Assembly (NCBI RefSeq): GCF_018873765.1 | Contig: NC_057923.1 | Span: 6,398,413 to 6,462,412 of the forward strand | DNA: 64,000 nucleotides | Source of the DNA: Telopea speciosissima | Lineage: Eukaryota; Streptophyta; Magnoliopsida; Proteales; Proteaceae | Reading direction: 5' to 3' | In this document: positions 1-64,000 of the stretch, in pieces | How positions within the stretch are numbered: the stretch's first letter is position 1 | How the letters are laid out: the number at the start of each line of letters is the position of its first letter | Program-made: the position numbers and the translations under genes | Notes under the pieces: generated by a model | What the model was told of the DNA's origin: nothing | What the model saw: the letters and a program-made list of their open reading frames with translations, nothing else | The model's database searches: none

Positions 1-982
1 ATAGCTAATTTTTTTTTATGGTGTTGCATTTCCTTCTGGAACTATAATTTGTATGTATTTTTCTGACTTTATAGATGGGTAAGGTGAAAGAAAAGATCTA
101 AAAGTAAAGAACTCATTTGGGATTCTTATTTATTTATTCATATTTATGGTTCCTTTAAGGTTTTGTGAACATTTTATTTATACAAATGAGGTTTTTTGAT
201 AACACAACATAAAATAACACAACATGGCAGCAACAATTGACAGCCTAGCAAAATGGAAGTGTATCGGAGAACCAAATTATACTCGAATTGGACCTGTACT
301 GGAAAACCTAAATAGAATTGTAATCGAACCGAACTGAGCAAGTTTGGATTCGGTTTCCACTTCTAGAACCGACTCGATTTTCGGTTCGATTTCGGATCAC
401 ACCATCAAGGCATGGAACCAAACCACATCCTTAGTTGCGAGAGGTCTAACTTTAGCATCAGAGTGACTCTATCGGTTCAAATTGGCCCTCCATAGCTCTA
501 TTCCATTCTTCTATACAGGTCAACTTGGCCACAAGAGAGGACGGTTTGGATCTTAACACAACAGATACCAAACATAGCCTAAGTTTAATAATTCACTCTC
601 ATCTATATTGATGAAGTCCGAAATACCCTTCCCTCGATTAGAGGGTTGAATCCTATAGTGAAATATATTCTCTTTTCACCATGGGTGAAAAACAACTTAA
701 TTTTGAATTTTTTTTGTGTTGTTACAACTTCCTCTTGCCTTGAGCATTTTCAATTGTGAAATGGTAATTAGATAAATAAACAACCTCACCCAATGTTGTG
801 TGACCTTTTTCCCCACACCTTATATTATTCTATGACTTGCACAACTGGTTTTACAATCCATTGATTGGATGGGTGGGGTATTTCCTAGTCAAATTATATA
901 TCGAATACTCAAATTGTGTAGCTTATCTCAATCATCCGTTACGTGTAAGACTTCACCTTTAGTTTTTCAGTGGTTATTTTTA
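1..982. other. Intergenic, no gene seen
   Basis: AT-rich sequence without a supported gene. Around 280-420 there are several AACCGAACC / GGTTCGG-like words typical of the subterminal regions of plant hAT-type non-autonomous elements, but no pair of ends could be defined. Confidence 0.5.
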
Positions 983-1117
983 GGTCAAATGTTTACTATG
1001 CTGGGGCGCAGGCTGCACCCAGACACATAGGAGTCGACAAAATGACCACCCTACCCCCTGAATACCCTACCCATGTGTCTAGGCACAAGCTACGCTATGG
1101 CACAAAGAACATCAGCC
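983..1117. mobile_element. Foldback MITE, Mutator-like, copy A
   Basis: A 135-bp element whose two halves are inverted copies of each other. The left arm carries GGGGCGCAGGCTGC and the right arm carries the matching complement. It is flanked by TTATTTTTA (974-982) and TTCTTTTTA (1118-1126), a 9-bp target duplication with one mismatch, as expected of Mutator-type elements. Related copies lie at 4735-4863 and 5575-5707. It codes for nothing. The family assignment is inferred from the 9-bp duplication and foldback structure. Confidence 0.65.
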
Positions 1118-1299
1118 TTCTTTTTAATACACTTTGTTCTTTTTTTTTAGCATTATTGAGAAGACCTATATCACTGTTTAGTACAAAATTTTAAGGATAA
1201 ACATGAACACTTATAATAAAATTTGGCATATACTCGACAACCACGTGTAATATGGTAAAAAAATGTTCCAAGTAAGGATGTGGAAATGATTTTTGAATG

Positions 1300-1491
1300 A
1301 AATTTTGCTGCTACGCTTGTAGTAGGAACATAACTCACATAAGGCTGGCAGCCAGGGAAATGGGATCTTAAAGGGTATTTTAGAATATATTAAAACCTAT
1401 GAGGATCTTTATGAATGCAAAGAGGAAGTGAATTATTCCATTTCCTTGGCTGCCAGCCTTGTAACAGATACAAGTGTAGCAGCAAAATTTT
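1300..1491. mobile_element. Foldback MITE with long inverted arms
   Basis: A 192-bp inverted repeat. The left arm (about 1300-1367) runs from AAATTTTGCTGCTAC through AAGGCTGGCAGCC. The right arm (about 1433-1491) is its complement with a few mismatches. The two strands therefore give mirror-image short open frames, which are artefacts. No clear target duplication was found, so the superfamily is open. Confidence 0.6.
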
Positions 1492-2350
1492 TTCCTTTTT
1501 TTTTTTTTCTCCACAAACCTCTCTCTCTTTCTCTATCTCTTTTGCTCTCCATAAATTCAAGCTCAAAATAGATCCAAGAACAAGCAATATCCAGTAAAAT
1601 TAGATTAAAGGTACACAAACATTCTATTGTTACCTGTCCATGTAGGCCTACACTCTCTCACTCCTCCCTAACCATATGGACTTTACAAAGCCATTTCACC
1701 CCATTCCCCACCTTCCATCATTGTTTTAAATATTGGTATCAGTATCTTTATCAGTTCTTATAAATTGATACCTGACTGGATCCTCTCCCTTAGTTTCTTT
1801 GTAACCATTACTATAATATAACTACTTTTAATGCAATTGTGAGTATGTGACAATTAAAACAAATAAAAACATCAATGAAGAAACTACAATGCTTCGTTTG
1901 TTGTATAAAAATTTGATTAATTTTCCAATGAAGAAACAACAAGAAAAGGATTCAAATAAATATACTAAATTTTCTGATGGAGATGATTTGACAATGGGTT
2001 TTATTTGCGAGAGTAAGGTTGTGTTTGGTATGCATTTTAAGAATAGATTTCGAGTCTATAACGCATTTTGAAATCAGAATCTTCTTTATATTTTCACTAG
2101 TACTTAATATACTAGTACCTTATGAACAAATCAAGAAGAGAACTTGCTTCCATATTTTCTAATAACTAAACCACAATAGCTAAAACAAATCATATTTCAA
2201 CCTTCAATGACTCTTCACAGATATGATCCCACACCAGATAAATTCTAACACTAACCAATAAATAATAAGTTTTAACTTTACTAATACACCTAAACCCAGA
2301 CTCTCTAGCTAAGAACAATACATACAAACAGTGATTACTGTAATTGGGAA
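1492..2350. other. Intergenic, no gene seen
   Basis: AT-rich sequence with pyrimidine runs, downstream of the phytocyanin gene, which reads towards it. No supported gene or element. Confidence 0.5.
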
Positions 2351-3003
2351 CTAAAGAAGATGGAACCAAATGAATGACAAAACAAACTGAAGAAGAAGAA
2401 GTGCAGAAAGCCCCAAGGTGGAGATGGCATGGGCGCCGGACGAGTGAGACGATTCGTCGTCTTCTTCAGGCGCCATTACCCTGATGATCACCTTCTGTCC
2501 TCTCTTGCAGTGTCCAGAGACTCCACTGATGAAATAAAAGAACCCAGACCGATCAAATTGATACACTGTGTTTCCATCATTGGAGAAGAACAGGGGATGT
2601 GTAGAATCACATTTGTTGTACTCTGAACCACTCACCACCATTACTGAATCTTTCTCATACTTGAAACCTGCAAAACCCATCAAATACCCAGAAAGAAGGA
2701 AAAAGAAAAAATGCCCATTTGCATCAAAACCATGTAAGAGACAATCTCACTGTATAGTTATTATAGAAATAAAAAACCCACATTAAGAAATTACTTACGG
2801 ACGCTATCACCAATCTTGAACCTGTTTCTGGAGGCCCAATCGTTGTAAATTTTGGTGTCATTTGCAGAGGGAACAATCCAACCTTTGGTACCACCTACTT
2901 CAAATTCAAAGGAGGAAACAGTGAAGTTTTGAAGAGTAGATGACAAGATAAAGATGAGAATAATAGGAATTGATTTAGCAGAACCCAACAGGAGAGAACC
3001 CAT
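2351..3003 (-). CDS. Early nodulin-like protein (phytocyanin family)
   Basis: Two exons on the minus strand, 3003-2799 and 2667-2351 (stop included), joined in phase 1 across a GTAAGT...GCAG intron, give 173 aa. Residues 1-30 look like a signal peptide. Residues 31-133 form a plastocyanin-like domain, starting FEFEVGGTKGW and ending GHCKRGQKVIIRV. Cys88 and Cys122 would make the conserved disulfide. The final 25 residues are hydrophobic after an acidic/Ser linker, typical of a GPI-anchor signal. The usual copper-ligand set is not present (KYEKDSV stands where copper-binding members have a His), as is normal in the early nodulin-like subgroup. It is therefore probably a non-copper, cell-surface arabinogalactan-type glycoprotein. 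I chose the Met at 3003 because the signal peptide follows at once; an in-frame upstream Met at 3072 gives a non-secretory leader. Its exact role is unknown. Confidence 0.9.
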
Positions 3004-3132
3004 TTTGATCAGCTTTGAGGGAATCGATTGGGTATTCCTGTTATGTAGCAAATTTAACAGAGAATCTATCAATGAGGGACGAGATGTGAAGTGAGAAAGA
3101 GATGAATTGTTCTGAGTTTGTAGTTTGTTGGT

Positions 3133-3143
3133 TTATATATATA
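3133..3143 (-). promoter_or_regulatory. Probable TATA box of the phytocyanin gene
   Basis: On the minus strand the sequence reads TATATATAAAC, about 130 bp upstream of the start codon at 3003. This would place transcription start near 3100 and a 5' UTR of about 100 nt. The assignment rests on position and sequence only. Confidence 0.5.
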
Positions 3144-4734
3144 ACTACATTACTACCTGTGATTCGGATTTAAATGAAGTAGTGGAGGTGAGGTTAGTTG
3201 CAGAGTTAGTTATTATCATGAAAAGATCGATATGGAGGTAGTGGGAGGCAACGGTCTCTCCTGCTTCACTCGGTCCAAATCATGAATTCAAATTGCTGGA
3301 TTTGCCGGTTAAAGTCGGACAGTTGACGAAACACTAATTGGGTTGAACCAAAAGGTGACCGGTTCTAGTTTGGAGTTGGACCATCAAAAAGTTCTCCCCT
3401 GGAATATAAGGAGAAAGTTTTCCTTCCTACTCTACTTCATTGGAATCTTGTAAAAAGCTATCTAGAACTAGCCAAGCTCACTGACAATTTTACTAGTATA
3501 GACTTTAAATGGTGTAACTTTGAGGATAACAATCCTCCTATGTCCTTGTATCATTCTTTTGCTTAGTTTTATATATTTTTATTTTCAGCATAATTTTTTT
3601 TTTTCCTTTACCATGCGGTAAAGGTTCACCACAATATCCTAGGATTTACAAACCCTTACAGGGTTTTAGTGTGTTCTCCAGTATATACTCGAGTACATTT
3701 GAAGCCATATGGTGAATATATTCCAATTCACTCTAGCTGAAGGAAAATTTGGTCCATGAAATAATCTTCTAGCTATGTTTGGATGTCAAGAAAATAAAAT
3801 ATTGAAAAAAAAAAGAATGCGATGAGAGAGATGGACAAATAATCAATCATTGCATCATCACATAGTTTGTCACAAAAAATAAAAGGGTACACATAGGTTT
3901 CATCAAAAGGAAGAGTGACTACCATTTTGCGGTCCCAAAAAATTGAAAAATGAAGGTGGTATCATGAAAAATGTAGCTTTTTTTAGTCATCTTTACGTCA
4001 GTGAAAGGATCAGGTCGATCAAAGTTTGGGAAAGAGAGATAAGGTTAGTTAAGTAAGCCAATGTTCAATAAGTCCAAGGTCTTAAAAAACGCCCCCCCAA
4101 AAAAAAATGAAACGTGTTTTTGCAAACAGAGTACCCAACCTGGTCCTGACTTAGAGCTATAAATTCCCAGCCCTGACCTGACCTCAAGGTTAGGGTATCT
4201 CAGCCCAGGCCTTGTTTGGGCTTAGAGCGGGCTTGGGCCTACAGGACTAAACTTGCACCCCCTAAGAGTGATGCAAATGGAATGTATACATAAGCCACCA
4301 ATCAAATTTCAGCCTCAATGTCAATTTCAATTATTTACCGTCCCTTCCTTTACCCTTCCATGTATCCTTGTGCCCTATTACCAATACTCTTGTAAACAAT
4401 CTTGGTTGTTCTATAATTTTGAATTTTTTGATTTGCCATTTGGCAATCTTGGATTATCTTGAAATTTAAAAATTAAGCAAGAAACCTTGTAGTGTACCTA
4501 TCCATATAATATCAGTCTCATTTGTCTTGTATGTATGTAGGTCTAGTATACATGGATAGCACTTTTTTTTCTATAGTATACTCAAGAAGAAGCCTCGGCT
4601 TGTAACCAATCCCCTTTTGAATAAATTTCCCCTTTACCCAAAAAAAAAAAAAAAAAAAAAAAGGAGGACCAAAATTTTTTTTAATTAATTTTATTGTGAT
4701 TATCATGTATCATATTATAAGAAATAATAATAAA
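3144..4734. other. Intergenic, no gene seen
   Basis: AT-rich spacer between the phytocyanin promoter and the first of two MITEs. It contains homopolymer runs (about 4640-4662, A-run) and no supported gene. Confidence 0.5.
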
Positions 4735-4863
4735 GGGAGAATGGTCTCTGTGCCACATCACAGACTACGCCCAGGCACATGGGCAGCTTGTACAGGGTGG
4801 TCACTGCTCCCACTCCCATGTGCCTCGGCGCAGGCTGCACTGCGGCATAGAAAACAATGCCTC
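4735..4863. mobile_element. Foldback MITE, Mutator-like, copy B
   Basis: A 129-bp member of the same family as 983-1117 and 5575-5707. It begins GGGAGAATGG and its arms carry GTGCCxxA...GGCGCAGGCTGCxCTGCGGCA. The flanks AATAATAAA (4726-4734) and AGTAGTAAA (4864-4872) match at 7 of 9 positions and fit a degraded 9-bp target duplication. Confidence 0.6.
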
Positions 4864-5574
4864 AGTAGTAAAAGACCAAATTCTCCTTCACTTAGGGTGA
4901 AGAGAGAACATCTTAATCCATGAGATATGAACCTGAAAATTTACCCAAAAAAAAAATATGAACCTGAAAAAGGGTATATAGTTTCATTCTCCCCTGACAA
5001 GGGGTAAGAGTTAATGATGGACTCATTATTCCAAAGTTTAATCATAATTCCACATCAATTTGAATAAAGAGATCCTCTCTTCACTCTTGGTGATCCAAAT
5101 CATTATCTTACAAAAATCAATTTAATAATTTTTATAGCAAAAGATTTTGTGCGTAATTGTACTTTCAATTATTGGATGGACGTGATCGTACATAATACAT
5201 GACCCCTCATCCTCAGCCTCATCCAACGGTTTGATGCATGATCATGCATCATACATGGCCATATAATATCAAACAGAAAGGGTTGGTCGAAGATAGGTAG
5301 GTACATGTGGTTAACCAAAAAAGAAAGATAGATGTTTAAAAAAAAAGAGAGTGGGAAAAAGAAGGCTGCTTGGTTGCACCCCCTACGCCCCAGCCACATG
5401 AATGGCCAAATGATTAATTTGCCCCCATATTGAATGTTTGGGTGTGCACTTCTATTGGTCTCCGCTTTGATGCAGGGGCCACACGACAAGTAGGGTTTGG
5501 AGTTGGCCTCTGGCTTTTGGAAAGTACGATAACGATACCCCCAACTTAGAGGGGGAAAAAAATATATAAAAAAA
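4864..5574. other. Intergenic, no gene seen
   Basis: Spacer between two MITE copies. It contains short duplicated words (ATGAACCTGAAAA repeated near 4925-4972). Long open frames on the minus strand here run into the MITE at 5575 and show no known domain or codon signal. Confidence 0.45.
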
Positions 5575-5707
5575 GGGACATCGTTCTTTGTGCCGCACAG
5601 GCTGCGCTGAGGCACATGGGGTGGGCACAATGACCACCCTGCCCTTTACACAGGCTGCCCATATGCCTGGGCGCAGCCTGCGCTGCGGCACAGAGAACAT
5701 TCTACCC
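5575..5707. mobile_element. Foldback MITE, Mutator-like, copy C (RGS1 upstream)
   Basis: A 133-bp element starting GGGACATCG and ending CATTCTACCC, with arms of about 40 bp (GTTCTTTGTGCCGCA... paired with ...CTGCGGCACAGAGAAC). It is the best-preserved copy of the family. It sits in A-runs on both sides, consistent with a 9-bp A-rich target duplication. It ends 188 bp before the RGS1 start codon, so it lies in the RGS1 promoter or 5' UTR and could affect expression, which is inference. Confidence 0.7.
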
Positions 5708-5894
5708 AAAAAAAAAAGTTCTCGAAGCACAAGCTCTATTCTTGAAAAAAATAGAAAATGACGAAGAGGGAAGGACTGGAAGTTGAACTGAAGCACAGAT
5801 CTTGTGAGTTGGGAGTTGGGACACTGGTGGATTTTGAGTGTAGGAATCATTTCACATGGTGACCTTGAAATAGCCAAAATTCAATCCATGAGAG

Positions 5895-8800
5895 ATGGCC
5901 AACTGTGATGTTGAAGGAGGTTGTCCCAGCGATTACATCGCCGTTGCCGTCTCCATTCTCGCCATGATCATGTTAGTTTCTTTCCATTTTCTTTCTTTAC
6001 TTTCTCTCTCCATCAGTGTTAACTGTTAAATGACCAATTAATGGGTCTCTATCTCCTGGATGTTAAACAAAAGTAGTTCTGTATGAGAATTATTTCAAAG
6101 TTTAAAAACACAGACTTGCTTGTTTACCGAATTTCGTTTGGTTTCTTATGAGTTCAATGTCTGATGGGTTTCATTTCGAAGTGAATTAAAAGTGAGTTCT
6201 CTTTCTTAATACTGATCGGTGGTGAGTAAAGGTAAATGATTGCGTTCCTCAATCCCATCGACTCAGTGAGCAGAGAAGGTATCTAAGGACATTTCCTGGA
6301 ATAAAGCTTACCCACCCCCAGCTAGGTCAATGCTGGTGACCCAGTCACTGCTAGTGAATAAAAGGTGTTCTGTTGCTTTTTATTCGAGTTTTATTCTTAT
6401 TTTTTACGATGAATTTCCTTTTAAGCGAGCGTTTAATTGTGGTGGTTGGGATTTCGTGGGAGGAACTTCTAATCAAATAGTATACGTTGAGTTCTGAATG
6501 GAACTGCAAGGTACAATGTGGTTTTAGGATATTTTAAATCTATGGTTGCCCAAATAAGTGTTACTGTGGCACTGTTGTGTATTTATTAGAATGGGAAGCT
6601 GGAAGTGGTGAATAATTTTCAAATGGAATTTCAGTTGCATTTTTCTTGAATGAGTGCTTTGTTTGATTCTACGGCAGTAATTATTTAGTTAGCTAGATTG
6701 TGTGATTGTGTAGACAGGGATTTCACATTGCTGTCTTTTTTGCCCGCTATATATATTTTTTATTTGTAATCAGTACCCCTTCCTCGAATATATAATTAAT
6801 TCATAGAATGTTTGCAATTGGGAATTGATAATAGGACCCAAATCGTCTATTTATTGCTGATGGACTGGCCTCTGTAAATTAGAGATGGTGTGCAGGTTTT
6901 CCTCAAGGAATTGTATGATACAAGCTTGATTTTGAGTTGAAAATTCACTGAATTATGTCATAGCTATTATTGTGCTTTATTATTTTTAACTTTTATATGT
7001 CCTGGTTGATTGGGGAAGAGGTTCAGTCTTTTAGAACAAGCAGGACAATATACTGTGAATAGAAAACATTATCAGAAAGAACAATGCCGTAACATTGTCA
7101 TGGAATGTTAGGTTAGAGCCAGGAGGATGCTTTAGAGGATGATTATGGGGGGCAGGATGTAAAGGGAGTGTTGAGTAACAATGTCAAACAGTGGTGGTGG
7201 TCAAAAGAAATTATCTTCAGTCAAGGGAAGTCAATGTGGGATTTTTAAACATTCAAGCGCAGTAGAACTTAACTGCACTGGAAGGCACTTTAATATTTTG
7301 TAAATTTTTGGATATCGTGGAAAGCATTTTCTTTTATTAACTGAAAATGCCTGGACAAAAAATTAATGCTGGTTGAGATGTCCTTGTTTACAATGAGGTC
7401 TAAAAGTTATTTGAACTGCTTTAGTTCTCCTTAGGTCTATCCTATGATGCCAAATGATATTTCCTACTCATCTGGAGATTAAGTATGAAAGGATTCTTTC
7501 TCCCTTGATTAAGCTTGCTTTGTATCTTTCAGTCCTTTGTTAGTTTCAGTTCTTATTTATTTCAATAAGTAAATAAAAAACCATAAGTAATTATGAATAT
7601 ATGGAGGCATAATATTACTCTGATCTTTTGGTAAAGATTTGTAGCTACCTAGGTTCAATCGTAAAAAAAAGAGAGAAATAGAGGATGATGTTGCACAAAT
7701 ACTTAGAATAGAGTGGATGAAGTGGTGGGGTGTGTCTGGCATGTTGTGTGATCAACGTATGCCGTTGAAACTCAAAGGAAAATTTTATAGGACAGTTATA
7801 TGACCAACATTGATGTATGGGGCTGAATGTTGGGCAGTAAAAAACAACATATAAACAAACTTAGTGTTGCTGAAATGAGGATGTTAAGATGGATGAGTGG
7901 TAAAACTAGAAAAGATAAAATAAGGATGAACAAATTACAGCTAGTTTAGGAGTAGCTCCGATACATGATAAGTTGCAAGAAAGTTATTTGAGGTGGCATG
8001 GACATGTGCAATGGAGGCCTTTGAATGCTCCAGTATGGAGGGTTGATTTGATTCGGAATTGAAGGAGCTAAAGGATCCAGGGGTAGGCCTCAAATGACTC
8101 CAAGAGCAGTGGTGAAGAAAGACATGCATAGCTTAGGACTAGTAACAAGTATGACTTTGAATAGAGCTGATTGGACAAAAAGGATCCATGTAGTTGACCC
8201 CATTTAGTTGGGATAAGGTTGAGTTGAGTTGAATTGACATTCTTTGTTGTTTCTTTTAATTTGTGGAGATGCTAATTCACTCTTTCTCTTTTTCTCCTTT
8301 TACGTGCCACAAAATATTGTTCAAAATAGAAATTCTCTTCTGCATCTTGACATTTTTTCCTTCTCTTCCAGGCTTCTTATTCGTTCAATTTTACCCCTTG
8401 CGGTTCACAAGGTTCCTCGTACTAAAGGCAGTGGCTTCTGGCTCCTGATAATTCAAATAGTTGCCAGCTTCAATCTGCTATTGTCAATAGTGGTGAGATC
8501 AGCGCCGTTCTGCATTCAGTTGTCTCTTTTACTATTGTTTGAGGACCTCATCCCATTGTTTACAAGTGAAAAGTGCCATATTTATTGCAGATTTCCGTCA
8601 AGTTTGTCAGGTTCAAAAAAAGGAATTGGTGGCTGTCTTGCTATATTTGGGCAGGTGGTTCTTTTGTTATCTCTAGGACCTTTCATGCTACTTCTTTTCC
8701 ATAGGGCATGTTTTATGTCTAGAATTTTCTAAATTGGGTTGCATTTGCAGTTTGGTTTGAAGGTCCATTGGGATTTGGTCTCCTGATGAGCTGTCGCATA

Positions 8801-11800
8801 GTACAGGCTTATCAACTGTACCACCTTTTTGTCAAGTAAGTTTTTAATTCTTATAGTCAAGACAATAAAATGATGATGGACCTGAAATCATTACTGAAGC
8901 CGGCTTGCATATCGTACATGTAATCATGTATCCTCACACTCAGTTGATGGGCCCTTTGGAATCCAGGCGGTAGAAATTTTGCTTGACAAAGAGGATGTCT
9001 TAAATACCATCTCATTACTGATTTTTCCCAATCATTAGAGGTTGCCACCCTGCATTTTATTATTCAATTGCCATCTATCCCGAGACATATTTTGTTAAAT
9101 CCTGTAATGTCGAATTCTCTTTCAAGACCACAACCCATGTTCCTTTTGTCTTGAAATATGCAAGACCCTAACCCCTAGAGAAAAATAATACTATGTGTGG
9201 ACAAATTTACATCTACTAAAACATTAAACCTCTACCATCCTGTCCACTTATGCTAGTGAGCTCAGAATTGATTCCATGAGATTTTGAAACCTAGGTAAAA
9301 GTGAAAACCGACAGGGTAATTGGTAGCCTATCACTCTGAATCTATACAAGCATGATTACAGGTACTATAATCTCAAATCAATTTTTTTTAAAGAACGACA
9401 AGTGTTGGAATCACATGCCCTTGGTCTTTCCCTTGTCCTTTTGCTGCCTTCCTATCCCCTCTAGCTGGTGCAATTAGGTTTGTCATACTTGTCAAGATCG
9501 TTAAATCCGGCTTTCCCTTCTTTTATCAACTATTATGTGTTTGACCGACTTTTCTTATCTCTTGTTTTTTCATTCATTTTCATGACTTTCATCTGTATCA
9601 ATGCCCTCATCTTGGCTTTGGAACTGCTGCAGATCTCTACTTCGTCGGTTTTTTCCCCTTTCAATGGCTTACTCTAGGTGGACGAGTATTACTTCCTAGA
9701 TTCATGAAGCACTGAGCCATATTTTTTGTATGGGGACTATGGTTATTGAGGACTCTAATAATATCAGAACTTAAGAAACCACAGACCAGAGAAAGGGAAA
9801 GGAGAGGAAGAATATGGGAGAAGTCGTGAGGTAGGAGAGAGGCTGTGCGATAAAATGGAATAACCTATCGCACCAGCCAATTGTATTTATAAATAAACTG
9901 AACTGATTACATAATGGAAATGAAACTCTTTAGCTAGCTAAGCCTACAGCCTAATCATAATAGGAACCTAAAGTCTAATTACAATAGGAAAGGTAAGAAA
10001 CAGTAAGAAACTAAACTACTTAGATAAACCATGGAAGAAGAACTCGGTCAAAACTGCAGGTTCGACCGAGTTGTCTCGGTTTCGCAGCCTACCGAGACGA
10101 GATGTGGGTCGACTTCGAATTCGACCTGGTTTCGTATGGTTTTGACAGGTTTCGACCCTGTTTTGGTCATATTTCAATAATTTCACAAGTTTCAACTTAA
10201 ACACCTATATAAATTCACTTATCCCCATCGAAACTTGAGGAAACTTCGTTCAAAACTAGGACAGACACTGATTTATGCCAAATATCATTTCAATCATTTA
10301 TTTAAGATATTATTCATAAATAAACAAATACCCCCCTATTTGAATCTAACAAAAAATAGTTAAAAATCAAATTCTAAAAGGATAAAAAGTCAACCCCCCA
10401 GTTCAAGAACAAAATTCGGATTTTTCGGAAATAGGTGCAATTTTCAACTTTTAAATGCTTGGGTTTTTTCTAAAATATAAAAATTCCATAAATCTTAATA
10501 TGATAAACATTGCGAAAGACGAAATGTGCGGTAAAATATTCATTTGTTTTGATGTCTAAAAATTTATTTCCATTCAGAGCGATTTTAAACAGTGTTCGTG
10601 TACACCAAATTAAGTTTGATTGGAACATAACTCCTTCAATATAAATCAGATTTAAGCAATCTTGGAAAGCTAAGATTACTTAAATCTGATTTATATTGAA
10701 GGAGTTATGTTCTAGTCAAACCTTATTTGATACCATGACTAAGAACAATATATAATATCAAACTTGGCTCAAACCCACAATTATTATTTTGAGTGTTCTC
10801 TATGTGAAACTAATGCATGGATTGGAGAAAGTACCAGGTTTTGACCATATCTCGGTCGAAACCTTGGAAATCTCGGTTTCTGGCTGGTTGAAACCAGCAT
10901 CAGCACCGAGTTCTTGATCCTTGAGATAAACACATAATCCCATGGTACAGAGGTCCATGAACACCCATGGACCTCCAACCAAAACACATACTCTAACAAG
11001 GACGTTGGAAGCAAGACCATTTTTTTTTAATATATACTTCAAACGTGCATTTCCTTATGATCACTTGATTCTATTTGCTTATGTCTATCATCTTTTATAG
11101 TCCCGGTGGAGTCTGTAACACCGATCAGCATGTGTCGTATTGCTGATATTTTCTTCACTTGCTTTCTATTGTTTATTTTAGGCGGCATTTACCTCCAATC
11201 AGCTCATTTATCTTACTTCCGGTGATTCTCTTGCCATGGATTGCTGGTGCTGCATGTAAGAGTTATTATGTTGAAGCATTCCTTTAATTGTAAGACCCTT
11301 TTGATTGAATTCAACTTATATTCTGATTTGTATATACTTTTTGTTAAAGTCAGACGTAAATGCCAGAACAAACATGTTCATACCTTAAGCAATTCTCTTT
11401 GATACGTTTGTTAATCTAAAACAATTCTGTTATGTTTCATTTATGTATGTCAGTATGTAACTTTTGAGGTCTAAACAATAAATGAAGTATAAATGCTATT
11501 TCTTGTCCCTCATGATCTATTTTGGTCTCTTTTACCATCACTAACCAACTATCCATAGTATATGTTGCTTTTTAGTCTCCACGTCTCGCCTCTGTCAACA
11601 AAATGTGATAAGTACAATAAAACCTCTATAAATAAACACCACTGAGATTGGTTATCCATTTGAATTGGGCAAGTTATTAATTAACAATTTCTACAGTATT
11701 AAATTATGTAGTATTGATCAATAAAGATTGTGGCATTCCTCTCTTTCTCTCTCTCTGGTAGCTTTATGGATATTAGGGTTGAATTGTCTAGTCAAAGCTT

Positions 11801-14800
11801 TAATCCGATGCCTATGGTTGAAAACTTTGCTAGTCAAGATTCCATGGGAAATTAAAATAAATGTTATAATTGATGTCTTCTTTTTTTTCTTTCCATAGTT
11901 GGGTAGGGCACTTTTTATTGAATGCATTTTTCTTCAAACTAAAACTGATTTTCAGTTAAATCATAATGTTTTTTTAATCTCCATATCTCTGGCTATGATT
12001 GTTTGCTACCTTAGGGTAAGATTTTTTCATTTTTCTTTAGTAGTTTTTAAAATCACCATTGAGATATATCCGGAAGGCATCTAAGTTTCTCTTTCTATCA
12101 AAGGTCCACATAATTCTTTGCTGAATATTGTGAAGTCCAACTTCAACTGCGGATGTTATTTACAAACTTTCTTTTGTAAGAAAAATGCTCACAAGACAAA
12201 CCTTAATCAATAGGGGTTCTTGGTGTGAAGCACTTTACATTATTTCTTTGGGTAATTTGATGATGGATCTTGATATTTATATGTGAGACAGTATTCAATT
12301 ATAAATACATTGGGACTGATTAACGTTTTTGGATTATTACATCTCAGCTCCAGTGTCAAGACTAGAGGTTTTTTATTTGTTAAACAGAATTATTAGTTTA
12401 TGTACGTACCAAACCTAGTAAGCCTCCTCTGCAGTTATGCTTTGCAAGTCTTGGTGAAAGGCAATTTCATAAGGTCCTTAGAATGTATTTTTTTCACCCT
12501 TCTATGTTCTAGCATTACAAACTGTTAGACTTCTGGGATGTCTCTGTTTACTAAAATTCAAATTGCTATATTAACTAGAGGACTCCATATGTGTTCTGTA
12601 TTTTGTTCTTGACCATGTCTGCCTTAAGGACAAGGTGTCATTTCACCAATCTATTAGTAGGATCTTTTAATAACTATTCAACTCCTTGCTTTGTTCTCCT
12701 CCTTCCATATTGCAGTAGTTTTTTGTATAATTGTTTGTATCTAACAGAAGTTATCTCCTATGTAGTTATTCATACAAGGAAGCCTCTGAACCCTCGATGC
12801 CACATGAGGAGTCAGTGGACCATCCCAGTGGTATGCCTACACATATTGTATGTCACAGCTATGGTGGGGATTACGCGGGCTCTTCAGCATATTGAGTTCA
12901 GGTTCCATGAATTCAAAGATCTCCTGAAGGGAATAATTGTCTCCGCATTCTCCGTTGGTATGTTTTTGCATCTTTTCTCTTAGGCTTTGCTCTTCATCTG
13001 ATTCTTGTTCAACTATGTGACTCTTTCTGGACCCCATACCTATATCTTTGAGTGACCTTCCAAAAAGATTTAGGATCCATGTCAAGGATTTTGAAAAAAA
13101 AAAGGTGGTGTGGAGGAGACATTTTCTTCATCTTCCAACCAAATGCTACCCTCTATCTTGGCTCCTTACTGCCAAGTGTAAGACAAGAAGCTTGACACAG
13201 GCAGAACCTTTTTAAAGGGAATGCAGGCACAAGTTTGCATGTGTTGTTCATTTTTTTGTGGGAGTAAGTGTGCTCCAAGAAGATGAATTTATGGTTTGAC
13301 CTTCTGGATTGATGGGTGTATACACTTGTTGCTACCTAGGGAAACTGGAGTCTATCATCTATGACGATCCACTGCAATATATGCTTTGTTCGGTGTGCCT
13401 GTACTATTCTAGCTAGTCTCTTTGTCAAGCTATTTAGGTCTCTTTGTTCTTTTGTGTCTTCTGGCTGGAGGATATACAGGGTACTTTAACCTCAATTACT
13501 TGATGCATTTGTATAAAAGAAAGCAATCATCCACATTCTCTGAAGTTTGGCGATCCCCATTAAGTATGGATAAAGAACTCGGTTTTGGACCTGATTTCAG
13601 TCAGGCCTGAAACTGAGACGTGCTGGATCTCATTTCGAGGTTTTGACACTGGGTTTCGACCCTGGGCCTCCCTGGGTTGAAACTCAGGCCTGAAATTGAG
13701 ACAACTTGGAGATTTCGATCAGTTTTGACTAAAACCTCCAACCATGCCATTAAGTAATGTCTTGTCATTAAGGTGTTATTTTAATCATCTATTTCTGCTT
13801 CTAAAGCATTGGTCAATTGTTTTCTTGATCCATATACCACCAGTTTAAATGCCATTCTTTTTCTCACTTCCAGGAATATGGGTCATTGCTTACATTTTGA
13901 ATGAAGTCCATGAAGATATTCCATGGCTTCAAGTAGCCTCCAGATTTTTGCTACTAGTGACAGTATGCCTATTTCACTTATTTATTCCCTTATATAATTT
14001 CTGGGCATGTAGAAGGCTCCAATTAATTTCTGGAAATGAAATCTGTACTTTTTTTTTCATCTTTTGTACGATGAATTTTTCTGAGTTCTATGCTTCCACT
14101 TGTTAACACGTCTTTTGATCTTGCTATTTTTCAACAGGCAAGTATTCTTGTACTTGCTTTCTTCTCAATGTCAATCTCTCAACCTTTGCTCTCACAAATG
14201 AGCTTGAGAAGAAGGGAACCCCAGGAGTTTGACACAATGGGTCAGGCTTTAGGTATACCAGATAGTGGCCTACTCCGGCAGGGGGGACACACACCAGAAA
14301 TAGATCTTAATGAACCACTGGAGAAGCTTCTTCTGAATAGACGGTTTCGTCAATCATTCATGGACTTTGCTGACAGGTCTTTCTCTTCCCATCCCTTTCC
14401 CCTTATTTTTAATTTACTTTCAAGACATTCAAGAACTGATCCTTTATGTTTCAATGCCATAAGAGAGTGGAAGATTTTACATTTGGTTTTGTTTTCTTAT
14501 AATTGCAGTTGTTTGGCTGGGGAAAGTGCAAATTTCTATGATGAAGTGCATGAACTTGGTAAAATACCTGTTGTTGACTCTGTACGAAGGGTCTACATGG
14601 CACGACACATTATTGAGAAATACATAGATACTGGTATGTTCTATTTTCAATGGCTATTTGATTTTAGGTATTGTTCCACTACCTTTTGTACAATATCAGC
14701 CTGCCTGTCTGACACAAATGGACACTTTGTATGGAAATATCAACTTCCTGACATCCATTGATCCATTCACCAAGACCTCTTAGGTGAGCCATATCCTCAA

Positions 14801-15912
14801 AGCAGGCAATGGTTTGTTGTTAGGATAATCTCATGTGTGATTTTTAGCGATGCCTTTAATCCAAGTAACTGCTTGGGTTAATGATCATGTGTTTGTCATG
14901 GTTATAGATAGCTCCTCGCCCCCCCCCCTCTGCGGCGGAAAAGTAAAACTTTATTGAAAACTGGAAGGAGGGCTAGTTGATTTCTACCCTGGATCCAACA
15001 AAATGAGTGGTGGGTGCCCCAACCAGCATAGAAATAGCGAAGGAGCCATTGCCACTGCCTTTGTTAGGGCATGGGCTTCAGAGACTAGATTCCAAGGGAC
15101 AAAAGAAACTGAGGTGTAGTCAAATGATGTTAGAGATAGTTTAGATCTGCTTTCATATTTTTGGTGTGATACGTTTCTAGATTCCTAATTAATAATAGCA
15201 AAAGTTTCTATCCTGAGTTGTAATTGCTGTTTCGAAGCCATGGATTCCAATTACATTGTCTGTTCAGTGGGAGTGGCAAAAGAGTATATTTACTTAAAGG
15301 GAAGGTTAAGCTGTCTATATTCATCCAGATCAACTCAGTCTTGTTGGCTGCTAAATCAAATCATATCATCTATATATTTGATTTTGGTCCCCTCTGAAGC
15401 CTTGTAACTTCATGGGCCCTACTCTAATTGGTGATCCTGTGCAATCATACGAGATGCAGGTGCAGCGATGGAAGTGAACATCTCTCATCGAACCAGACAA
15501 GAGATTCTGGGTACTTCTGATCTGGCACACCTGGATCTCTTTAATGGTGCAATAAATGAGCTGGTTCAGCTGATGAAAATGGTATGATTCTAACTTGGAT
15601 GCAATTACCAATTATGAAGAAGACTTGGATGCATGGTATAGATATATATATATATATATTCCTTGGAAATTTGTTATAATAATATCCGAAAATTTGTCTC
15701 TAAGCTTTTCTTGTATTTTGAAGAACTTAGTGAAAGACTATTGGTCATCCATGTTCTTCATGAAGTTCAAAGAAGAATCTCAAACAAAATCAGAGGACCA
15801 TGAGCTCATGGAGCAAGTGATTGGGTGGGACAGCTCTCCTAGGGTTAGCTCTGTTCATGCTGCTGATGATCCCTTTCGCCAAGAACATCCCTCAAGAGGC
15901 TCTGGTTGCTAG
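5895..15912 (+). CDS. RGS1: Regulator of G-protein signalling 1 (7TM-RGS)
   Basis: Eleven exons: 5895-5971, 8372-8492, 8591-8654, 8751-8835, 11182-11255, 12766-12957, 13874-13962, 14138-14376, 14509-14633, 15460-15581, 15724-15912. All have GT-AG borders and matching phases and give 458 aa, against 459 in Arabidopsis RGS1. The N-terminal half ([20 protein letters not shown]...) is the seven-span membrane part. The RGS box is about residues 293-413, with [15 protein letters not shown] and [13 protein letters not shown]. Glu319 probably corresponds to the Arabidopsis Glu320 needed for GTPase acceleration. The tail [15 protein letters not shown] keeps the serine cluster known to be phosphorylated during sugar-induced endocytosis. 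The protein acts at the plasma membrane, holding the self-activating Galpha (GPA1) in its GDP state until glucose or other signals remove it. Introns 1 and 4 exceed 2 kb and contain mobile elements. Confidence 0.96.
7610..8240 (+). mobile_element. RTE-type LINE, 3' fragment
   Basis: A 5'-truncated, decayed LINE tail inside RGS1 intron 1, in the same orientation as the gene. Readable pieces include [49 protein letters not shown] and SRGRPQMTP, which match the C-terminal region of plant RTE-clade reverse transcriptase proteins. The end is marked by short GTTGAGTTGA-type repeats (about 8218-8238), as RTE elements end in short tandem repeats rather than poly(A). Stops and frame changes show it is dead. 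The 5' limit is approximate. Confidence 0.8.
9740..10010 (-). repeat. LTR-like fragment in RGS1 intron 4
   Basis: Read on the minus strand this stretch has the look of a solo LTR (AT-rich promoter-like core followed by a pyrimidine-rich leader). No partner LTR or coding part is nearby. The assignment is weak and the ends are not fixed. Confidence 0.25.
10038..10915. mobile_element. TIR element with subterminal repeats, unassigned
   Basis: An 878-bp block in RGS1 intron 4 bounded by AAGAACTCGGT at 10038 and its exact complement ACCGAGTTCTT ending at 10915. Both ends are filled with variants of TTTCGACCGAG / CTCGGTTTC in both orientations, a pattern typical of subterminal transposase-binding repeats. 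The centre carries a long hairpin (10605-10735). No transposase is encoded and no clear target duplication was found. A related stretch lies at 13572-13740 in intron 6. Confidence 0.5.
10605..10735. repeat. Near-perfect hairpin in RGS1 intron 4
   Basis: The core arms 10623-10663 and 10672-10712 are 41 bp each and complementary with one mismatch, around an 8-nt loop. Weaker pairing extends outwards to about 10605 and 10735. It is transcribed as part of the RGS1 pre-mRNA on the plus strand and would form a long stem. Confidence 0.85.
13572..13740. repeat. Repeat related to the intron-4 TIR element
   Basis: Starts with AAGAACTCGGT and contains repeated CAGGCCTGAAACTGAGAC and GTTTCGACCCTGG-like words, resembling one end of the 10038-10915 element. 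It lies in RGS1 intron 6. Only one end is recognisable. Confidence 0.4.
14935..15230 (-). mobile_element. L1-type LINE, 3' fragment
   Basis: Read on the minus strand a short frame includes [16 protein letters not shown], which resembles the last part of the RNase H domain in plant L1 ORF2. It is followed by a tail with CAATAAAGTTTTAC, comparable to the end of the L1 at 27733. It lies in RGS1 intron 9, antisense to the gene, next to a C-run at about 14922-14931. The fragment is short and decayed, and its limits are estimates. Confidence 0.4.
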
Positions 15913-16551
15913 TGCAATATTCTCGACTGAGACACATCTGAAACCAGGTGCTTCACTTAATGGAGGTCTCTTGGATCACATATGTATGTAGTCTTATTGA
16001 GGCTACCTTGGTGCCCCACCCCCACCCCAAAACCCCCCAACCCACCCAAAAAAAAAAAAAAGAAACCAGTTTGTCTGGTGAGCAATGTGATGACAGAAGG
16101 AGATGGAATTGGCGTGAAAGAAAATGGGGAGGAGAAGAGGAGGATGAAAAGCTAATTTTGACCTGCAAGCATAGGAAGAATGTATAGGTTATATCGTGAA
16201 TTCCTCATATATAATCTGAAACTCTCAGTGTTTCCTTGGTTCTAGCTGTGTTGTAATGTGAAACCAGCTGGGACTTGGCTGATCATCGTGGTTATACTAC
16301 TGTAGGATTGTCAACCATTTTAAGTTTTAAAATTTTCTTGTGAATCAATATGTGCCAAACCAAAGCTCTTACTTCCTGGTTTAGTACATATATGTAATAT
16401 ATGTACTTGTATATTGTATCTAATCATTTCCCCATCCATCCAATGGTTAGAATGATCAACTAAGTAGTCTCATGTCAGAAAGGGAAAGACAGAGGGCAGA
16501 GGATGCGGGAGACACCGTAGAGAGGCTGCGGGATCGGGGTGCCACCGGAGG
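15913..16551. other. RGS1 3' flank, no gene seen
   Basis: Contains the RGS1 3' UTR at its start, an A-run at about 16048-16061, and AT-rich sequence. No supported gene. Confidence 0.5.
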
Positions 16552-17289
16552 TAAGGGTTTCAATTTGGGATCAGAATCGGGAACCGTCCTAGAACCATAC
16601 CGCTAAAACCCGGTATTGGATTGTCCCATTAATAAACGGGATGGTACTGAGATCTGATTTTGGTACTAAATAATAAATGGGACGGGATTCCCAATGGTAC
16701 TAGTACCGATATACTGGTTAGGTACCGGATGGGACCGTAACTATCAATACCCTTTCAAAGAGTTTATTTATGTTATTTTGATCAAGTTTTATAGCTGGTG
16801 TTTGATGTATTTGGATGGCATTTTCTCTTATGAAGGTTTCAGCTGATAGACCTTCAATTCTATTTCTATAATTTGTTTTGTGTTAGCACTAAAATTGTAT
16901 ATGGACTTATTTATTTCATCCGTATTAATTCTTAGACGTCATTTTGAGAAGCGTGTATGTGATCTTAAGGAAAAATTCAATTCATCATAGTTTTGTATTC
17001 TAAGTTGCTTGCAAAAGTAAGGAATGTCTTAGATCTCATAATAGTGAATAGATCTACAACACTACTAATGAAACCATCTCGTTAAAAACCATTAAAGTTC
17101 TTCTCCCTTATTCTACCAGGCTTAGAACCGTTTAGGAACCGGTATCGTCCCATCCCGTTGATAATCAGGACCGGGACCTAGGTTTGATCCCGTTAACTAA
17201 ATGAGACGATACTGGGATTGACACCTTTGGTACTGGCACCGATATAGAACTGTCCCGAATATTTGGAACCGTCCCAATTGACACCCTTA
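16552..17289. mobile_element. hAT-like non-autonomous element
   Basis: A 738-bp block with inverted ends: TAAGGGTTTCAATTTGGGA at the left, and the complement of TAAGGGTGTCAATTGGGACG at the right. Many GGGACGG / CCGTCCC words lie near both ends. Flanks ACCGGAGG and ACCTAAGG match at 6 of 8 positions, fitting an aged 8-bp hAT duplication. There is no transposase. Confidence 0.6.
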
Positions 17290-17494
17290 ACCTAAGGGGC
17301 TTAGAGGAGAGGAGGGAGTAGAGTTAGTTTAGGGATTTAAAATTAGCAGGGGACAATCTATGAATTTATTCTTTTCTCCCTTGTTTGGTTATAATATTTA
17401 ACAAAAATTCTATATCATCATCTCTCAATCATATGTAATTATTTTAAGCTGATGAGTGAGTGCACGTCTGATGAAAACTTCTTTTAGGTATTTT

Positions 17495-17686
17495 GGAGAC
17501 AAATTTGCAGAATTCTTATATGAGATGCAGGGGCCACACCATATGCGTCGGTCAATGAGAGCATGTGCGACAGCATAATGGGCAACAGAATTTCTGTTAT
17601 ACATGAGGGGCATGACGGTCATTCAGTCACCTACTATGCGTGGCATGGCCCCTGCGTCCCACACAGAAACTTTTTCCTTTTTTTTG
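17495..17686. mobile_element. Foldback MITE
   Basis: Inverted arms around GCAGGGGCCA at about 17528 and TGGCCCCTGC at about 17645. The outer sequence reads like the ends of other foldback elements here. Borders are approximate and no target duplication was seen. Confidence 0.5.
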
Positions 17687-17965
17687 TAATTCAATCTTGG
17701 TATAGGAGTCATTGTCAGTTTAGGTTGAACATATCAACACCAAAATCCTTTCACACAAAATCGTGGAAGTCTTGTGCACGTGAAGAAGTTTCGTGTTCGG
17801 GATTGAGATTTGTGCAAGCTTTGTGACTTGGATTGATAGTACTAAAGTTACGTTTGGTATTCCATGAAAGTTTACAGGATCGGTCTGATCCGTATCGACC
17901 GGAATGAGGATTGGCCGGAATTGAGAAATTCCAATCTGGATCATCCAATTTTTTATACCTTGGTG

Positions 17966-18405
17966 TAAGGGCGTTGATCGATTTGGTTCAAGACACAATA
18001 TGTATAAACCAAAATTGAATTAAATCGAACCAATAATAGGAACATATTTCTAAAACCAAAATCAATTCTACATGGTTCGGTTTCGGTTTCTTAGTGGGTT
18101 TAATTTGGACCTTTATTTGTTAGGATATATAGTCCACCAAATTTTTTACAAACACTAAAAAGAAATAGAATATGTCATCCACCTTTGATTGAAAAAAATA
18201 AAAAAAGTTAATAAAATTTTATTTGGTTTGAAAATAGGTAATTCAGTTCGGTTTTAAGCATGAAACCAAAATCAAACCGAACCAATAAAAAATTCCAGCT
18301 TTTGAAATAAAAACCAAATCAATTTATTTTGGTTCTATTCAGTCCGGTTTTAAATGGCCGATTACGGTTTTAGTTTTTGATTTCGGTTCTAAGTTGACAC
18401 CCTTA
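17966..18405. mobile_element. hAT-like non-autonomous element
   Basis: A 440-bp element with ends TAAGGGCGTTGATCG and ...GTTGACACCCTTA (inverted), rich in AACCGAACC / GGTTTCGGTT subterminal words. Flanking octamers CCTTGGTG and AATTGGTA share TTGGT, a possible worn target duplication. It is non-coding. Confidence 0.55.
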
Positions 18406-18580
18406 AATTGGTAAGGGTGAAAGTGAATCGCAAAAGGACAAATTTGGGGCAATTGAGATTCGATCAAGGATGCAAAACTCGGAATCGGATCTGGATCAGG
18501 TCCAGTTGATTCCAAACTGGATCTGATCCATATCAGCTAGAATCTTCTAGATTCAACCCAAACCCTAGAAATGGCTTATA

Positions 18581-18771
18581 GATCCACGGACCTTTATCTA
18601 CTCTATTTCCTAGGCAGGTCCATTTCTCCAAGTTATTCTAATAGAGGGAGGCTGAAATGACCACCCTACCCCTTCCCGAACACACTAGCCCGGTGGGGTC
18701 TATCCCCTCTATTAGAGGAACTTGGGGAAATTGAGCGGGTAGAAAATAGAGCAGATAAAAATACATGGATC
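18581..18771. mobile_element. Foldback MITE upstream of KCR1
   Basis: A 190-bp inverted repeat. GATCCACGG...CTCTATTT...CCAAGTTATTCTAATAGAGGG is on the left and its complement, with mismatches, is on the right. The core arms are about 18627-18648 and 18703-18725. It lies about 650 bp before the KCR1 start. No target duplication was found. Confidence 0.55.
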
Positions 18772-18774
18772 CAC

Positions 18775-19425
18775 ATCCACTGCTCCGATGCTTGGAACCC
18801 TGCTTGAGATTGTACAATTTAGAGATTTCCATGGCCATCGATCTGAACCGTCAGATCGGTCCAGTGGTTCTGGATCCTGAATCCGGATTCCGGAGTAGGA
18901 AAATCACCCCTGTAACATTTCTCTTTTCTATGGTTAACTGTTTTATGCCTTTTTTTCTCATAAAAAAAAAAAACAAAACAAAAAATTTGTTTTATGCCTT
19001 TTTGGCATAAAACCGGAATTTAGGTCGGTCTCACCAGTAGTCTTATTTATTAGCTCAACGGTTCAACCACCACCCGTTCATGTATAATCATGGTCTACTA
19101 CCCAGACCATCAAAAACGGCCATGGATTTAATGCTCACCTGCTCCTTCCTACTAATAGCTACTTCTGCTGCTAACTCCTCTGGAGTCACTTCCCTCCCAA
19201 CTTAAAATTCCATTTAAAAGGAACGCTACCGATCCATAACTCATCGTCTCTCCTCCTCCTACTTTCAGATTTTCTGTTTTGTTATCAGTCTCTGCTTCTT
19301 GTCAAATTTTTGCTAACCTCAACAAATCCTAGCTAATTCGAACAAACCTAGATTAGATTCTTTATATGCCATTCTTTTCTTTTTTATTTATTCCTCAATT
19401 GCAGATCACTCTGTAGTCTTTATAG
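18775..19425. other. KCR1 upstream region
   Basis: Non-coding sequence leading to the KCR1 start codon. It has an A-rich run near 18962-18985 and pyrimidine-rich sequence at 19240-19420 that looks like a 5' UTR. No convincing TATA box was identified. Confidence 0.4.
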
Positions 19426-22400
19426 ATGGAATTCTGGTTCATTGTGCAGCATTTCAAAGCTCAACCCATTTGGGTTCGTTTCTTATCTTTTCTGGGTCTC
19501 TTCTGTTTGTCAAAATTCACCTTGATTCTTCTTCGTTGGGTTTACGTTTCTTTTCTCAGACCTGGTAAGAATCTCAAGAAATATGGGTCGTGGGCACTCG
19601 TGACGGCACCCACTGACGGCATTGGGAAGGGTTTTGCCTTCCAATTGGCACGGAAGGGACTCAACTTGGTTCTGGTGGGTCGCAATCCTGATAAGTTGAA
19701 GGACGTTTCGGACGCCATCAAGGCGAAGTTTGGGAAAACCCAGATCAAGAATGTGGTGGTTGATTTCTCCGGTGATCTTTCCGAGGGGATACGTCGGATT
19801 CAGGAAGCCATTGAAGGTCTGGATGTTGGCATTCTCATTAACAACGTCGGCGTTTCCTATCCCTATGCGAGGTTCTTTCATGAAGTGGATGAAGAGCTGA
19901 TGAAGAATCTGGTTCATATCAACATTGAAGGCACCACCAAGGTTACGCAGGCACTGCTCCCCGGTATGCTTAAGAGGAAGAAAGGCGCAATCGTCAATAT
20001 CGGTTCGGGGGCAGCCATTATTATACCCTCCGATCCTCTTTATGCTGTTTATGCTGCTACGAAAGCGTAAGTCTTCTTTTTTCCTCATTTTGTTTGTTTT
20101 CTGAAACTTCTGGCTCTTTTTGCCATGAGTTTCACGAGGAACCAAAACTAGTGGTAAGCTACACCTATGTTTGCGCAACTGATTTTTGCGAGGGGGAGGA
20201 GACTTTTGGGCCTAATGATAGGATTTGAACTGGTTAATTTCTATGTAACTCTGTCTCTAACCAGCCCCTTGCTACTCTGTTCGCATTTCAAGAAACTATA
20301 AATTGGCTTTTCAGTTCATTACTTCTTCTTTGTGGTTGTTATTGAGGAGATCTGCTCCCTTTGGCTTACTGAATGGAAGTTTTTGTCTCTATATCTTCAG
20401 GTATGTTGATCAGTTCTCAAGATGCCTTTATGTGGAGTACAAGAATAGCGGAATTGATGTGCAGTGTCAGGTATGCAATTTGTCTTTGAAATTAGTCCCA
20501 GACACACATTTCTTTTGCTGTCTTCCTTCCTGTCCTAGAGACGGGATAACCAGCTGATCTGATTGTTCTAAAATTAAATTGAAATGGTAACTATGGAAAG
20601 ACAGTTTGGAGTCTAAAAGTTAGAACGGTTTAGATTTGGCCACATAGGGTTGAAACATTTTAGGAAGATATCTCAAATTGCAGTTAGTTTGACAACAACA
20701 AACATGGTAGTTATTTTTATTGGCCGTTTTACAGTTAGTTTAGCATCATTATCAATTTTTTGTCTGAGTTATTTCTTGGCCTTCTTGAATTTGACATCTG
20801 ATTGTACAAAAAGAAACGTGGTAGTTATTGGCATGCCCTTTTGGCTATTAATTACTTATTTACTATGAAACTGATGAACCTACAATATCACATCGCGCCA
20901 TCTTCTTTGGCACATAGTAATGCTTCTGGATCAGAATGGGCATAACCAGAAAATTTCATTTGTAGGGCTAACATATCCATCTGTAAAGAATTTGATAGAA
21001 GCAGGAGAGCTAAGATTTTTTATTTTGGGTGTGAACCATTGAAGAAATGAGGTTCTGAATTTCATCACGTTAATGGAGAAGAGAATGCAGTGTGCAAAGG
21101 CTGCAGGAGACATACAATTTGGATTTACGATTTGACTCCTTCTAGACCATTATCACTGATTTATTATCCATCTTGTTTCATTAGGCTTCTTTGTATTTCT
21201 TTCATTCTGTCATGTGCTTATTTTATATATTTGTCTGTATTTTCTCTTGTCAAGGTTTCCAATCTTGGTTTTGAGCTTGGTTCCACCCTTGGCTCAAACT
21301 AGGATTTGTATTTTTCACTCCTCTATCTCCATCACCCCCACCCCCAAGAAAAAAGAAGAAGAAAGAAATCTGATTTCTCAAGAAAAGAAAAGGAAGCTGA
21401 TTTCTCAAGGGGAAGAAATGAATTTTCTGTGGGCCCACATGGGTCCTTTTCGTTTTAGGTTTTATTTAAGATTCATTGCATGAGTAATAAAGGGGAGACA
21501 GCTGCAAAAATTTAGTTGTTGAAATTTTTTTTTGTTATGTCTATTTAGATTCATTAAGTTTATCATTTATTTCCCTTGGACCAACTTTTTCCTTTTATGG
21601 GCACTCTGAAAGAAACCATTCAAAAATTGGCATATGCTACTCTAGTTGGCGAGCACATGGTATTCTTTAGTTAAAAGGCGAAGGAATAGAAATTTTTAGG
21701 GTTTTTATCGGGTACAATTATTTAAAAAATTTACTCTTAGTTTTTTAATGGTCTGGATCTCTACAATGTGTTGTGGTTTCAATAGTATTTGGTGCATTTA
21801 ATAAGGTAAGTAGGTAACTTTACACTGGATTATGTATCCTCTGTTATGTGAGGCAGCAAATCTAGAAAAGAAAAAGTGACATATTATGAAAAAATGGACT
21901 GACTTTTTAATTGGGGTGGGACTTCTATTGTGTCATGAAATGCTCATTAAGATGTCTCATCTGACCTGTATATTTGTAGTTGTATTTCATGATCTTTGTT
22001 AAAAGGACCCCACTCCCCCCCTCCCCTCAAAAAAAAAAAAAAAACAAAAGAGAAACCTTTGTTCTTCCCTACTTGGAACTGGAGTGAATTTCTTGTTTTG
22101 AATATGTGGTTGTGATTTAGATCACGTTCTACATTTGAGCTGTTCTGTATTTTCTTTTTGGGCTATTGGGTGGGGTTATTGCGTATAATTGATACTAATG
22201 TACTTAATTTGTTGTCTGCTTTTAGTCTTTTGTTTCATGGAGCTGTTCTGATGATTCTTTTTGTGTTCCTTTTATCTCTTACATCTCCATGATGTTAGAA
22301 CAATGGGCGCTTCTGTAAGCTATTCATTAAATTAAGAAGTGAAATGTTTATTGTCCATTGTTTTGGTATTTGCTCTGCTGGTTCAAGAATCTTTTCTCTA

Positions 22401-23569
22401 GTTGCTCTTCCTTGTGAGTCATGCTCCTGGTCCTTAGTGGAAAACATAAGACTTTGAGCTTCTATTACCCTGACTTGTATTTCACCTTTAATGTCTGTTT
22501 TCCCATGTTATGAACTTTTTATTTGTGAGTTTTATTATAAATTTCTCATCTTTGGAATTTCAATTATTCTTGTGATATCATTTTGAATCTAAACAATTAC
22601 TTGTTGTTTGGTTGCCACAAGTGATGCAACCATTTTGTTTTGTTTTTCCATGATATTATAGTGCATAATATCTTTACCTAAAATGGACCCGTCTCTTGTG
22701 TTGCAAGGTTGTGAGAACATGAGGGTATTGAAAACCTGAGTTCCAAGAGAATATATATAATTTTTTTGGAGGACCTAAGATGTCTTCATTTCTGCTTTCT
22801 GTATTTGCAAACATGTCATGACTGTACCCTTGTAAGTTTTAAATGGTCTTTTAAATTGAGCAAAAGAGGATCTTTATTGGTCAAGCGCTGGTAGTTTGAT
22901 AACATTTGCCACATGATTAGAGGTAGTGCTTGGTGGATTTGGCACCTACACTGCTACGGGTAGGAATCCCAGATGGCCAGTTGGTGTAGAACTGTTGCCA
23001 GGTCTAAGTCTTCAAATGTAACTGAATACTGATGGGAATCCTTTTAACTGATTTGCCAACTGGTCTCTGTTTCTTTTATATTTTGTCCCCAGCCATGGAC
23101 TTGGTTAATGATTGGGTTGGACTGATGTCTAACCCAGCCACCCTGAAGGACTGAAAAATGCACCTGGTTAGTTTGTAGCTTTGTGTAGTGATCCAAGCTG
23201 GCCAGTTCTAACCAAGTGATAGTCGAGTCTAACTCAACAATACATTGCCAATCTTGGGAAATGTTGTGATTTTCGCTGCCTTCTGTTTGATCTAGTATGT
23301 GGTTGCTTATCCAGGTACCTTTATATGTGGCAACAAAGATGGCATCAATTAGGAAATCTTCCTTCTTCGTACCATCCACAGATGGTTATGCTCGTGCGGC
23401 TGTGTGCTCGATAGGCTATGAACCACGTTGCACACCCTATTGGCCACATTCTTTACTATGGGGTCTACTCTACTTTGTTCCCGATTCTATTTTTGATTAT
23501 GGGCGACTGTCATTCAACCTTAAGATTCGGAACAAGGGACAGCTTAAGGATGCAAGGAAGAAAGATTGA
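19426..23569 (+). CDS. KCR1: Very-long-chain 3-oxoacyl-CoA reductase (KCR1 type)
   Basis: Three exons, 19426-20066, 20401-20470 and 23315-23569, with consistent phases give 321 aa (Arabidopsis KCR1: 318). The enzyme reduces 3-ketoacyl-CoA with NADPH, the second step of the ER elongase that makes very-long-chain fatty acids for wax, suberin and sphingolipids. Residues 20-42 form a membrane anchor. The short-chain dehydrogenase core carries Ser194 (NIGSGAA) and Tyr209-xxx-Lys213 (YAATK) as catalytic residues. The C-terminus ARKKD is a lysine-rich ER-retrieval-like tail, as in KCR1. Two unusual residues stand out. The cofactor motif reads TAPTDGIG, with Ala61 where TG is nearly invariant, and NNAG is NNVG (139-142). 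The rest is intact, so an active or mildly altered enzyme is likely. Intron 2 is 2.8 kb. Confidence 0.95.
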
Positions 23570-24150
23570 TGAATGGTGTTGTGTTCTGTCTTGGTTTGGT
23601 AGGGGTGGATGGTTTTGACTGTCTGAAGTGTTTATTGGTTCTCAAGGCTTTAATGTTTTAAACTGCTAAATGCATCTGTCTGTTCTCTTAGTTGAATTAT
23701 AAGTTCCACTTAAGATGGGGAGGGGGGGAGAGGAGGGGTGGGGCAGGGAAGTAGTAAGCTTAGCAATGGTGTATTTCGCAGATAACCTTTATTCTTTGCA
23801 TTTTCAAGGAGTTGGGGTTAGACCCATCTTTTGGTGGATGCCATCAGGTAGTGATCACGTACCTTCATTAGGTTGTCTCCCTTAAATCAGTTGAAATGTT
23901 ATCTGATGAATCTAGAGATCGTTTTGATTCCATTAGTAATAAGGATTTGAAATATCACACATTGGTATCCTTCCTTTCTTCATTAGTATCGTTTCGCCTC
24001 TCTCTCTCCCTCACATACACACTGGAAATAATCTTATCTAAATCATAATTATTTAAACCCTTTGTAAAAACTTGAATTCGGTTACCAAATAACCAATAGG
24101 ATGGGAGGAAACTGGATTCAAGCTCAGTGTCATTGTAGGATTGTTTAGTA
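23570..24150. other. KCR1 3' flank, no gene seen
   Basis: Contains the KCR1 3' UTR and AT-rich spacer with a G-rich tract at about 23717-23750. No supported gene. Confidence 0.5.
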
Positions 24151-24159
24151 GTTGGATAT

Positions 24160-24337
24160 CAATTTGGCTCTCCTCCAGCCGTGGCAGGAGTTGGAGGGAG
24201 CCCAGCAAAACAAGGTGGTTTTGGTCATTTCACAGGTAAAGTGGGTCTTATGAAATGATGAAACCCCCCCCTGTTTTTGGGTGTTTTGTTGGGCTGGACC
24301 CTCCAGCTCCCGCCACGGCTGGAGGAGAGCCATATCC
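24160..24337. mobile_element. Foldback MITE with perfect 9-bp target duplication
   Basis: A 178-bp element whose left arm GGCTCTCCTCCAGCCGTGGC and right arm GCCACGGCTGGAGGAGAGCC are exact complements; pairing continues inwards past GCCCAGCAAAAC. It is flanked on both sides by GTTGGATAT (24151-24159 and 24338-24346). Nine-base duplications point to the Mutator superfamily. It is non-coding. Confidence 0.8.
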
Positions 24338-24690
24338 GTTGGATATTAGATGGATCGGATTTGTTATTTTGAATCGATTATTTTATCTGGTTGATTGCAC
24401 TGTATGTAGGTCATTCATTTTTGAGGTAACTGCAGTTGAGGTCCAAAGGATTTCAATGGCGTTAGAGACCCTTAACTAGTCTTTTTTTTTTGGGAAATTT
24501 ACACATACCACCCCTGAGGTTTGACGAAAGGATATTTTCACCCCCCAGTTTTGGAAAATTCTGCGTACCCCTTGAGGTTTGCAAACGGTAACAAATAAGC
24601 CCATTCCGTCAGTTCTTGACTAACACTGTAAAAATTTAAAGTGAACTGATGGAATTGCCCCTTGCAAGAAACCAAAAAAAAAAAAAAAAA

Positions 24691-24734
24691 ACCTGCAACT
24701 CATCTTCCCCAACTGGGGAAGACGAGTTGCAGGT
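24691..24734. repeat. Palindrome 1 of 3 in the Mutator-like element
   Basis: A 44-bp near-perfect palindrome with arms ACCTGCAACTCATCTTCCCC and its complement. It lies just inside the left terminal repeat, after an A-run. Confidence 0.85.
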
Positions 24735-25584
24735 AGGGAACATCATAAATTCCAGATTTGTTGTCGCCTAGGACTGCTGGATTGATCCAAATTGATTACC
24801 CCATCACCGAACAACAACCCTGGATCATAATATACGCAATCTTATCTCCAATTCACGAAGAGCCTGTTTCCCAACTTGAAAACACAACCATCCGCCCTCT
24901 ATTTAGTTCATACAGTTATTAAAAACAAAAAAGAAAATTCTGATAATTGGTAATATTCAAGAATTGATGCTAAATACATCTCTTCTGTCTCTCCTAGGAT
25001 TTTCCCCATGGTAAACTTTGAATAAAATTTCATCTTGACAAACAATTCAGAGCTAAACATATGAGCAATTTGCGTTCAGAAAATGAATCAAATCAAAATC
25101 GCTTTCGAGAGAAATGTTCAGAAGTATCGAAGCAACAACAGAAACAGAGGAGAAGAAGAAGATGAAACAGTAACATAGGCGAACTTTTTTTTTCCTTCTG
25201 CAATCACTTCTGGAAAAGGCTATAATGTGAATCTGATTGAAAATATACTAAGTCAATCTCCTCGGAAACCCTAACCCTACTTTCTCCCTCCAAATCAAGT
25301 CTCAAGTCGGCGATTTTTCTCTCAAGAAAAAAACCCTCTCTGCTTCTAGTTCTACATCTATCAACGCCAACGATAATTCTAAGGAGAATGGTGGAACTCA
25401 TATCATTGGATTTGCTTGGAGAGACTTGAGTGAATTTCATTGCCGCCCAGATGGGTTTTTGTCTAGGTTTGCAGTGATGGCGAAGACGGTTTTTGCCGGT
25501 GACCAAACGGACTATAGTTGATTCCGGTGGGGTGTGAATTTTCCCGTTGATTTAGGGCTGGTGAGGTGTAAATTGATTTCCCAT

Positions 25585-25633
25585 ACCTGGAACTCATCTT
25601 CCCCAGTCGATTTTGGGAAAGATGAGTTGCAGG
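25585..25633. repeat. Palindrome 2 of 3 in the Mutator-like element
   Basis: A 49-bp version of the same palindrome with a GTCGAT centre. It lies immediately before the captured coding fragment. Confidence 0.85.
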
Positions 25634-25643
25634 ACTGAGCAAG

Positions 25644-25838
25644 ATGACCGTTCAGGAGAAGAGAATGCTGCCTGAGTTCAAGGGTAAGCATACCCGGTTC
25701 GTGTACAACGAGGATGACGAGATTGAAGGGGTAGAGGAGGTCTGTGTTTCTGCTATTTCACCTGGAGTCCTGCGTTTGAAGGGTTTACCCACTCCGGAAG
25801 GGAAGCACCTTCGCTTCCACCAGGAAGAAGAGGATTGA
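25644..25838 (+). pseudogene. Captured gene fragment inside the Mutator-like element
   Basis: An uninterrupted 64-codon frame, MTVQEKRMLPEFKGKHTRF...LPTPEGKHLRFHQEEED, with GC-rich, gene-like codon use unlike its surroundings. It is followed by a short UTR-like stretch with AATATAAA at about 25893 and a run of 12 A (25906-25917), as if copied from a polyadenylated mRNA. I do not recognise the parent protein; it reads like the C-terminal part of a small acidic plant protein. It lies between palindromes 2 and 3, so it was probably carried by the element. Whether it is expressed is unknown. Confidence 0.5.
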
Positions 25839-25957
25839 TTGATTGATTGATGATGGAGGCAGAAATTCTTATTCTGTTGTTGCAACCTCTTTAATATAAA
25901 AGTTCAAAAAAAAAAAATAGCAAGGATCGTGGAAGGATTTTGAAAGCTTTTCAAGAT

Positions 25958-26006
25958 ACCTGCAACTCATCTTTCCCAATCGATTTGGGGAAGATGAGTT
26001 GCAGGT
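25958..26006. repeat. Palindrome 3 of 3 in the Mutator-like element
   Basis: A 49-bp copy of the palindrome with an ATCGAT centre. It lies between the captured fragment and the right terminal repeat. Confidence 0.85.
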
Positions 26007-26280
26007 TTTTTTTTTTCTTTGTCATTTCATCCCATGTTTTTAACACCGTTAGTCATGAATTAACGGAATGGGCTTATTTGTTACCGTTTGCAAACCTCAG
26101 GGGGTACGCAGAATTTTCCAAAACTGGGGGGTGAAAATATCCTTTCGTCAAACCTCAAGGGTGGTATGTGTAAATTTCCCTTTTTTTTTTTGCTAATCAA
26201 GAGCCCATATGTCAGCTAAGACAAGCCAACAAAACCTACAACTACCAGAGGGAGGGAGGGAGGGTGGGTGCCTTTTAAAT

Positions 26281-26525
26281 TTTCAATGGCACAAATGTGA
26301 CTTGGAGAGTCTATCTCATGATCTTCTGGGGACATGCACTTCAATTGGCAAGCCACCGGTTGAAAAAAAAAAACTAGTCGTTTTTTTTCCTTTCTAGAAA
26401 AAGGTTTTTCTAGTCTAGGAATACAAATCCAAGTGAAAGGGTGACTTTTAATGGGATAAATGTGACCAAGGAGAGTCTATCTCATGACCTCCTGGAGGCA
26501 TGCACTTCAACTGGAAAGCTATTAA
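26281..26525. repeat. Imperfect direct repeat pair
   Basis: About 75 bp around GAGAGTCTATCTCATGA and CATGCACTTCAA occurs at about 26281-26358 and again at about 26450-26525 with several differences. No coding content. It looks like an old local duplication. Confidence 0.6.
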
Positions 26526-26866
26526 ACGGTTTAAAGTGATGGTAAATTGTTTAAACATAAACAAATATTAGTAATATGTAATGAAATAATAAATAATTAG
26601 TATATATGTAATCATAAGATAAATAATATTTTAAAGAAAACATATAAGGATGCAATTCATATTTCCATTTCAAGAAAAAAAATTATAAGGCATGTAATAA
26701 AAAGTAACGTTTGAATAAAAAAAAGTTAAAAAACCGTATAAAATCATTCCAAACCGATTAAATCGAAACGTTTATAAATGGTTTTGGTTTTAACATGTGA
26801 AACCCTTTAGTAAACAGTTTGGTTTTGGTTTTACCTAAAAAAACTTGCACAGAACCGTTTAACACC
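26526..26866. repeat. hAT-like remains
   Basis: AT-rich stretch bounded by AAACGGTTTAAA-like and AACCGTTTAACACCCTTG-like words resembling degraded hAT-type ends. No target duplication was found and the assignment is tentative. Confidence 0.3.
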
Positions 26867-26918
26867 CTTGTTATGCGCTTGGTAAAGTTGTGAAGCGTTA
26901 AAAAGTCCATTCTATCAG

Positions 26919-27330
26919 AAGGTCTGAAATTCGGTACTCGTACCGAACCTGTATGGTTCCGGTTTGGTTTTGGTTCCTAGTCGGTTTCTACACAATTTGG
27001 TTCTGGTTCTTGTAATTGGTTTATATTATAATATTATAGTATTATAAAATCTAATACTAATACTAGTAAAATATGTATTATAATATATTAATATTTTATT
27101 ATAAAATATTAGCATTATACTATATTAATGTACTATAATATATTGTACCCAAATTTGATTGGGTTTCTGTTCTAATGGATGGTTCCTATGTTGGATCCGA
27201 AAAGTGATCAAGAAAGTGATCAAGTCTCGCCTTAGTTTTGGACTCTAACTAAAATATATTAGGTTTTGTTTAGTTCGATTCTAGTTATTTGGTTTCGGTT
27301 TCCAATTTCAATTCCAATTGGACACCCTTA
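26919..27330. mobile_element. hAT-like non-autonomous element, old
   Basis: The right end reads CCAATTGGACACCCTTA and the left end AAGGTCTGAAATTCGG is a weak inverted match. GGTTCCGGTTTGG words are frequent near both. Its right half is shared with the related segment at 39717-39980, so it inserted before that duplication. It is non-coding. Confidence 0.45.
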
Positions 27331-27480
27331 CTTTTTAGGCAAAGTACATTCGTGTTGTGTTGTTCGTGACGTTGTAGCAACATCGTTGGTTCTTATATCA
27401 TTCTATATGAGAAGTGAGAAGCCGAGAAGTCGATGTTGCTCCTTCTGCTCCCTTTTCTTCTTCGAAAGGGATCCCGAAGT
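27050..27480 (+). repeat. Diverged copy of the 5' region of the gene at 40108
   Basis: This stretch aligns, in the same orientation, with 39717-40115, the promoter and 5' UTR of the 1693-aa protein gene. Shared landmarks are CCTATGTTGGATCC, TTATATCATTCTATATGAG, GAGAAGTGAGAAG and TGCTCCTTCT. Agreement stops around the start codon, which is missing here (GAAAGGGATCCCG against GCGAAAGGGAAAGGG). It is therefore a truncated, gene-less duplicate now about 12 kb away because of the LINE/LTR insertions. Confidence 0.75.
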
Positions 27481-27727
27481 CGGAGAGGGAGGGAGAGGGG
27501 AACGGGAGCTGGGCGGCCCGGATTGGGTAGCTAGAGATTTGGTAAAGTATTATTAGTTTGTGAAATTACAATATAAATCCTTTATATTTTGAATAACATA
27601 GATGAAAAGTGAGACTAAAAAAGTTATAGTGAAATGAATTGTTTCACTGGGCGTAGTGACAAGAAAGAAACTACATGTATTAATATAGAGAGTGAAGTCA
27701 TTACTATAGTGTATTAATATACTATAG

Positions 27728-27758
<31 letters not shown>

Positions 27759-27777
27759 TTTTTGGTCGAAAGAAAAT

Positions 27778-29740
27778 TTATTGAAGAGAACGGGAGGCAC
27801 TCCTGGCGTCTGAGACAGTATCCTCAGCTAACCAGGGATCGGAAATGGGCCAAACCATCCTTCCCGAAACGGATAGGGCCCTCCTGGCAAGGCAATCTGC
27901 AATAGAATTAGCAGTCCTTGAAACAAAAATAAAACTGCAGTCATCCAAGTAAGACATGATGTGCCGAATATCCTCCAAGATCGGCAAAACCTTCAGATCA
28001 GCAGGCTTCAAAGGGTCCTGGAGATAAGAAATGACCTGCATACTATCACTCTCCACCATGACAGAGAGAGTACCTTTTGAAATCGCCTCTAACAGACCTT
28101 CTCGAATCGCCATAGCCTCTCCAACTAGGATATCATCAAAGGGGAGTGGGTTGGGGACCGTAATACAGCATTTACCTTCATGATCACGAATTAAGAAACC
28201 CACCCCTCCCCGCTTCAAGACCGAGCCGAAGGAAGCATTGCAACTGATCTTATAAAAGCCAGCCGGGGGGGGGACCATGCCATACAAGATGATACATGAC
28301 CATGCACAGACTCGATCTGCGAAGAGGCTTGTCCATTACAGGCATTTAAGAACTCACCACAAGCTTTGTGGGTAGCCTGCACTACATCCTCCCCTATCCA
28401 AGACCTACCTCCAAAGACCAAGTCATTCCTAGAAATCCACAGGTACCACAACACAAAACAACAAAGTGCTGTAACTTCCTTGAAGCTTGCTTTGCCGCGA
28501 GCCAAAAGGGACCCCCAACCATTTATAAATTGATGGAGTTCAAGGTTGCTGTCACCAGACATCAGAGAGCTTAAGTTGCACCCAAACCAAATAGCATGGG
28601 CGAAGGTGCAATGAAGCAAAATGTGATCAATTGATTCCTCAGGTTCGCCACACCTACGACGGTGAGTATCAATAGGTATACGACGTTGGTGGAGCGCAGC
28701 AGCAAAGGCCAAACCACCAGCCACAGCACGCCAGATAAAGGTTCTTATTTTGGGCATGGTGTGGCTGGACCAAATTCTCTTCCAAACAGTAGACGGCACA
28801 ACCTCCCAAGAATGCGACTTACCCGTTGACGGAGCTACTGCCTCATGAGCCTCCCTTTGATTGTAAAGGAGGTGGTATGCACTCTTCACCGAATAAACAC
28901 CATTTTTAGTAGCTCCCCAAAGCAAGGTATCGTTTCTAGGAAACATGCTTAGCTGGATTTTCAAAATTGCTTCACGATCACTGGGGTGGAAAATTTTTTC
29001 AAGACTCTCAACCTTCCAACATCTGTTGGGCTAATCGATCAAACCCGCTACCAAATGAGGGGGATTAGCCTCGGTAGGGGGTGTTGCACCCGAAAACCAG
29101 GGAGAGAGGGAATCCAGTTATCCGACCAGATCTGAACCGATTCACCCCCTCCAATCTTCCATAGCAACCCATCTTTCAACACTCTATGCCCTTCGAGAAG
29201 ACTCCTCCAAGCCCAAGATGGGCTAGCACCTAACTTAGCAGACAGAAAATCTCCATTAGGAAAATACACAGCTTTCATAAACCTCCCCCACATTGAGTCT
29301 GGTTCAGCCCAAAGTCTCCAAGCCATCCGAGAGAGAAGAGCTTTATTTTGCAATCCAGGATCATGAAATCCTAAACCACCTCTTTCTTTAGATCTGCACA
29401 AGCGCCTCCAAGATATCCAATGAATTTTTTGCTTGTCTGAAGCGTCACCCCAGAAGAAATTAGAGGCTTCCTTACGAATCCGAGCATGATGGGAAGCGGG
29501 AAGTTCGAAATGGGAGTTGGAGTAATTTCCAATGGAGAGAGCCACAGACTTAAGCATAATTTCCTTCCCCGCATGTGATAGCAGCTTATTCTTCCAACTT
29601 GAAAAACGTCGCCCCACCTTAACTGCCAAGTCCTGAAAAAGGGAGGTTTTGGAAACCCCAAAATCCACAGGCAACCCCAAGTATTTAGAAGGACCCTTGG
29701 CATAGGACACCTTCAGAATACGGGAAAACCATCTCTTGAA
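27778..29740 (-). pseudogene. L1 ORF2, C-terminal half
   Basis: On the minus strand: end of reverse transcriptase (SYAKGPSKYLGLPVDFG), then WKNKLLSHAGKEIMLKSV and NFFWGDASDKQKIHWISW. Next is a zinc-binding RVT domain (WKRIWSSHTMPKIRTFIWRA, CGEPEESIDHILLHC). Last comes RNase H (GEAMAIREGL, VESDSMQVISYL, RTANSIADCLARRA). The first RNase H catalytic Asp position reads Asn (KISCNASF). At least two frame breaks separate these parts, near 29048 and 28215-28290. It joins the 37396-39617 half across the LTR insertion. Confidence 0.85.
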
Positions 29741-29745
29741 GCGGC

Positions 29746-31513
29746 TGTTTGCAAGAAATAATTAACCGCAAGCGTACGGGTCAATCGTAGCTACAGGTCG
29801 AACACGAGGAGGTCAACCTTGAATAAATTTCCACTTTTAATTAACGCGAAGTGTACAACTTACCAAATATAGAAACAACCTAGATATGGAAACTACCAAT
29901 TATGGAAATTACCAAATATAGAAGCAACTAAATTACCAAAGATAACAAATTAAAAATAGAAACTCGGCAACCGCTAAGGAAATGGATGAATTAAAAGCAA
30001 GAAAGTCACTTGGGAATGGGTTCCACCATGAGAATTAGGGGCGGATCAACGACTAGCATATTAGGACAAAGCATGCATACGGCCTAGGTCGATAAGATAT
30101 GCGGCACGGCTCATATACGGTTAACATATCCTATGAAAATAGTGCTCATACAACATACAATGTAAACAAAAAAATAATACATGAACATAATGGTGTCACA
30201 ATGGATACGGCTAACGAACATGTATATATTTTCCCTTAGAATGACATACAAGTTGTGGACGGTCATCCATTGTAAGTCTAATATTGATCATGTCCATTAA
30301 TCACATAAACAATGCTAGCCATCAATTCTTCCTTCTCTCATGTTTTCACCCACTCCCAAGAGGAGAGGTTTAGCTAGCCATGAAAGCAATGACGAGGAGC
30401 GAAGGATTGATGGAGAAAAAGACATAGAAATTACTAAAACTAAAGTTTATAAGAAGAAGAACTTAGCTGATTCGAATAACTCCAATGAAGATGATTCCGT
30501 CACTTGAATCCCATCACTTGAAGGCGCATCCAATATTAAAGAACAAATTACCAAAGTATATAATGAAAATTACACATATGATCTTAGGGATGGGAAATAA
30601 AAATTATCCTAACAATGATTCTAAAAATTACATATGATAACCTAAATACATAAGATCTAAAAAAAAACTCAAAAGAAAAGGAAGATGAGAGAATCGGGAA
30701 TGGGAAGAGAGAGTTATCTAAAACTTCAATTAAAACCAAAAAGTTGAAGAGAAAAACGAATTGGAAGCTTGCTGTTCATTACATGAAAGAGAAATAAGAA
30801 CGAAGACCAATAGAAGAAACATAAAAATCCCAAAGAAAGCTCTCTCGAGAAAAGGGCGTTTGCTGTTCTTATATGCCCATCGTGCTCTGTGTGATGTCCT
30901 CTCTACCGTTCTTTCTTTACAAAGGAAGTGAACTCCCAATTGGAAACTACTAAAACCGTGGTTGATTCCCTTCCAATTCCAACTCCCTAAAATCCATGTG
31001 AGAATGAGAGAGAGAATTTTAATTCTTAATCTACAACGTGTTATCATATGAGAGAGAGTGAGAGATTTCTTTCTCTTTTTTTATTTTTTTATTTTCTATT
31101 CCTTCATCATAAATAACTTCACTAAAATTCATTATTGGGCTATATCTTTGTATCCCGAGCCCAAATGGAACCAGCCCGAGAATTAAAGTTGCACCGTTTT
31201 GAATTCAGGACGATATGAGCCCAATATCCACTATTTTCTGAAAGATTCTCAATTTATCAAAATTACCCTTATGCCCCTATGCTTGATTTTACTCTCTTCT
31301 TCTTCTTCTTCTCTTAACTCGGATCGACTTGCTCTGGTCTTCACTCCTGTTTTCATTGAATCTTCTTCTTTTCAGCTCCTTTAGCTTTATTACTCCACTT
31401 CTATTAAAATTATCCTAAAACACGAAAACACAGAAAATACCTCGAGTAGCTCCGTAAAATGTGAGTAAAATGCATGCTTATGACCCTAAGATTTCACACA
31501 TTCGTGCTCATCG
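29746..31513 (-). repeat. LTR (downstream LTR of the Gypsy element)
   Basis: A 1768-bp copy starting TGTTTGCAAGAAATAATTAA, about 99% identical to 35621-37390. Because the element reads on the minus strand this is its 3' LTR. Confidence 0.92.
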
Positions 31514-33450
31514 ATTCCCCACACTTAGACTTTGCTCGTCCTCGAGTAAAGCAAAAGACAAACTAACCTAGAATACAAAAAGAATCTAACTCACTTTCGT
31601 AGGAATCACGGTTGCACTTAGCACGTGCAACAAGCCTTTAAACCCCTAGGTTACCCCTAGTGAACGAGTTGTGTCTCGTGAGTGTTTGCAGTGAATAAAC
31701 ACACAAAATTCAATTTGTAAATCCATACTATGGCCAAGATAAAGAATGCAGCCCCAAGATAATTTACTTTGAGATTTTCTAGATGTTCCCCACACTTGAA
31801 CTTTATTATCCCACTGCAGTTGGAGAAGCTGTCATACATCTAACTTAGAGAGGTTTGGGGTAGGGTGAGTCACTTTGTTTTCCTTGAGATTAGATCGAGT
31901 AGGTCATCTAGGCTACAAAAGATTTCAACTCGGAACCTTGGTAGAACCTTTAAACACATACACAATTTCAATTTCACTTTGATTTTACTTGCCATATTTT
32001 TCTAAGTATTGAACTCAAATGTCCCTCCACTACAATTGGCTTGAATGACATGCAAGGCTTGCACAGACACCCAAGTTACTAAGTAGGGTTGGAATAGATT
32101 CTCAGTGCATATATCATTTGATTGTCACATTGTGGCTTTAGACATTGATGCGTATGAGTTCAAACTTCTTTTTTTTTTTTTTTTTTTTTTTCCAAGACAC
32201 ATTACTCCAATCCGTGCAATGTCTTGACTTCTTAAGCTTTCTAGGTGGCTCTTGTAGCGAGTTTTAGGCCAATCACTCTCAAACCAGGACGACTTTAAGG
32301 AATTAGGTGTAAACACCCCTCGGGCTTACTTACTCAAACCAAATAGGCTACAAGCCAAGACTGGATCAAAGAGTAAATAATTTTTTTTCTTGGCAATCGC
32401 TATATCATGCAAGTATATCATGGTTCAACCTTAGCACCTAGCCAAAACTCGTGTAACAGGATGACTAACAAAATCGGCTCTCTTAGTAGACAGCGTACTT
32501 TCAAAGAATTTAAAATCCCTTTGATCGGTATATTTCAATTCCCTTCTCAATGGAATTTTTATTACTTCAAAGTGTAGGGTATTTTGGATGCTCTCAAAGT
32601 CTTTCAGAAAAGTAAACTAAAGAGGCTACACACTCGCTCTCAAACCAAAGTAAAGACTACAATTTAATGAAATCCCCCCCATACCTAAATGATGCAGTGT
32701 CCCCAATGCATGAAAAAAATAATAATAATAAAAAAATAAGGACAAAGAAGAGGGGCGACCGGATATGATCATGGTGGCTCAAAATAAGGAGGTGCATGGA
32801 AATCCATGACCTCGTAAGAATGTGGTGAAGAAAGTGGCATGAGAGAGGAATTAAAAGATGTGCTAGAGATTGTAGAGTGTGTACCCTTACCCGGATCAAA
32901 TATTACGGGGCCTCCATTGTGTTGTTGGGACAACACCTCTTGTTCCTTTTAGGCGGTTCACTGGTGGTGACTTGGGAAGAGAAGTAGATAGATTACCATC
33001 GGCTCAACAGGTGGTGGCTTGGTCCACAAGTTAGAAGGCTCTCCCCATACTTGGATTGAGGCAAGTCCTCTAGACATTGATTAATACCGTGTTAAGAGCG
33101 ATTGCAACCAAATCGGGTGGTTCAAAAATTAGATGCACGTCTTCATCTAAGCATGGTTGCTTTCCCAATCGAAAGACATTAAAATCACGAGATGCATTCC
33201 CAAAAGACAGCCTCATCGGACCATTCCTACAATTGATCGAGCATTGCTAGTAGCTAAGAAAGGTCTACCAAGGATAATTGGGATTTGACCTTTGATATTG
33301 GTCACGAGTTGGGTATCTAGGACTATGAAATCCACGGGAAAAGAAATTCCCCAACTTTTAATAACACATCCTCAATTACTCCTTGGGAGTCTTGGTGATC
33401 TATCTCGCCAATTGTAATGTGACGAGATGTAGGCTTAAGGTCTCCTAAAC

Positions 33451-33660
33451 CTAATTGTTGATACCTGAATATGGCAATAAATTGACACTAGCTCCTAGAT
33501 CAAGAAGGGCATGGTGAATTCTAGTGTTACCAATCATACATGAGATAGTTGGGCAACCAGGATCCTTATACTTAGCCACTATCTCATTGTGTGTGAACGA
33601 GCTCACATTGGCGATCGGGAAGGCTTTCTTAGGTACATTGATTTTTCTTTTCGAGTACAC
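33451..33660 (-). other. Protease-like part of the Gypsy element
   Basis: The frame contains KDPGCPTISCMIGNTRIHHA followed by LDLGASVNLLP, the active-site region of a retroelement aspartic protease. Fossil fragment. Confidence 0.75.
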
Positions 33661-34924
33661 AAGTCCTTGAGGACCTTTGCATAGGTAGGTACACAGGAAA
33701 TAGCATCTAAAAGAGGGATGTTAACTTGCACACTTTTTAGGACATTTAAAAATTTTTCAATAATTGCATCCGTCTTGTTGCTTTTAAGCCTATTGGGAAA
33801 TGGAGCCTTAGAGACATAAGTCTTCTCGGTGGCTCTTCATGTTTCTCTTCACTAACCACTATAGGTTCATCGAGGACGAACCTTGGACGGGGGCTGATCA
33901 TTCACAACTATGGGAGGGTCATGTGGGACACTTACAATGGGAGGTGGATGAGGAAGATTCACAATATCAACAGGAGGCTCGAGAAGTTACGGGAGTTGGT
34001 TGAATTGGAACCTCTTGTTGGTACTCACGTCCACTTCTCGAGCATATATGGCATTGCATTGAGTAGAGGGTTCGAGTGGTATGGACTCGATGGATAGAGT
34101 TCAGGTGAGTGTGAGGTGGATGGGATACGAGAGGTCCTAGGGTTCGGATCTTGCGACTCTGCATCTTACCCTTTTCCCTTTCATGGAGAGTATTGGTCGG
34201 TTGAGAGATTTGCCTCTCTATGTTATGTTGGCTGGTCATGAATGTGCTCATGAGAAGCTCCATACTCTTCTCAAGGAATTTATCTGGTAGACTCATCACT
34301 ATTTTTCAAAAATTCAGGTGGTTCTTTGATTTATCATTGGGGTTGGTGGTGTGGGTCGGAGATGATTGGGAGGGGGACAAATATAGGGTTAGTCTGTGGG
34401 GAGCAAGCGAGCCTTGGATTGGAAGGTGGAATGCGGATGGACCAACTTGATTGGGGCCTTGGTTCCATGAGAAGTTAGGGTGATTTCTCCACCCAGGATC
34501 ATAGGTTCCACTATAAGGATTGTTCATTCCATGCACACTCTCATAGATTCCATGCCCACTAGACCGATTAGGGCACTCATCCATCACATGTGATGAGGAT
34601 TGGTATCCGATATACAAAGGGGCGATCGATAAACCTGATTTATCGGGAAGGTCCCTTGGTCATTATGGCTTCTAGTCTTGTAATAAGACTATCCAACGAG
34701 CCTCTTTGGCTACGATTCCCTCTACCAAAAATCCCTCACCGAGTTTTCATTTTCATGAGTGGATTCCCACTCTACTGGTCTTGTCCGCTAAGTCAACCAA
34801 AAACTCCCAAGCTTGATTTTCATCGGTGAATGATGTGAATCCGATTGGGCACATGGATTCCACCAAGCTGCTTGGTTTGATAATCTATACCCTCATAGAT
34901 GATTTGACACGAGATGCCAAGTAT

Positions 34925-35341
34925 CTAGGCCATGGTGAGGACACTCTTGAAGAAGGTTGTTGAATCTCTCCATGAATTTGGAGAATGATTCATTTGGCTG
35001 TGTGCGAAGCTGAGAATGTCATTCCTAATCCTATTGGTCTTATGCAAGGGAAAGAACTTCTTTAGGAAGACAAGCGTAAATTGATCCCACGTAGTTATTG
35101 AGTCTCTAGGCAAACCATAGAGCCACTTTTTACCTTGATCCTTAAGTGCAAAGGGGATGAATCTCAACTTAACCGCATCATCAGTCAATTGTTGCATCTT
35201 AATGAGCACACATACCTCCTCAAACTCCCTAAGAAACAAATATGCATCTTCGTTAGCTACCCCATGAAAGTGGGGCAACATACTAATGAAATTAGATTTA
35301 AGCTCGTAATTGTTTCCACAGGCGGCGGGTAGCGAATGCAT
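34925..35341 (-). other. Gag-like part of the Gypsy element
   Basis: A retrotransposon gag core with LREFEEVCVLIKMQQLTDD, KLRFIPFALKDQGKKWLYGL and TTWDQFTLVFLKKFFP. Fossil fragment. Confidence 0.8.
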
Positions 35342-35508
35342 GAGGGTTGTGCAGCCCGTGCGGGATAAAGCGGTCCCTAAGGGTCATAGGTTGCCTCTCT
35401 CCTTCCTCAACCATGGTTGGAATCTCAATTCGTTCTATCCGGTTCTTAGAATTCCTCACCCAAACAAGCATACAAAAGCCACAATCCGAAATTAAAGCAC
35501 TCCTCAAA

Positions 35509-35555
<47 letters not shown>

Positions 35556-35620
35556 AAAACACTACGAATCAATTAAAATAGGAAACTAAACAAGCGTCAC
35601 CTCCCGGCGGCGCAAAAACT

Positions 35621-37390
35621 TGTTTGCAAGAAATAATTAACATAGCGTACGGGTCAATCGTAGCTACGGGTCGAACACGAGGAGGTCAACCTTGAATAAA
35701 TTTCCACTTTTAATTAACGCGAAGTGTACAACTTACCAAATATAGAAACAACCTAGATATGGAAACTACCAATTATGGAAATTACCAAATATAGAAGCAA
35801 CTAAATTACCAAAGATAACAAATTAAAAATAGAAACTCGGGCAACCGCTAAGGAAATGGATGAATTAAAAGCAAGAAAGTCACTTGGGAATGGGTTCCAC
35901 CATGAGAATTAGGGCGAGATCAACGACTAGCATATTAGGACAAAGCATGCATACGGCCTAGGTCGATAAGATATGCGGCACAGCTCATATACGGTTAACA
36001 TATCCTATGAAAATAGTGCTCATACAACATACAATGTAAACAAAAAAATAATACATGAACATAATGGTGTCACAATGGATACGGCTAACGAACATGTATA
36101 TATTTTCCCTTAGAATGACATACAAGTTGTGGACGGTCATCCATTGTAAGTCTAATATTGATCATGTCCATTAATCACATAAACAATGCTAGCCATCAAT
36201 TCTTCCTTCTCTCATGTTTTCACCCACTCCCAAGAGGAGAGGTTTAGCTAGCCATGAAAAGCAATGCGAGGAACGAAGGATTGATGGAGAAAAAGACATA
36301 GAAATTACTAAAACTAAAGTTTATAAGAAGAAGAACTTAGTGATTCGAATAACTCCAATGAAGATGATTCCGTCACTTGAATCCCATCACTTGAAGGCGC
36401 ATCCAATATTAAAGAACAAATTACCAAAGTATATAATGAAAATTACACATATGATCTTAGGGATGGGGAAATAAAAATTATCCTAACAATGATTCTAAAA
36501 ATTACATATGATAACCTAAATACATAAGATCTAAAAAAAACTCAAAAGAAAAGGAAGATGAGAGAATCGGGAATGGGAAGAGAGAGTTATCTAAAACTTC
36601 AATTAAAACCAAAAAGTTGAAGAGAAAAACGAATTGGAAGCTTGCTGTTCATTACATGAAAGAGAAATAAGAACGAAGACCAATAGAAGAAACATAAAAA
36701 TCCCAAAGAAAGCTCTCTCGAGAAAAGGGCGTTTGCTGTTCTTATATGCCCATCGTGCTCTGTGTGATGTCCTCTCTACCGTTCTTTCTTTACAAAGGAA
36801 GTGAACTCCCAATTGGAAACTACTAAAACCGTGGTTGATTCCTTCCAATTCCAACTCCCTAAAATCCATGTGAGAATGAGAGAGAGAGAATTTTAATTCT
36901 TAATCTACAACGTGTTATCATATGAGAGAGAGTGAGAGATTTCTTTCTCTTTTTTTTATTTTTTTATTTTCTATTCCTTCATCATAAATAACTTCACTAA
37001 AATTCATTATTGGGCTATATCTTTGTATCCCGAGCCCAAATGGAACCAGCCGAGAATTAAAGTTGCACCGTTTTGAATTCCAGACGATATGAGCCCAATA
37101 TCCACTATTTTCTGAAAGATTCTCAATTTATCAAAATTACCCTTATGCCCCTATGCTTGATTTTACTCTCTTCTTCTTCTTCTTCTCTTAACTCGGATCG
37201 ACTTGCTCTGGTCTTCAGCTCCTGTTTTCATTGAATCTTCTTCTTTTCAGCTCCTTTAGCTTTATTACTCCACTTCTATTAAAATTATCCTAAAACCTGA
37301 AAACACAGAAAATACCTCGAGTAGCTCCGTAAAATGTGAGTAAAATGCATGCTTATGACCCTAAGATTTCACACATTACTGTGCTCATCA
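35621..37390 (-). repeat. LTR (upstream LTR of the Gypsy element)
   Basis: A 1770-bp copy ending GTGCTCATCA, the 5' LTR in the element's own direction. A T-run of about 40 lies just inside it at 35513-35553, and a GCGCCGCCGGGAGG-like primer-site region (minus strand) adjoins it. Confidence 0.92.
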
Positions 37391-37395
37391 GCGGC

Positions 37396-39617
37396 CTTCC
37401 ACATTAGGGCTAAAGGAAATAGATGATTTCTTGTAGTTTATGGCTTGACCGCTGGCCCTGCAATAAATCTCCAAACAGTCCTTTAAATTAAAAACTTCTT
37501 CCAATTTCAGCTCCGAGAAAAGACAGCAATCATCGGCGAAGAGGAGGTGCATCAAAGGATCTGTTCTATTCTTCACACGGACTCCTTTAATCAACCCTTG
37601 GCACTCTGAATGGGCAATGACTGCACTTAAAGCGTGGCTGCAAAGGATGAATAGAGCCGGAGAAAGGGGGTCTCCTTGGCGTATGCCACGCGAAGGAATC
37701 ACCTTTCCCCTAATAGCTCCATTGATAATCAACTTGTAAGAGACCGATCACAAGCAATTAAGAACCTAAGAAACCCACTTTGTACTGAAGCCGAACTTCA
37801 AAAGAATTGCTTCAAGAAACTGTCATTCCACACGGTCATAAGCCTTCTTCATGTCTAGTTTTAGGGCCATAAACTTCTGTTTCCCTTTCTTCTTCTTATT
37901 GATGTAGTTGAAAAGCTCGTGGGCCAAAAAAATATTATTTGAAATGGACCTCCCTGCGATGAAGGCCGACTGAGTAGGAGCCACAAGTTGATCAAGAACA
38001 ATTTGCAATTGAGATGCCATCACCTTTGTAATGATCTTCACCACCACTGGGCATAAGCTAATTAGTCTGTAATGCTCAGCAGAAGAAGGATTAGAGTTCT
38101 TAGGAATCAAACACAGAAGGGTTTCATTACATTCCTGTGGTAACATGCCAGAAGTGAAGAAATTGCAAACAAAAGAAAACAGGTCCGGATGGGTAAAATC
38201 CCAGAATTTCTGAAAAAAGGCTGGCGGGAGACCATCAACTCTAGGGCTTTAAGCGGGGCCATATCAAAGAGGGCAGCTCTGATTTCTTCAATTGTAGGGG
38301 TAGCACACAACATAGAGTTCATATTATCACTAACCTAAGGTTGCACGCATGCCAATACATGATTAAGGGCGTCTGGGTCCAAACCTTCAGTCATGAAAAT
38401 ATCATGATAATAATCATGCATGAGCTGGTAAAACTCCCCTTCCTCATGAGTCCAGCTACCATCAGCTTTCTGAAGCTTTAAGATTCTATTGTGACTGCGA
38501 TGCTGAATGGTGGTCATGTGGAAGAACTTAGTCTTCCTGTCACATTGTTGCAACCAGCTAATCCGAGATTTCTGCCGCCACAACTCCTCCTCTCTTTCTA
38601 ACTCCTCATTAAGAAGAGCAGTAAGAGTCTCCTCCTGATCAAAGAAATCTTCCCCCATAGGACCCTCCTGTAACCTTGGAAGAGCTTGCTGAAGATTATT
38701 TATTTTTTTCTGTATGTGACCAAAGGTGTCAAGGTTCCATTTCTTAAAAACAGGTTGGATGCCCATGATTTTATGTTGTAAAATAGGAAGAGGAGAGGTT
38801 GGGACGGGATTGGACCAAGCTGTCTCAGCCGTGGACTTGCAGTCAGGGTGCCTGAACCAAGCTGATTCAAAACGGAAGGGGCGATTCCCCTTGCAACGCC
38901 CACCTTCAGAATCGATAATGAGCGGTGCATGATCAGAGTTCAGGGTCGGTTTTACAAACACCGCAGCATCTGGAAAGGTCGTCCTCCAAGCAACATTGGC
39001 CAAAGCCCTATCCAGCTTTATTCTAATGTTGGAAGAGCCCTTCCGCTTATTACTCCAAGTATAACAAGGGCCATGAGAGCCAATGTCCTCAAGTGCACAA
39101 GTGTTGACCATCCCCCTGAAGTTATTCAAGTCCCTCTGGCCATTGCGATTGCCCCCCTTCTTCTCATACCAAGCTAAGAAAGAGTTAAAATCCCCGTAAC
39201 AGATCCATTCCGCATGTCTACCACACCCAATGCGAGATCGGTGATCCCAAACCTCCTGTCTTCTAGCTCTAATCGGGGCTCCATAAACAGAAGTCATGAA
39301 GAAAATAGAACCATTGCATAATGTAACCTTAGAATCAATGAAATTATTATTCGAAAAAAGTACATCAATAGTAATCGAGTGGGTCCACAAGAGTGCCAAA
39401 CCCCCCCCAAAGCCTCTACTGCATCCATCGAAAAACAAGCATGCATTCCCAACTTTTTACAAAGACGCTCAATCTTCCCCTTTACAGCCTTGGTTTCAAT
39501 AAAAAAAACAATCTTAGGTTTTTCCACCCGGGAGAGATGAGTCAAGGAACGAATTATCGGGGCACTCCCCAAACCTCGACAATTCCAACTCAAGATTTTC
39601 ATTGATCCCCGTGGCAC
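37396..39617 (-). pseudogene. L1 ORF2, N-terminal half (endonuclease and RT)
   Basis: It starts MPRGSMKILSWNCRGLGSA, the standard beginning of the apurinic-type endonuclease, and continues with CYGDFNSFLAWYEKKGG, YTWSNKRKGSSNIRIKLDR and LNSDHAPLI. The reverse transcriptase follows: IPKNSNPSSAEHYRLISLC, LDMKKAYDRVE, GIRQGDPLSPALFILC and the LLFADDCCLF catalytic box. The frame changes near a C-run at about 39400, near 38240 and between 37730 and 37850, so it is a pseudogene. It is cut at 37396 by the LTR element. Confidence 0.88.
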
Positions 39618-39716
39618 TGAAACTCCCCAGCAGCCACGGGTTCCAAGTATAAAAAATGGTCTCCAGTTTCCTGATCCACCATATCCACCACATCATCAAC
39701 ATATACTATAGTATAT

Positions 39717-40107
39717 TAGTATTATACTATATTAATGTTATTATAGGTATTATACTATATTAATGTCCTATAATATATTGGTGCCCAAATTTGGTTTGGT
39801 TTTGGTTCTAACTATTAGTTCCTATGTTGGATCCAATAAGTAATCAAGTCCTACTTCAGCAGATTGTAATCAAATTCTATTCGATTCGATTCGGGTTAAA
39901 TGTATTGTGAGTTCGATTTCGGTTATTTGGTCTGGATCCGGTTTCGGTTTTGTATTCCAATTCCAATTTGGTACCCTTACTTTTCTGCAAAGTCCATTCG
40001 TGTTGTGGGCGGCACTGTAGCAATGTCGCGGTCTCTTATATCATTCTATATGAGAAGTGAGAAGGCGAGAAGCCGCTGCTGCTCCTTCTCCTCCCTTTTC
40101 TTCCAGA
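39717..40107 (+). promoter_or_regulatory. Promoter / 5' UTR region of the 1693-aa protein gene
   Basis: This is the region between the LINE target duplication and the start codon. The part up to about 39980 is derived from an old hAT-like element (GGTTTCGGTT words and a TACCCTTA end). The part after that (TTATATCATTCTATATGAG, GCTGCTGCTCCTTCTCC) is probably the transcribed leader. It is duplicated at 27050-27480. The exact transcription start is unknown. Confidence 0.5.
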
Positions 40108-43100
40108 ATGGCGAAAGGGAAAGGGAGTGATGATGGTTCGGGAGATGCTGATTCAGGTGCTTACACAGTTTTCATGGACAGCAATTTTGGTACCCATCTC
40201 GTCATGATCGTAGCTGCGAAGGACACAGTCCGCGACCTTAAAGGTACTCCTAACCTCTCGACAACCCCAATTAAAGAAACTAGTTCTGTTTACCTTTCCG
40301 CACTTGTATCTGCGCAGGACAGCAATTTTGTCTGAGTTTTTAATATTAGATTTTTCTTGTTCTTCGTTTTACCTTTGCTGTTTTGAGTTGTTGTCTTTTA
40401 TTGTTTGATTTTGGTTGAACATCTAAGAACAATCTCCACCCTCCCCCCACCCCGACTCAAAAAAAGAAAAGGACTACAATGTTCTGGGTGATAGTGGTTC
40501 GTATTTTTTTTTTTCCTTTCTAAGCAGCTCAAACGTCCCATTTCATGCATATGGATTATTACTCCATTGGAGTAATCTGTAACTGAAAAATGCATTTCTG
40601 AAGCTAGAGGAGAATCTTAAAGCTTGTTAGGTACCTCTTGTTGTTTTATCATCTCCCCTTCTATGTAGGCATTCATTGAATCAATGCATGTTGGTTTACT
40701 GTGGGTAAGAAAAGTTAAAAAACCTGAAGATCAACCTGGACTCCTGTATAGCCAAATAAGCACTTTCCTATTGACATTTTAATGATGTTGGGTTCTCAAG
40801 GGTTTAGATGACACACTGAGCAAGTGTAGGCTGCACAAAACACTGCACAAAACACCGGTGATCCATAGAGATCTCCTTATGTGGTTCTTTTGATCAAAAT
40901 ACACATGGACCGTGACATGCCCCTGCCCCATAGATGGTAAAGACCAGGTAATATCTCGGTTGGGGCTCATAATGGAGGAATGTGAAGGCTTTCCTTTATC
41001 TGATTTGTCTGGAAGGTTGGGCTTTTTGATGATGGGTGAGGGTTTCCAAGGATATCTACCTCCTTCCATGATCTGGTTTTCTGAGAATTCTGGTAGTGCT
41101 GATGGTGCTAGTATGGGCTGTAAAAAATGGACAAATTGGTTTTTTATAGGAAGAAAGGTAGGTTAGAACCCCCAAATTGCTGTCTTTCCCTTTTGCCCCT
41201 GTAGGTGACTTAGCTATATGTTATGAGGTATACTGAAGGATATGATTGTCATGGTAGGAATACCATAGTTTCCTGTGATGTGTTGGAGGCCATGGCGCCC
41301 TTGAGGCCAAATGCAAGAGTGAAATCGGTTGTCTCCAAGACAAGGTATACTGGTAGGTCTGTAATTGGATAACCGAAAATCTGAATTCGATCCGCATCTG
41401 TATCCATTTAGGGACATCCATATTCGTTTAGAGGTATCAGGAAAAAATCCGCCCAGAAAAAAATCTGAATACCTAATAATAAAAAATTAAGTAAATAATG
41501 ATCTTGAGGGTTTTTGAAGATTAAACAGGTTCTAGAATATGAGGAAAAGAGAATCATGATCTAATAGATATGGATTGAGAGTGAATTGTATCCGCTAGGG
41601 GGTGGAAGGTCCGGGTTACACAAGGCAGAGATGTAAACGAATGGTCGAAAATCCGAATTCGATCCGCATCCAAATCCATCCGAATCCATTTAGAGGTATC
41701 CGTATTCGGCCAGGGAATATCCAGATCCGATCACATCCGATCCGTTTACAGCCCTATATACTGGCAAAAGTGTCGTGCCTGATTGTGTCCTGACCTCCAA
41801 ACCACAAATAGGAGAGCTCCATCTCATCGCACTAGTTTCGAAAGATACTTGATGATTTCCTGTGTCCAAACTGTTGAAGTAACTACTAGGTGCTCAGATG
41901 CTTTACCCAGGCACTTGAATTCCTACAAGCATTTACACTTTGGAAGGCAACTTATTGTCTCTGGAGAAGCACCACCTTAGGGCGTCACTATGTTAGTTTG
42001 AGCCATGAAAATATGGGTTGTCAACATAAGGTAATTTTCTTATTGTACTCTTGTTTTAAGAGCCAGCCACTCCATTGAGCATTGATGCCTGAAAGGTTGA
42101 ATGGTTCAACTTCTTGTTTTTCGTTTGCTGACCTTGGTCTGTCAATGGAATCTTTATGGTTTGAAGGGTGAACGGGATCTCTCTATACCCACACCACTGT
42201 CATGATGTGTTAAGTTAGTTTAATCTTCCTGATTGAATGAGTTCGAAAGCATCACTTTAAATTGTGGTGGGTTTATCAATGTATCTTTATTTTGTAATTG
42301 TTGCTCCCCTCCTAGTTCCTATCTACATATTGGTGCTAGACAGGTTTGAGAAATCTATTACAAGTCCAAGGATTGAGAGAATTTGGGTTTGGAAAGGTCT
42401 CCTAACACAAAATTCACAGCATACATGCAGAAAATTAGGTATAACAACAACCGTAAATGATGAAAAATTTCCAAATGTAAGTGCAGAAAATTCACTCTGA
42501 TGATTAATGGAAATTTAATAAAGGATACATGATATGTCAGTACCTTCCTTTGTTGCTCCGCAAGTTGGGGTGCTGTGATCAGGTGCTAAGTTGCTACCAA
42601 ACTCCAAAGAATGTGTCCTCAGTGCCTCCTTGCTGTTAATTGATGAATCCACATAGTGTTTGGGGCTGTAATTTAAGCCAAAAGTTGGAAAACTGGGACT
42701 GGTATCACAATTTGGGGTAAATAGTGGGAAAATTTGAATAACCTGAAGTTTTTAAGTCAAAATATGGTGAACAGGTCTACGAATCCACATCAAACCACAA
42801 GCCAATCTTATTCTAGCCCAAAGAGATAAGGAATTGGGAGGGGGGGGGGGGAGAGAATGTGGTAGCCAATGAGAGAAGAAAGGGGAGACTTGGCTTCACA
42901 CCAACTAGGATTCACTCCAAGGTTTGCAGGGAATCAGTTATGCTGCAGATAATGAGAGAAAATCTCACAAGTTTCCACATATCTTCATTGCCTTCCATCC
43001 CAAAATACAGTCTTTTCTCTTTTAACCCCCCCCCCCCAAAAAAAAAAAGAAAAAAGAAGAGAGACAAACAACCCCCTAAGAACTTCTTTTCCAACAATGG

Positions 43101-46100
43101 TTACTCCCTAATAACTATTTCTCCAGCAATAACTTCCTAGTAACTACAACTCTTAGCATTACCACATTAGTACATAACAATTTAACACCAAATAAAAATA
43201 ATATACAACAAAATAAAACAAACTACACATATGTAAACGGAATTATGCATCCACACAAATTAATAAGGGACATCTAGCCACAATGAAGTGATGTGGGGCT
43301 GTGTACGACTGTGTCTTAATAATGAGAAACAGTTTGAGAGAGCTGAGTCAACCCCCAGAACTACTGGTCCAAGAACCAGAAATAAATAGACCTACTCCTC
43401 TGATTTGTCCTAAATCCCAGAGTGATGTCTTCATCACATACGTGTGGATATGCATGATTTCATATCTTTGGCCTGGTTGTTTCTCTAATTCTTGTCTACA
43501 ATTCTTATCTATAGCATTTTTGTCATATTCTTTCTTATATTTATCACTGATATCCAAATTTTCATATTTTTTTGACATGCAGAGAAAATAATGATTGAAC
43601 ACCCTTGTTGCTTTCCTAACATCGGCAAGATTATTGTCAATGCTTTAAAGGTATGCTTTTATTTTTTATTCTTATTCGGGGAATGCTTTGAGTGTCTGCT
43701 TCTCATAAAAGAAGGGGCTATGGATGATCTTGCTCAATAAACTCTATCCTTAGAGTGACATGGTATTGTGATCCTTGCAGGTAAAGCGCAAAGGTTGCTT
43801 TTATCACCTATCAGATTCTATGCTTGTTAGAAGTGTTTTCGACGGGTTTATGAAAACATGGTTTTTGCAATTTGATGCTTCTCGTGAAGGGGAACACAAG
43901 GAAAATCCATATCACTTGGAGCCTTGGGCTAGTGAGCCACCAACCCATGTGTTCACCATAGATGGCCCTTTGCCTGAAACAAATACTCTTCTACTTGATT
44001 GTCCTTCCAAAGATGTGTCCATTTTAGCTGTTCCTACGGTTCCTCAAATTGCAAACAGCCAGCCAAGGGGTATATTTCCTCAAAACTCGTCTGATGGCAA
44101 ACAGAAACTTAAAAATGCTGATTCAGAGGGTTTATCTATTAGACTTCTTGAAGATGATCATTTGATTCCTCAAAACCTATCAGATGACAAACAAAAACCT
44201 AAAAATGCTGATTCAGGTAGGTTAAACGAAGATGGCCCTTTGCTTAGTTCAGGCAATAAGACAAAGAAAAAGAAAAAGAATTATAAACCATCAATTACCA
44301 ATGATCAAGTAGACTATGCAATACCTTTTGGAAAAAATGTAAGGGCAGAGACTTCAGAGGAAGCTTTGGGAAACAATCATGGAGATTTGGAGGGAGAGAT
44401 TCATGCAGCATTGGCTAATGAACAGACTAATGCTGCTGATCCTTTTGTTGCTCTTGACGTGTGTGAACCTGGTACTAGCAAGGTGGAGAGAGGGAAAACC
44501 TCTGACCACATAGAGGCATCCAGGGTAAGAAAGTCAAAAAGGTCAAAGAAACATCAGACTGCCAGTATGGAAGGACTTAATCTGTCTGTGGTAGCTGAGC
44601 CTGGTAAGCTCACAAAGGATGGCACAACTTTGGCGTATGAAAATGTTTGCAGTGACAACAGTGTTGGTGATGTTGTAAGGGGAGAGACTTCTGAGGTAGC
44701 TTTTGGAATCAACCATGGAAATTTGGGAGGAGAGATTGATCCAGCATTGGCTTCTGGGAAAACTGATGCCGCTGATCCTTTTGTAGATGTTGATATGCGT
44801 AAACCTGGTACGAGAAATGTGGAGAGATGGGATACCTCTGACCTTGTAGAGACATCCAGAGGAAAAAAATCAAAAAGGTCAAAGAAACATCAGGCTGCCA
44901 GTGTGAAAGGACTTGATCTGCCCATGATTGCTGAGGCTGGTAAGCTAGCAAAGGATAGCACAACTTTGGCGTATGATAATGTTTGCAGTGACAACAGTGT
45001 TGGTGATAATGTAAGGGGAGAGACTTCTGAGGTAGCTTTTGGAATCAACCATGGAAATTTGGGAGGAGAGATTGATCCAGCATTGGCTTCTGGGAAAACT
45101 GATGCCGCTGATCCTTTTGTAGATGTTGATATGCGTAAACCTGGTACGAGAAATGTGGAGAGAAGGGATACTTCTGACCACGTAGAAGCATCCAGACGAA
45201 AAAAATCGAAAGGGTCAAAGAAACATCGGGCTGCCAGTGTGAAAGGACTTGATCTGCCCATAATTGCTGAGGCTGGTAAGCTAGCAAAGGATAGCACAAC
45301 TTTGGCGTATGATAATGTTTGCTGTGACAACAGTGTTGGTGATGATGTAAGGGGAGAGACTTCTGAGGTAGCTTTTGGAATCAACCATGGAAATTTGGGA
45401 GGAGAGATTGATCCAGCATTGGATTCTGGGAAAACTGATGCCGCTGATCCTTTTGTAGATGTTGACATACGTAATCCTGGTACGAGAAATGTGGAGAGAA
45501 GGGATACCTCTGACCATATAGAGGCATCCAAAGGAAAAGATTCGAAAGGGTCAAAGAAACATCAGGCTGCCAGTGTCAAAGGACTTGATCTGCCCATGAT
45601 TGCTGAGGCTGGTAAGCTGGCAAAGAATAGCACAACTTTGGCGTATGATAATGTTTGCTGTGACAACAGTGTTGGTGATGATGTAAGGGGAGAGACTTCT
45701 GAGGTAGCTTTTGGAATCAACCATGGAAATTTGGGGGGAGAGATTGATCCAGCATTGGATTCTGGGAAAACTGATGCCGCTGATCCTTTTGTAGATGCTG
45801 ATATGCGTAAACCTGGTACGAGAAATGTGGAGAGAAGGGATACCTCTGACCATGTAGAGGCATCCCGAGGAAAAAAATCGAAAGGGTCAAAGAAACATCA
45901 GGCTGCCAGTGTGAAAGGACTTGATCTGCCCATGATTGCTGAGGCTGGTAAGCTAGCAAAGGATAGCACAACTTTGGCGTATGATAATGTTTGCTGTGAC
46001 AACAGTGTTGGTGATAATGTAAGGGGAGAGACTTCTGAGGTAGCTTTTGGAATCAACCATGGAAATTTGGGAGGAGAGATTGATCCAGCATTGGCTTCTG

Positions 46101-49100
46101 GGAAAACTGATGCTGCTGATCCTTTTGTAGATGTTGATATGCGTAAACCTGGTACGAGAAATGTGGAGAGAAGGGATACCTCTGACCACGTAGAGGCATC
46201 CAGTGGGAAAAAATCGAAAGGGTCAAAGAAACATCAGGCTGCCAGTGTGAAAGGACTTGATCTGCCCATGATTGCTGAGGCTGGTAAGCTAACAAAGGAT
46301 AGCACAACTTTGGCGTATGAGAAGGTTTATTGTGACAACAGTGTTGGCGATGATGTAAGGGGAGAGACTTCAGAGGTTGCTTTGGGAAGCAACCATGGAA
46401 TATTGGGGGGAGAATTTGATGCAACATTGCCTCCTAAGCAAACTGATGCTGCTGATCCTTTCGTTGGTATTGATATGTATAAACCTGGTACTGTCAAGGT
46501 GGAGAGAAGTGAAACCTCTGACCATATAGAGGCATCCAGAGGAAGAGAATCAAAAAGGTCAAAGAAACATCAGGCTGCCAGTGTGGAAGGACTTAACATG
46601 CTTGAGGTTGTTGAGCCTGGTAAGCTCAAAAAGGAGAGCGCTACTTTGGTGCATGAGAAATTTCAGTGTGACAACAGTGATGGTGATGACGAGACTGGTA
46701 AAATTGAGAAGGAGAAAAAGATACTGTTACAGAATGAAGATCCCAAACCAACATTGTCGGTAGAACCATATTCTGTGGGTTTAGATAACACAGAGATGAA
46801 CTCTAAAGGACGGGTTATCTCCTCCAAGTCATTGCAGTCCTCAGACATGTCAGGAACTGGGGATTCTGATGATAAAAAAAGAAAGAAGTCAAAGAAATCT
46901 AAGGGTTCTGATCAAAAGGGCCAAACTTCATCTTCGGGCATAGAAGATGCTAATGGTGTTGGAGGTGCCATTCCTTTAAAACCTGAGCTTGACAAAGTTT
47001 CTTTTAGCAATGAAACTAATGAAAAGCATAACACTCTGTTTCAAAATGAGAAGACAAAGGTATCAAAAGTGAAAGCTGTAAATACTCCAGTAACAGGCAT
47101 TGACAAGGATGCTGATAATGCATGTGGGAATCAGGTAGACATTGTGCCTCAAATTCAAGTCGCCAAAATCCAGGAGGATGTAGAAGGTAGTGACTATAAA
47201 GTGAAAAAGAAGTCAAAAAAGACTGAAACTTCTGCCAAGAGTCTCCCAGATCCAATGGGAAATGTTGTCACTGTAGATCCTGCACTTCCATTTATTAAAA
47301 AGAAAGGGAAAACTATCCAAACTAAAAAGACAGAGAAAACAAGGTTCGGTAGAAAAGGTCCTACAGAACAATTAACGGATTCAATGTTAGAAGCTGAGAA
47401 AGATATTGGGACTAGGATAGTATGTTCCAAGCCATGCTCGGTGCCTGGAACCAATGACCATTCTGAAGTCCCATCAGATATTTTTGCATGCAACGCAGAG
47501 AGACCACCTCATGAAGCTGATATTAGAGATGATAAACATTCAAGTGGCTGTACTGACAAAGGTGATGACCACATGGAAGTTCCCAAGTTTGAAAACACCA
47601 AGATCAGCTACATTGATAACTTTGGGCCTAGTCAGAGGCAACATGAAGTCGCTCCTGGTAAAGACCTTGATGTCAAGGATATTCAAATTGAGAGGTCAGA
47701 TAAAGAACTTCTGTCAACTAAGAAAACAAAAAAGCATAATGTGGGTTCTTTAGGTACCTCACCTGGTTTACAGAAGTCCCTCAATTCAAATGACTGCCAG
47801 GGATTCAAAGAGAAGCCTCAAGATGATTTCTTTGATGTAGTAAAAGTTCAGGTACCAATGCCACAGACTAAAAAGGTTGAAACCATGGCCAATACTCACT
47901 ATGGAAAAACTTTAACAACTGCTGGGGATAGGGCAAAAGATCCATTTTCTCGTTTCCATGAAAAATGTGATTCCATTGCTCATGAAGCTTCAAAGACCAA
48001 AATTGTTGATGCTTCTGGTATCAGTAGTCCTGTGCATTCATCTGTGGTCCGAGTTCCCTTCAGAGCTGGTGATAATGCTTTTGTGAAAGAAAATAGTGCA
48101 GATTGGGACGCATCAGGCTCTACCTCAGAAAGCCCTGATGTAGGAGTTCACAAAAACAGACAAGGCAGAGAGATCAAGTCACAGTCGAAGTGCAATCCTG
48201 TGACAGCAATAAAAGCTTCAAGTAAGAAAATTGGGAAAGTGCTTAACAATTCTAGTTATCAGAAGAGCTCGTTTGCTACTTCAGGTACAATATTTAATGA
48301 CACTAGTAGTGACAGTTCTGACGATGAAGGTGAAATAAACAATTCAGAGACCAGTACCCAAAGCCCTTCGGATAGTTCATCCTCATCTTCTTCTGATTAC
48401 TTGGAAGGAACAAACCACAAACCACAAAATGGTAAATATACTTGTTTATATACATACTTATGTACATGCATACATACATACATTTACTTTCATGCCCAAT
48501 ATATTGCATGTAGAACAGTGAAAGTAGGATTTAGCCTACCTTGCCCCTCCTCATCTCAAGCCTGGTTTTTGGCTTTTCTCCTTCAGATTGCCATTTTCGA
48601 GATGGGTCTTGGTATTTGAGCTCTCTTCTCTGTATCTCTGTGCTTCATGTCCTTGTTTATAAATTTGGAACTCATTTTCTACTTTGATCTTGTTGTTTAT
48701 GTTTGAGCTAATGTCTTTTATGTTTCTAAATGTATCTGTTAAAATGCCACAGCTTTGTATGGTGGGAAAAGAAAGGAAAGTGGAGGAGACAACCTCATTT
48801 ACTCACGGTAAGTAGAATTTTTTATGTAACATCCTTTCTTTTTCTTCACAACCCCAATCCCTACACCTGTTCTCTCCGCTGTGGTAGTGATCAACACCTG
48901 ATTGCCTATTGATTTTCTTCTCAATTAGCCATTGTCCTTTTTCAATTTCTTCCTTGAGTTTGAGTACTTTAAAGGAACCTCACACCCTAACCATGCTGCA
49001 AAATACATTGCAAAGCTAGTTTGCTTTACTAATCTTCTCTTGTTCAGGAGTAATGCTTATCATATGTAGCATGCAGGGGGTAGCATGCACTTCGTGCACA

Positions 49101-50795
49101 GCATGATCTGTGAATGTGGATTGTTGCGCATGGCTACCTCAATGAACTTTTCAAGAGCAGGAAATGAACCTGGGGATGAAATTTTTGAGACAACTCAATA
49201 TATGTTGGCAAATATTAGCTGTGTTAATTTTTTATTACAAAAATCATGAGTTAATGAAATTAGATAATTAATTTAATCAGGAACAATCAGATTTATTATA
49301 AGAATTTCAAAACAAAATGCCATCTATGAGCTTGAAATTGGTGGTCAACCTCTAGAAGACCCTTGTTGCATATGGGGAGGTCCAAAATGGCAAAAGGTCA
49401 TTTCTACTGTCATCGTGCATATATTTGTGAAGCATATGCATGAACTTTAGGCCCACCTTCTGATGCAGTTAGGGTGTCCAATTGGGCCTTGGAATTATTT
49501 CTTTTGGCCCATGGTTGGGTTCTATTGGTCTTGAACTTGTTATTTTTGGGATTATTAATGTAATGGGCAACTTTTATAAGCTCAAAAGTTGGGATTTAAG
49601 GGGGGTACATGGGATTAAGTCTAGAGTAAAGTTTGATGGTCCCATGTTGGTGTCGGTAGTTGGTTAAGAGACTAATTGTTAGTCTATGAGCTAGTTTAGG
49701 AAAATCTAAAATTCTAGAGTCCTTAGCTGTTCAAGAGTCCTAATTATTAGGAAGTCTAGTATAGGAAGTTTAGATATTTTCTGTTTTCCATATATATGTA
49801 ACCACTAACCACCCCATCATTTGGATTTGGAATTAATGGATTGAATTTTTGTTTGGAAACTTGTGAGTGGCTCTTCTCCCTCTTCCCTCTCGATATCTTC
49901 TCTCTCCTCGCTCTCGGTAATCACTTCCTCTTCTCTTTATTTGCTATTCTGTTTTTATATTTCCCTCTTATCTTTACTTTCTATTTTCTGTCCTATTTCT
50001 TTGCTTTATTTTGTGAATAACAAACATATTTCTCTCTCCTACCTTCTCCTCCATCTAATCAATGGTTTAGAAAGATATGTTAGAATCTTCCCTCTTCATT
50101 TACCATCGAGCTTTCTCTCTCCACCATTGCACTGCTTCGATTTCTATATTTTGGGATATTTTGTTTCTGATTTTATTCCTAGGTATTGGGCAAATTATAT
50201 ATTATATATTATTTTTAGGCCCAGCCTGAGCCCAATCCATGTAATTATCTGTAAATATTGGTAAATATTGTTTGAAAAAATCGGGTGAATCAAAATTGAA
50301 CATAGGTTAACCCATCTTACCTGTTTGCCTGCCAGATATACATTGGGTGAGATTTTTGTCTAGATATCTTAGGTGGAATCCACTGAATGGGTCATTTGAT
50401 TCTGTTTCTCCAAGTTTCTGGTTGGTCTTGGAAAAAAATGTTTAGTATTTCGGAGCTCACAAAAAGGAGATTTTGGGTTTTTAACTATTTATATACTGAA
50501 CATCAGTACTATGACTCCTTTTGAGCTCAACCCCTGGGGAGTTATCAACTTGGGAATTTTGTTCCCTTTCTTTCTGATAAATATTATTTATCCTTTGTAA
50601 ATTATTTGTCCTCCTTTGAACAGATCTGGAGGCCCAGCGGAGTACATGACCTTGGATATGATCCTTAAATGTTCAAGCAGCTACAAGAAGGCAAAGCTAA
50701 CAGCTTCTCAATCCCAACTTGAGGAAACTGAAAGCCAACCTGTTGATTTTGTTCTGGACAGTCTGGCCGACCCATATCCTATAACCCCATCGTAG
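40108..50795 (+). CDS. Large repeat protein with ubiquitin-like N-terminus
   Basis: Five exons, 40108-40243, 43583-43650, 43781-48431, 48753-48807 and 50624-50795, with matching phases give 1693 aa. Residues 15-90 ([43 protein letters not shown]) have the spacing of a ubiquitin-like beta-grasp fold and match the start of an uncharacterised plant protein family. Residues 255-1040 are in-frame tandem repeats of 112 aa, each with a KKSKxSKKHQ basic patch. Further basic clusters ([18 protein letters not shown]) look like nuclear localisation signals. Near residue 1580 lies an acidic serine tract ([11 protein letters not shown]...SSSSSSSDY), followed by a conserved-looking C-terminus ([20 protein letters not shown]). 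I infer a nuclear or nucleolar scaffold; the biochemical function is unknown. Intron 1 is 3.3 kb and holds a hAT element. Confidence 0.85.
41354..41756. mobile_element. hAT-type non-autonomous element
   Basis: A 403-bp element in intron 1 of the 1693-aa protein gene. Its ends TAGGTCTGTAATTGGAT and (inverted) TAGGGCTGTAAACGGAT are flanked on both sides by the identical octamer TATACTGG (41346-41353 and 41757-41764). Subterminal words ATCCGAATTCGATCCGCATC recur inside. The perfect 8-bp duplication and end sequence support hAT. It is non-coding. Confidence 0.85.
44339..46690 (+). repeat. In-frame 336-bp tandem repeat array
   Basis: Six full 336-bp units start at 44606, 44942, 45278, 45614, 45950 and 46286. 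A partial unit precedes them (44339-44605) and a short partial unit follows (46622 to about 46690). Spacing is exactly 336 bp throughout with no frame shift. The inner units (44942-46285) are nearly identical, while the outer ones differ clearly, the pattern of recent expansion or gene conversion inside an older array. Confidence 0.97.
49440..49930. repeat. Possible solo LTR in intron 4
   Basis: Sequence with LTR-like layout: short AT-rich core CATATATATGTAACC near 49788, then a pyrimidine-rich leader (TCTTCTCCCTCTTCCCTCTC near 49873). No second copy or coding part in the window. Weak assignment and open borders. Confidence 0.25.
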
Positions 50796-51893
50796 CGGCT
50801 GTTTTGGAAGAATTCTGTTTGAAGTTTATTTATTTACAATGCACACTAGTTTCTAGAAATATATTCAGGAAGGCTTTACTGTCAAGTTTATCTCATCTCT
50901 TTTACAGAGGAAAATTTTGATGCTTTTTTTTAAAACAGCAAATGCTGATTTCTGTTCCTTTGCTGAGAAGAAGACATGTTCAACAGGATGGCTTAAGCAG
51001 GATCTTACTGTTGAGAATATGGAGGGAAAAAAAAATTCAGTCTTGTTTCTTTTTTGTCAAAAAGGTTGGGAATCCAAATCTGAAACAATGTTTTGAGTTG
51101 ACAGCCCTCTCATTATGATTTCTGTTTATTGATGGGCATCTAAATGTTGCTGTCATTTTGAATATTAGTTAGTGGTTTATGAGTACCTAGGAAATGGTTT
51201 TTGACCTGCTTTTTCTGCGGTTTACATGGGATTCTATGCAATAGAGGCTCTATTCACCACATAGCCTAGTTGAGCAGTGGAAGTGGTTCTGGGTTGAACC
51301 TCAAGTTTCAAAAAAATATGGAGTGCGATAATTTATGTGTATAATAATTTCCCTCTGATGGAATTTTTTGTAATCTTTGGAAACTTTGACTTGTATTTTG
51401 AGATACTTTCTCAACTTATTACAATGAATCCACCCAGTCACCACTACATGGCAGGTTATGGTTCGTCAAGGTCTAGTAGCCTTTGCAATCCTTTATGATA
51501 AGTATTCTTCTAGTGTAGGAATCACCGTCAGAACTAACGAAGTGCTTTCCTGACGAATCTCTTTAGAAAATCAAAAAGTGATACCACTTATAGCCAAAGA
51601 AAATAGAAGATTACATTCAAGGAGCTTTAAAGGTTGATTGAGTGAAAAGGGGAAAAAGATAAGTAATAACAGGAATAAAGGGATTTGGAACTTGAGTTGC
51701 TTTACAATTTGAATATCACTACCAAAAGATGAGGTTATAGACAAGGGAAAAAGAGTGGCGGAAGGAAACCTTTATACAACAGAGAAGAAATGAGAAAATA
51801 AATCTTTACACAATTAATCTAAAAAATTCTCTTGGAAGGAAAGCCTAGTTCAGCTGAGTTGGAAAGGTAAGCTCTCGTTTTATTGAGAAAGCA
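50796..51893. other. 3' flank of the repeat-protein gene, no other gene seen
   Basis: The first few hundred bases probably hold the 3' UTR. The rest is AT-rich spacer before a foldback element. Confidence 0.45.
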
Positions 51894-52193
51894 GGGAAAA
51901 AGAATGCTGCTACCGGGTTGCATGGTTACTGTGCCTAGACATAGGACTGTGAATTTACCATTCAGGCCCCAGTGAAATAGCACTATACGACCAGAATGCA
52001 ATCTCTTGCCTGAAAAGGGAGAAGGTTCTCTAAAAAACAGCGTGGCCACTACAATAGCACAGGGGCCAATGGGAGCATGCGTGGAAACATCAACAAAGGT
52101 GGGATTTCAGCCTTTCATGGGGTGGAGCAGTTATTTCGCACCACTCTGTGTCTGAGTGCAGGGACCACGCTGCCTTCTAGGGTTCTTTTTCCC
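51894..52193. mobile_element. TIR element, Mutator-like MITE candidate
   Basis: A 300-bp block beginning GGGAAAAAGAATGCTGCTAC and ending with the complement of GGGAAAAAGAACCCTAGAAG. Inner words such as GTGCCTAGACATAGGA and TCTGAGTGCAGGGACC recall the other foldback families here. No target duplication was recognised. It is non-coding. Confidence 0.5.
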
Positions 52194-52532
52194 ATATTGA
52201 CAATAATGTCTGCAACCAGTTGCTCTTTAAGAGATGGGCCTTATGAGAGTAAACCTTTCTTCAGATTTAGACCGAGTAATCTAGGTCCTTGCAGAGAGTT
52301 TAAGATACCCTTTGGTTGGCATGCCTTGGAGGTTGAAGTGTTTGGGCTAAATTTTCTTGCACTAATTTCTTTCTTTGAGCTGAATTTCTTGTACTAATTT
52401 CTTTACTTAATCGTACATTGAATATTAATGAGAAGGTAAAAAGAATCTAAAAATGAAAGTAAGCAACAATAATCAGCTTCTCCACTCATGGTTCATGCAA
52501 GTTTTGAACCATTTCCAGCAACTACTTTAGCT
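52194..52532. other. 3' flank of the membrane-protein gene
   Basis: Probably contains the 3' UTR of the minus-strand gene ending at 52533, with an imperfect repeat of TTGCACTAATTTCTTTCTTTG near 52355-52400. No separate gene. Confidence 0.45.
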
Positions 52533-55500
52533 TCAATCCATATCGGCTCCTTGGTGGTTTGTTCTGCTTCCAAATGAATTCTGGCTGAACATCCGAACCA
52601 AGCCACTTCTTGTCCTTATAGCTGCTCGAGGTCCATTGGTTAATTGACCATCACTATTCTTCATTGCAAGCTCATGAGATAGACATCGAACGAGACTAAC
52701 AAAACGTCTTCTAAAAGTTGGATACCTTGAGATAGTCTTGGTGATCCCTTGGAGCCTTAAGAGGACAAGAATAGGAAACAATGAGAATACAAGACCATCA
52801 GAAAATGACAAGTATAGCAGCTTTTCTAAAGAGCTTCATTTTACTACCTTCGGGCAAATGCGTCAAGTTCAGCATGTTTCTGCTCAGTTTCTGGTGGTGT
52901 TAGATTCAAAATTTTCAATCTATCTGGCTGGCAGCTCAACAAAACTATTTTGCGAAGGTAGTTCTCCTCAGCTTCTGAAAGGTTCTTAGCTTTGATCTGG
53001 TCTTTCAAAATCAACAGGGGGTTGAAGAACCACTCAAAGAAAGATTCTTTTGGTCTGTTGGTTGTAGTTATCTCAGTCACATTGTCACCTACAATAATCA
53101 AAACATGTAAGCCTTTAATGTGTGTGTGTGTGTCAAAATGTAGACTTTATGCTAGTACTTGAAAAAAAAAGACAATGTGAGGGACTAGTGAATCTACATC
53201 AACTAGTGGTAAGGATGATTTGATCATTCTAAGGATGTTCCTCACACACCAAGACCTTTTTGTACAGGTGATTAAAATCATCTAAGTTATAACAAATTCA
53301 TTAGTCAGTAATACAATGATTGCACACTTGAGAGCTGCACACGCCTGATGCAAATATTTTTCCACCTCAAATCTGGTGGAGAAGTGCAGGATTATTCTCC
53401 CTCATCTTTCTCCAGTTCTATCATTCCCATGCACTAATCTTTCTTATTGTCACTTTGCATACTTGATTTAAGACCATTCTTTGTGGTACATTTGTTGGTC
53501 AATTGTCAACCTCAGACCATTCTTCAGAAGCCATTACGCACGCAAAGAACCAGTAGGAGCCTAAAGTTGCAATCGATGCAACCCAGTACCCTGGCTTACA
53601 AGTCATTACTTCCAAGAAAATTGTTCTACCATACTTCTGAGAATTTTTAGATTCCAAAGAACTTGAGGGGGGGGAGTAGAGGCATATCAAAATGAAGTAC
53701 TAGGTGGTGTTTATTGGACAAATGATTTTTACAGGTGTCAGCCTATCAGGTCCTGCCTATATGAAGTCGATTTTATTTTTTTTGGCTAAAACTTAAGAAG
53801 GGAATTTAAGGCTATGTTACTTGGACATGAGCATGGGTGCTGGAGCCTGATATTAACACAACGTGTCAGACAAAGCAAACCTTGCAAAAAGGATTCAAGA
53901 CTCAGGATATTATACAGCATCTTATACCATTTATTTCAAATATTCTTATTCATGAGTTTGTATAGCTAAATTATTTTATGGTCTTCAAATATATGTTTAG
54001 AAGAGATAATAGCAGATTATGGTAGGCTACCAAAAATATGGGAAATGTCCAGGGGACCCCAGGGTCAGCTGTCTAAAGGACCCCAACAATGGATTGGATT
54101 TCATGGTATCAAAAGTTCCTAAAAATAAGGCAGCAGAAAAGGGGATACCATGGGGTGCAAGTGCATTTTGGGGGGTGGGGGTGTCCTCTAGATAACTGAC
54201 ACCATGGTCCTCCTAGCATTGCTCCATAATATTTGCCATTTTTTAAGGATGCCCATAATATAGAACATCTATTATTTGTAAAATGACTAGGTAACAAACT
54301 TTTTGTTTATTATTATGGTAGCAGCTTCACTTACTTAGCAATATACCCTCAACGTTGGCATTGGCAGAACGCAGAAGTGCCAGAAGAATGCAATAAGCTG
54401 GTAAACCAATGCTTAAAACTCCGGTGCCACCTGTGCTTGATTTAGAGTCTTCTATGTCTTCCGGTCTTATCAGTCCTTCAGCAACCAGAAGCTCCCCGTT
54501 CTTTTTACACTCCACAAATAAACCATCAAGCAGCTACAGATACAAAATTTCAGTTACTGTGCTATAACATGTTAACATTACCAAACTTATCGAAGTAAAT
54601 ATGAGTGACTTGGTGATACATGCAGTGAGGCAACGTTGGTGAATGGATTGGTTGAATCAGTAAACTCCTAATCATGAGGGTCACATAAATGACTTGGATT
54701 TATACAGTAAAACCACTATAACTTGATGAGCCAACACCTCCCGGTGGATAATTCAATGTAAGGCTGAATCTGTCCGGACAATTTACATGCAAAAGAATAA
54801 ATACCTCAACGGACTTCAACTCAATCATTGAATTCTTGAAAGAGGGCAAGCGAGAGGGAGGATTTCGAAAAGAGTTAGGTCTCGAGAAAGACGTTGCACG
54901 AGAGCTGATTCGCGACAGTGTCCCTTTCTTCCGGTACTGGAGCCTGATAATCTTATAAAGTAAGTAGCTTTTCATGTTAGACATGCATGGAATGAACAAG
55001 ATGCCCTTGAAACATAAAAAATGGTACAAAATCGTACTTAGGAAAGCAGGACCCTTCTGGCATGTCAAGAATGTCATTACTGTATTCATCATAAATGGAT
55101 AAGGATGAGATAATATAGCAGAGCCCCAACCAAATAGAGGATTCCTGCAGTTCAAATCCCAAATTACAAATTTGCGAGCATGTAATCCAAATCCTAAATA
55201 ACAAAACTATATATAGAAAGCTTAATTGAGCATAAGAATATGACCTGGTGAGCAACAACAGCTGAATAAGCACCTAAAAAGACACTTGATACCATTGAAC
55301 CCAATATAGCTCCAGTAACTGCCAATGGCCAAAGTAGGATGGCAAGACCTGCAAATGGCACACATATTGTTTCCAAGAAAGGCCCTTCCCGACCTATAAG
55401 ATCATGAAACAATCGATGCCATCCCTTTAAAAGCATGTAAGGGCTCTTGTATAGGGCAAGAAGCGTAACCACAGGCATGTCAACAATAATTCCAAGAAGT

Positions 55501-58500
55501 CCAGCCAATAAAGCACCCGGTATATAGAGCAATCTGCATAATGTTTAATAGCAAATTCTGTAAGACAAATATTGTCTGTTTTGGTAAAGTCAATAGCTTA
55601 AGGTGGAAAACCTGAAAGACGATCTGATATGATAACATTTATATATCCAATATATTGGAGTGTTACGCTGAAAGAATAGATGTTAAATAGACAATTCAGC
55701 ATGTTATTGGGTCCCATGGTGCTTGTTGGCAAAATCGTGGGTTAGAAAGAGAGAATGATAGAAAATAATGTGTTGCATTCATTGCTAGGTAAGCCCCTCT
55801 ATTTATAATAGAGGGGAAATTACAAAGAGACAAAACTAGGCGATGTGGGACTAAAACCCACATAGCCAATACAAACTTAATAATATAAGGAGAATAAAAT
55901 CACCCCAAAAAGCACCGGTATTCTGGAATACATATTCCCACACTCCCCTCAAGTTGGATTATACAAATAAGTAAAGAAAGAAGATCCAGCTTGAACTAAA
56001 GAAAAAGAACTCCCAATAATGCTAACACTCCCCTCAAGTTGGCGCATACAAGGTACTAATGCCCAACTTGAACAAAATGGAAAAAACTAAGTTGCGGTAG
56101 AATCTAGCTTGACATATGAATGCTGCTCCCAAATAAACCTTCAAGAACTTGAAAAAATAGATCTTCAAAACTTGGGCAGACTTGATCGCAAACAGGACTG
56201 GAATGTCTTCCAAAAAGGCAGCTTTCACCAATCCTCTAGTCTTTGTTCGGTGATGAATCTCGAATGATAGTCTTGAAGATAAGTAACTAGGATAGCGAGC
56301 GAGATGAATCAAGCGGAGAAAAGATCAAGTAGCGAAAAAATCAATCCGATCAGTAGAACCTCATATAGAGGGCAATAACCAAACATCTTCAATACTTTAA
56401 TACTTCAATCTCCCCCTTACGGTAAACTCAACCCAATAACAAAGTAGATACCCATTGGCAATGGTGAAAACTCGATCTTCTATGTTTTGCACCAAGTGTT
56501 CTGCATGTTCGCTTCTACAATGTCTGCAAGTGTCTTGTACATAATCCCCCTCACGTGTCGTACATGTGGACATAACAGAGATGATGTAAGAGATAGGGCA
56601 AAAACATAATATTCCAGAATTTTCCAAGAGGTGCCAAGGGTAATGGAAAAGGAAGAAATGGCAAATTAGTGAATACCATTAACTTCCAAAGGGTTATAGG
56701 TATATGCCAAAGGTATGTTTTAGGAGGTGGTGAAGTGAAAAGAGCAATGGTATAATGAACCATGGACAAAAACAATGCAACACAATAATCTTCAACCTTT
56801 TTCAATCGATTAAACTAATTCCAAAACACCAATCTCCAATGATCAGATCTGAATTATAAAGAAAAAGGGGTCTGATTTTTAGAAGGAGAAGGCACCATTC
56901 TTCAAAACTTGATTGATCTTCACACAAGGAAGAACTAGTGTGCAAAATTCCAAACTATAAACTCCCACATGCTAAATAGAACTGACAAGATATTTGGACA
57001 GCAATGGATGTAAGAAGCTTCAACAAAACACTTGGATCAGATCTGAATTTATGAACAATGCTAGGATCAAGCTCTCAATGTAAGCCGATATGAACCGGAA
57101 AAGCTTCACATAACTGAATAGGTTCGTAGTTGCAACCAATAACCTTGGAACACACGTTGTAATCCCAAATAAGCTGATCTCCAAGGTAGCAGATTCGAGT
57201 CTTCAATAATGAAAGAAATTTGATCTCCAATAGTAGGATACTCGAGTCTCAATAATAGGAGAGCGTAGTCCACATAAAGGCAGCGATAACATGTCAACGT
57301 CTACCTGCTAAGCCAATCAATAGAACGAAGGTAGTTAGTAAAGCTCAATAGAACCAAGAAATATAAGATAATCACTCAAGAGATCCAATAGGTAGTTGAG
57401 CAGCCAGCCACATAAGAACAAGGAAAATAGGTTGATAATTGGAAAAATCGAGCCATAAGAATGAACCTGATTTTTTCCCAAAAATAACTGATGAATGATG
57501 CTGAAATATGGGTTGAATATTCTTTTGATATGTATAAGACTTTCCTCAAAATATGAGCTTAATAGGAAGACCCTAACCCTAAAATTGATTGTTGTCGGTT
57601 TTAGAAAACCCGAAATTGAGATCGATTTAGGGAAAGGGGGTTGTAATTGCGATGTAGACATGTAATAGATGCGACCAAGGTGCTAGAATGGAACCTCCAA
57701 GGTGAACAATCAATCTCCAAAAGAGTGAGACCTGATCTTCAAAGAGGAGAGACTCCAAAAATCGCAGAAGAAGCGAGTGACATTACAACACTACACCAAC
57801 ATAAAGGACCTTCTTCAAGCCTTGAATCGATGAAGGAGAGTTCTCTTTTAATGTTAGAACCACCTCTAAAGCACTCGAACAGCAAAGAACATCCCTAGCC
57901 CAAACCGATTTTTATTAGGGTTTTGGAAAACCTCAAAAGAAAGAGATCGATTGGGGAAGGGGTCTTCAAAAACTTGGATAGATGCAATATTGAGGTCGAT
58001 TGGTCCTTGAAGTGGGAGTAATCAGCCCTCAAAAAATTAGCAAAAACTGAAACCTGAAAGTTAAGGAGGAAACACCAAAATCGATTGGAGTCTGGGTTTT
58101 GAAAAACCCTGACAAGTTGAGATCAATTAGGTATGGTGGCTGGAATTAATTAAAGCTTGGAGAAAAAGGAAATAGGGAATGAGGATAATGGAATAGGGTA
58201 GAAAGGGGCTGGAGAAGGGTGCATAGGGAGCTCCAATGGTGGAAGGTCAGCCTTCAATAGTAATAGGAAGTCGTTCTCCAAAAATTCTGGAAAACCCCAA
58301 ATCGCAAAGATGATTCCAGCAGTATTTTACTATAAAAAAGTAGATAGAATGGAGGAGGGCAACAACTAAATCATTGGTCGGGATTTTACCTCATTAGTGC
58401 TGCCCCTTACAAGGAGAAGAAGAAGAAAACCAGAGAAAGAGAAGCCGAGAGAGAGAGAGAGAAGAAGGAGAGGTCGATTGGAGAGATGGAGTAGGGTTTT

Positions 58501-60644
58501 TCTCTTTTTCTAACCAGATCAGACCAGCTCGATACCATGTTGGCAAAATCGTGGGTTAGAAAGAGAGAATGATAGAAAATAATGTGTTGTATTCATTGCT
58601 AGGTAAGCCCCTCTATTTATAATAGAGGGAAATTACAAAGAGACAAAACTAGGCGATGTGGGACTAAAACCCACATAGCCAATACAAACTTAATAATATA
58701 AGAAGAATAAAATCACCCCAAAAGACGAATACCCCACGATATTCTGGAATACATATTCCAACACTCCCCTCAAGTTGGATTATACAAATAAGTAAAGAAA
58801 GAAGATCCAGCTTGAACTAAAGAAAAAGAACTCCTAATAATGCTAACTGCTAATTGATGGCCAATAAGATAGCTACACAAAGATCAAATGGTATTAGTGG
58901 GATCCTGCCCCTGCATGTGGCATATTTACCACAACTGCGTGTTTCTTCCAAACCTCATGTTTATAGCTGGAAATGCTTATAGAGGAGGATCATCAACTTG
59001 CCAACAATTTTGGAGAAGCAACTATCTGCCGCAGGGACTTTAAGAAGATTCCTGATAACTACTCAGAATTTCAATATCAAGCATCATGTTCGATCAACTA
59101 GCAGGCTCAAGCCTGATCAAGGATGTAATCTGAAGAATGGGATGTCTCACTTCCAGCCATCTGTTACATCTTTTCCTTTTTTTGATGTGAAACTTTTAAG
59201 TCAAAAGAGTCGACACTAATTGACATGGTAAGTGTTTATTCATTAAAACCCAACATGAGAGGGACCTGTGGCTATTAAATTCTAGAAAATTCATAGTGCA
59301 TGACTCTTTTAAGTTTCATCACATGCAATGCATATACAACAATGATAGTGCTTCACTTTAAGGTAAGAAACTTGATAAGCTTAAAATTTTTATGGACTAG
59401 ATAACAGAAGTATCCAAAGGACAGAACAAAACCTGATTTCATATGGTTTCCCATTTGGGGGTTCTTGAAGACGGAGGTCATCCATAACTGAGAAATAGGA
59501 GTGAAAACAAACATCATTAAAGTCCCTGACCACGGTACAGCTTCTTTCTACAGAGCTCAAAGTTCCATCCTACATGGGCAAGGAGATTTAAGTGAGAGAA
59601 CAAAATGAAACTAAAACCACTAAGCATTTAATAGTCAGCAGAATTGATCTGGTTCACTAATGAATAATGGCATACAATGATACAATGGCGAAACACATCA
59701 GTCTTTCCTTCTCCAACAGCTTCGAAGGTGGCAATCAGGGGTGCAAGAAAACCATACACTGCACCAGCCAAAATACTTCCAACTATGCCAACCAATGGCC
59801 ACAAGATCAAGATAACAGAAATGCATAGGCACAGAGCAATCTTCAGAACTGGCCCCAGTTGTTTGGCTCTGCCTCAGAAAACAATGATTATAAGAAAGAG
59901 GCCACTACAATACAGAAAAACCTAACAGACCAAGAAAACAATAAAACATCAAACTACCGTGCAATGCAACAATATGTCCAGACACTATGGACTGGCCAAA
60001 GACCCAAAATGATTGCAGAGTTCCCAATTGAAATGATAAGGAATATCAATGGGAAAAAAATAACACCTGCAAGGCACACAAAATAATCGATTAAAATTTT
60101 GAAGGGGGAGAAGGTAGAGAGAGGGACTGAAGTTCCTCACTATAATGATGAAGCATTTTCTTTTAAATTAAAAAAAAAATGATAAAGAAATCAATATGCA
60201 TAAAATAACATTTGCAGAAGGAAAAAATAGAAATCAAAGGATTACTAACTAACGAAAATAGATTCTTTTGATAAAGTATACACCAATTTGGTTTGATAGA
60301 GTAAACCAGAGGACTAAAAGTCTATCCAGAAGCCTAAGTTTCTTGACTTTCTTCAGACATAAAATGGGGGAAAAAAAATATCAAATGATAGTGCTTGTAA
60401 CCCAAAACCATTCGAAACAAAACTAGAAATAACATACTAGTTAGAAGAGAAACAAAGAGGAACCAGAGCAGCCCAAGAAAGAAGTGAAGCAACACCTATA
60501 GACAATATCAAGGAAATCTAAATGGAAAACTTGGTAGAGGAAAAACCAACCTTTAATGATGCCCAAAAGTAGAAGTCCTATGAAGAACGGTAAAAACCGG
60601 AGAAAGCTCCACAAGGAAGCCAAAAAACCCCTGGGGGGTTCCAT
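52533..60644 (-). CDS. Multi-pass membrane protein, At3g27390-like
   Basis: Ten minus-strand exons: 60644-60551, 60066-59958, 59868-59676, 59569-59433, 55533-55245, 55144-55038, 54943-54805, 54533-54335, 53088-52848, 52755-52533. Consistent phases give 576 aa, close to the Arabidopsis uncharacterised membrane protein At3g27390. The start MEPPRGFLASLWSFLRFLPF, the block GWHRLFHDLIGREGPFLET and the motif YPTFRRRFVSLVRCLSHELA are family hallmarks. Hydrophobic segments occur at about residues 20-30, 32-60, 75-120 and 178-275. The C-terminal half is soluble, with a Ser/Arg-rich linker (TLSRISSRATSFSRPNSFR) that looks like a phosphorylation region. Function is unknown; a multi-span membrane location is clear. 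Intron 4 (3.9 kb) carries an LTR element. Confidence 0.93.
55724..56027 (-). repeat. LTR (3' LTR of the element)
   Basis: A 304-bp repeat starting TGTTGGCAAAATCGTGGG and ending AATGCTAACA on the plus strand. The polypurine tract adjoins it at 56028-56038. Confidence 0.88.
58538..58847 (-). repeat. LTR (5' LTR of the element)
   Basis: A second copy of the 55724-56027 repeat, about 310 bp. The primer-site sequence adjoins its inner end at 58527-58537. Confidence 0.88.
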
Positions 60645-61298
60645 CTCTACTTACCTAAAGAATTGCAGAATCACTTTAAACCCATGTCACAATTAACCAG
60701 TACGAATGATCAGAAGACACAAAATATAGTTGTGAAAGAAAAAAAAAACTGTGACACTGAAACCATTCTTTACAGACTCACATCAAACATAAACAGCCTA
60801 GCGGATATCTCTGAAGAATTTCTCTGTCGCAATCCCTATTCTGAACAAGAATTGTCATAGGAAAAGAGACTGATCACGTGGGTTCCTCAACTCTCACCAG
60901 TTCAAATGAGATACAAAGCTAAGACTGTCTTTGGATTCAGTGGCAGGGCAGTTGATAACCGTTCAAGATGTGACAAAAGGATTAGCAAATGGAGCGATAC
61001 CAGGGAGTAGGGACAGAAGTGGAGTTTCTACTTCCCCCAACTGGCCAAAAGTGTAAACGAAAGAGAGACTGAGAGGGGAAAGAAATGTGCATTGATGGTA
61101 AGGATTAATAAAGGTGGGTGTTGTCCTGCTTTGGAAGCAAAGCTACAGTTAGTTTGTGTGTGTGTGTGCCCTCCTTGTGTGGTACCACCATGGAATGTGA
61201 ACTTTAAAGAAAACCATCGAAGTAAGTAATCAAACATTCCATGGGTCTGAAGTCTGATTATCAAAGATAACCATTCCACTTTGGATATGTTGTCAATT
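60645..61298. other. Upstream region of the membrane-protein gene
   Basis: Promoter and 5' UTR side of the minus-strand gene. Contains a short GT repeat at about 61153-61168. No separate gene and no certain TATA box. Confidence 0.45.
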
Positions 61299-61467
61299 GG
61301 GAGCAGTTCTCTGGGGGAGCACAGGGTCGTGTGTGCGGCAGCCAATGAGAATGCGTGTTGGCATCTTATGGATGAGATTTTTGTCTTTTATGAGGGTGGG
61401 ACGATCATTTCACCCCCACTGTGTCTAGGAGTAACCTACCCCCACCTCGTACAGAGAATATTTTCCC
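61299..61467. mobile_element. Foldback MITE, divergent
   Basis: A 169-bp stretch starting GGGAGCAGTTCTCTGG and ending with the complement of GGGAAAATATTCTCTGTACG. The inner part contains GTGTGCGGCAGCCAATGAG. It resembles the MITE family at 5575 but is too worn to prove a target duplication. Confidence 0.4.
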
Positions 61468-63396
61468 TTTACCAATTTAATTTTGGTATAGCTCATACAA
61501 TGAACTCCCAGCAAGGTTGTTAAAATTGGAATCGGCGGGTTGAATCAGTCCTTGCCGATAATTGGTCTAAAAAACCCTAGAATACGACTATTCATCAAAG
61601 AAGCACTTTTATTTGAATGTTTGAGATTTAAGGGCCCAAAACCATAAACTAAATGAATGAAATGTGACCCTTGTGGGTTGTTAGGAAATTGGAAACACCA
61701 GCGGCTCACCCCTTCACCCATAAATAATACTCAATAAATAAGTAAATAAATGAAATGAAAATGAAGTATTACTTGTTCATGCCCATGTCAGTTTTTGGTC
61801 TCTTTCATATTAAACATGGGAAAAAATTAATGCAATTCATAAATCACTACTTTTGTTACTATTTTATGCTAGTTATTTTTCTCTGTTTTTTATTAATTAT
61901 TTGTTAATGATGTCATTTCAATATATATAATTCTTAAAGTTAAATTCCAAACACTAGTTTTAGGTAAAAAAAATATAAGAGAAAAAGTTTCTAGGATGCC
62001 AGTGTACTATCACTCTTTCAAATGGTTTTTTTTTTTTTTTTTTCTCCTTTTCATAACCTCATGTATAGATCTTATGTACATTATATCACTCATAGCACCA
62101 CCATTGGTGTGACATGAAAGATTATTCTGATACTAGCGTCACGATGAACCCTTTTCCCAAAATACAAATCGTCCACTTTGACAAGATAGTATTTTTTTGG
62201 TAACTGGTGTTGGATGATTGGATCTCAAAACTTTGTAGGCATTTTTTTCATTTTACATAATAGTACTGATGAAACTTTGACATTGATTAATCTATAAGAA
62301 AGATGTTGCATACATCAAATGTTGAAAATGACCAAATCATTCCTCAAGATAGCCATATAATTGCCCATGAAGGAAAAAATTAAGTGATGGAAGAAACCTT
62401 CTCCCATTTTAATTAAGTAGCTTAGAATGTAATATGGTACCTAATATTCTTTCAAATGCTTATTTCCAATGCTCTGATGTGACATGGATGGAATTCTCAT
62501 TCTTTTTTTTGGGTAGAATGATATTCTCATTCCAAAAAATGAAAAGAGCACAGATATGAAGGAAAAAAGAAAAAGATAGAGCATCTAATTATATGACAGA
62601 TCTAAATCTGCAAAAGTCGAATCAACATAATGGTGGTATTAGATAAGGTCTCCTAATCTTACTTTCTTATATAAAATATTCATTTTTTTTTAAAATTCAA
62701 ATCATGAGTAAATTATATTTTAATTTTCCTTAGTTTCTTGTGCATTTATGGGTTTAATGTTAATGATACTAAGAAAGTGAGGCTGAGGTGACACATGGAC
62801 AGAGAGGAAGGAAGAGTTGTTTATACTTCAAACCAACCTTATAGCATGATTACTGTAGTTAATTAATGTGTGTGAGAGAGAGAGAGAAGATGGGTACTTT
62901 CTTAACCAATTGGTTGAGCTGTGTCGCACGCATCTTGGTGCATGCTTAGGGATGTGTGCAGTACAGTCCAACGGCTGGCAAAACCCTGGGTGTGTGAGCT
63001 CCCTGGAGACGAGCTAAATTCTAGAAAAAATTGATATCCAATAGTGGAGTTCCTATTAATTCCTTGTTTTACTTTGACCAAACCAACTGTTTAATCTGAG
63101 GGTGCTAGGTTTAGCAACATGAAGCATTAACTCTCTTTGAACCTTAGATGGTTGAAACTAATATCTATCACACGGCAAATCTGAATTAGACTACAAATAA
63201 TACAAAGCTTTGAAGGTTCATCCTATACAAGGGAGAAATGCCAATACCATAGAATATAAATTGGATAAAGGGCAAGGGTTTCTTTCAACGCTCATGTACT
63301 AATTTGAGCGAAGGAGGAAGCCTGAAGTCGAATCTTCAAATAGGGGGTTTGGGAGAGAGAATAAGTAGGGGAGAATAGGGGGGCGGGGGCAGTGAA
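61468..63396. other. Intergenic, no gene seen
   Basis: AT-rich sequence with T-runs (about 62025-62043). A stretch at 62925-62985 (GTGTCGCACGCATCTTGGTGCATGC) recalls MITE interior sequence. No supported gene. Confidence 0.5.
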
Positions 63397-63547
63397 GAGT
63401 TTGGCTCAGGTTCACTTACAAGAATCATCTCCTACGCCCATGAGGCGACGAGATGGAATCCACAAAGTAGGGACTACAAAGTGGATTCTATCTCGCCAAT
63501 GCAGGAGCGTACAAGATGATTCTCGTACGTGAACCTGAGCTGCACTC
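63397..63547. mobile_element. Foldback MITE with perfect 9-bp target duplication
   Basis: A 151-bp hairpin-like element starting GAGTTTGGCTCAGGTTCAC and ending with the complement of GAGTGCAGCTCAGGTTCAC. GGCAGTGAA flanks it exactly on both sides (63388-63396 and 63548-63556). The arms pair over about 60 bp around a short centre. The 9-bp duplication suggests the Mutator superfamily. Confidence 0.82.
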
Positions 63548-63556
63548 GGCAGTGAA

Positions 63557-64000
63557 ATGGGTGTAGGCGTGCAAAAGTGGTTTTCAATTACGTGACTGGC
63601 CTACCTCGCACATTTTCCTTTGTATCTTTAATGGTCCAAAATTGTTTAAAGATGTGTTGTATCACCTTTTGAATTGTATGGATCATCTTGTAATCCACCT
63701 TTTCCATTGTGTTTTAACGCTTCATAATTGGTGAAAGTAGTTGTATGACCAATACAGTCCAATTCAATAGTTAGGGTCTACCAGTCACTTTTGCTAGTGT
63801 ATGAGCTGTGTTTACAACTTAAATAATTTGGTGGCAAGGAAAAAGACATGTTTTATAATAGAATATTAAACAAGGGAGAGGGTTTCCAACACTGATAATA
63901 TGGGGGTAATCTCCCACCCTATACCAATCACATCACGAGAAACGGTTTTGTTCAGTAAAAGGAACCCACAAGGTCAGAGAAGAGAGGAAGTCTCAATGTG
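63557..64000. other. Intergenic, no gene seen
   Basis: AT-rich sequence to the end of the window; no supported gene. Confidence 0.5.

Follow-up and report, generated by a model that had tools for sequence, protein, structure and literature searches.

Probable mid-array growth of a coding 336-bp tandem repeat in one of two homoeologous genes of Telopea speciosissima

The window analysed here, a stretch of 64,000 nucleotides from Telopea speciosissima, lies on contig C8 of a single-haplotype genome of which 822.9 Mb in 1,287 contigs were searched. It carries a predicted gene of five exons, spliced in frame at AG/GT boundaries, whose 1,693-aa product contains a long tandem array at residues 255-1038. 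The gene model is based on predicted splice sites and on another copy in the genome whose exons correspond. The predicted exons, the units of the array and two associated features are as follows.

40108..40243, plus strand: predicted exon 1, with the ATG and the start of the putatively ubiquitin-like N-terminus; GT donor, in-frame splice
43583..43650, plus strand: predicted exon 2; AG/GT boundaries, in frame, with a counterpart exon in the copies on contigs C3 and C9
43781..48431, plus strand: predicted exon 3, a 4,651-bp open frame containing the array, from its ORF and splice boundaries
44075..44254, plus strand: two-copy in-frame duplication of 30 aa, older and diverged, upstream of the array; spacing of 29 aa in the homoeolog
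44339..44674, plus strand: unit 1, diverged; closest homoeolog unit C1, at 85.1%
44498..44578, plus strand: constrained basic core (columns 54-80), shown for unit 1 and repeated every 336 bp
44675..45010, plus strand: unit 2, inner clade
45011..45346, plus strand: unit 3, inner clade
45347..45682, plus strand: unit 4, inner clade
45683..46018, plus strand: unit 5, inner clade, with the fewest private changes
46019..46354, plus strand: unit 6, inner clade; the final ~35-70 bp depart from the inner consensus
46355..46690, plus strand: unit 7, diverged
48753..48807, plus strand: predicted exon 4; AG/GT boundaries, in frame
50624..50795, plus strand: predicted exon 5, with the stop codon and a conserved C-terminus (dN/dS 0.26 over 47 codons)

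The array occupies 44339-46690 as seven exact units of 336 bp (112 aa), beginning in the coding frame at 44339 + 336n, with that frame kept throughout and with neither indels nor partial units. Tandem Repeats Finder placed it at 44337-46689 (period 336, 7.0 copies, 0% indels, score 3614). Identity at a lag of 336, measured in 84-base windows with both halves inside the array, was 0.79-1.00; it was 0.54 and 0.71 in windows straddling the array edges, and only 0.18-0.40 at lags of 335 and 337, as also at lag 336 outside the array. The exact, indel-free period of the original prediction is thus borne out, while its tally of six full and two partial units describes the identical DNA read in another phase. 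Pairwise comparison of the units, a check it had proposed, shows that inner units 2-6 differ from one another at 10-21 of 336 bases (93.8-97.0% identity, or 3.0-6.3% difference), and that units 1 and 7 differ from the remaining window units at 56-68 bases (79.8-83.3% identity); the first and last units are diverged as claimed, whereas to call the inner ones almost identical is a mild overstatement. Lying head to tail, with a period that is a multiple of three and a frame open throughout, the units form an in-frame protein tandem repeat. The array is real, and coding by prediction. Of 15 candidates scored across the genome, at least ten matched the unit at E <= 1, and the matches listed all fell in two genes, seven in the window gene and three in its homoeolog on contig C3; a search of phage records gave zero matches. 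ORFs on the minus strand over the array recur with the unit and were read as its mirror frames.

The ends of the predicted protein are documented by other copies in the genome. The region of exon 1 (40078-40245) is conserved in the homoeolog at 82%, and exon 5 occurs twice in the genome, in the window and on contig C3, where the frame ends a few codons sooner. A weak phmmer match to ubiquitin, spanning 42 residues (positions 10-51) at E 0.072, suggests that the N-terminus may be ubiquitin-like; a Pfam search of the N-terminus returned zero family matches. A likely distant paralog on contig C9 was recovered by a similarly weak search match (E 0.082, 35% over 52 residues), which is adjoined by exon-1-like and exon-2-like stretches with intron phases identical to those of the window gene, the exon 1 phases included; the joined N-termini of the two genes are 48% identical over 85 residues. 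The open frame of this paralog gave no significant match to a profile built from the ten units. Searches with exon 3 yielded zero PDB matches and no convincing Pfam match. A score to PF03610 (EIIA-man) of 24.1 bits over exon 3 exceeded the cut-off of 21.4 bits, yet no single stretch passed the limit, and the score is taken as the sum of weak matches to the repeats.

The second copy of the gene lies at 4.91 Mb on contig C3, within a block that matches, in colinear order, the stretch between about 19.4 and 60.8 kb of the window (about 40 kb, in BLAST pieces). Its array has three units, of 336, 336 and 330 bp, and the two arrays begin and end at identical aligned positions. Between the two genes, dS is 0.361 for the N-terminus (dN/dS 0.35), 0.373 for the segment preceding the array (0.44), 0.272 for that following it (0.63) and 0.372 for the C-terminal exon (0.26); pooled over the pre-array, post-array and C-terminal segments it is 0.30, and an exon of a neighbouring dehydrogenase gene gives 0.43. 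With colinear neighbours and dS values of 0.30 and 0.43, near the Ks of 0.35 reported for the macadamia whole-genome duplication, the two copies behave as a homoeolog pair. The macadamia event is dated to about 42 My in the relevant part of that report and to 46.8 My in its abstract (PMC8752631), and only limited self-synteny evidence for an ancient whole-genome duplication is described for Eidothea, also of the Proteaceae, in the portion of PMC13080361 drawn on here. The block duplication is probably the whole-genome duplication of Proteaceae, on a comparison that covers a single block.

In a tree of all ten units, units 2-6 form one clade with 100% bootstrap, younger than the homoeolog split, in support of in-frame tandem duplication; on this sequence evidence they appear to have arisen in the window copy only, after that split. 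Deeper nodes received 36-61% (GTR+G, ultrafast bootstrap) or 28-63% (HKY+G, standard bootstrap), and none of four constrained topologies was rejected (AU p 0.31-0.65), reciprocal monophyly of the two arrays among them (p 0.44). The last window unit is not nearest to the third unit of the homoeologous array. Synonymous divergence among the inner units averages 0.074 over ten pairs (range 0.040-0.114), roughly a quarter of that between the homoeologs, and diverged units within one array differ by 0.22-0.31, near the flank value. On an age scale that is linear to Ks 0.35 = 42.3 My, derived from macadamia and carrying wide error with about 76 synonymous sites per unit, the inner expansion would be, very roughly, 5-14 My old. 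Its supposed recency lacks support, because the smallest inner dS is 0.040, against about 0.30 in the flanks, and the closest pair of units is 3.0% apart, about four times the heterozygosity of 0.76% given for T. speciosissima in the pertinent passage of PMC13080361. No unit pair in this haplotype is young enough to be a sign of current copy-number turnover, and the prediction that copy number varies between individuals draws no support from it.

These observations are, with fair assurance, best explained as a whole by an old coding tandem repeat that has gained units in its middle. The repeat most likely predates the block duplication (dS about 0.30), because both homoeologs share the outer edges of the array. 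Within a long disordered exon, a segment of 112 aa would have been duplicated in frame before that event, with about three units as the parsimonious state; since the tree leaves orthology unsettled, the figure of three ancestral units rests on the common edges and the dates. The window copy would then have amplified its middle unit and so grown from three to seven units in roughly the past 5-14 My, while the copy on contig C3 stayed at three. The means may have been unequal crossing-over or tandem duplication, with conversion as an optional addition, crossing-over and conversion being indistinguishable here. Slow, lineage-specific growth in mid-array is a known pattern in the portions of the literature consulted (PMC1553488; PMC5120217). 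As in the coding tandem repeats expanding in mid-array that Bjorklund, Ekman and Elofsson described in 2006 (PMC1553488), the youngest units here are central, the outermost are oldest, and growth would be by internal tandem duplication; the repeats treated in that part of their study are, however, Pfam domains, mostly several duplicated together, whereas ours is a predicted disordered segment with no convincing Pfam match. The biphasic evolution of repeats through birth and death outlined by Persi, Wolf and Koonin in 2016 (PMC5120217) is similar in that homogenised units accompany a change of copy number relative to a sister gene and new copies diverge under relaxed selection, although the comparisons in the relevant section are of orthologues from close species, and ours is of two copies within one genome.

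Several features of the inner units could instead reflect concerted evolution, in which some seven window units already existed at the block duplication, conversion homogenised units 2-6, and the homoeolog lost units. The longest identical tracts measure 154 bp for a lag of 336 and 118 bp for one of 1008; two of the three shared sites conflict (site 77 unites units 4 and 5, and site 334 units 2 and 5), as expected from exchange between units; and some states that, within the inner set, only unit 2 or only unit 6 shows recur in unit 1 or 7. We nevertheless regard this history as unlikely, for it requires an additional loss in the homoeolog, and 33 of the 36 variable sites of units 2-6 are private to one unit (the other 3 being common to two), which implies that exchange has been rare since the units formed. 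Every inner unit has 3-10 substitutions of its own, and for the most part these units appear to have diverged on separate paths once formed. A change-point search against the inner consensus, applied to six units (unit 6, unit 1 or W1, and unit 7 or W7 of the window, with C1-C3 of the homoeolog), located a switch in the tail of unit 6; it follows column 302, with an interval of 269-305 and a permutation p of 0.006. In C2, one of the six units tested, the first 29 columns equal the inner consensus (0/29 differ, versus 55/307 afterwards; permutation p 0.029), which may hint at mosaic units. No significant change-point was found in W1 (p 0.45), W7 (0.16), C1 (0.81) or C3 (0.72). Amplification of a phase-shifted block predicts that units 1 and 6 switch at one column; unit 6 does switch (p 0.006), and unit 1 shows no significant switch (p 0.45).

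Separate amplification of one segment in the two homoeologs, shortly after the block had been duplicated, seems slightly less likely again: reciprocal monophyly of the arrays is compatible with the data, and the dS among diverged units of one array (0.22-0.31) is close to that of the flanks, but coincident array edges in both copies are unexpected from separate events. We consider it quite improbable that the array is, as originally put forward, a hypervariable coding VNTR whose units have turned over actively and recently. Long identical tracts in neighbouring units could sustain unequal crossing-over, yet the near-identical, recently turned-over units of such loci were not found (the closest pair is 97.0% identical, differences span 3.0-6.3% and dS spans 0.040-0.114), and a divergence to three versus seven units since the block duplication amounts to slow change. 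An assembly may still go wrong at arrays, and duplication or collapse of units by the assembler was weighed; it is very hard to reconcile with the 3-10 private substitutions of every inner unit, the frame open across all seven units, and an array of like kind in the homoeolog. Returning to growth from the middle of an old repeat, the locus looks like an ordinary mid-array expansion within a fast-evolving disordered protein. It provides a datable case in which a disordered-protein array grew in just one of two homoeologs, with the sister gene supplying both the likely starting state and a yardstick of age, and it illustrates that an array homogenised in its middle need not be recent or variable in populations.

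The anatomy of the unit bears on what the array may do. Across all ten units, 29 of 112 columns are invariant. In a sample of one inner unit with W1, W7 and C1-C3, pN/pS was 0.45 for columns 54-80, 1.0 for columns 1-53 and 0.95 for columns 81-112, values to be read with the core chosen post hoc and the unit pairs non-independent; the best 24-column window begins at column 54, and 147 of 5000 permutations were equally good. We read each unit as a basic core of 27 aa that contains Ser and His and is held by purifying selection, together with about 85 aa of disordered spacer that looks nearly neutral; each of the seven window units has one basic patch. Selection for the reading frame, part of the initial account, is implied by the open frame. 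Selection on the protein is an unlikely keeper of the inner likeness, because pN/pS in the diverged units is near 1 outside the core; the pooled value for the inner units over the whole unit is, however, 0.53, and weak constraint on their spacers is possible. AlphaFold2 gave a mean pLDDT of 53.9 for one unit with the seven-unit alignment and of 38.9 for three tandem units as a single sequence, values that, with alignments shallow or absent, hint at a disordered array.

Most likely, the array would act as a multivalent, spaced display of the basic motif on a disordered tail, reaching from the putatively ubiquitin-like N-terminus to the conserved C-terminus, possibly for binding to nucleic acid or to partners in the nucleus. 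Disordered nuclear proteins of the Nopp140/coilin type combine a long Ser/Lys-containing disordered region, recurring basic patches and more conserved ends. The layout of the predicted array protein recalls theirs, and the two are set side by side by description, not by sequence relationship. A search of the accessible literature for this architecture returned zero papers. We offer, as a rather doubtful proposal, that the gene is a member of an unnamed family of plant ubiquitin-like proteins whose disordered tails evolve fast, and that after polyploidy one homoeolog raised the valency of the core from three to seven while its sister kept three. If true, the pair would be a dosage series made by nature, bearing on whether nuclear condensation or the binding of nucleic acid is tuned by the valency of the repeat.

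Repetition in exon 3 extends beyond the array. Basic patches at a spacing of ~110 aa downstream were considered as degenerate repeats, but in the flanks the ten-unit profile reached no significant match (best domain E 0.18), and local alignments of five segments against shuffles (p 0.04-0.65 for global, 0.08-0.68 for block shuffling) left such repeats unsupported. Exon 3 of the homoeolog contains an in-frame duplication of 52 aa downstream of its array (dS 0.146), which is missing from the window copy. Because this event, the older 30-aa duplication upstream and the array itself all occur in the same exon, this disordered region seems prone to in-frame duplication.

The interval at 23571-40077 of the window, some 16.5 kb flanked by two conserved neighbours, spans less than 1 kb in the homoeolog on C3 and is nearly absent there. 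It contains a nested insertion, in which an LTR element lies within LINE-like pieces, and which ends just upstream of the repeat gene. Its components are as follows.

~27781-29761 and 37391-39692 (-): LINE-like pieces, both inside 23571-40077
29746-31512 and 35621-37389: the two long repeats of a gag-matching LTR element, which splits the LINE-like pieces

Three frames of the LINE-like pieces match Exo_endo_phos, RVT_1 or zf-RVT, the remaining frames having been assigned by eye, and the long repeats of the LTR element share 98.5% identity. The LINE-like pieces are flanked by two 350-bp stretches, at 27114-27460 and 39749-40103, that are 75% alike. Since the latter extends to the repeat gene's 5' leader, an upstream copy of the promoter region of that gene may lie beyond the insertion.

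The same three-exon N-terminus, without the array, occurs at C9:1.88 Mb (L017), a locus that is likely a distant paralog of the repeat gene. Because the N-terminus of the window gene matched no Pfam entry, the gene and its likely C9 paralog are regarded as an unnamed family.

Downstream of the array, at 46859-47221, the predicted protein has further basic patches, at residues 1095 and 1205, which keep a spacing of about 110 aa; no sequence similarity between these patches and the array unit was detectable. The C3 homoeolog, also downstream of its array (about 3400-3711 of its locus, L002), carries an in-frame 52-aa tandem duplication of its own, absent from the window copy.

Other reading frames in the window include the following, the first of which has two related stretches within the C3 block.

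19426-20067: short-chain dehydrogenase exon (adh_short)
2354-2746 (-): plastocyanin-like reading frame (Cu_bind_like, E 2.6e-10)
2794-3132: frame next to the plastocyanin-like one (weak match, E 0.054)
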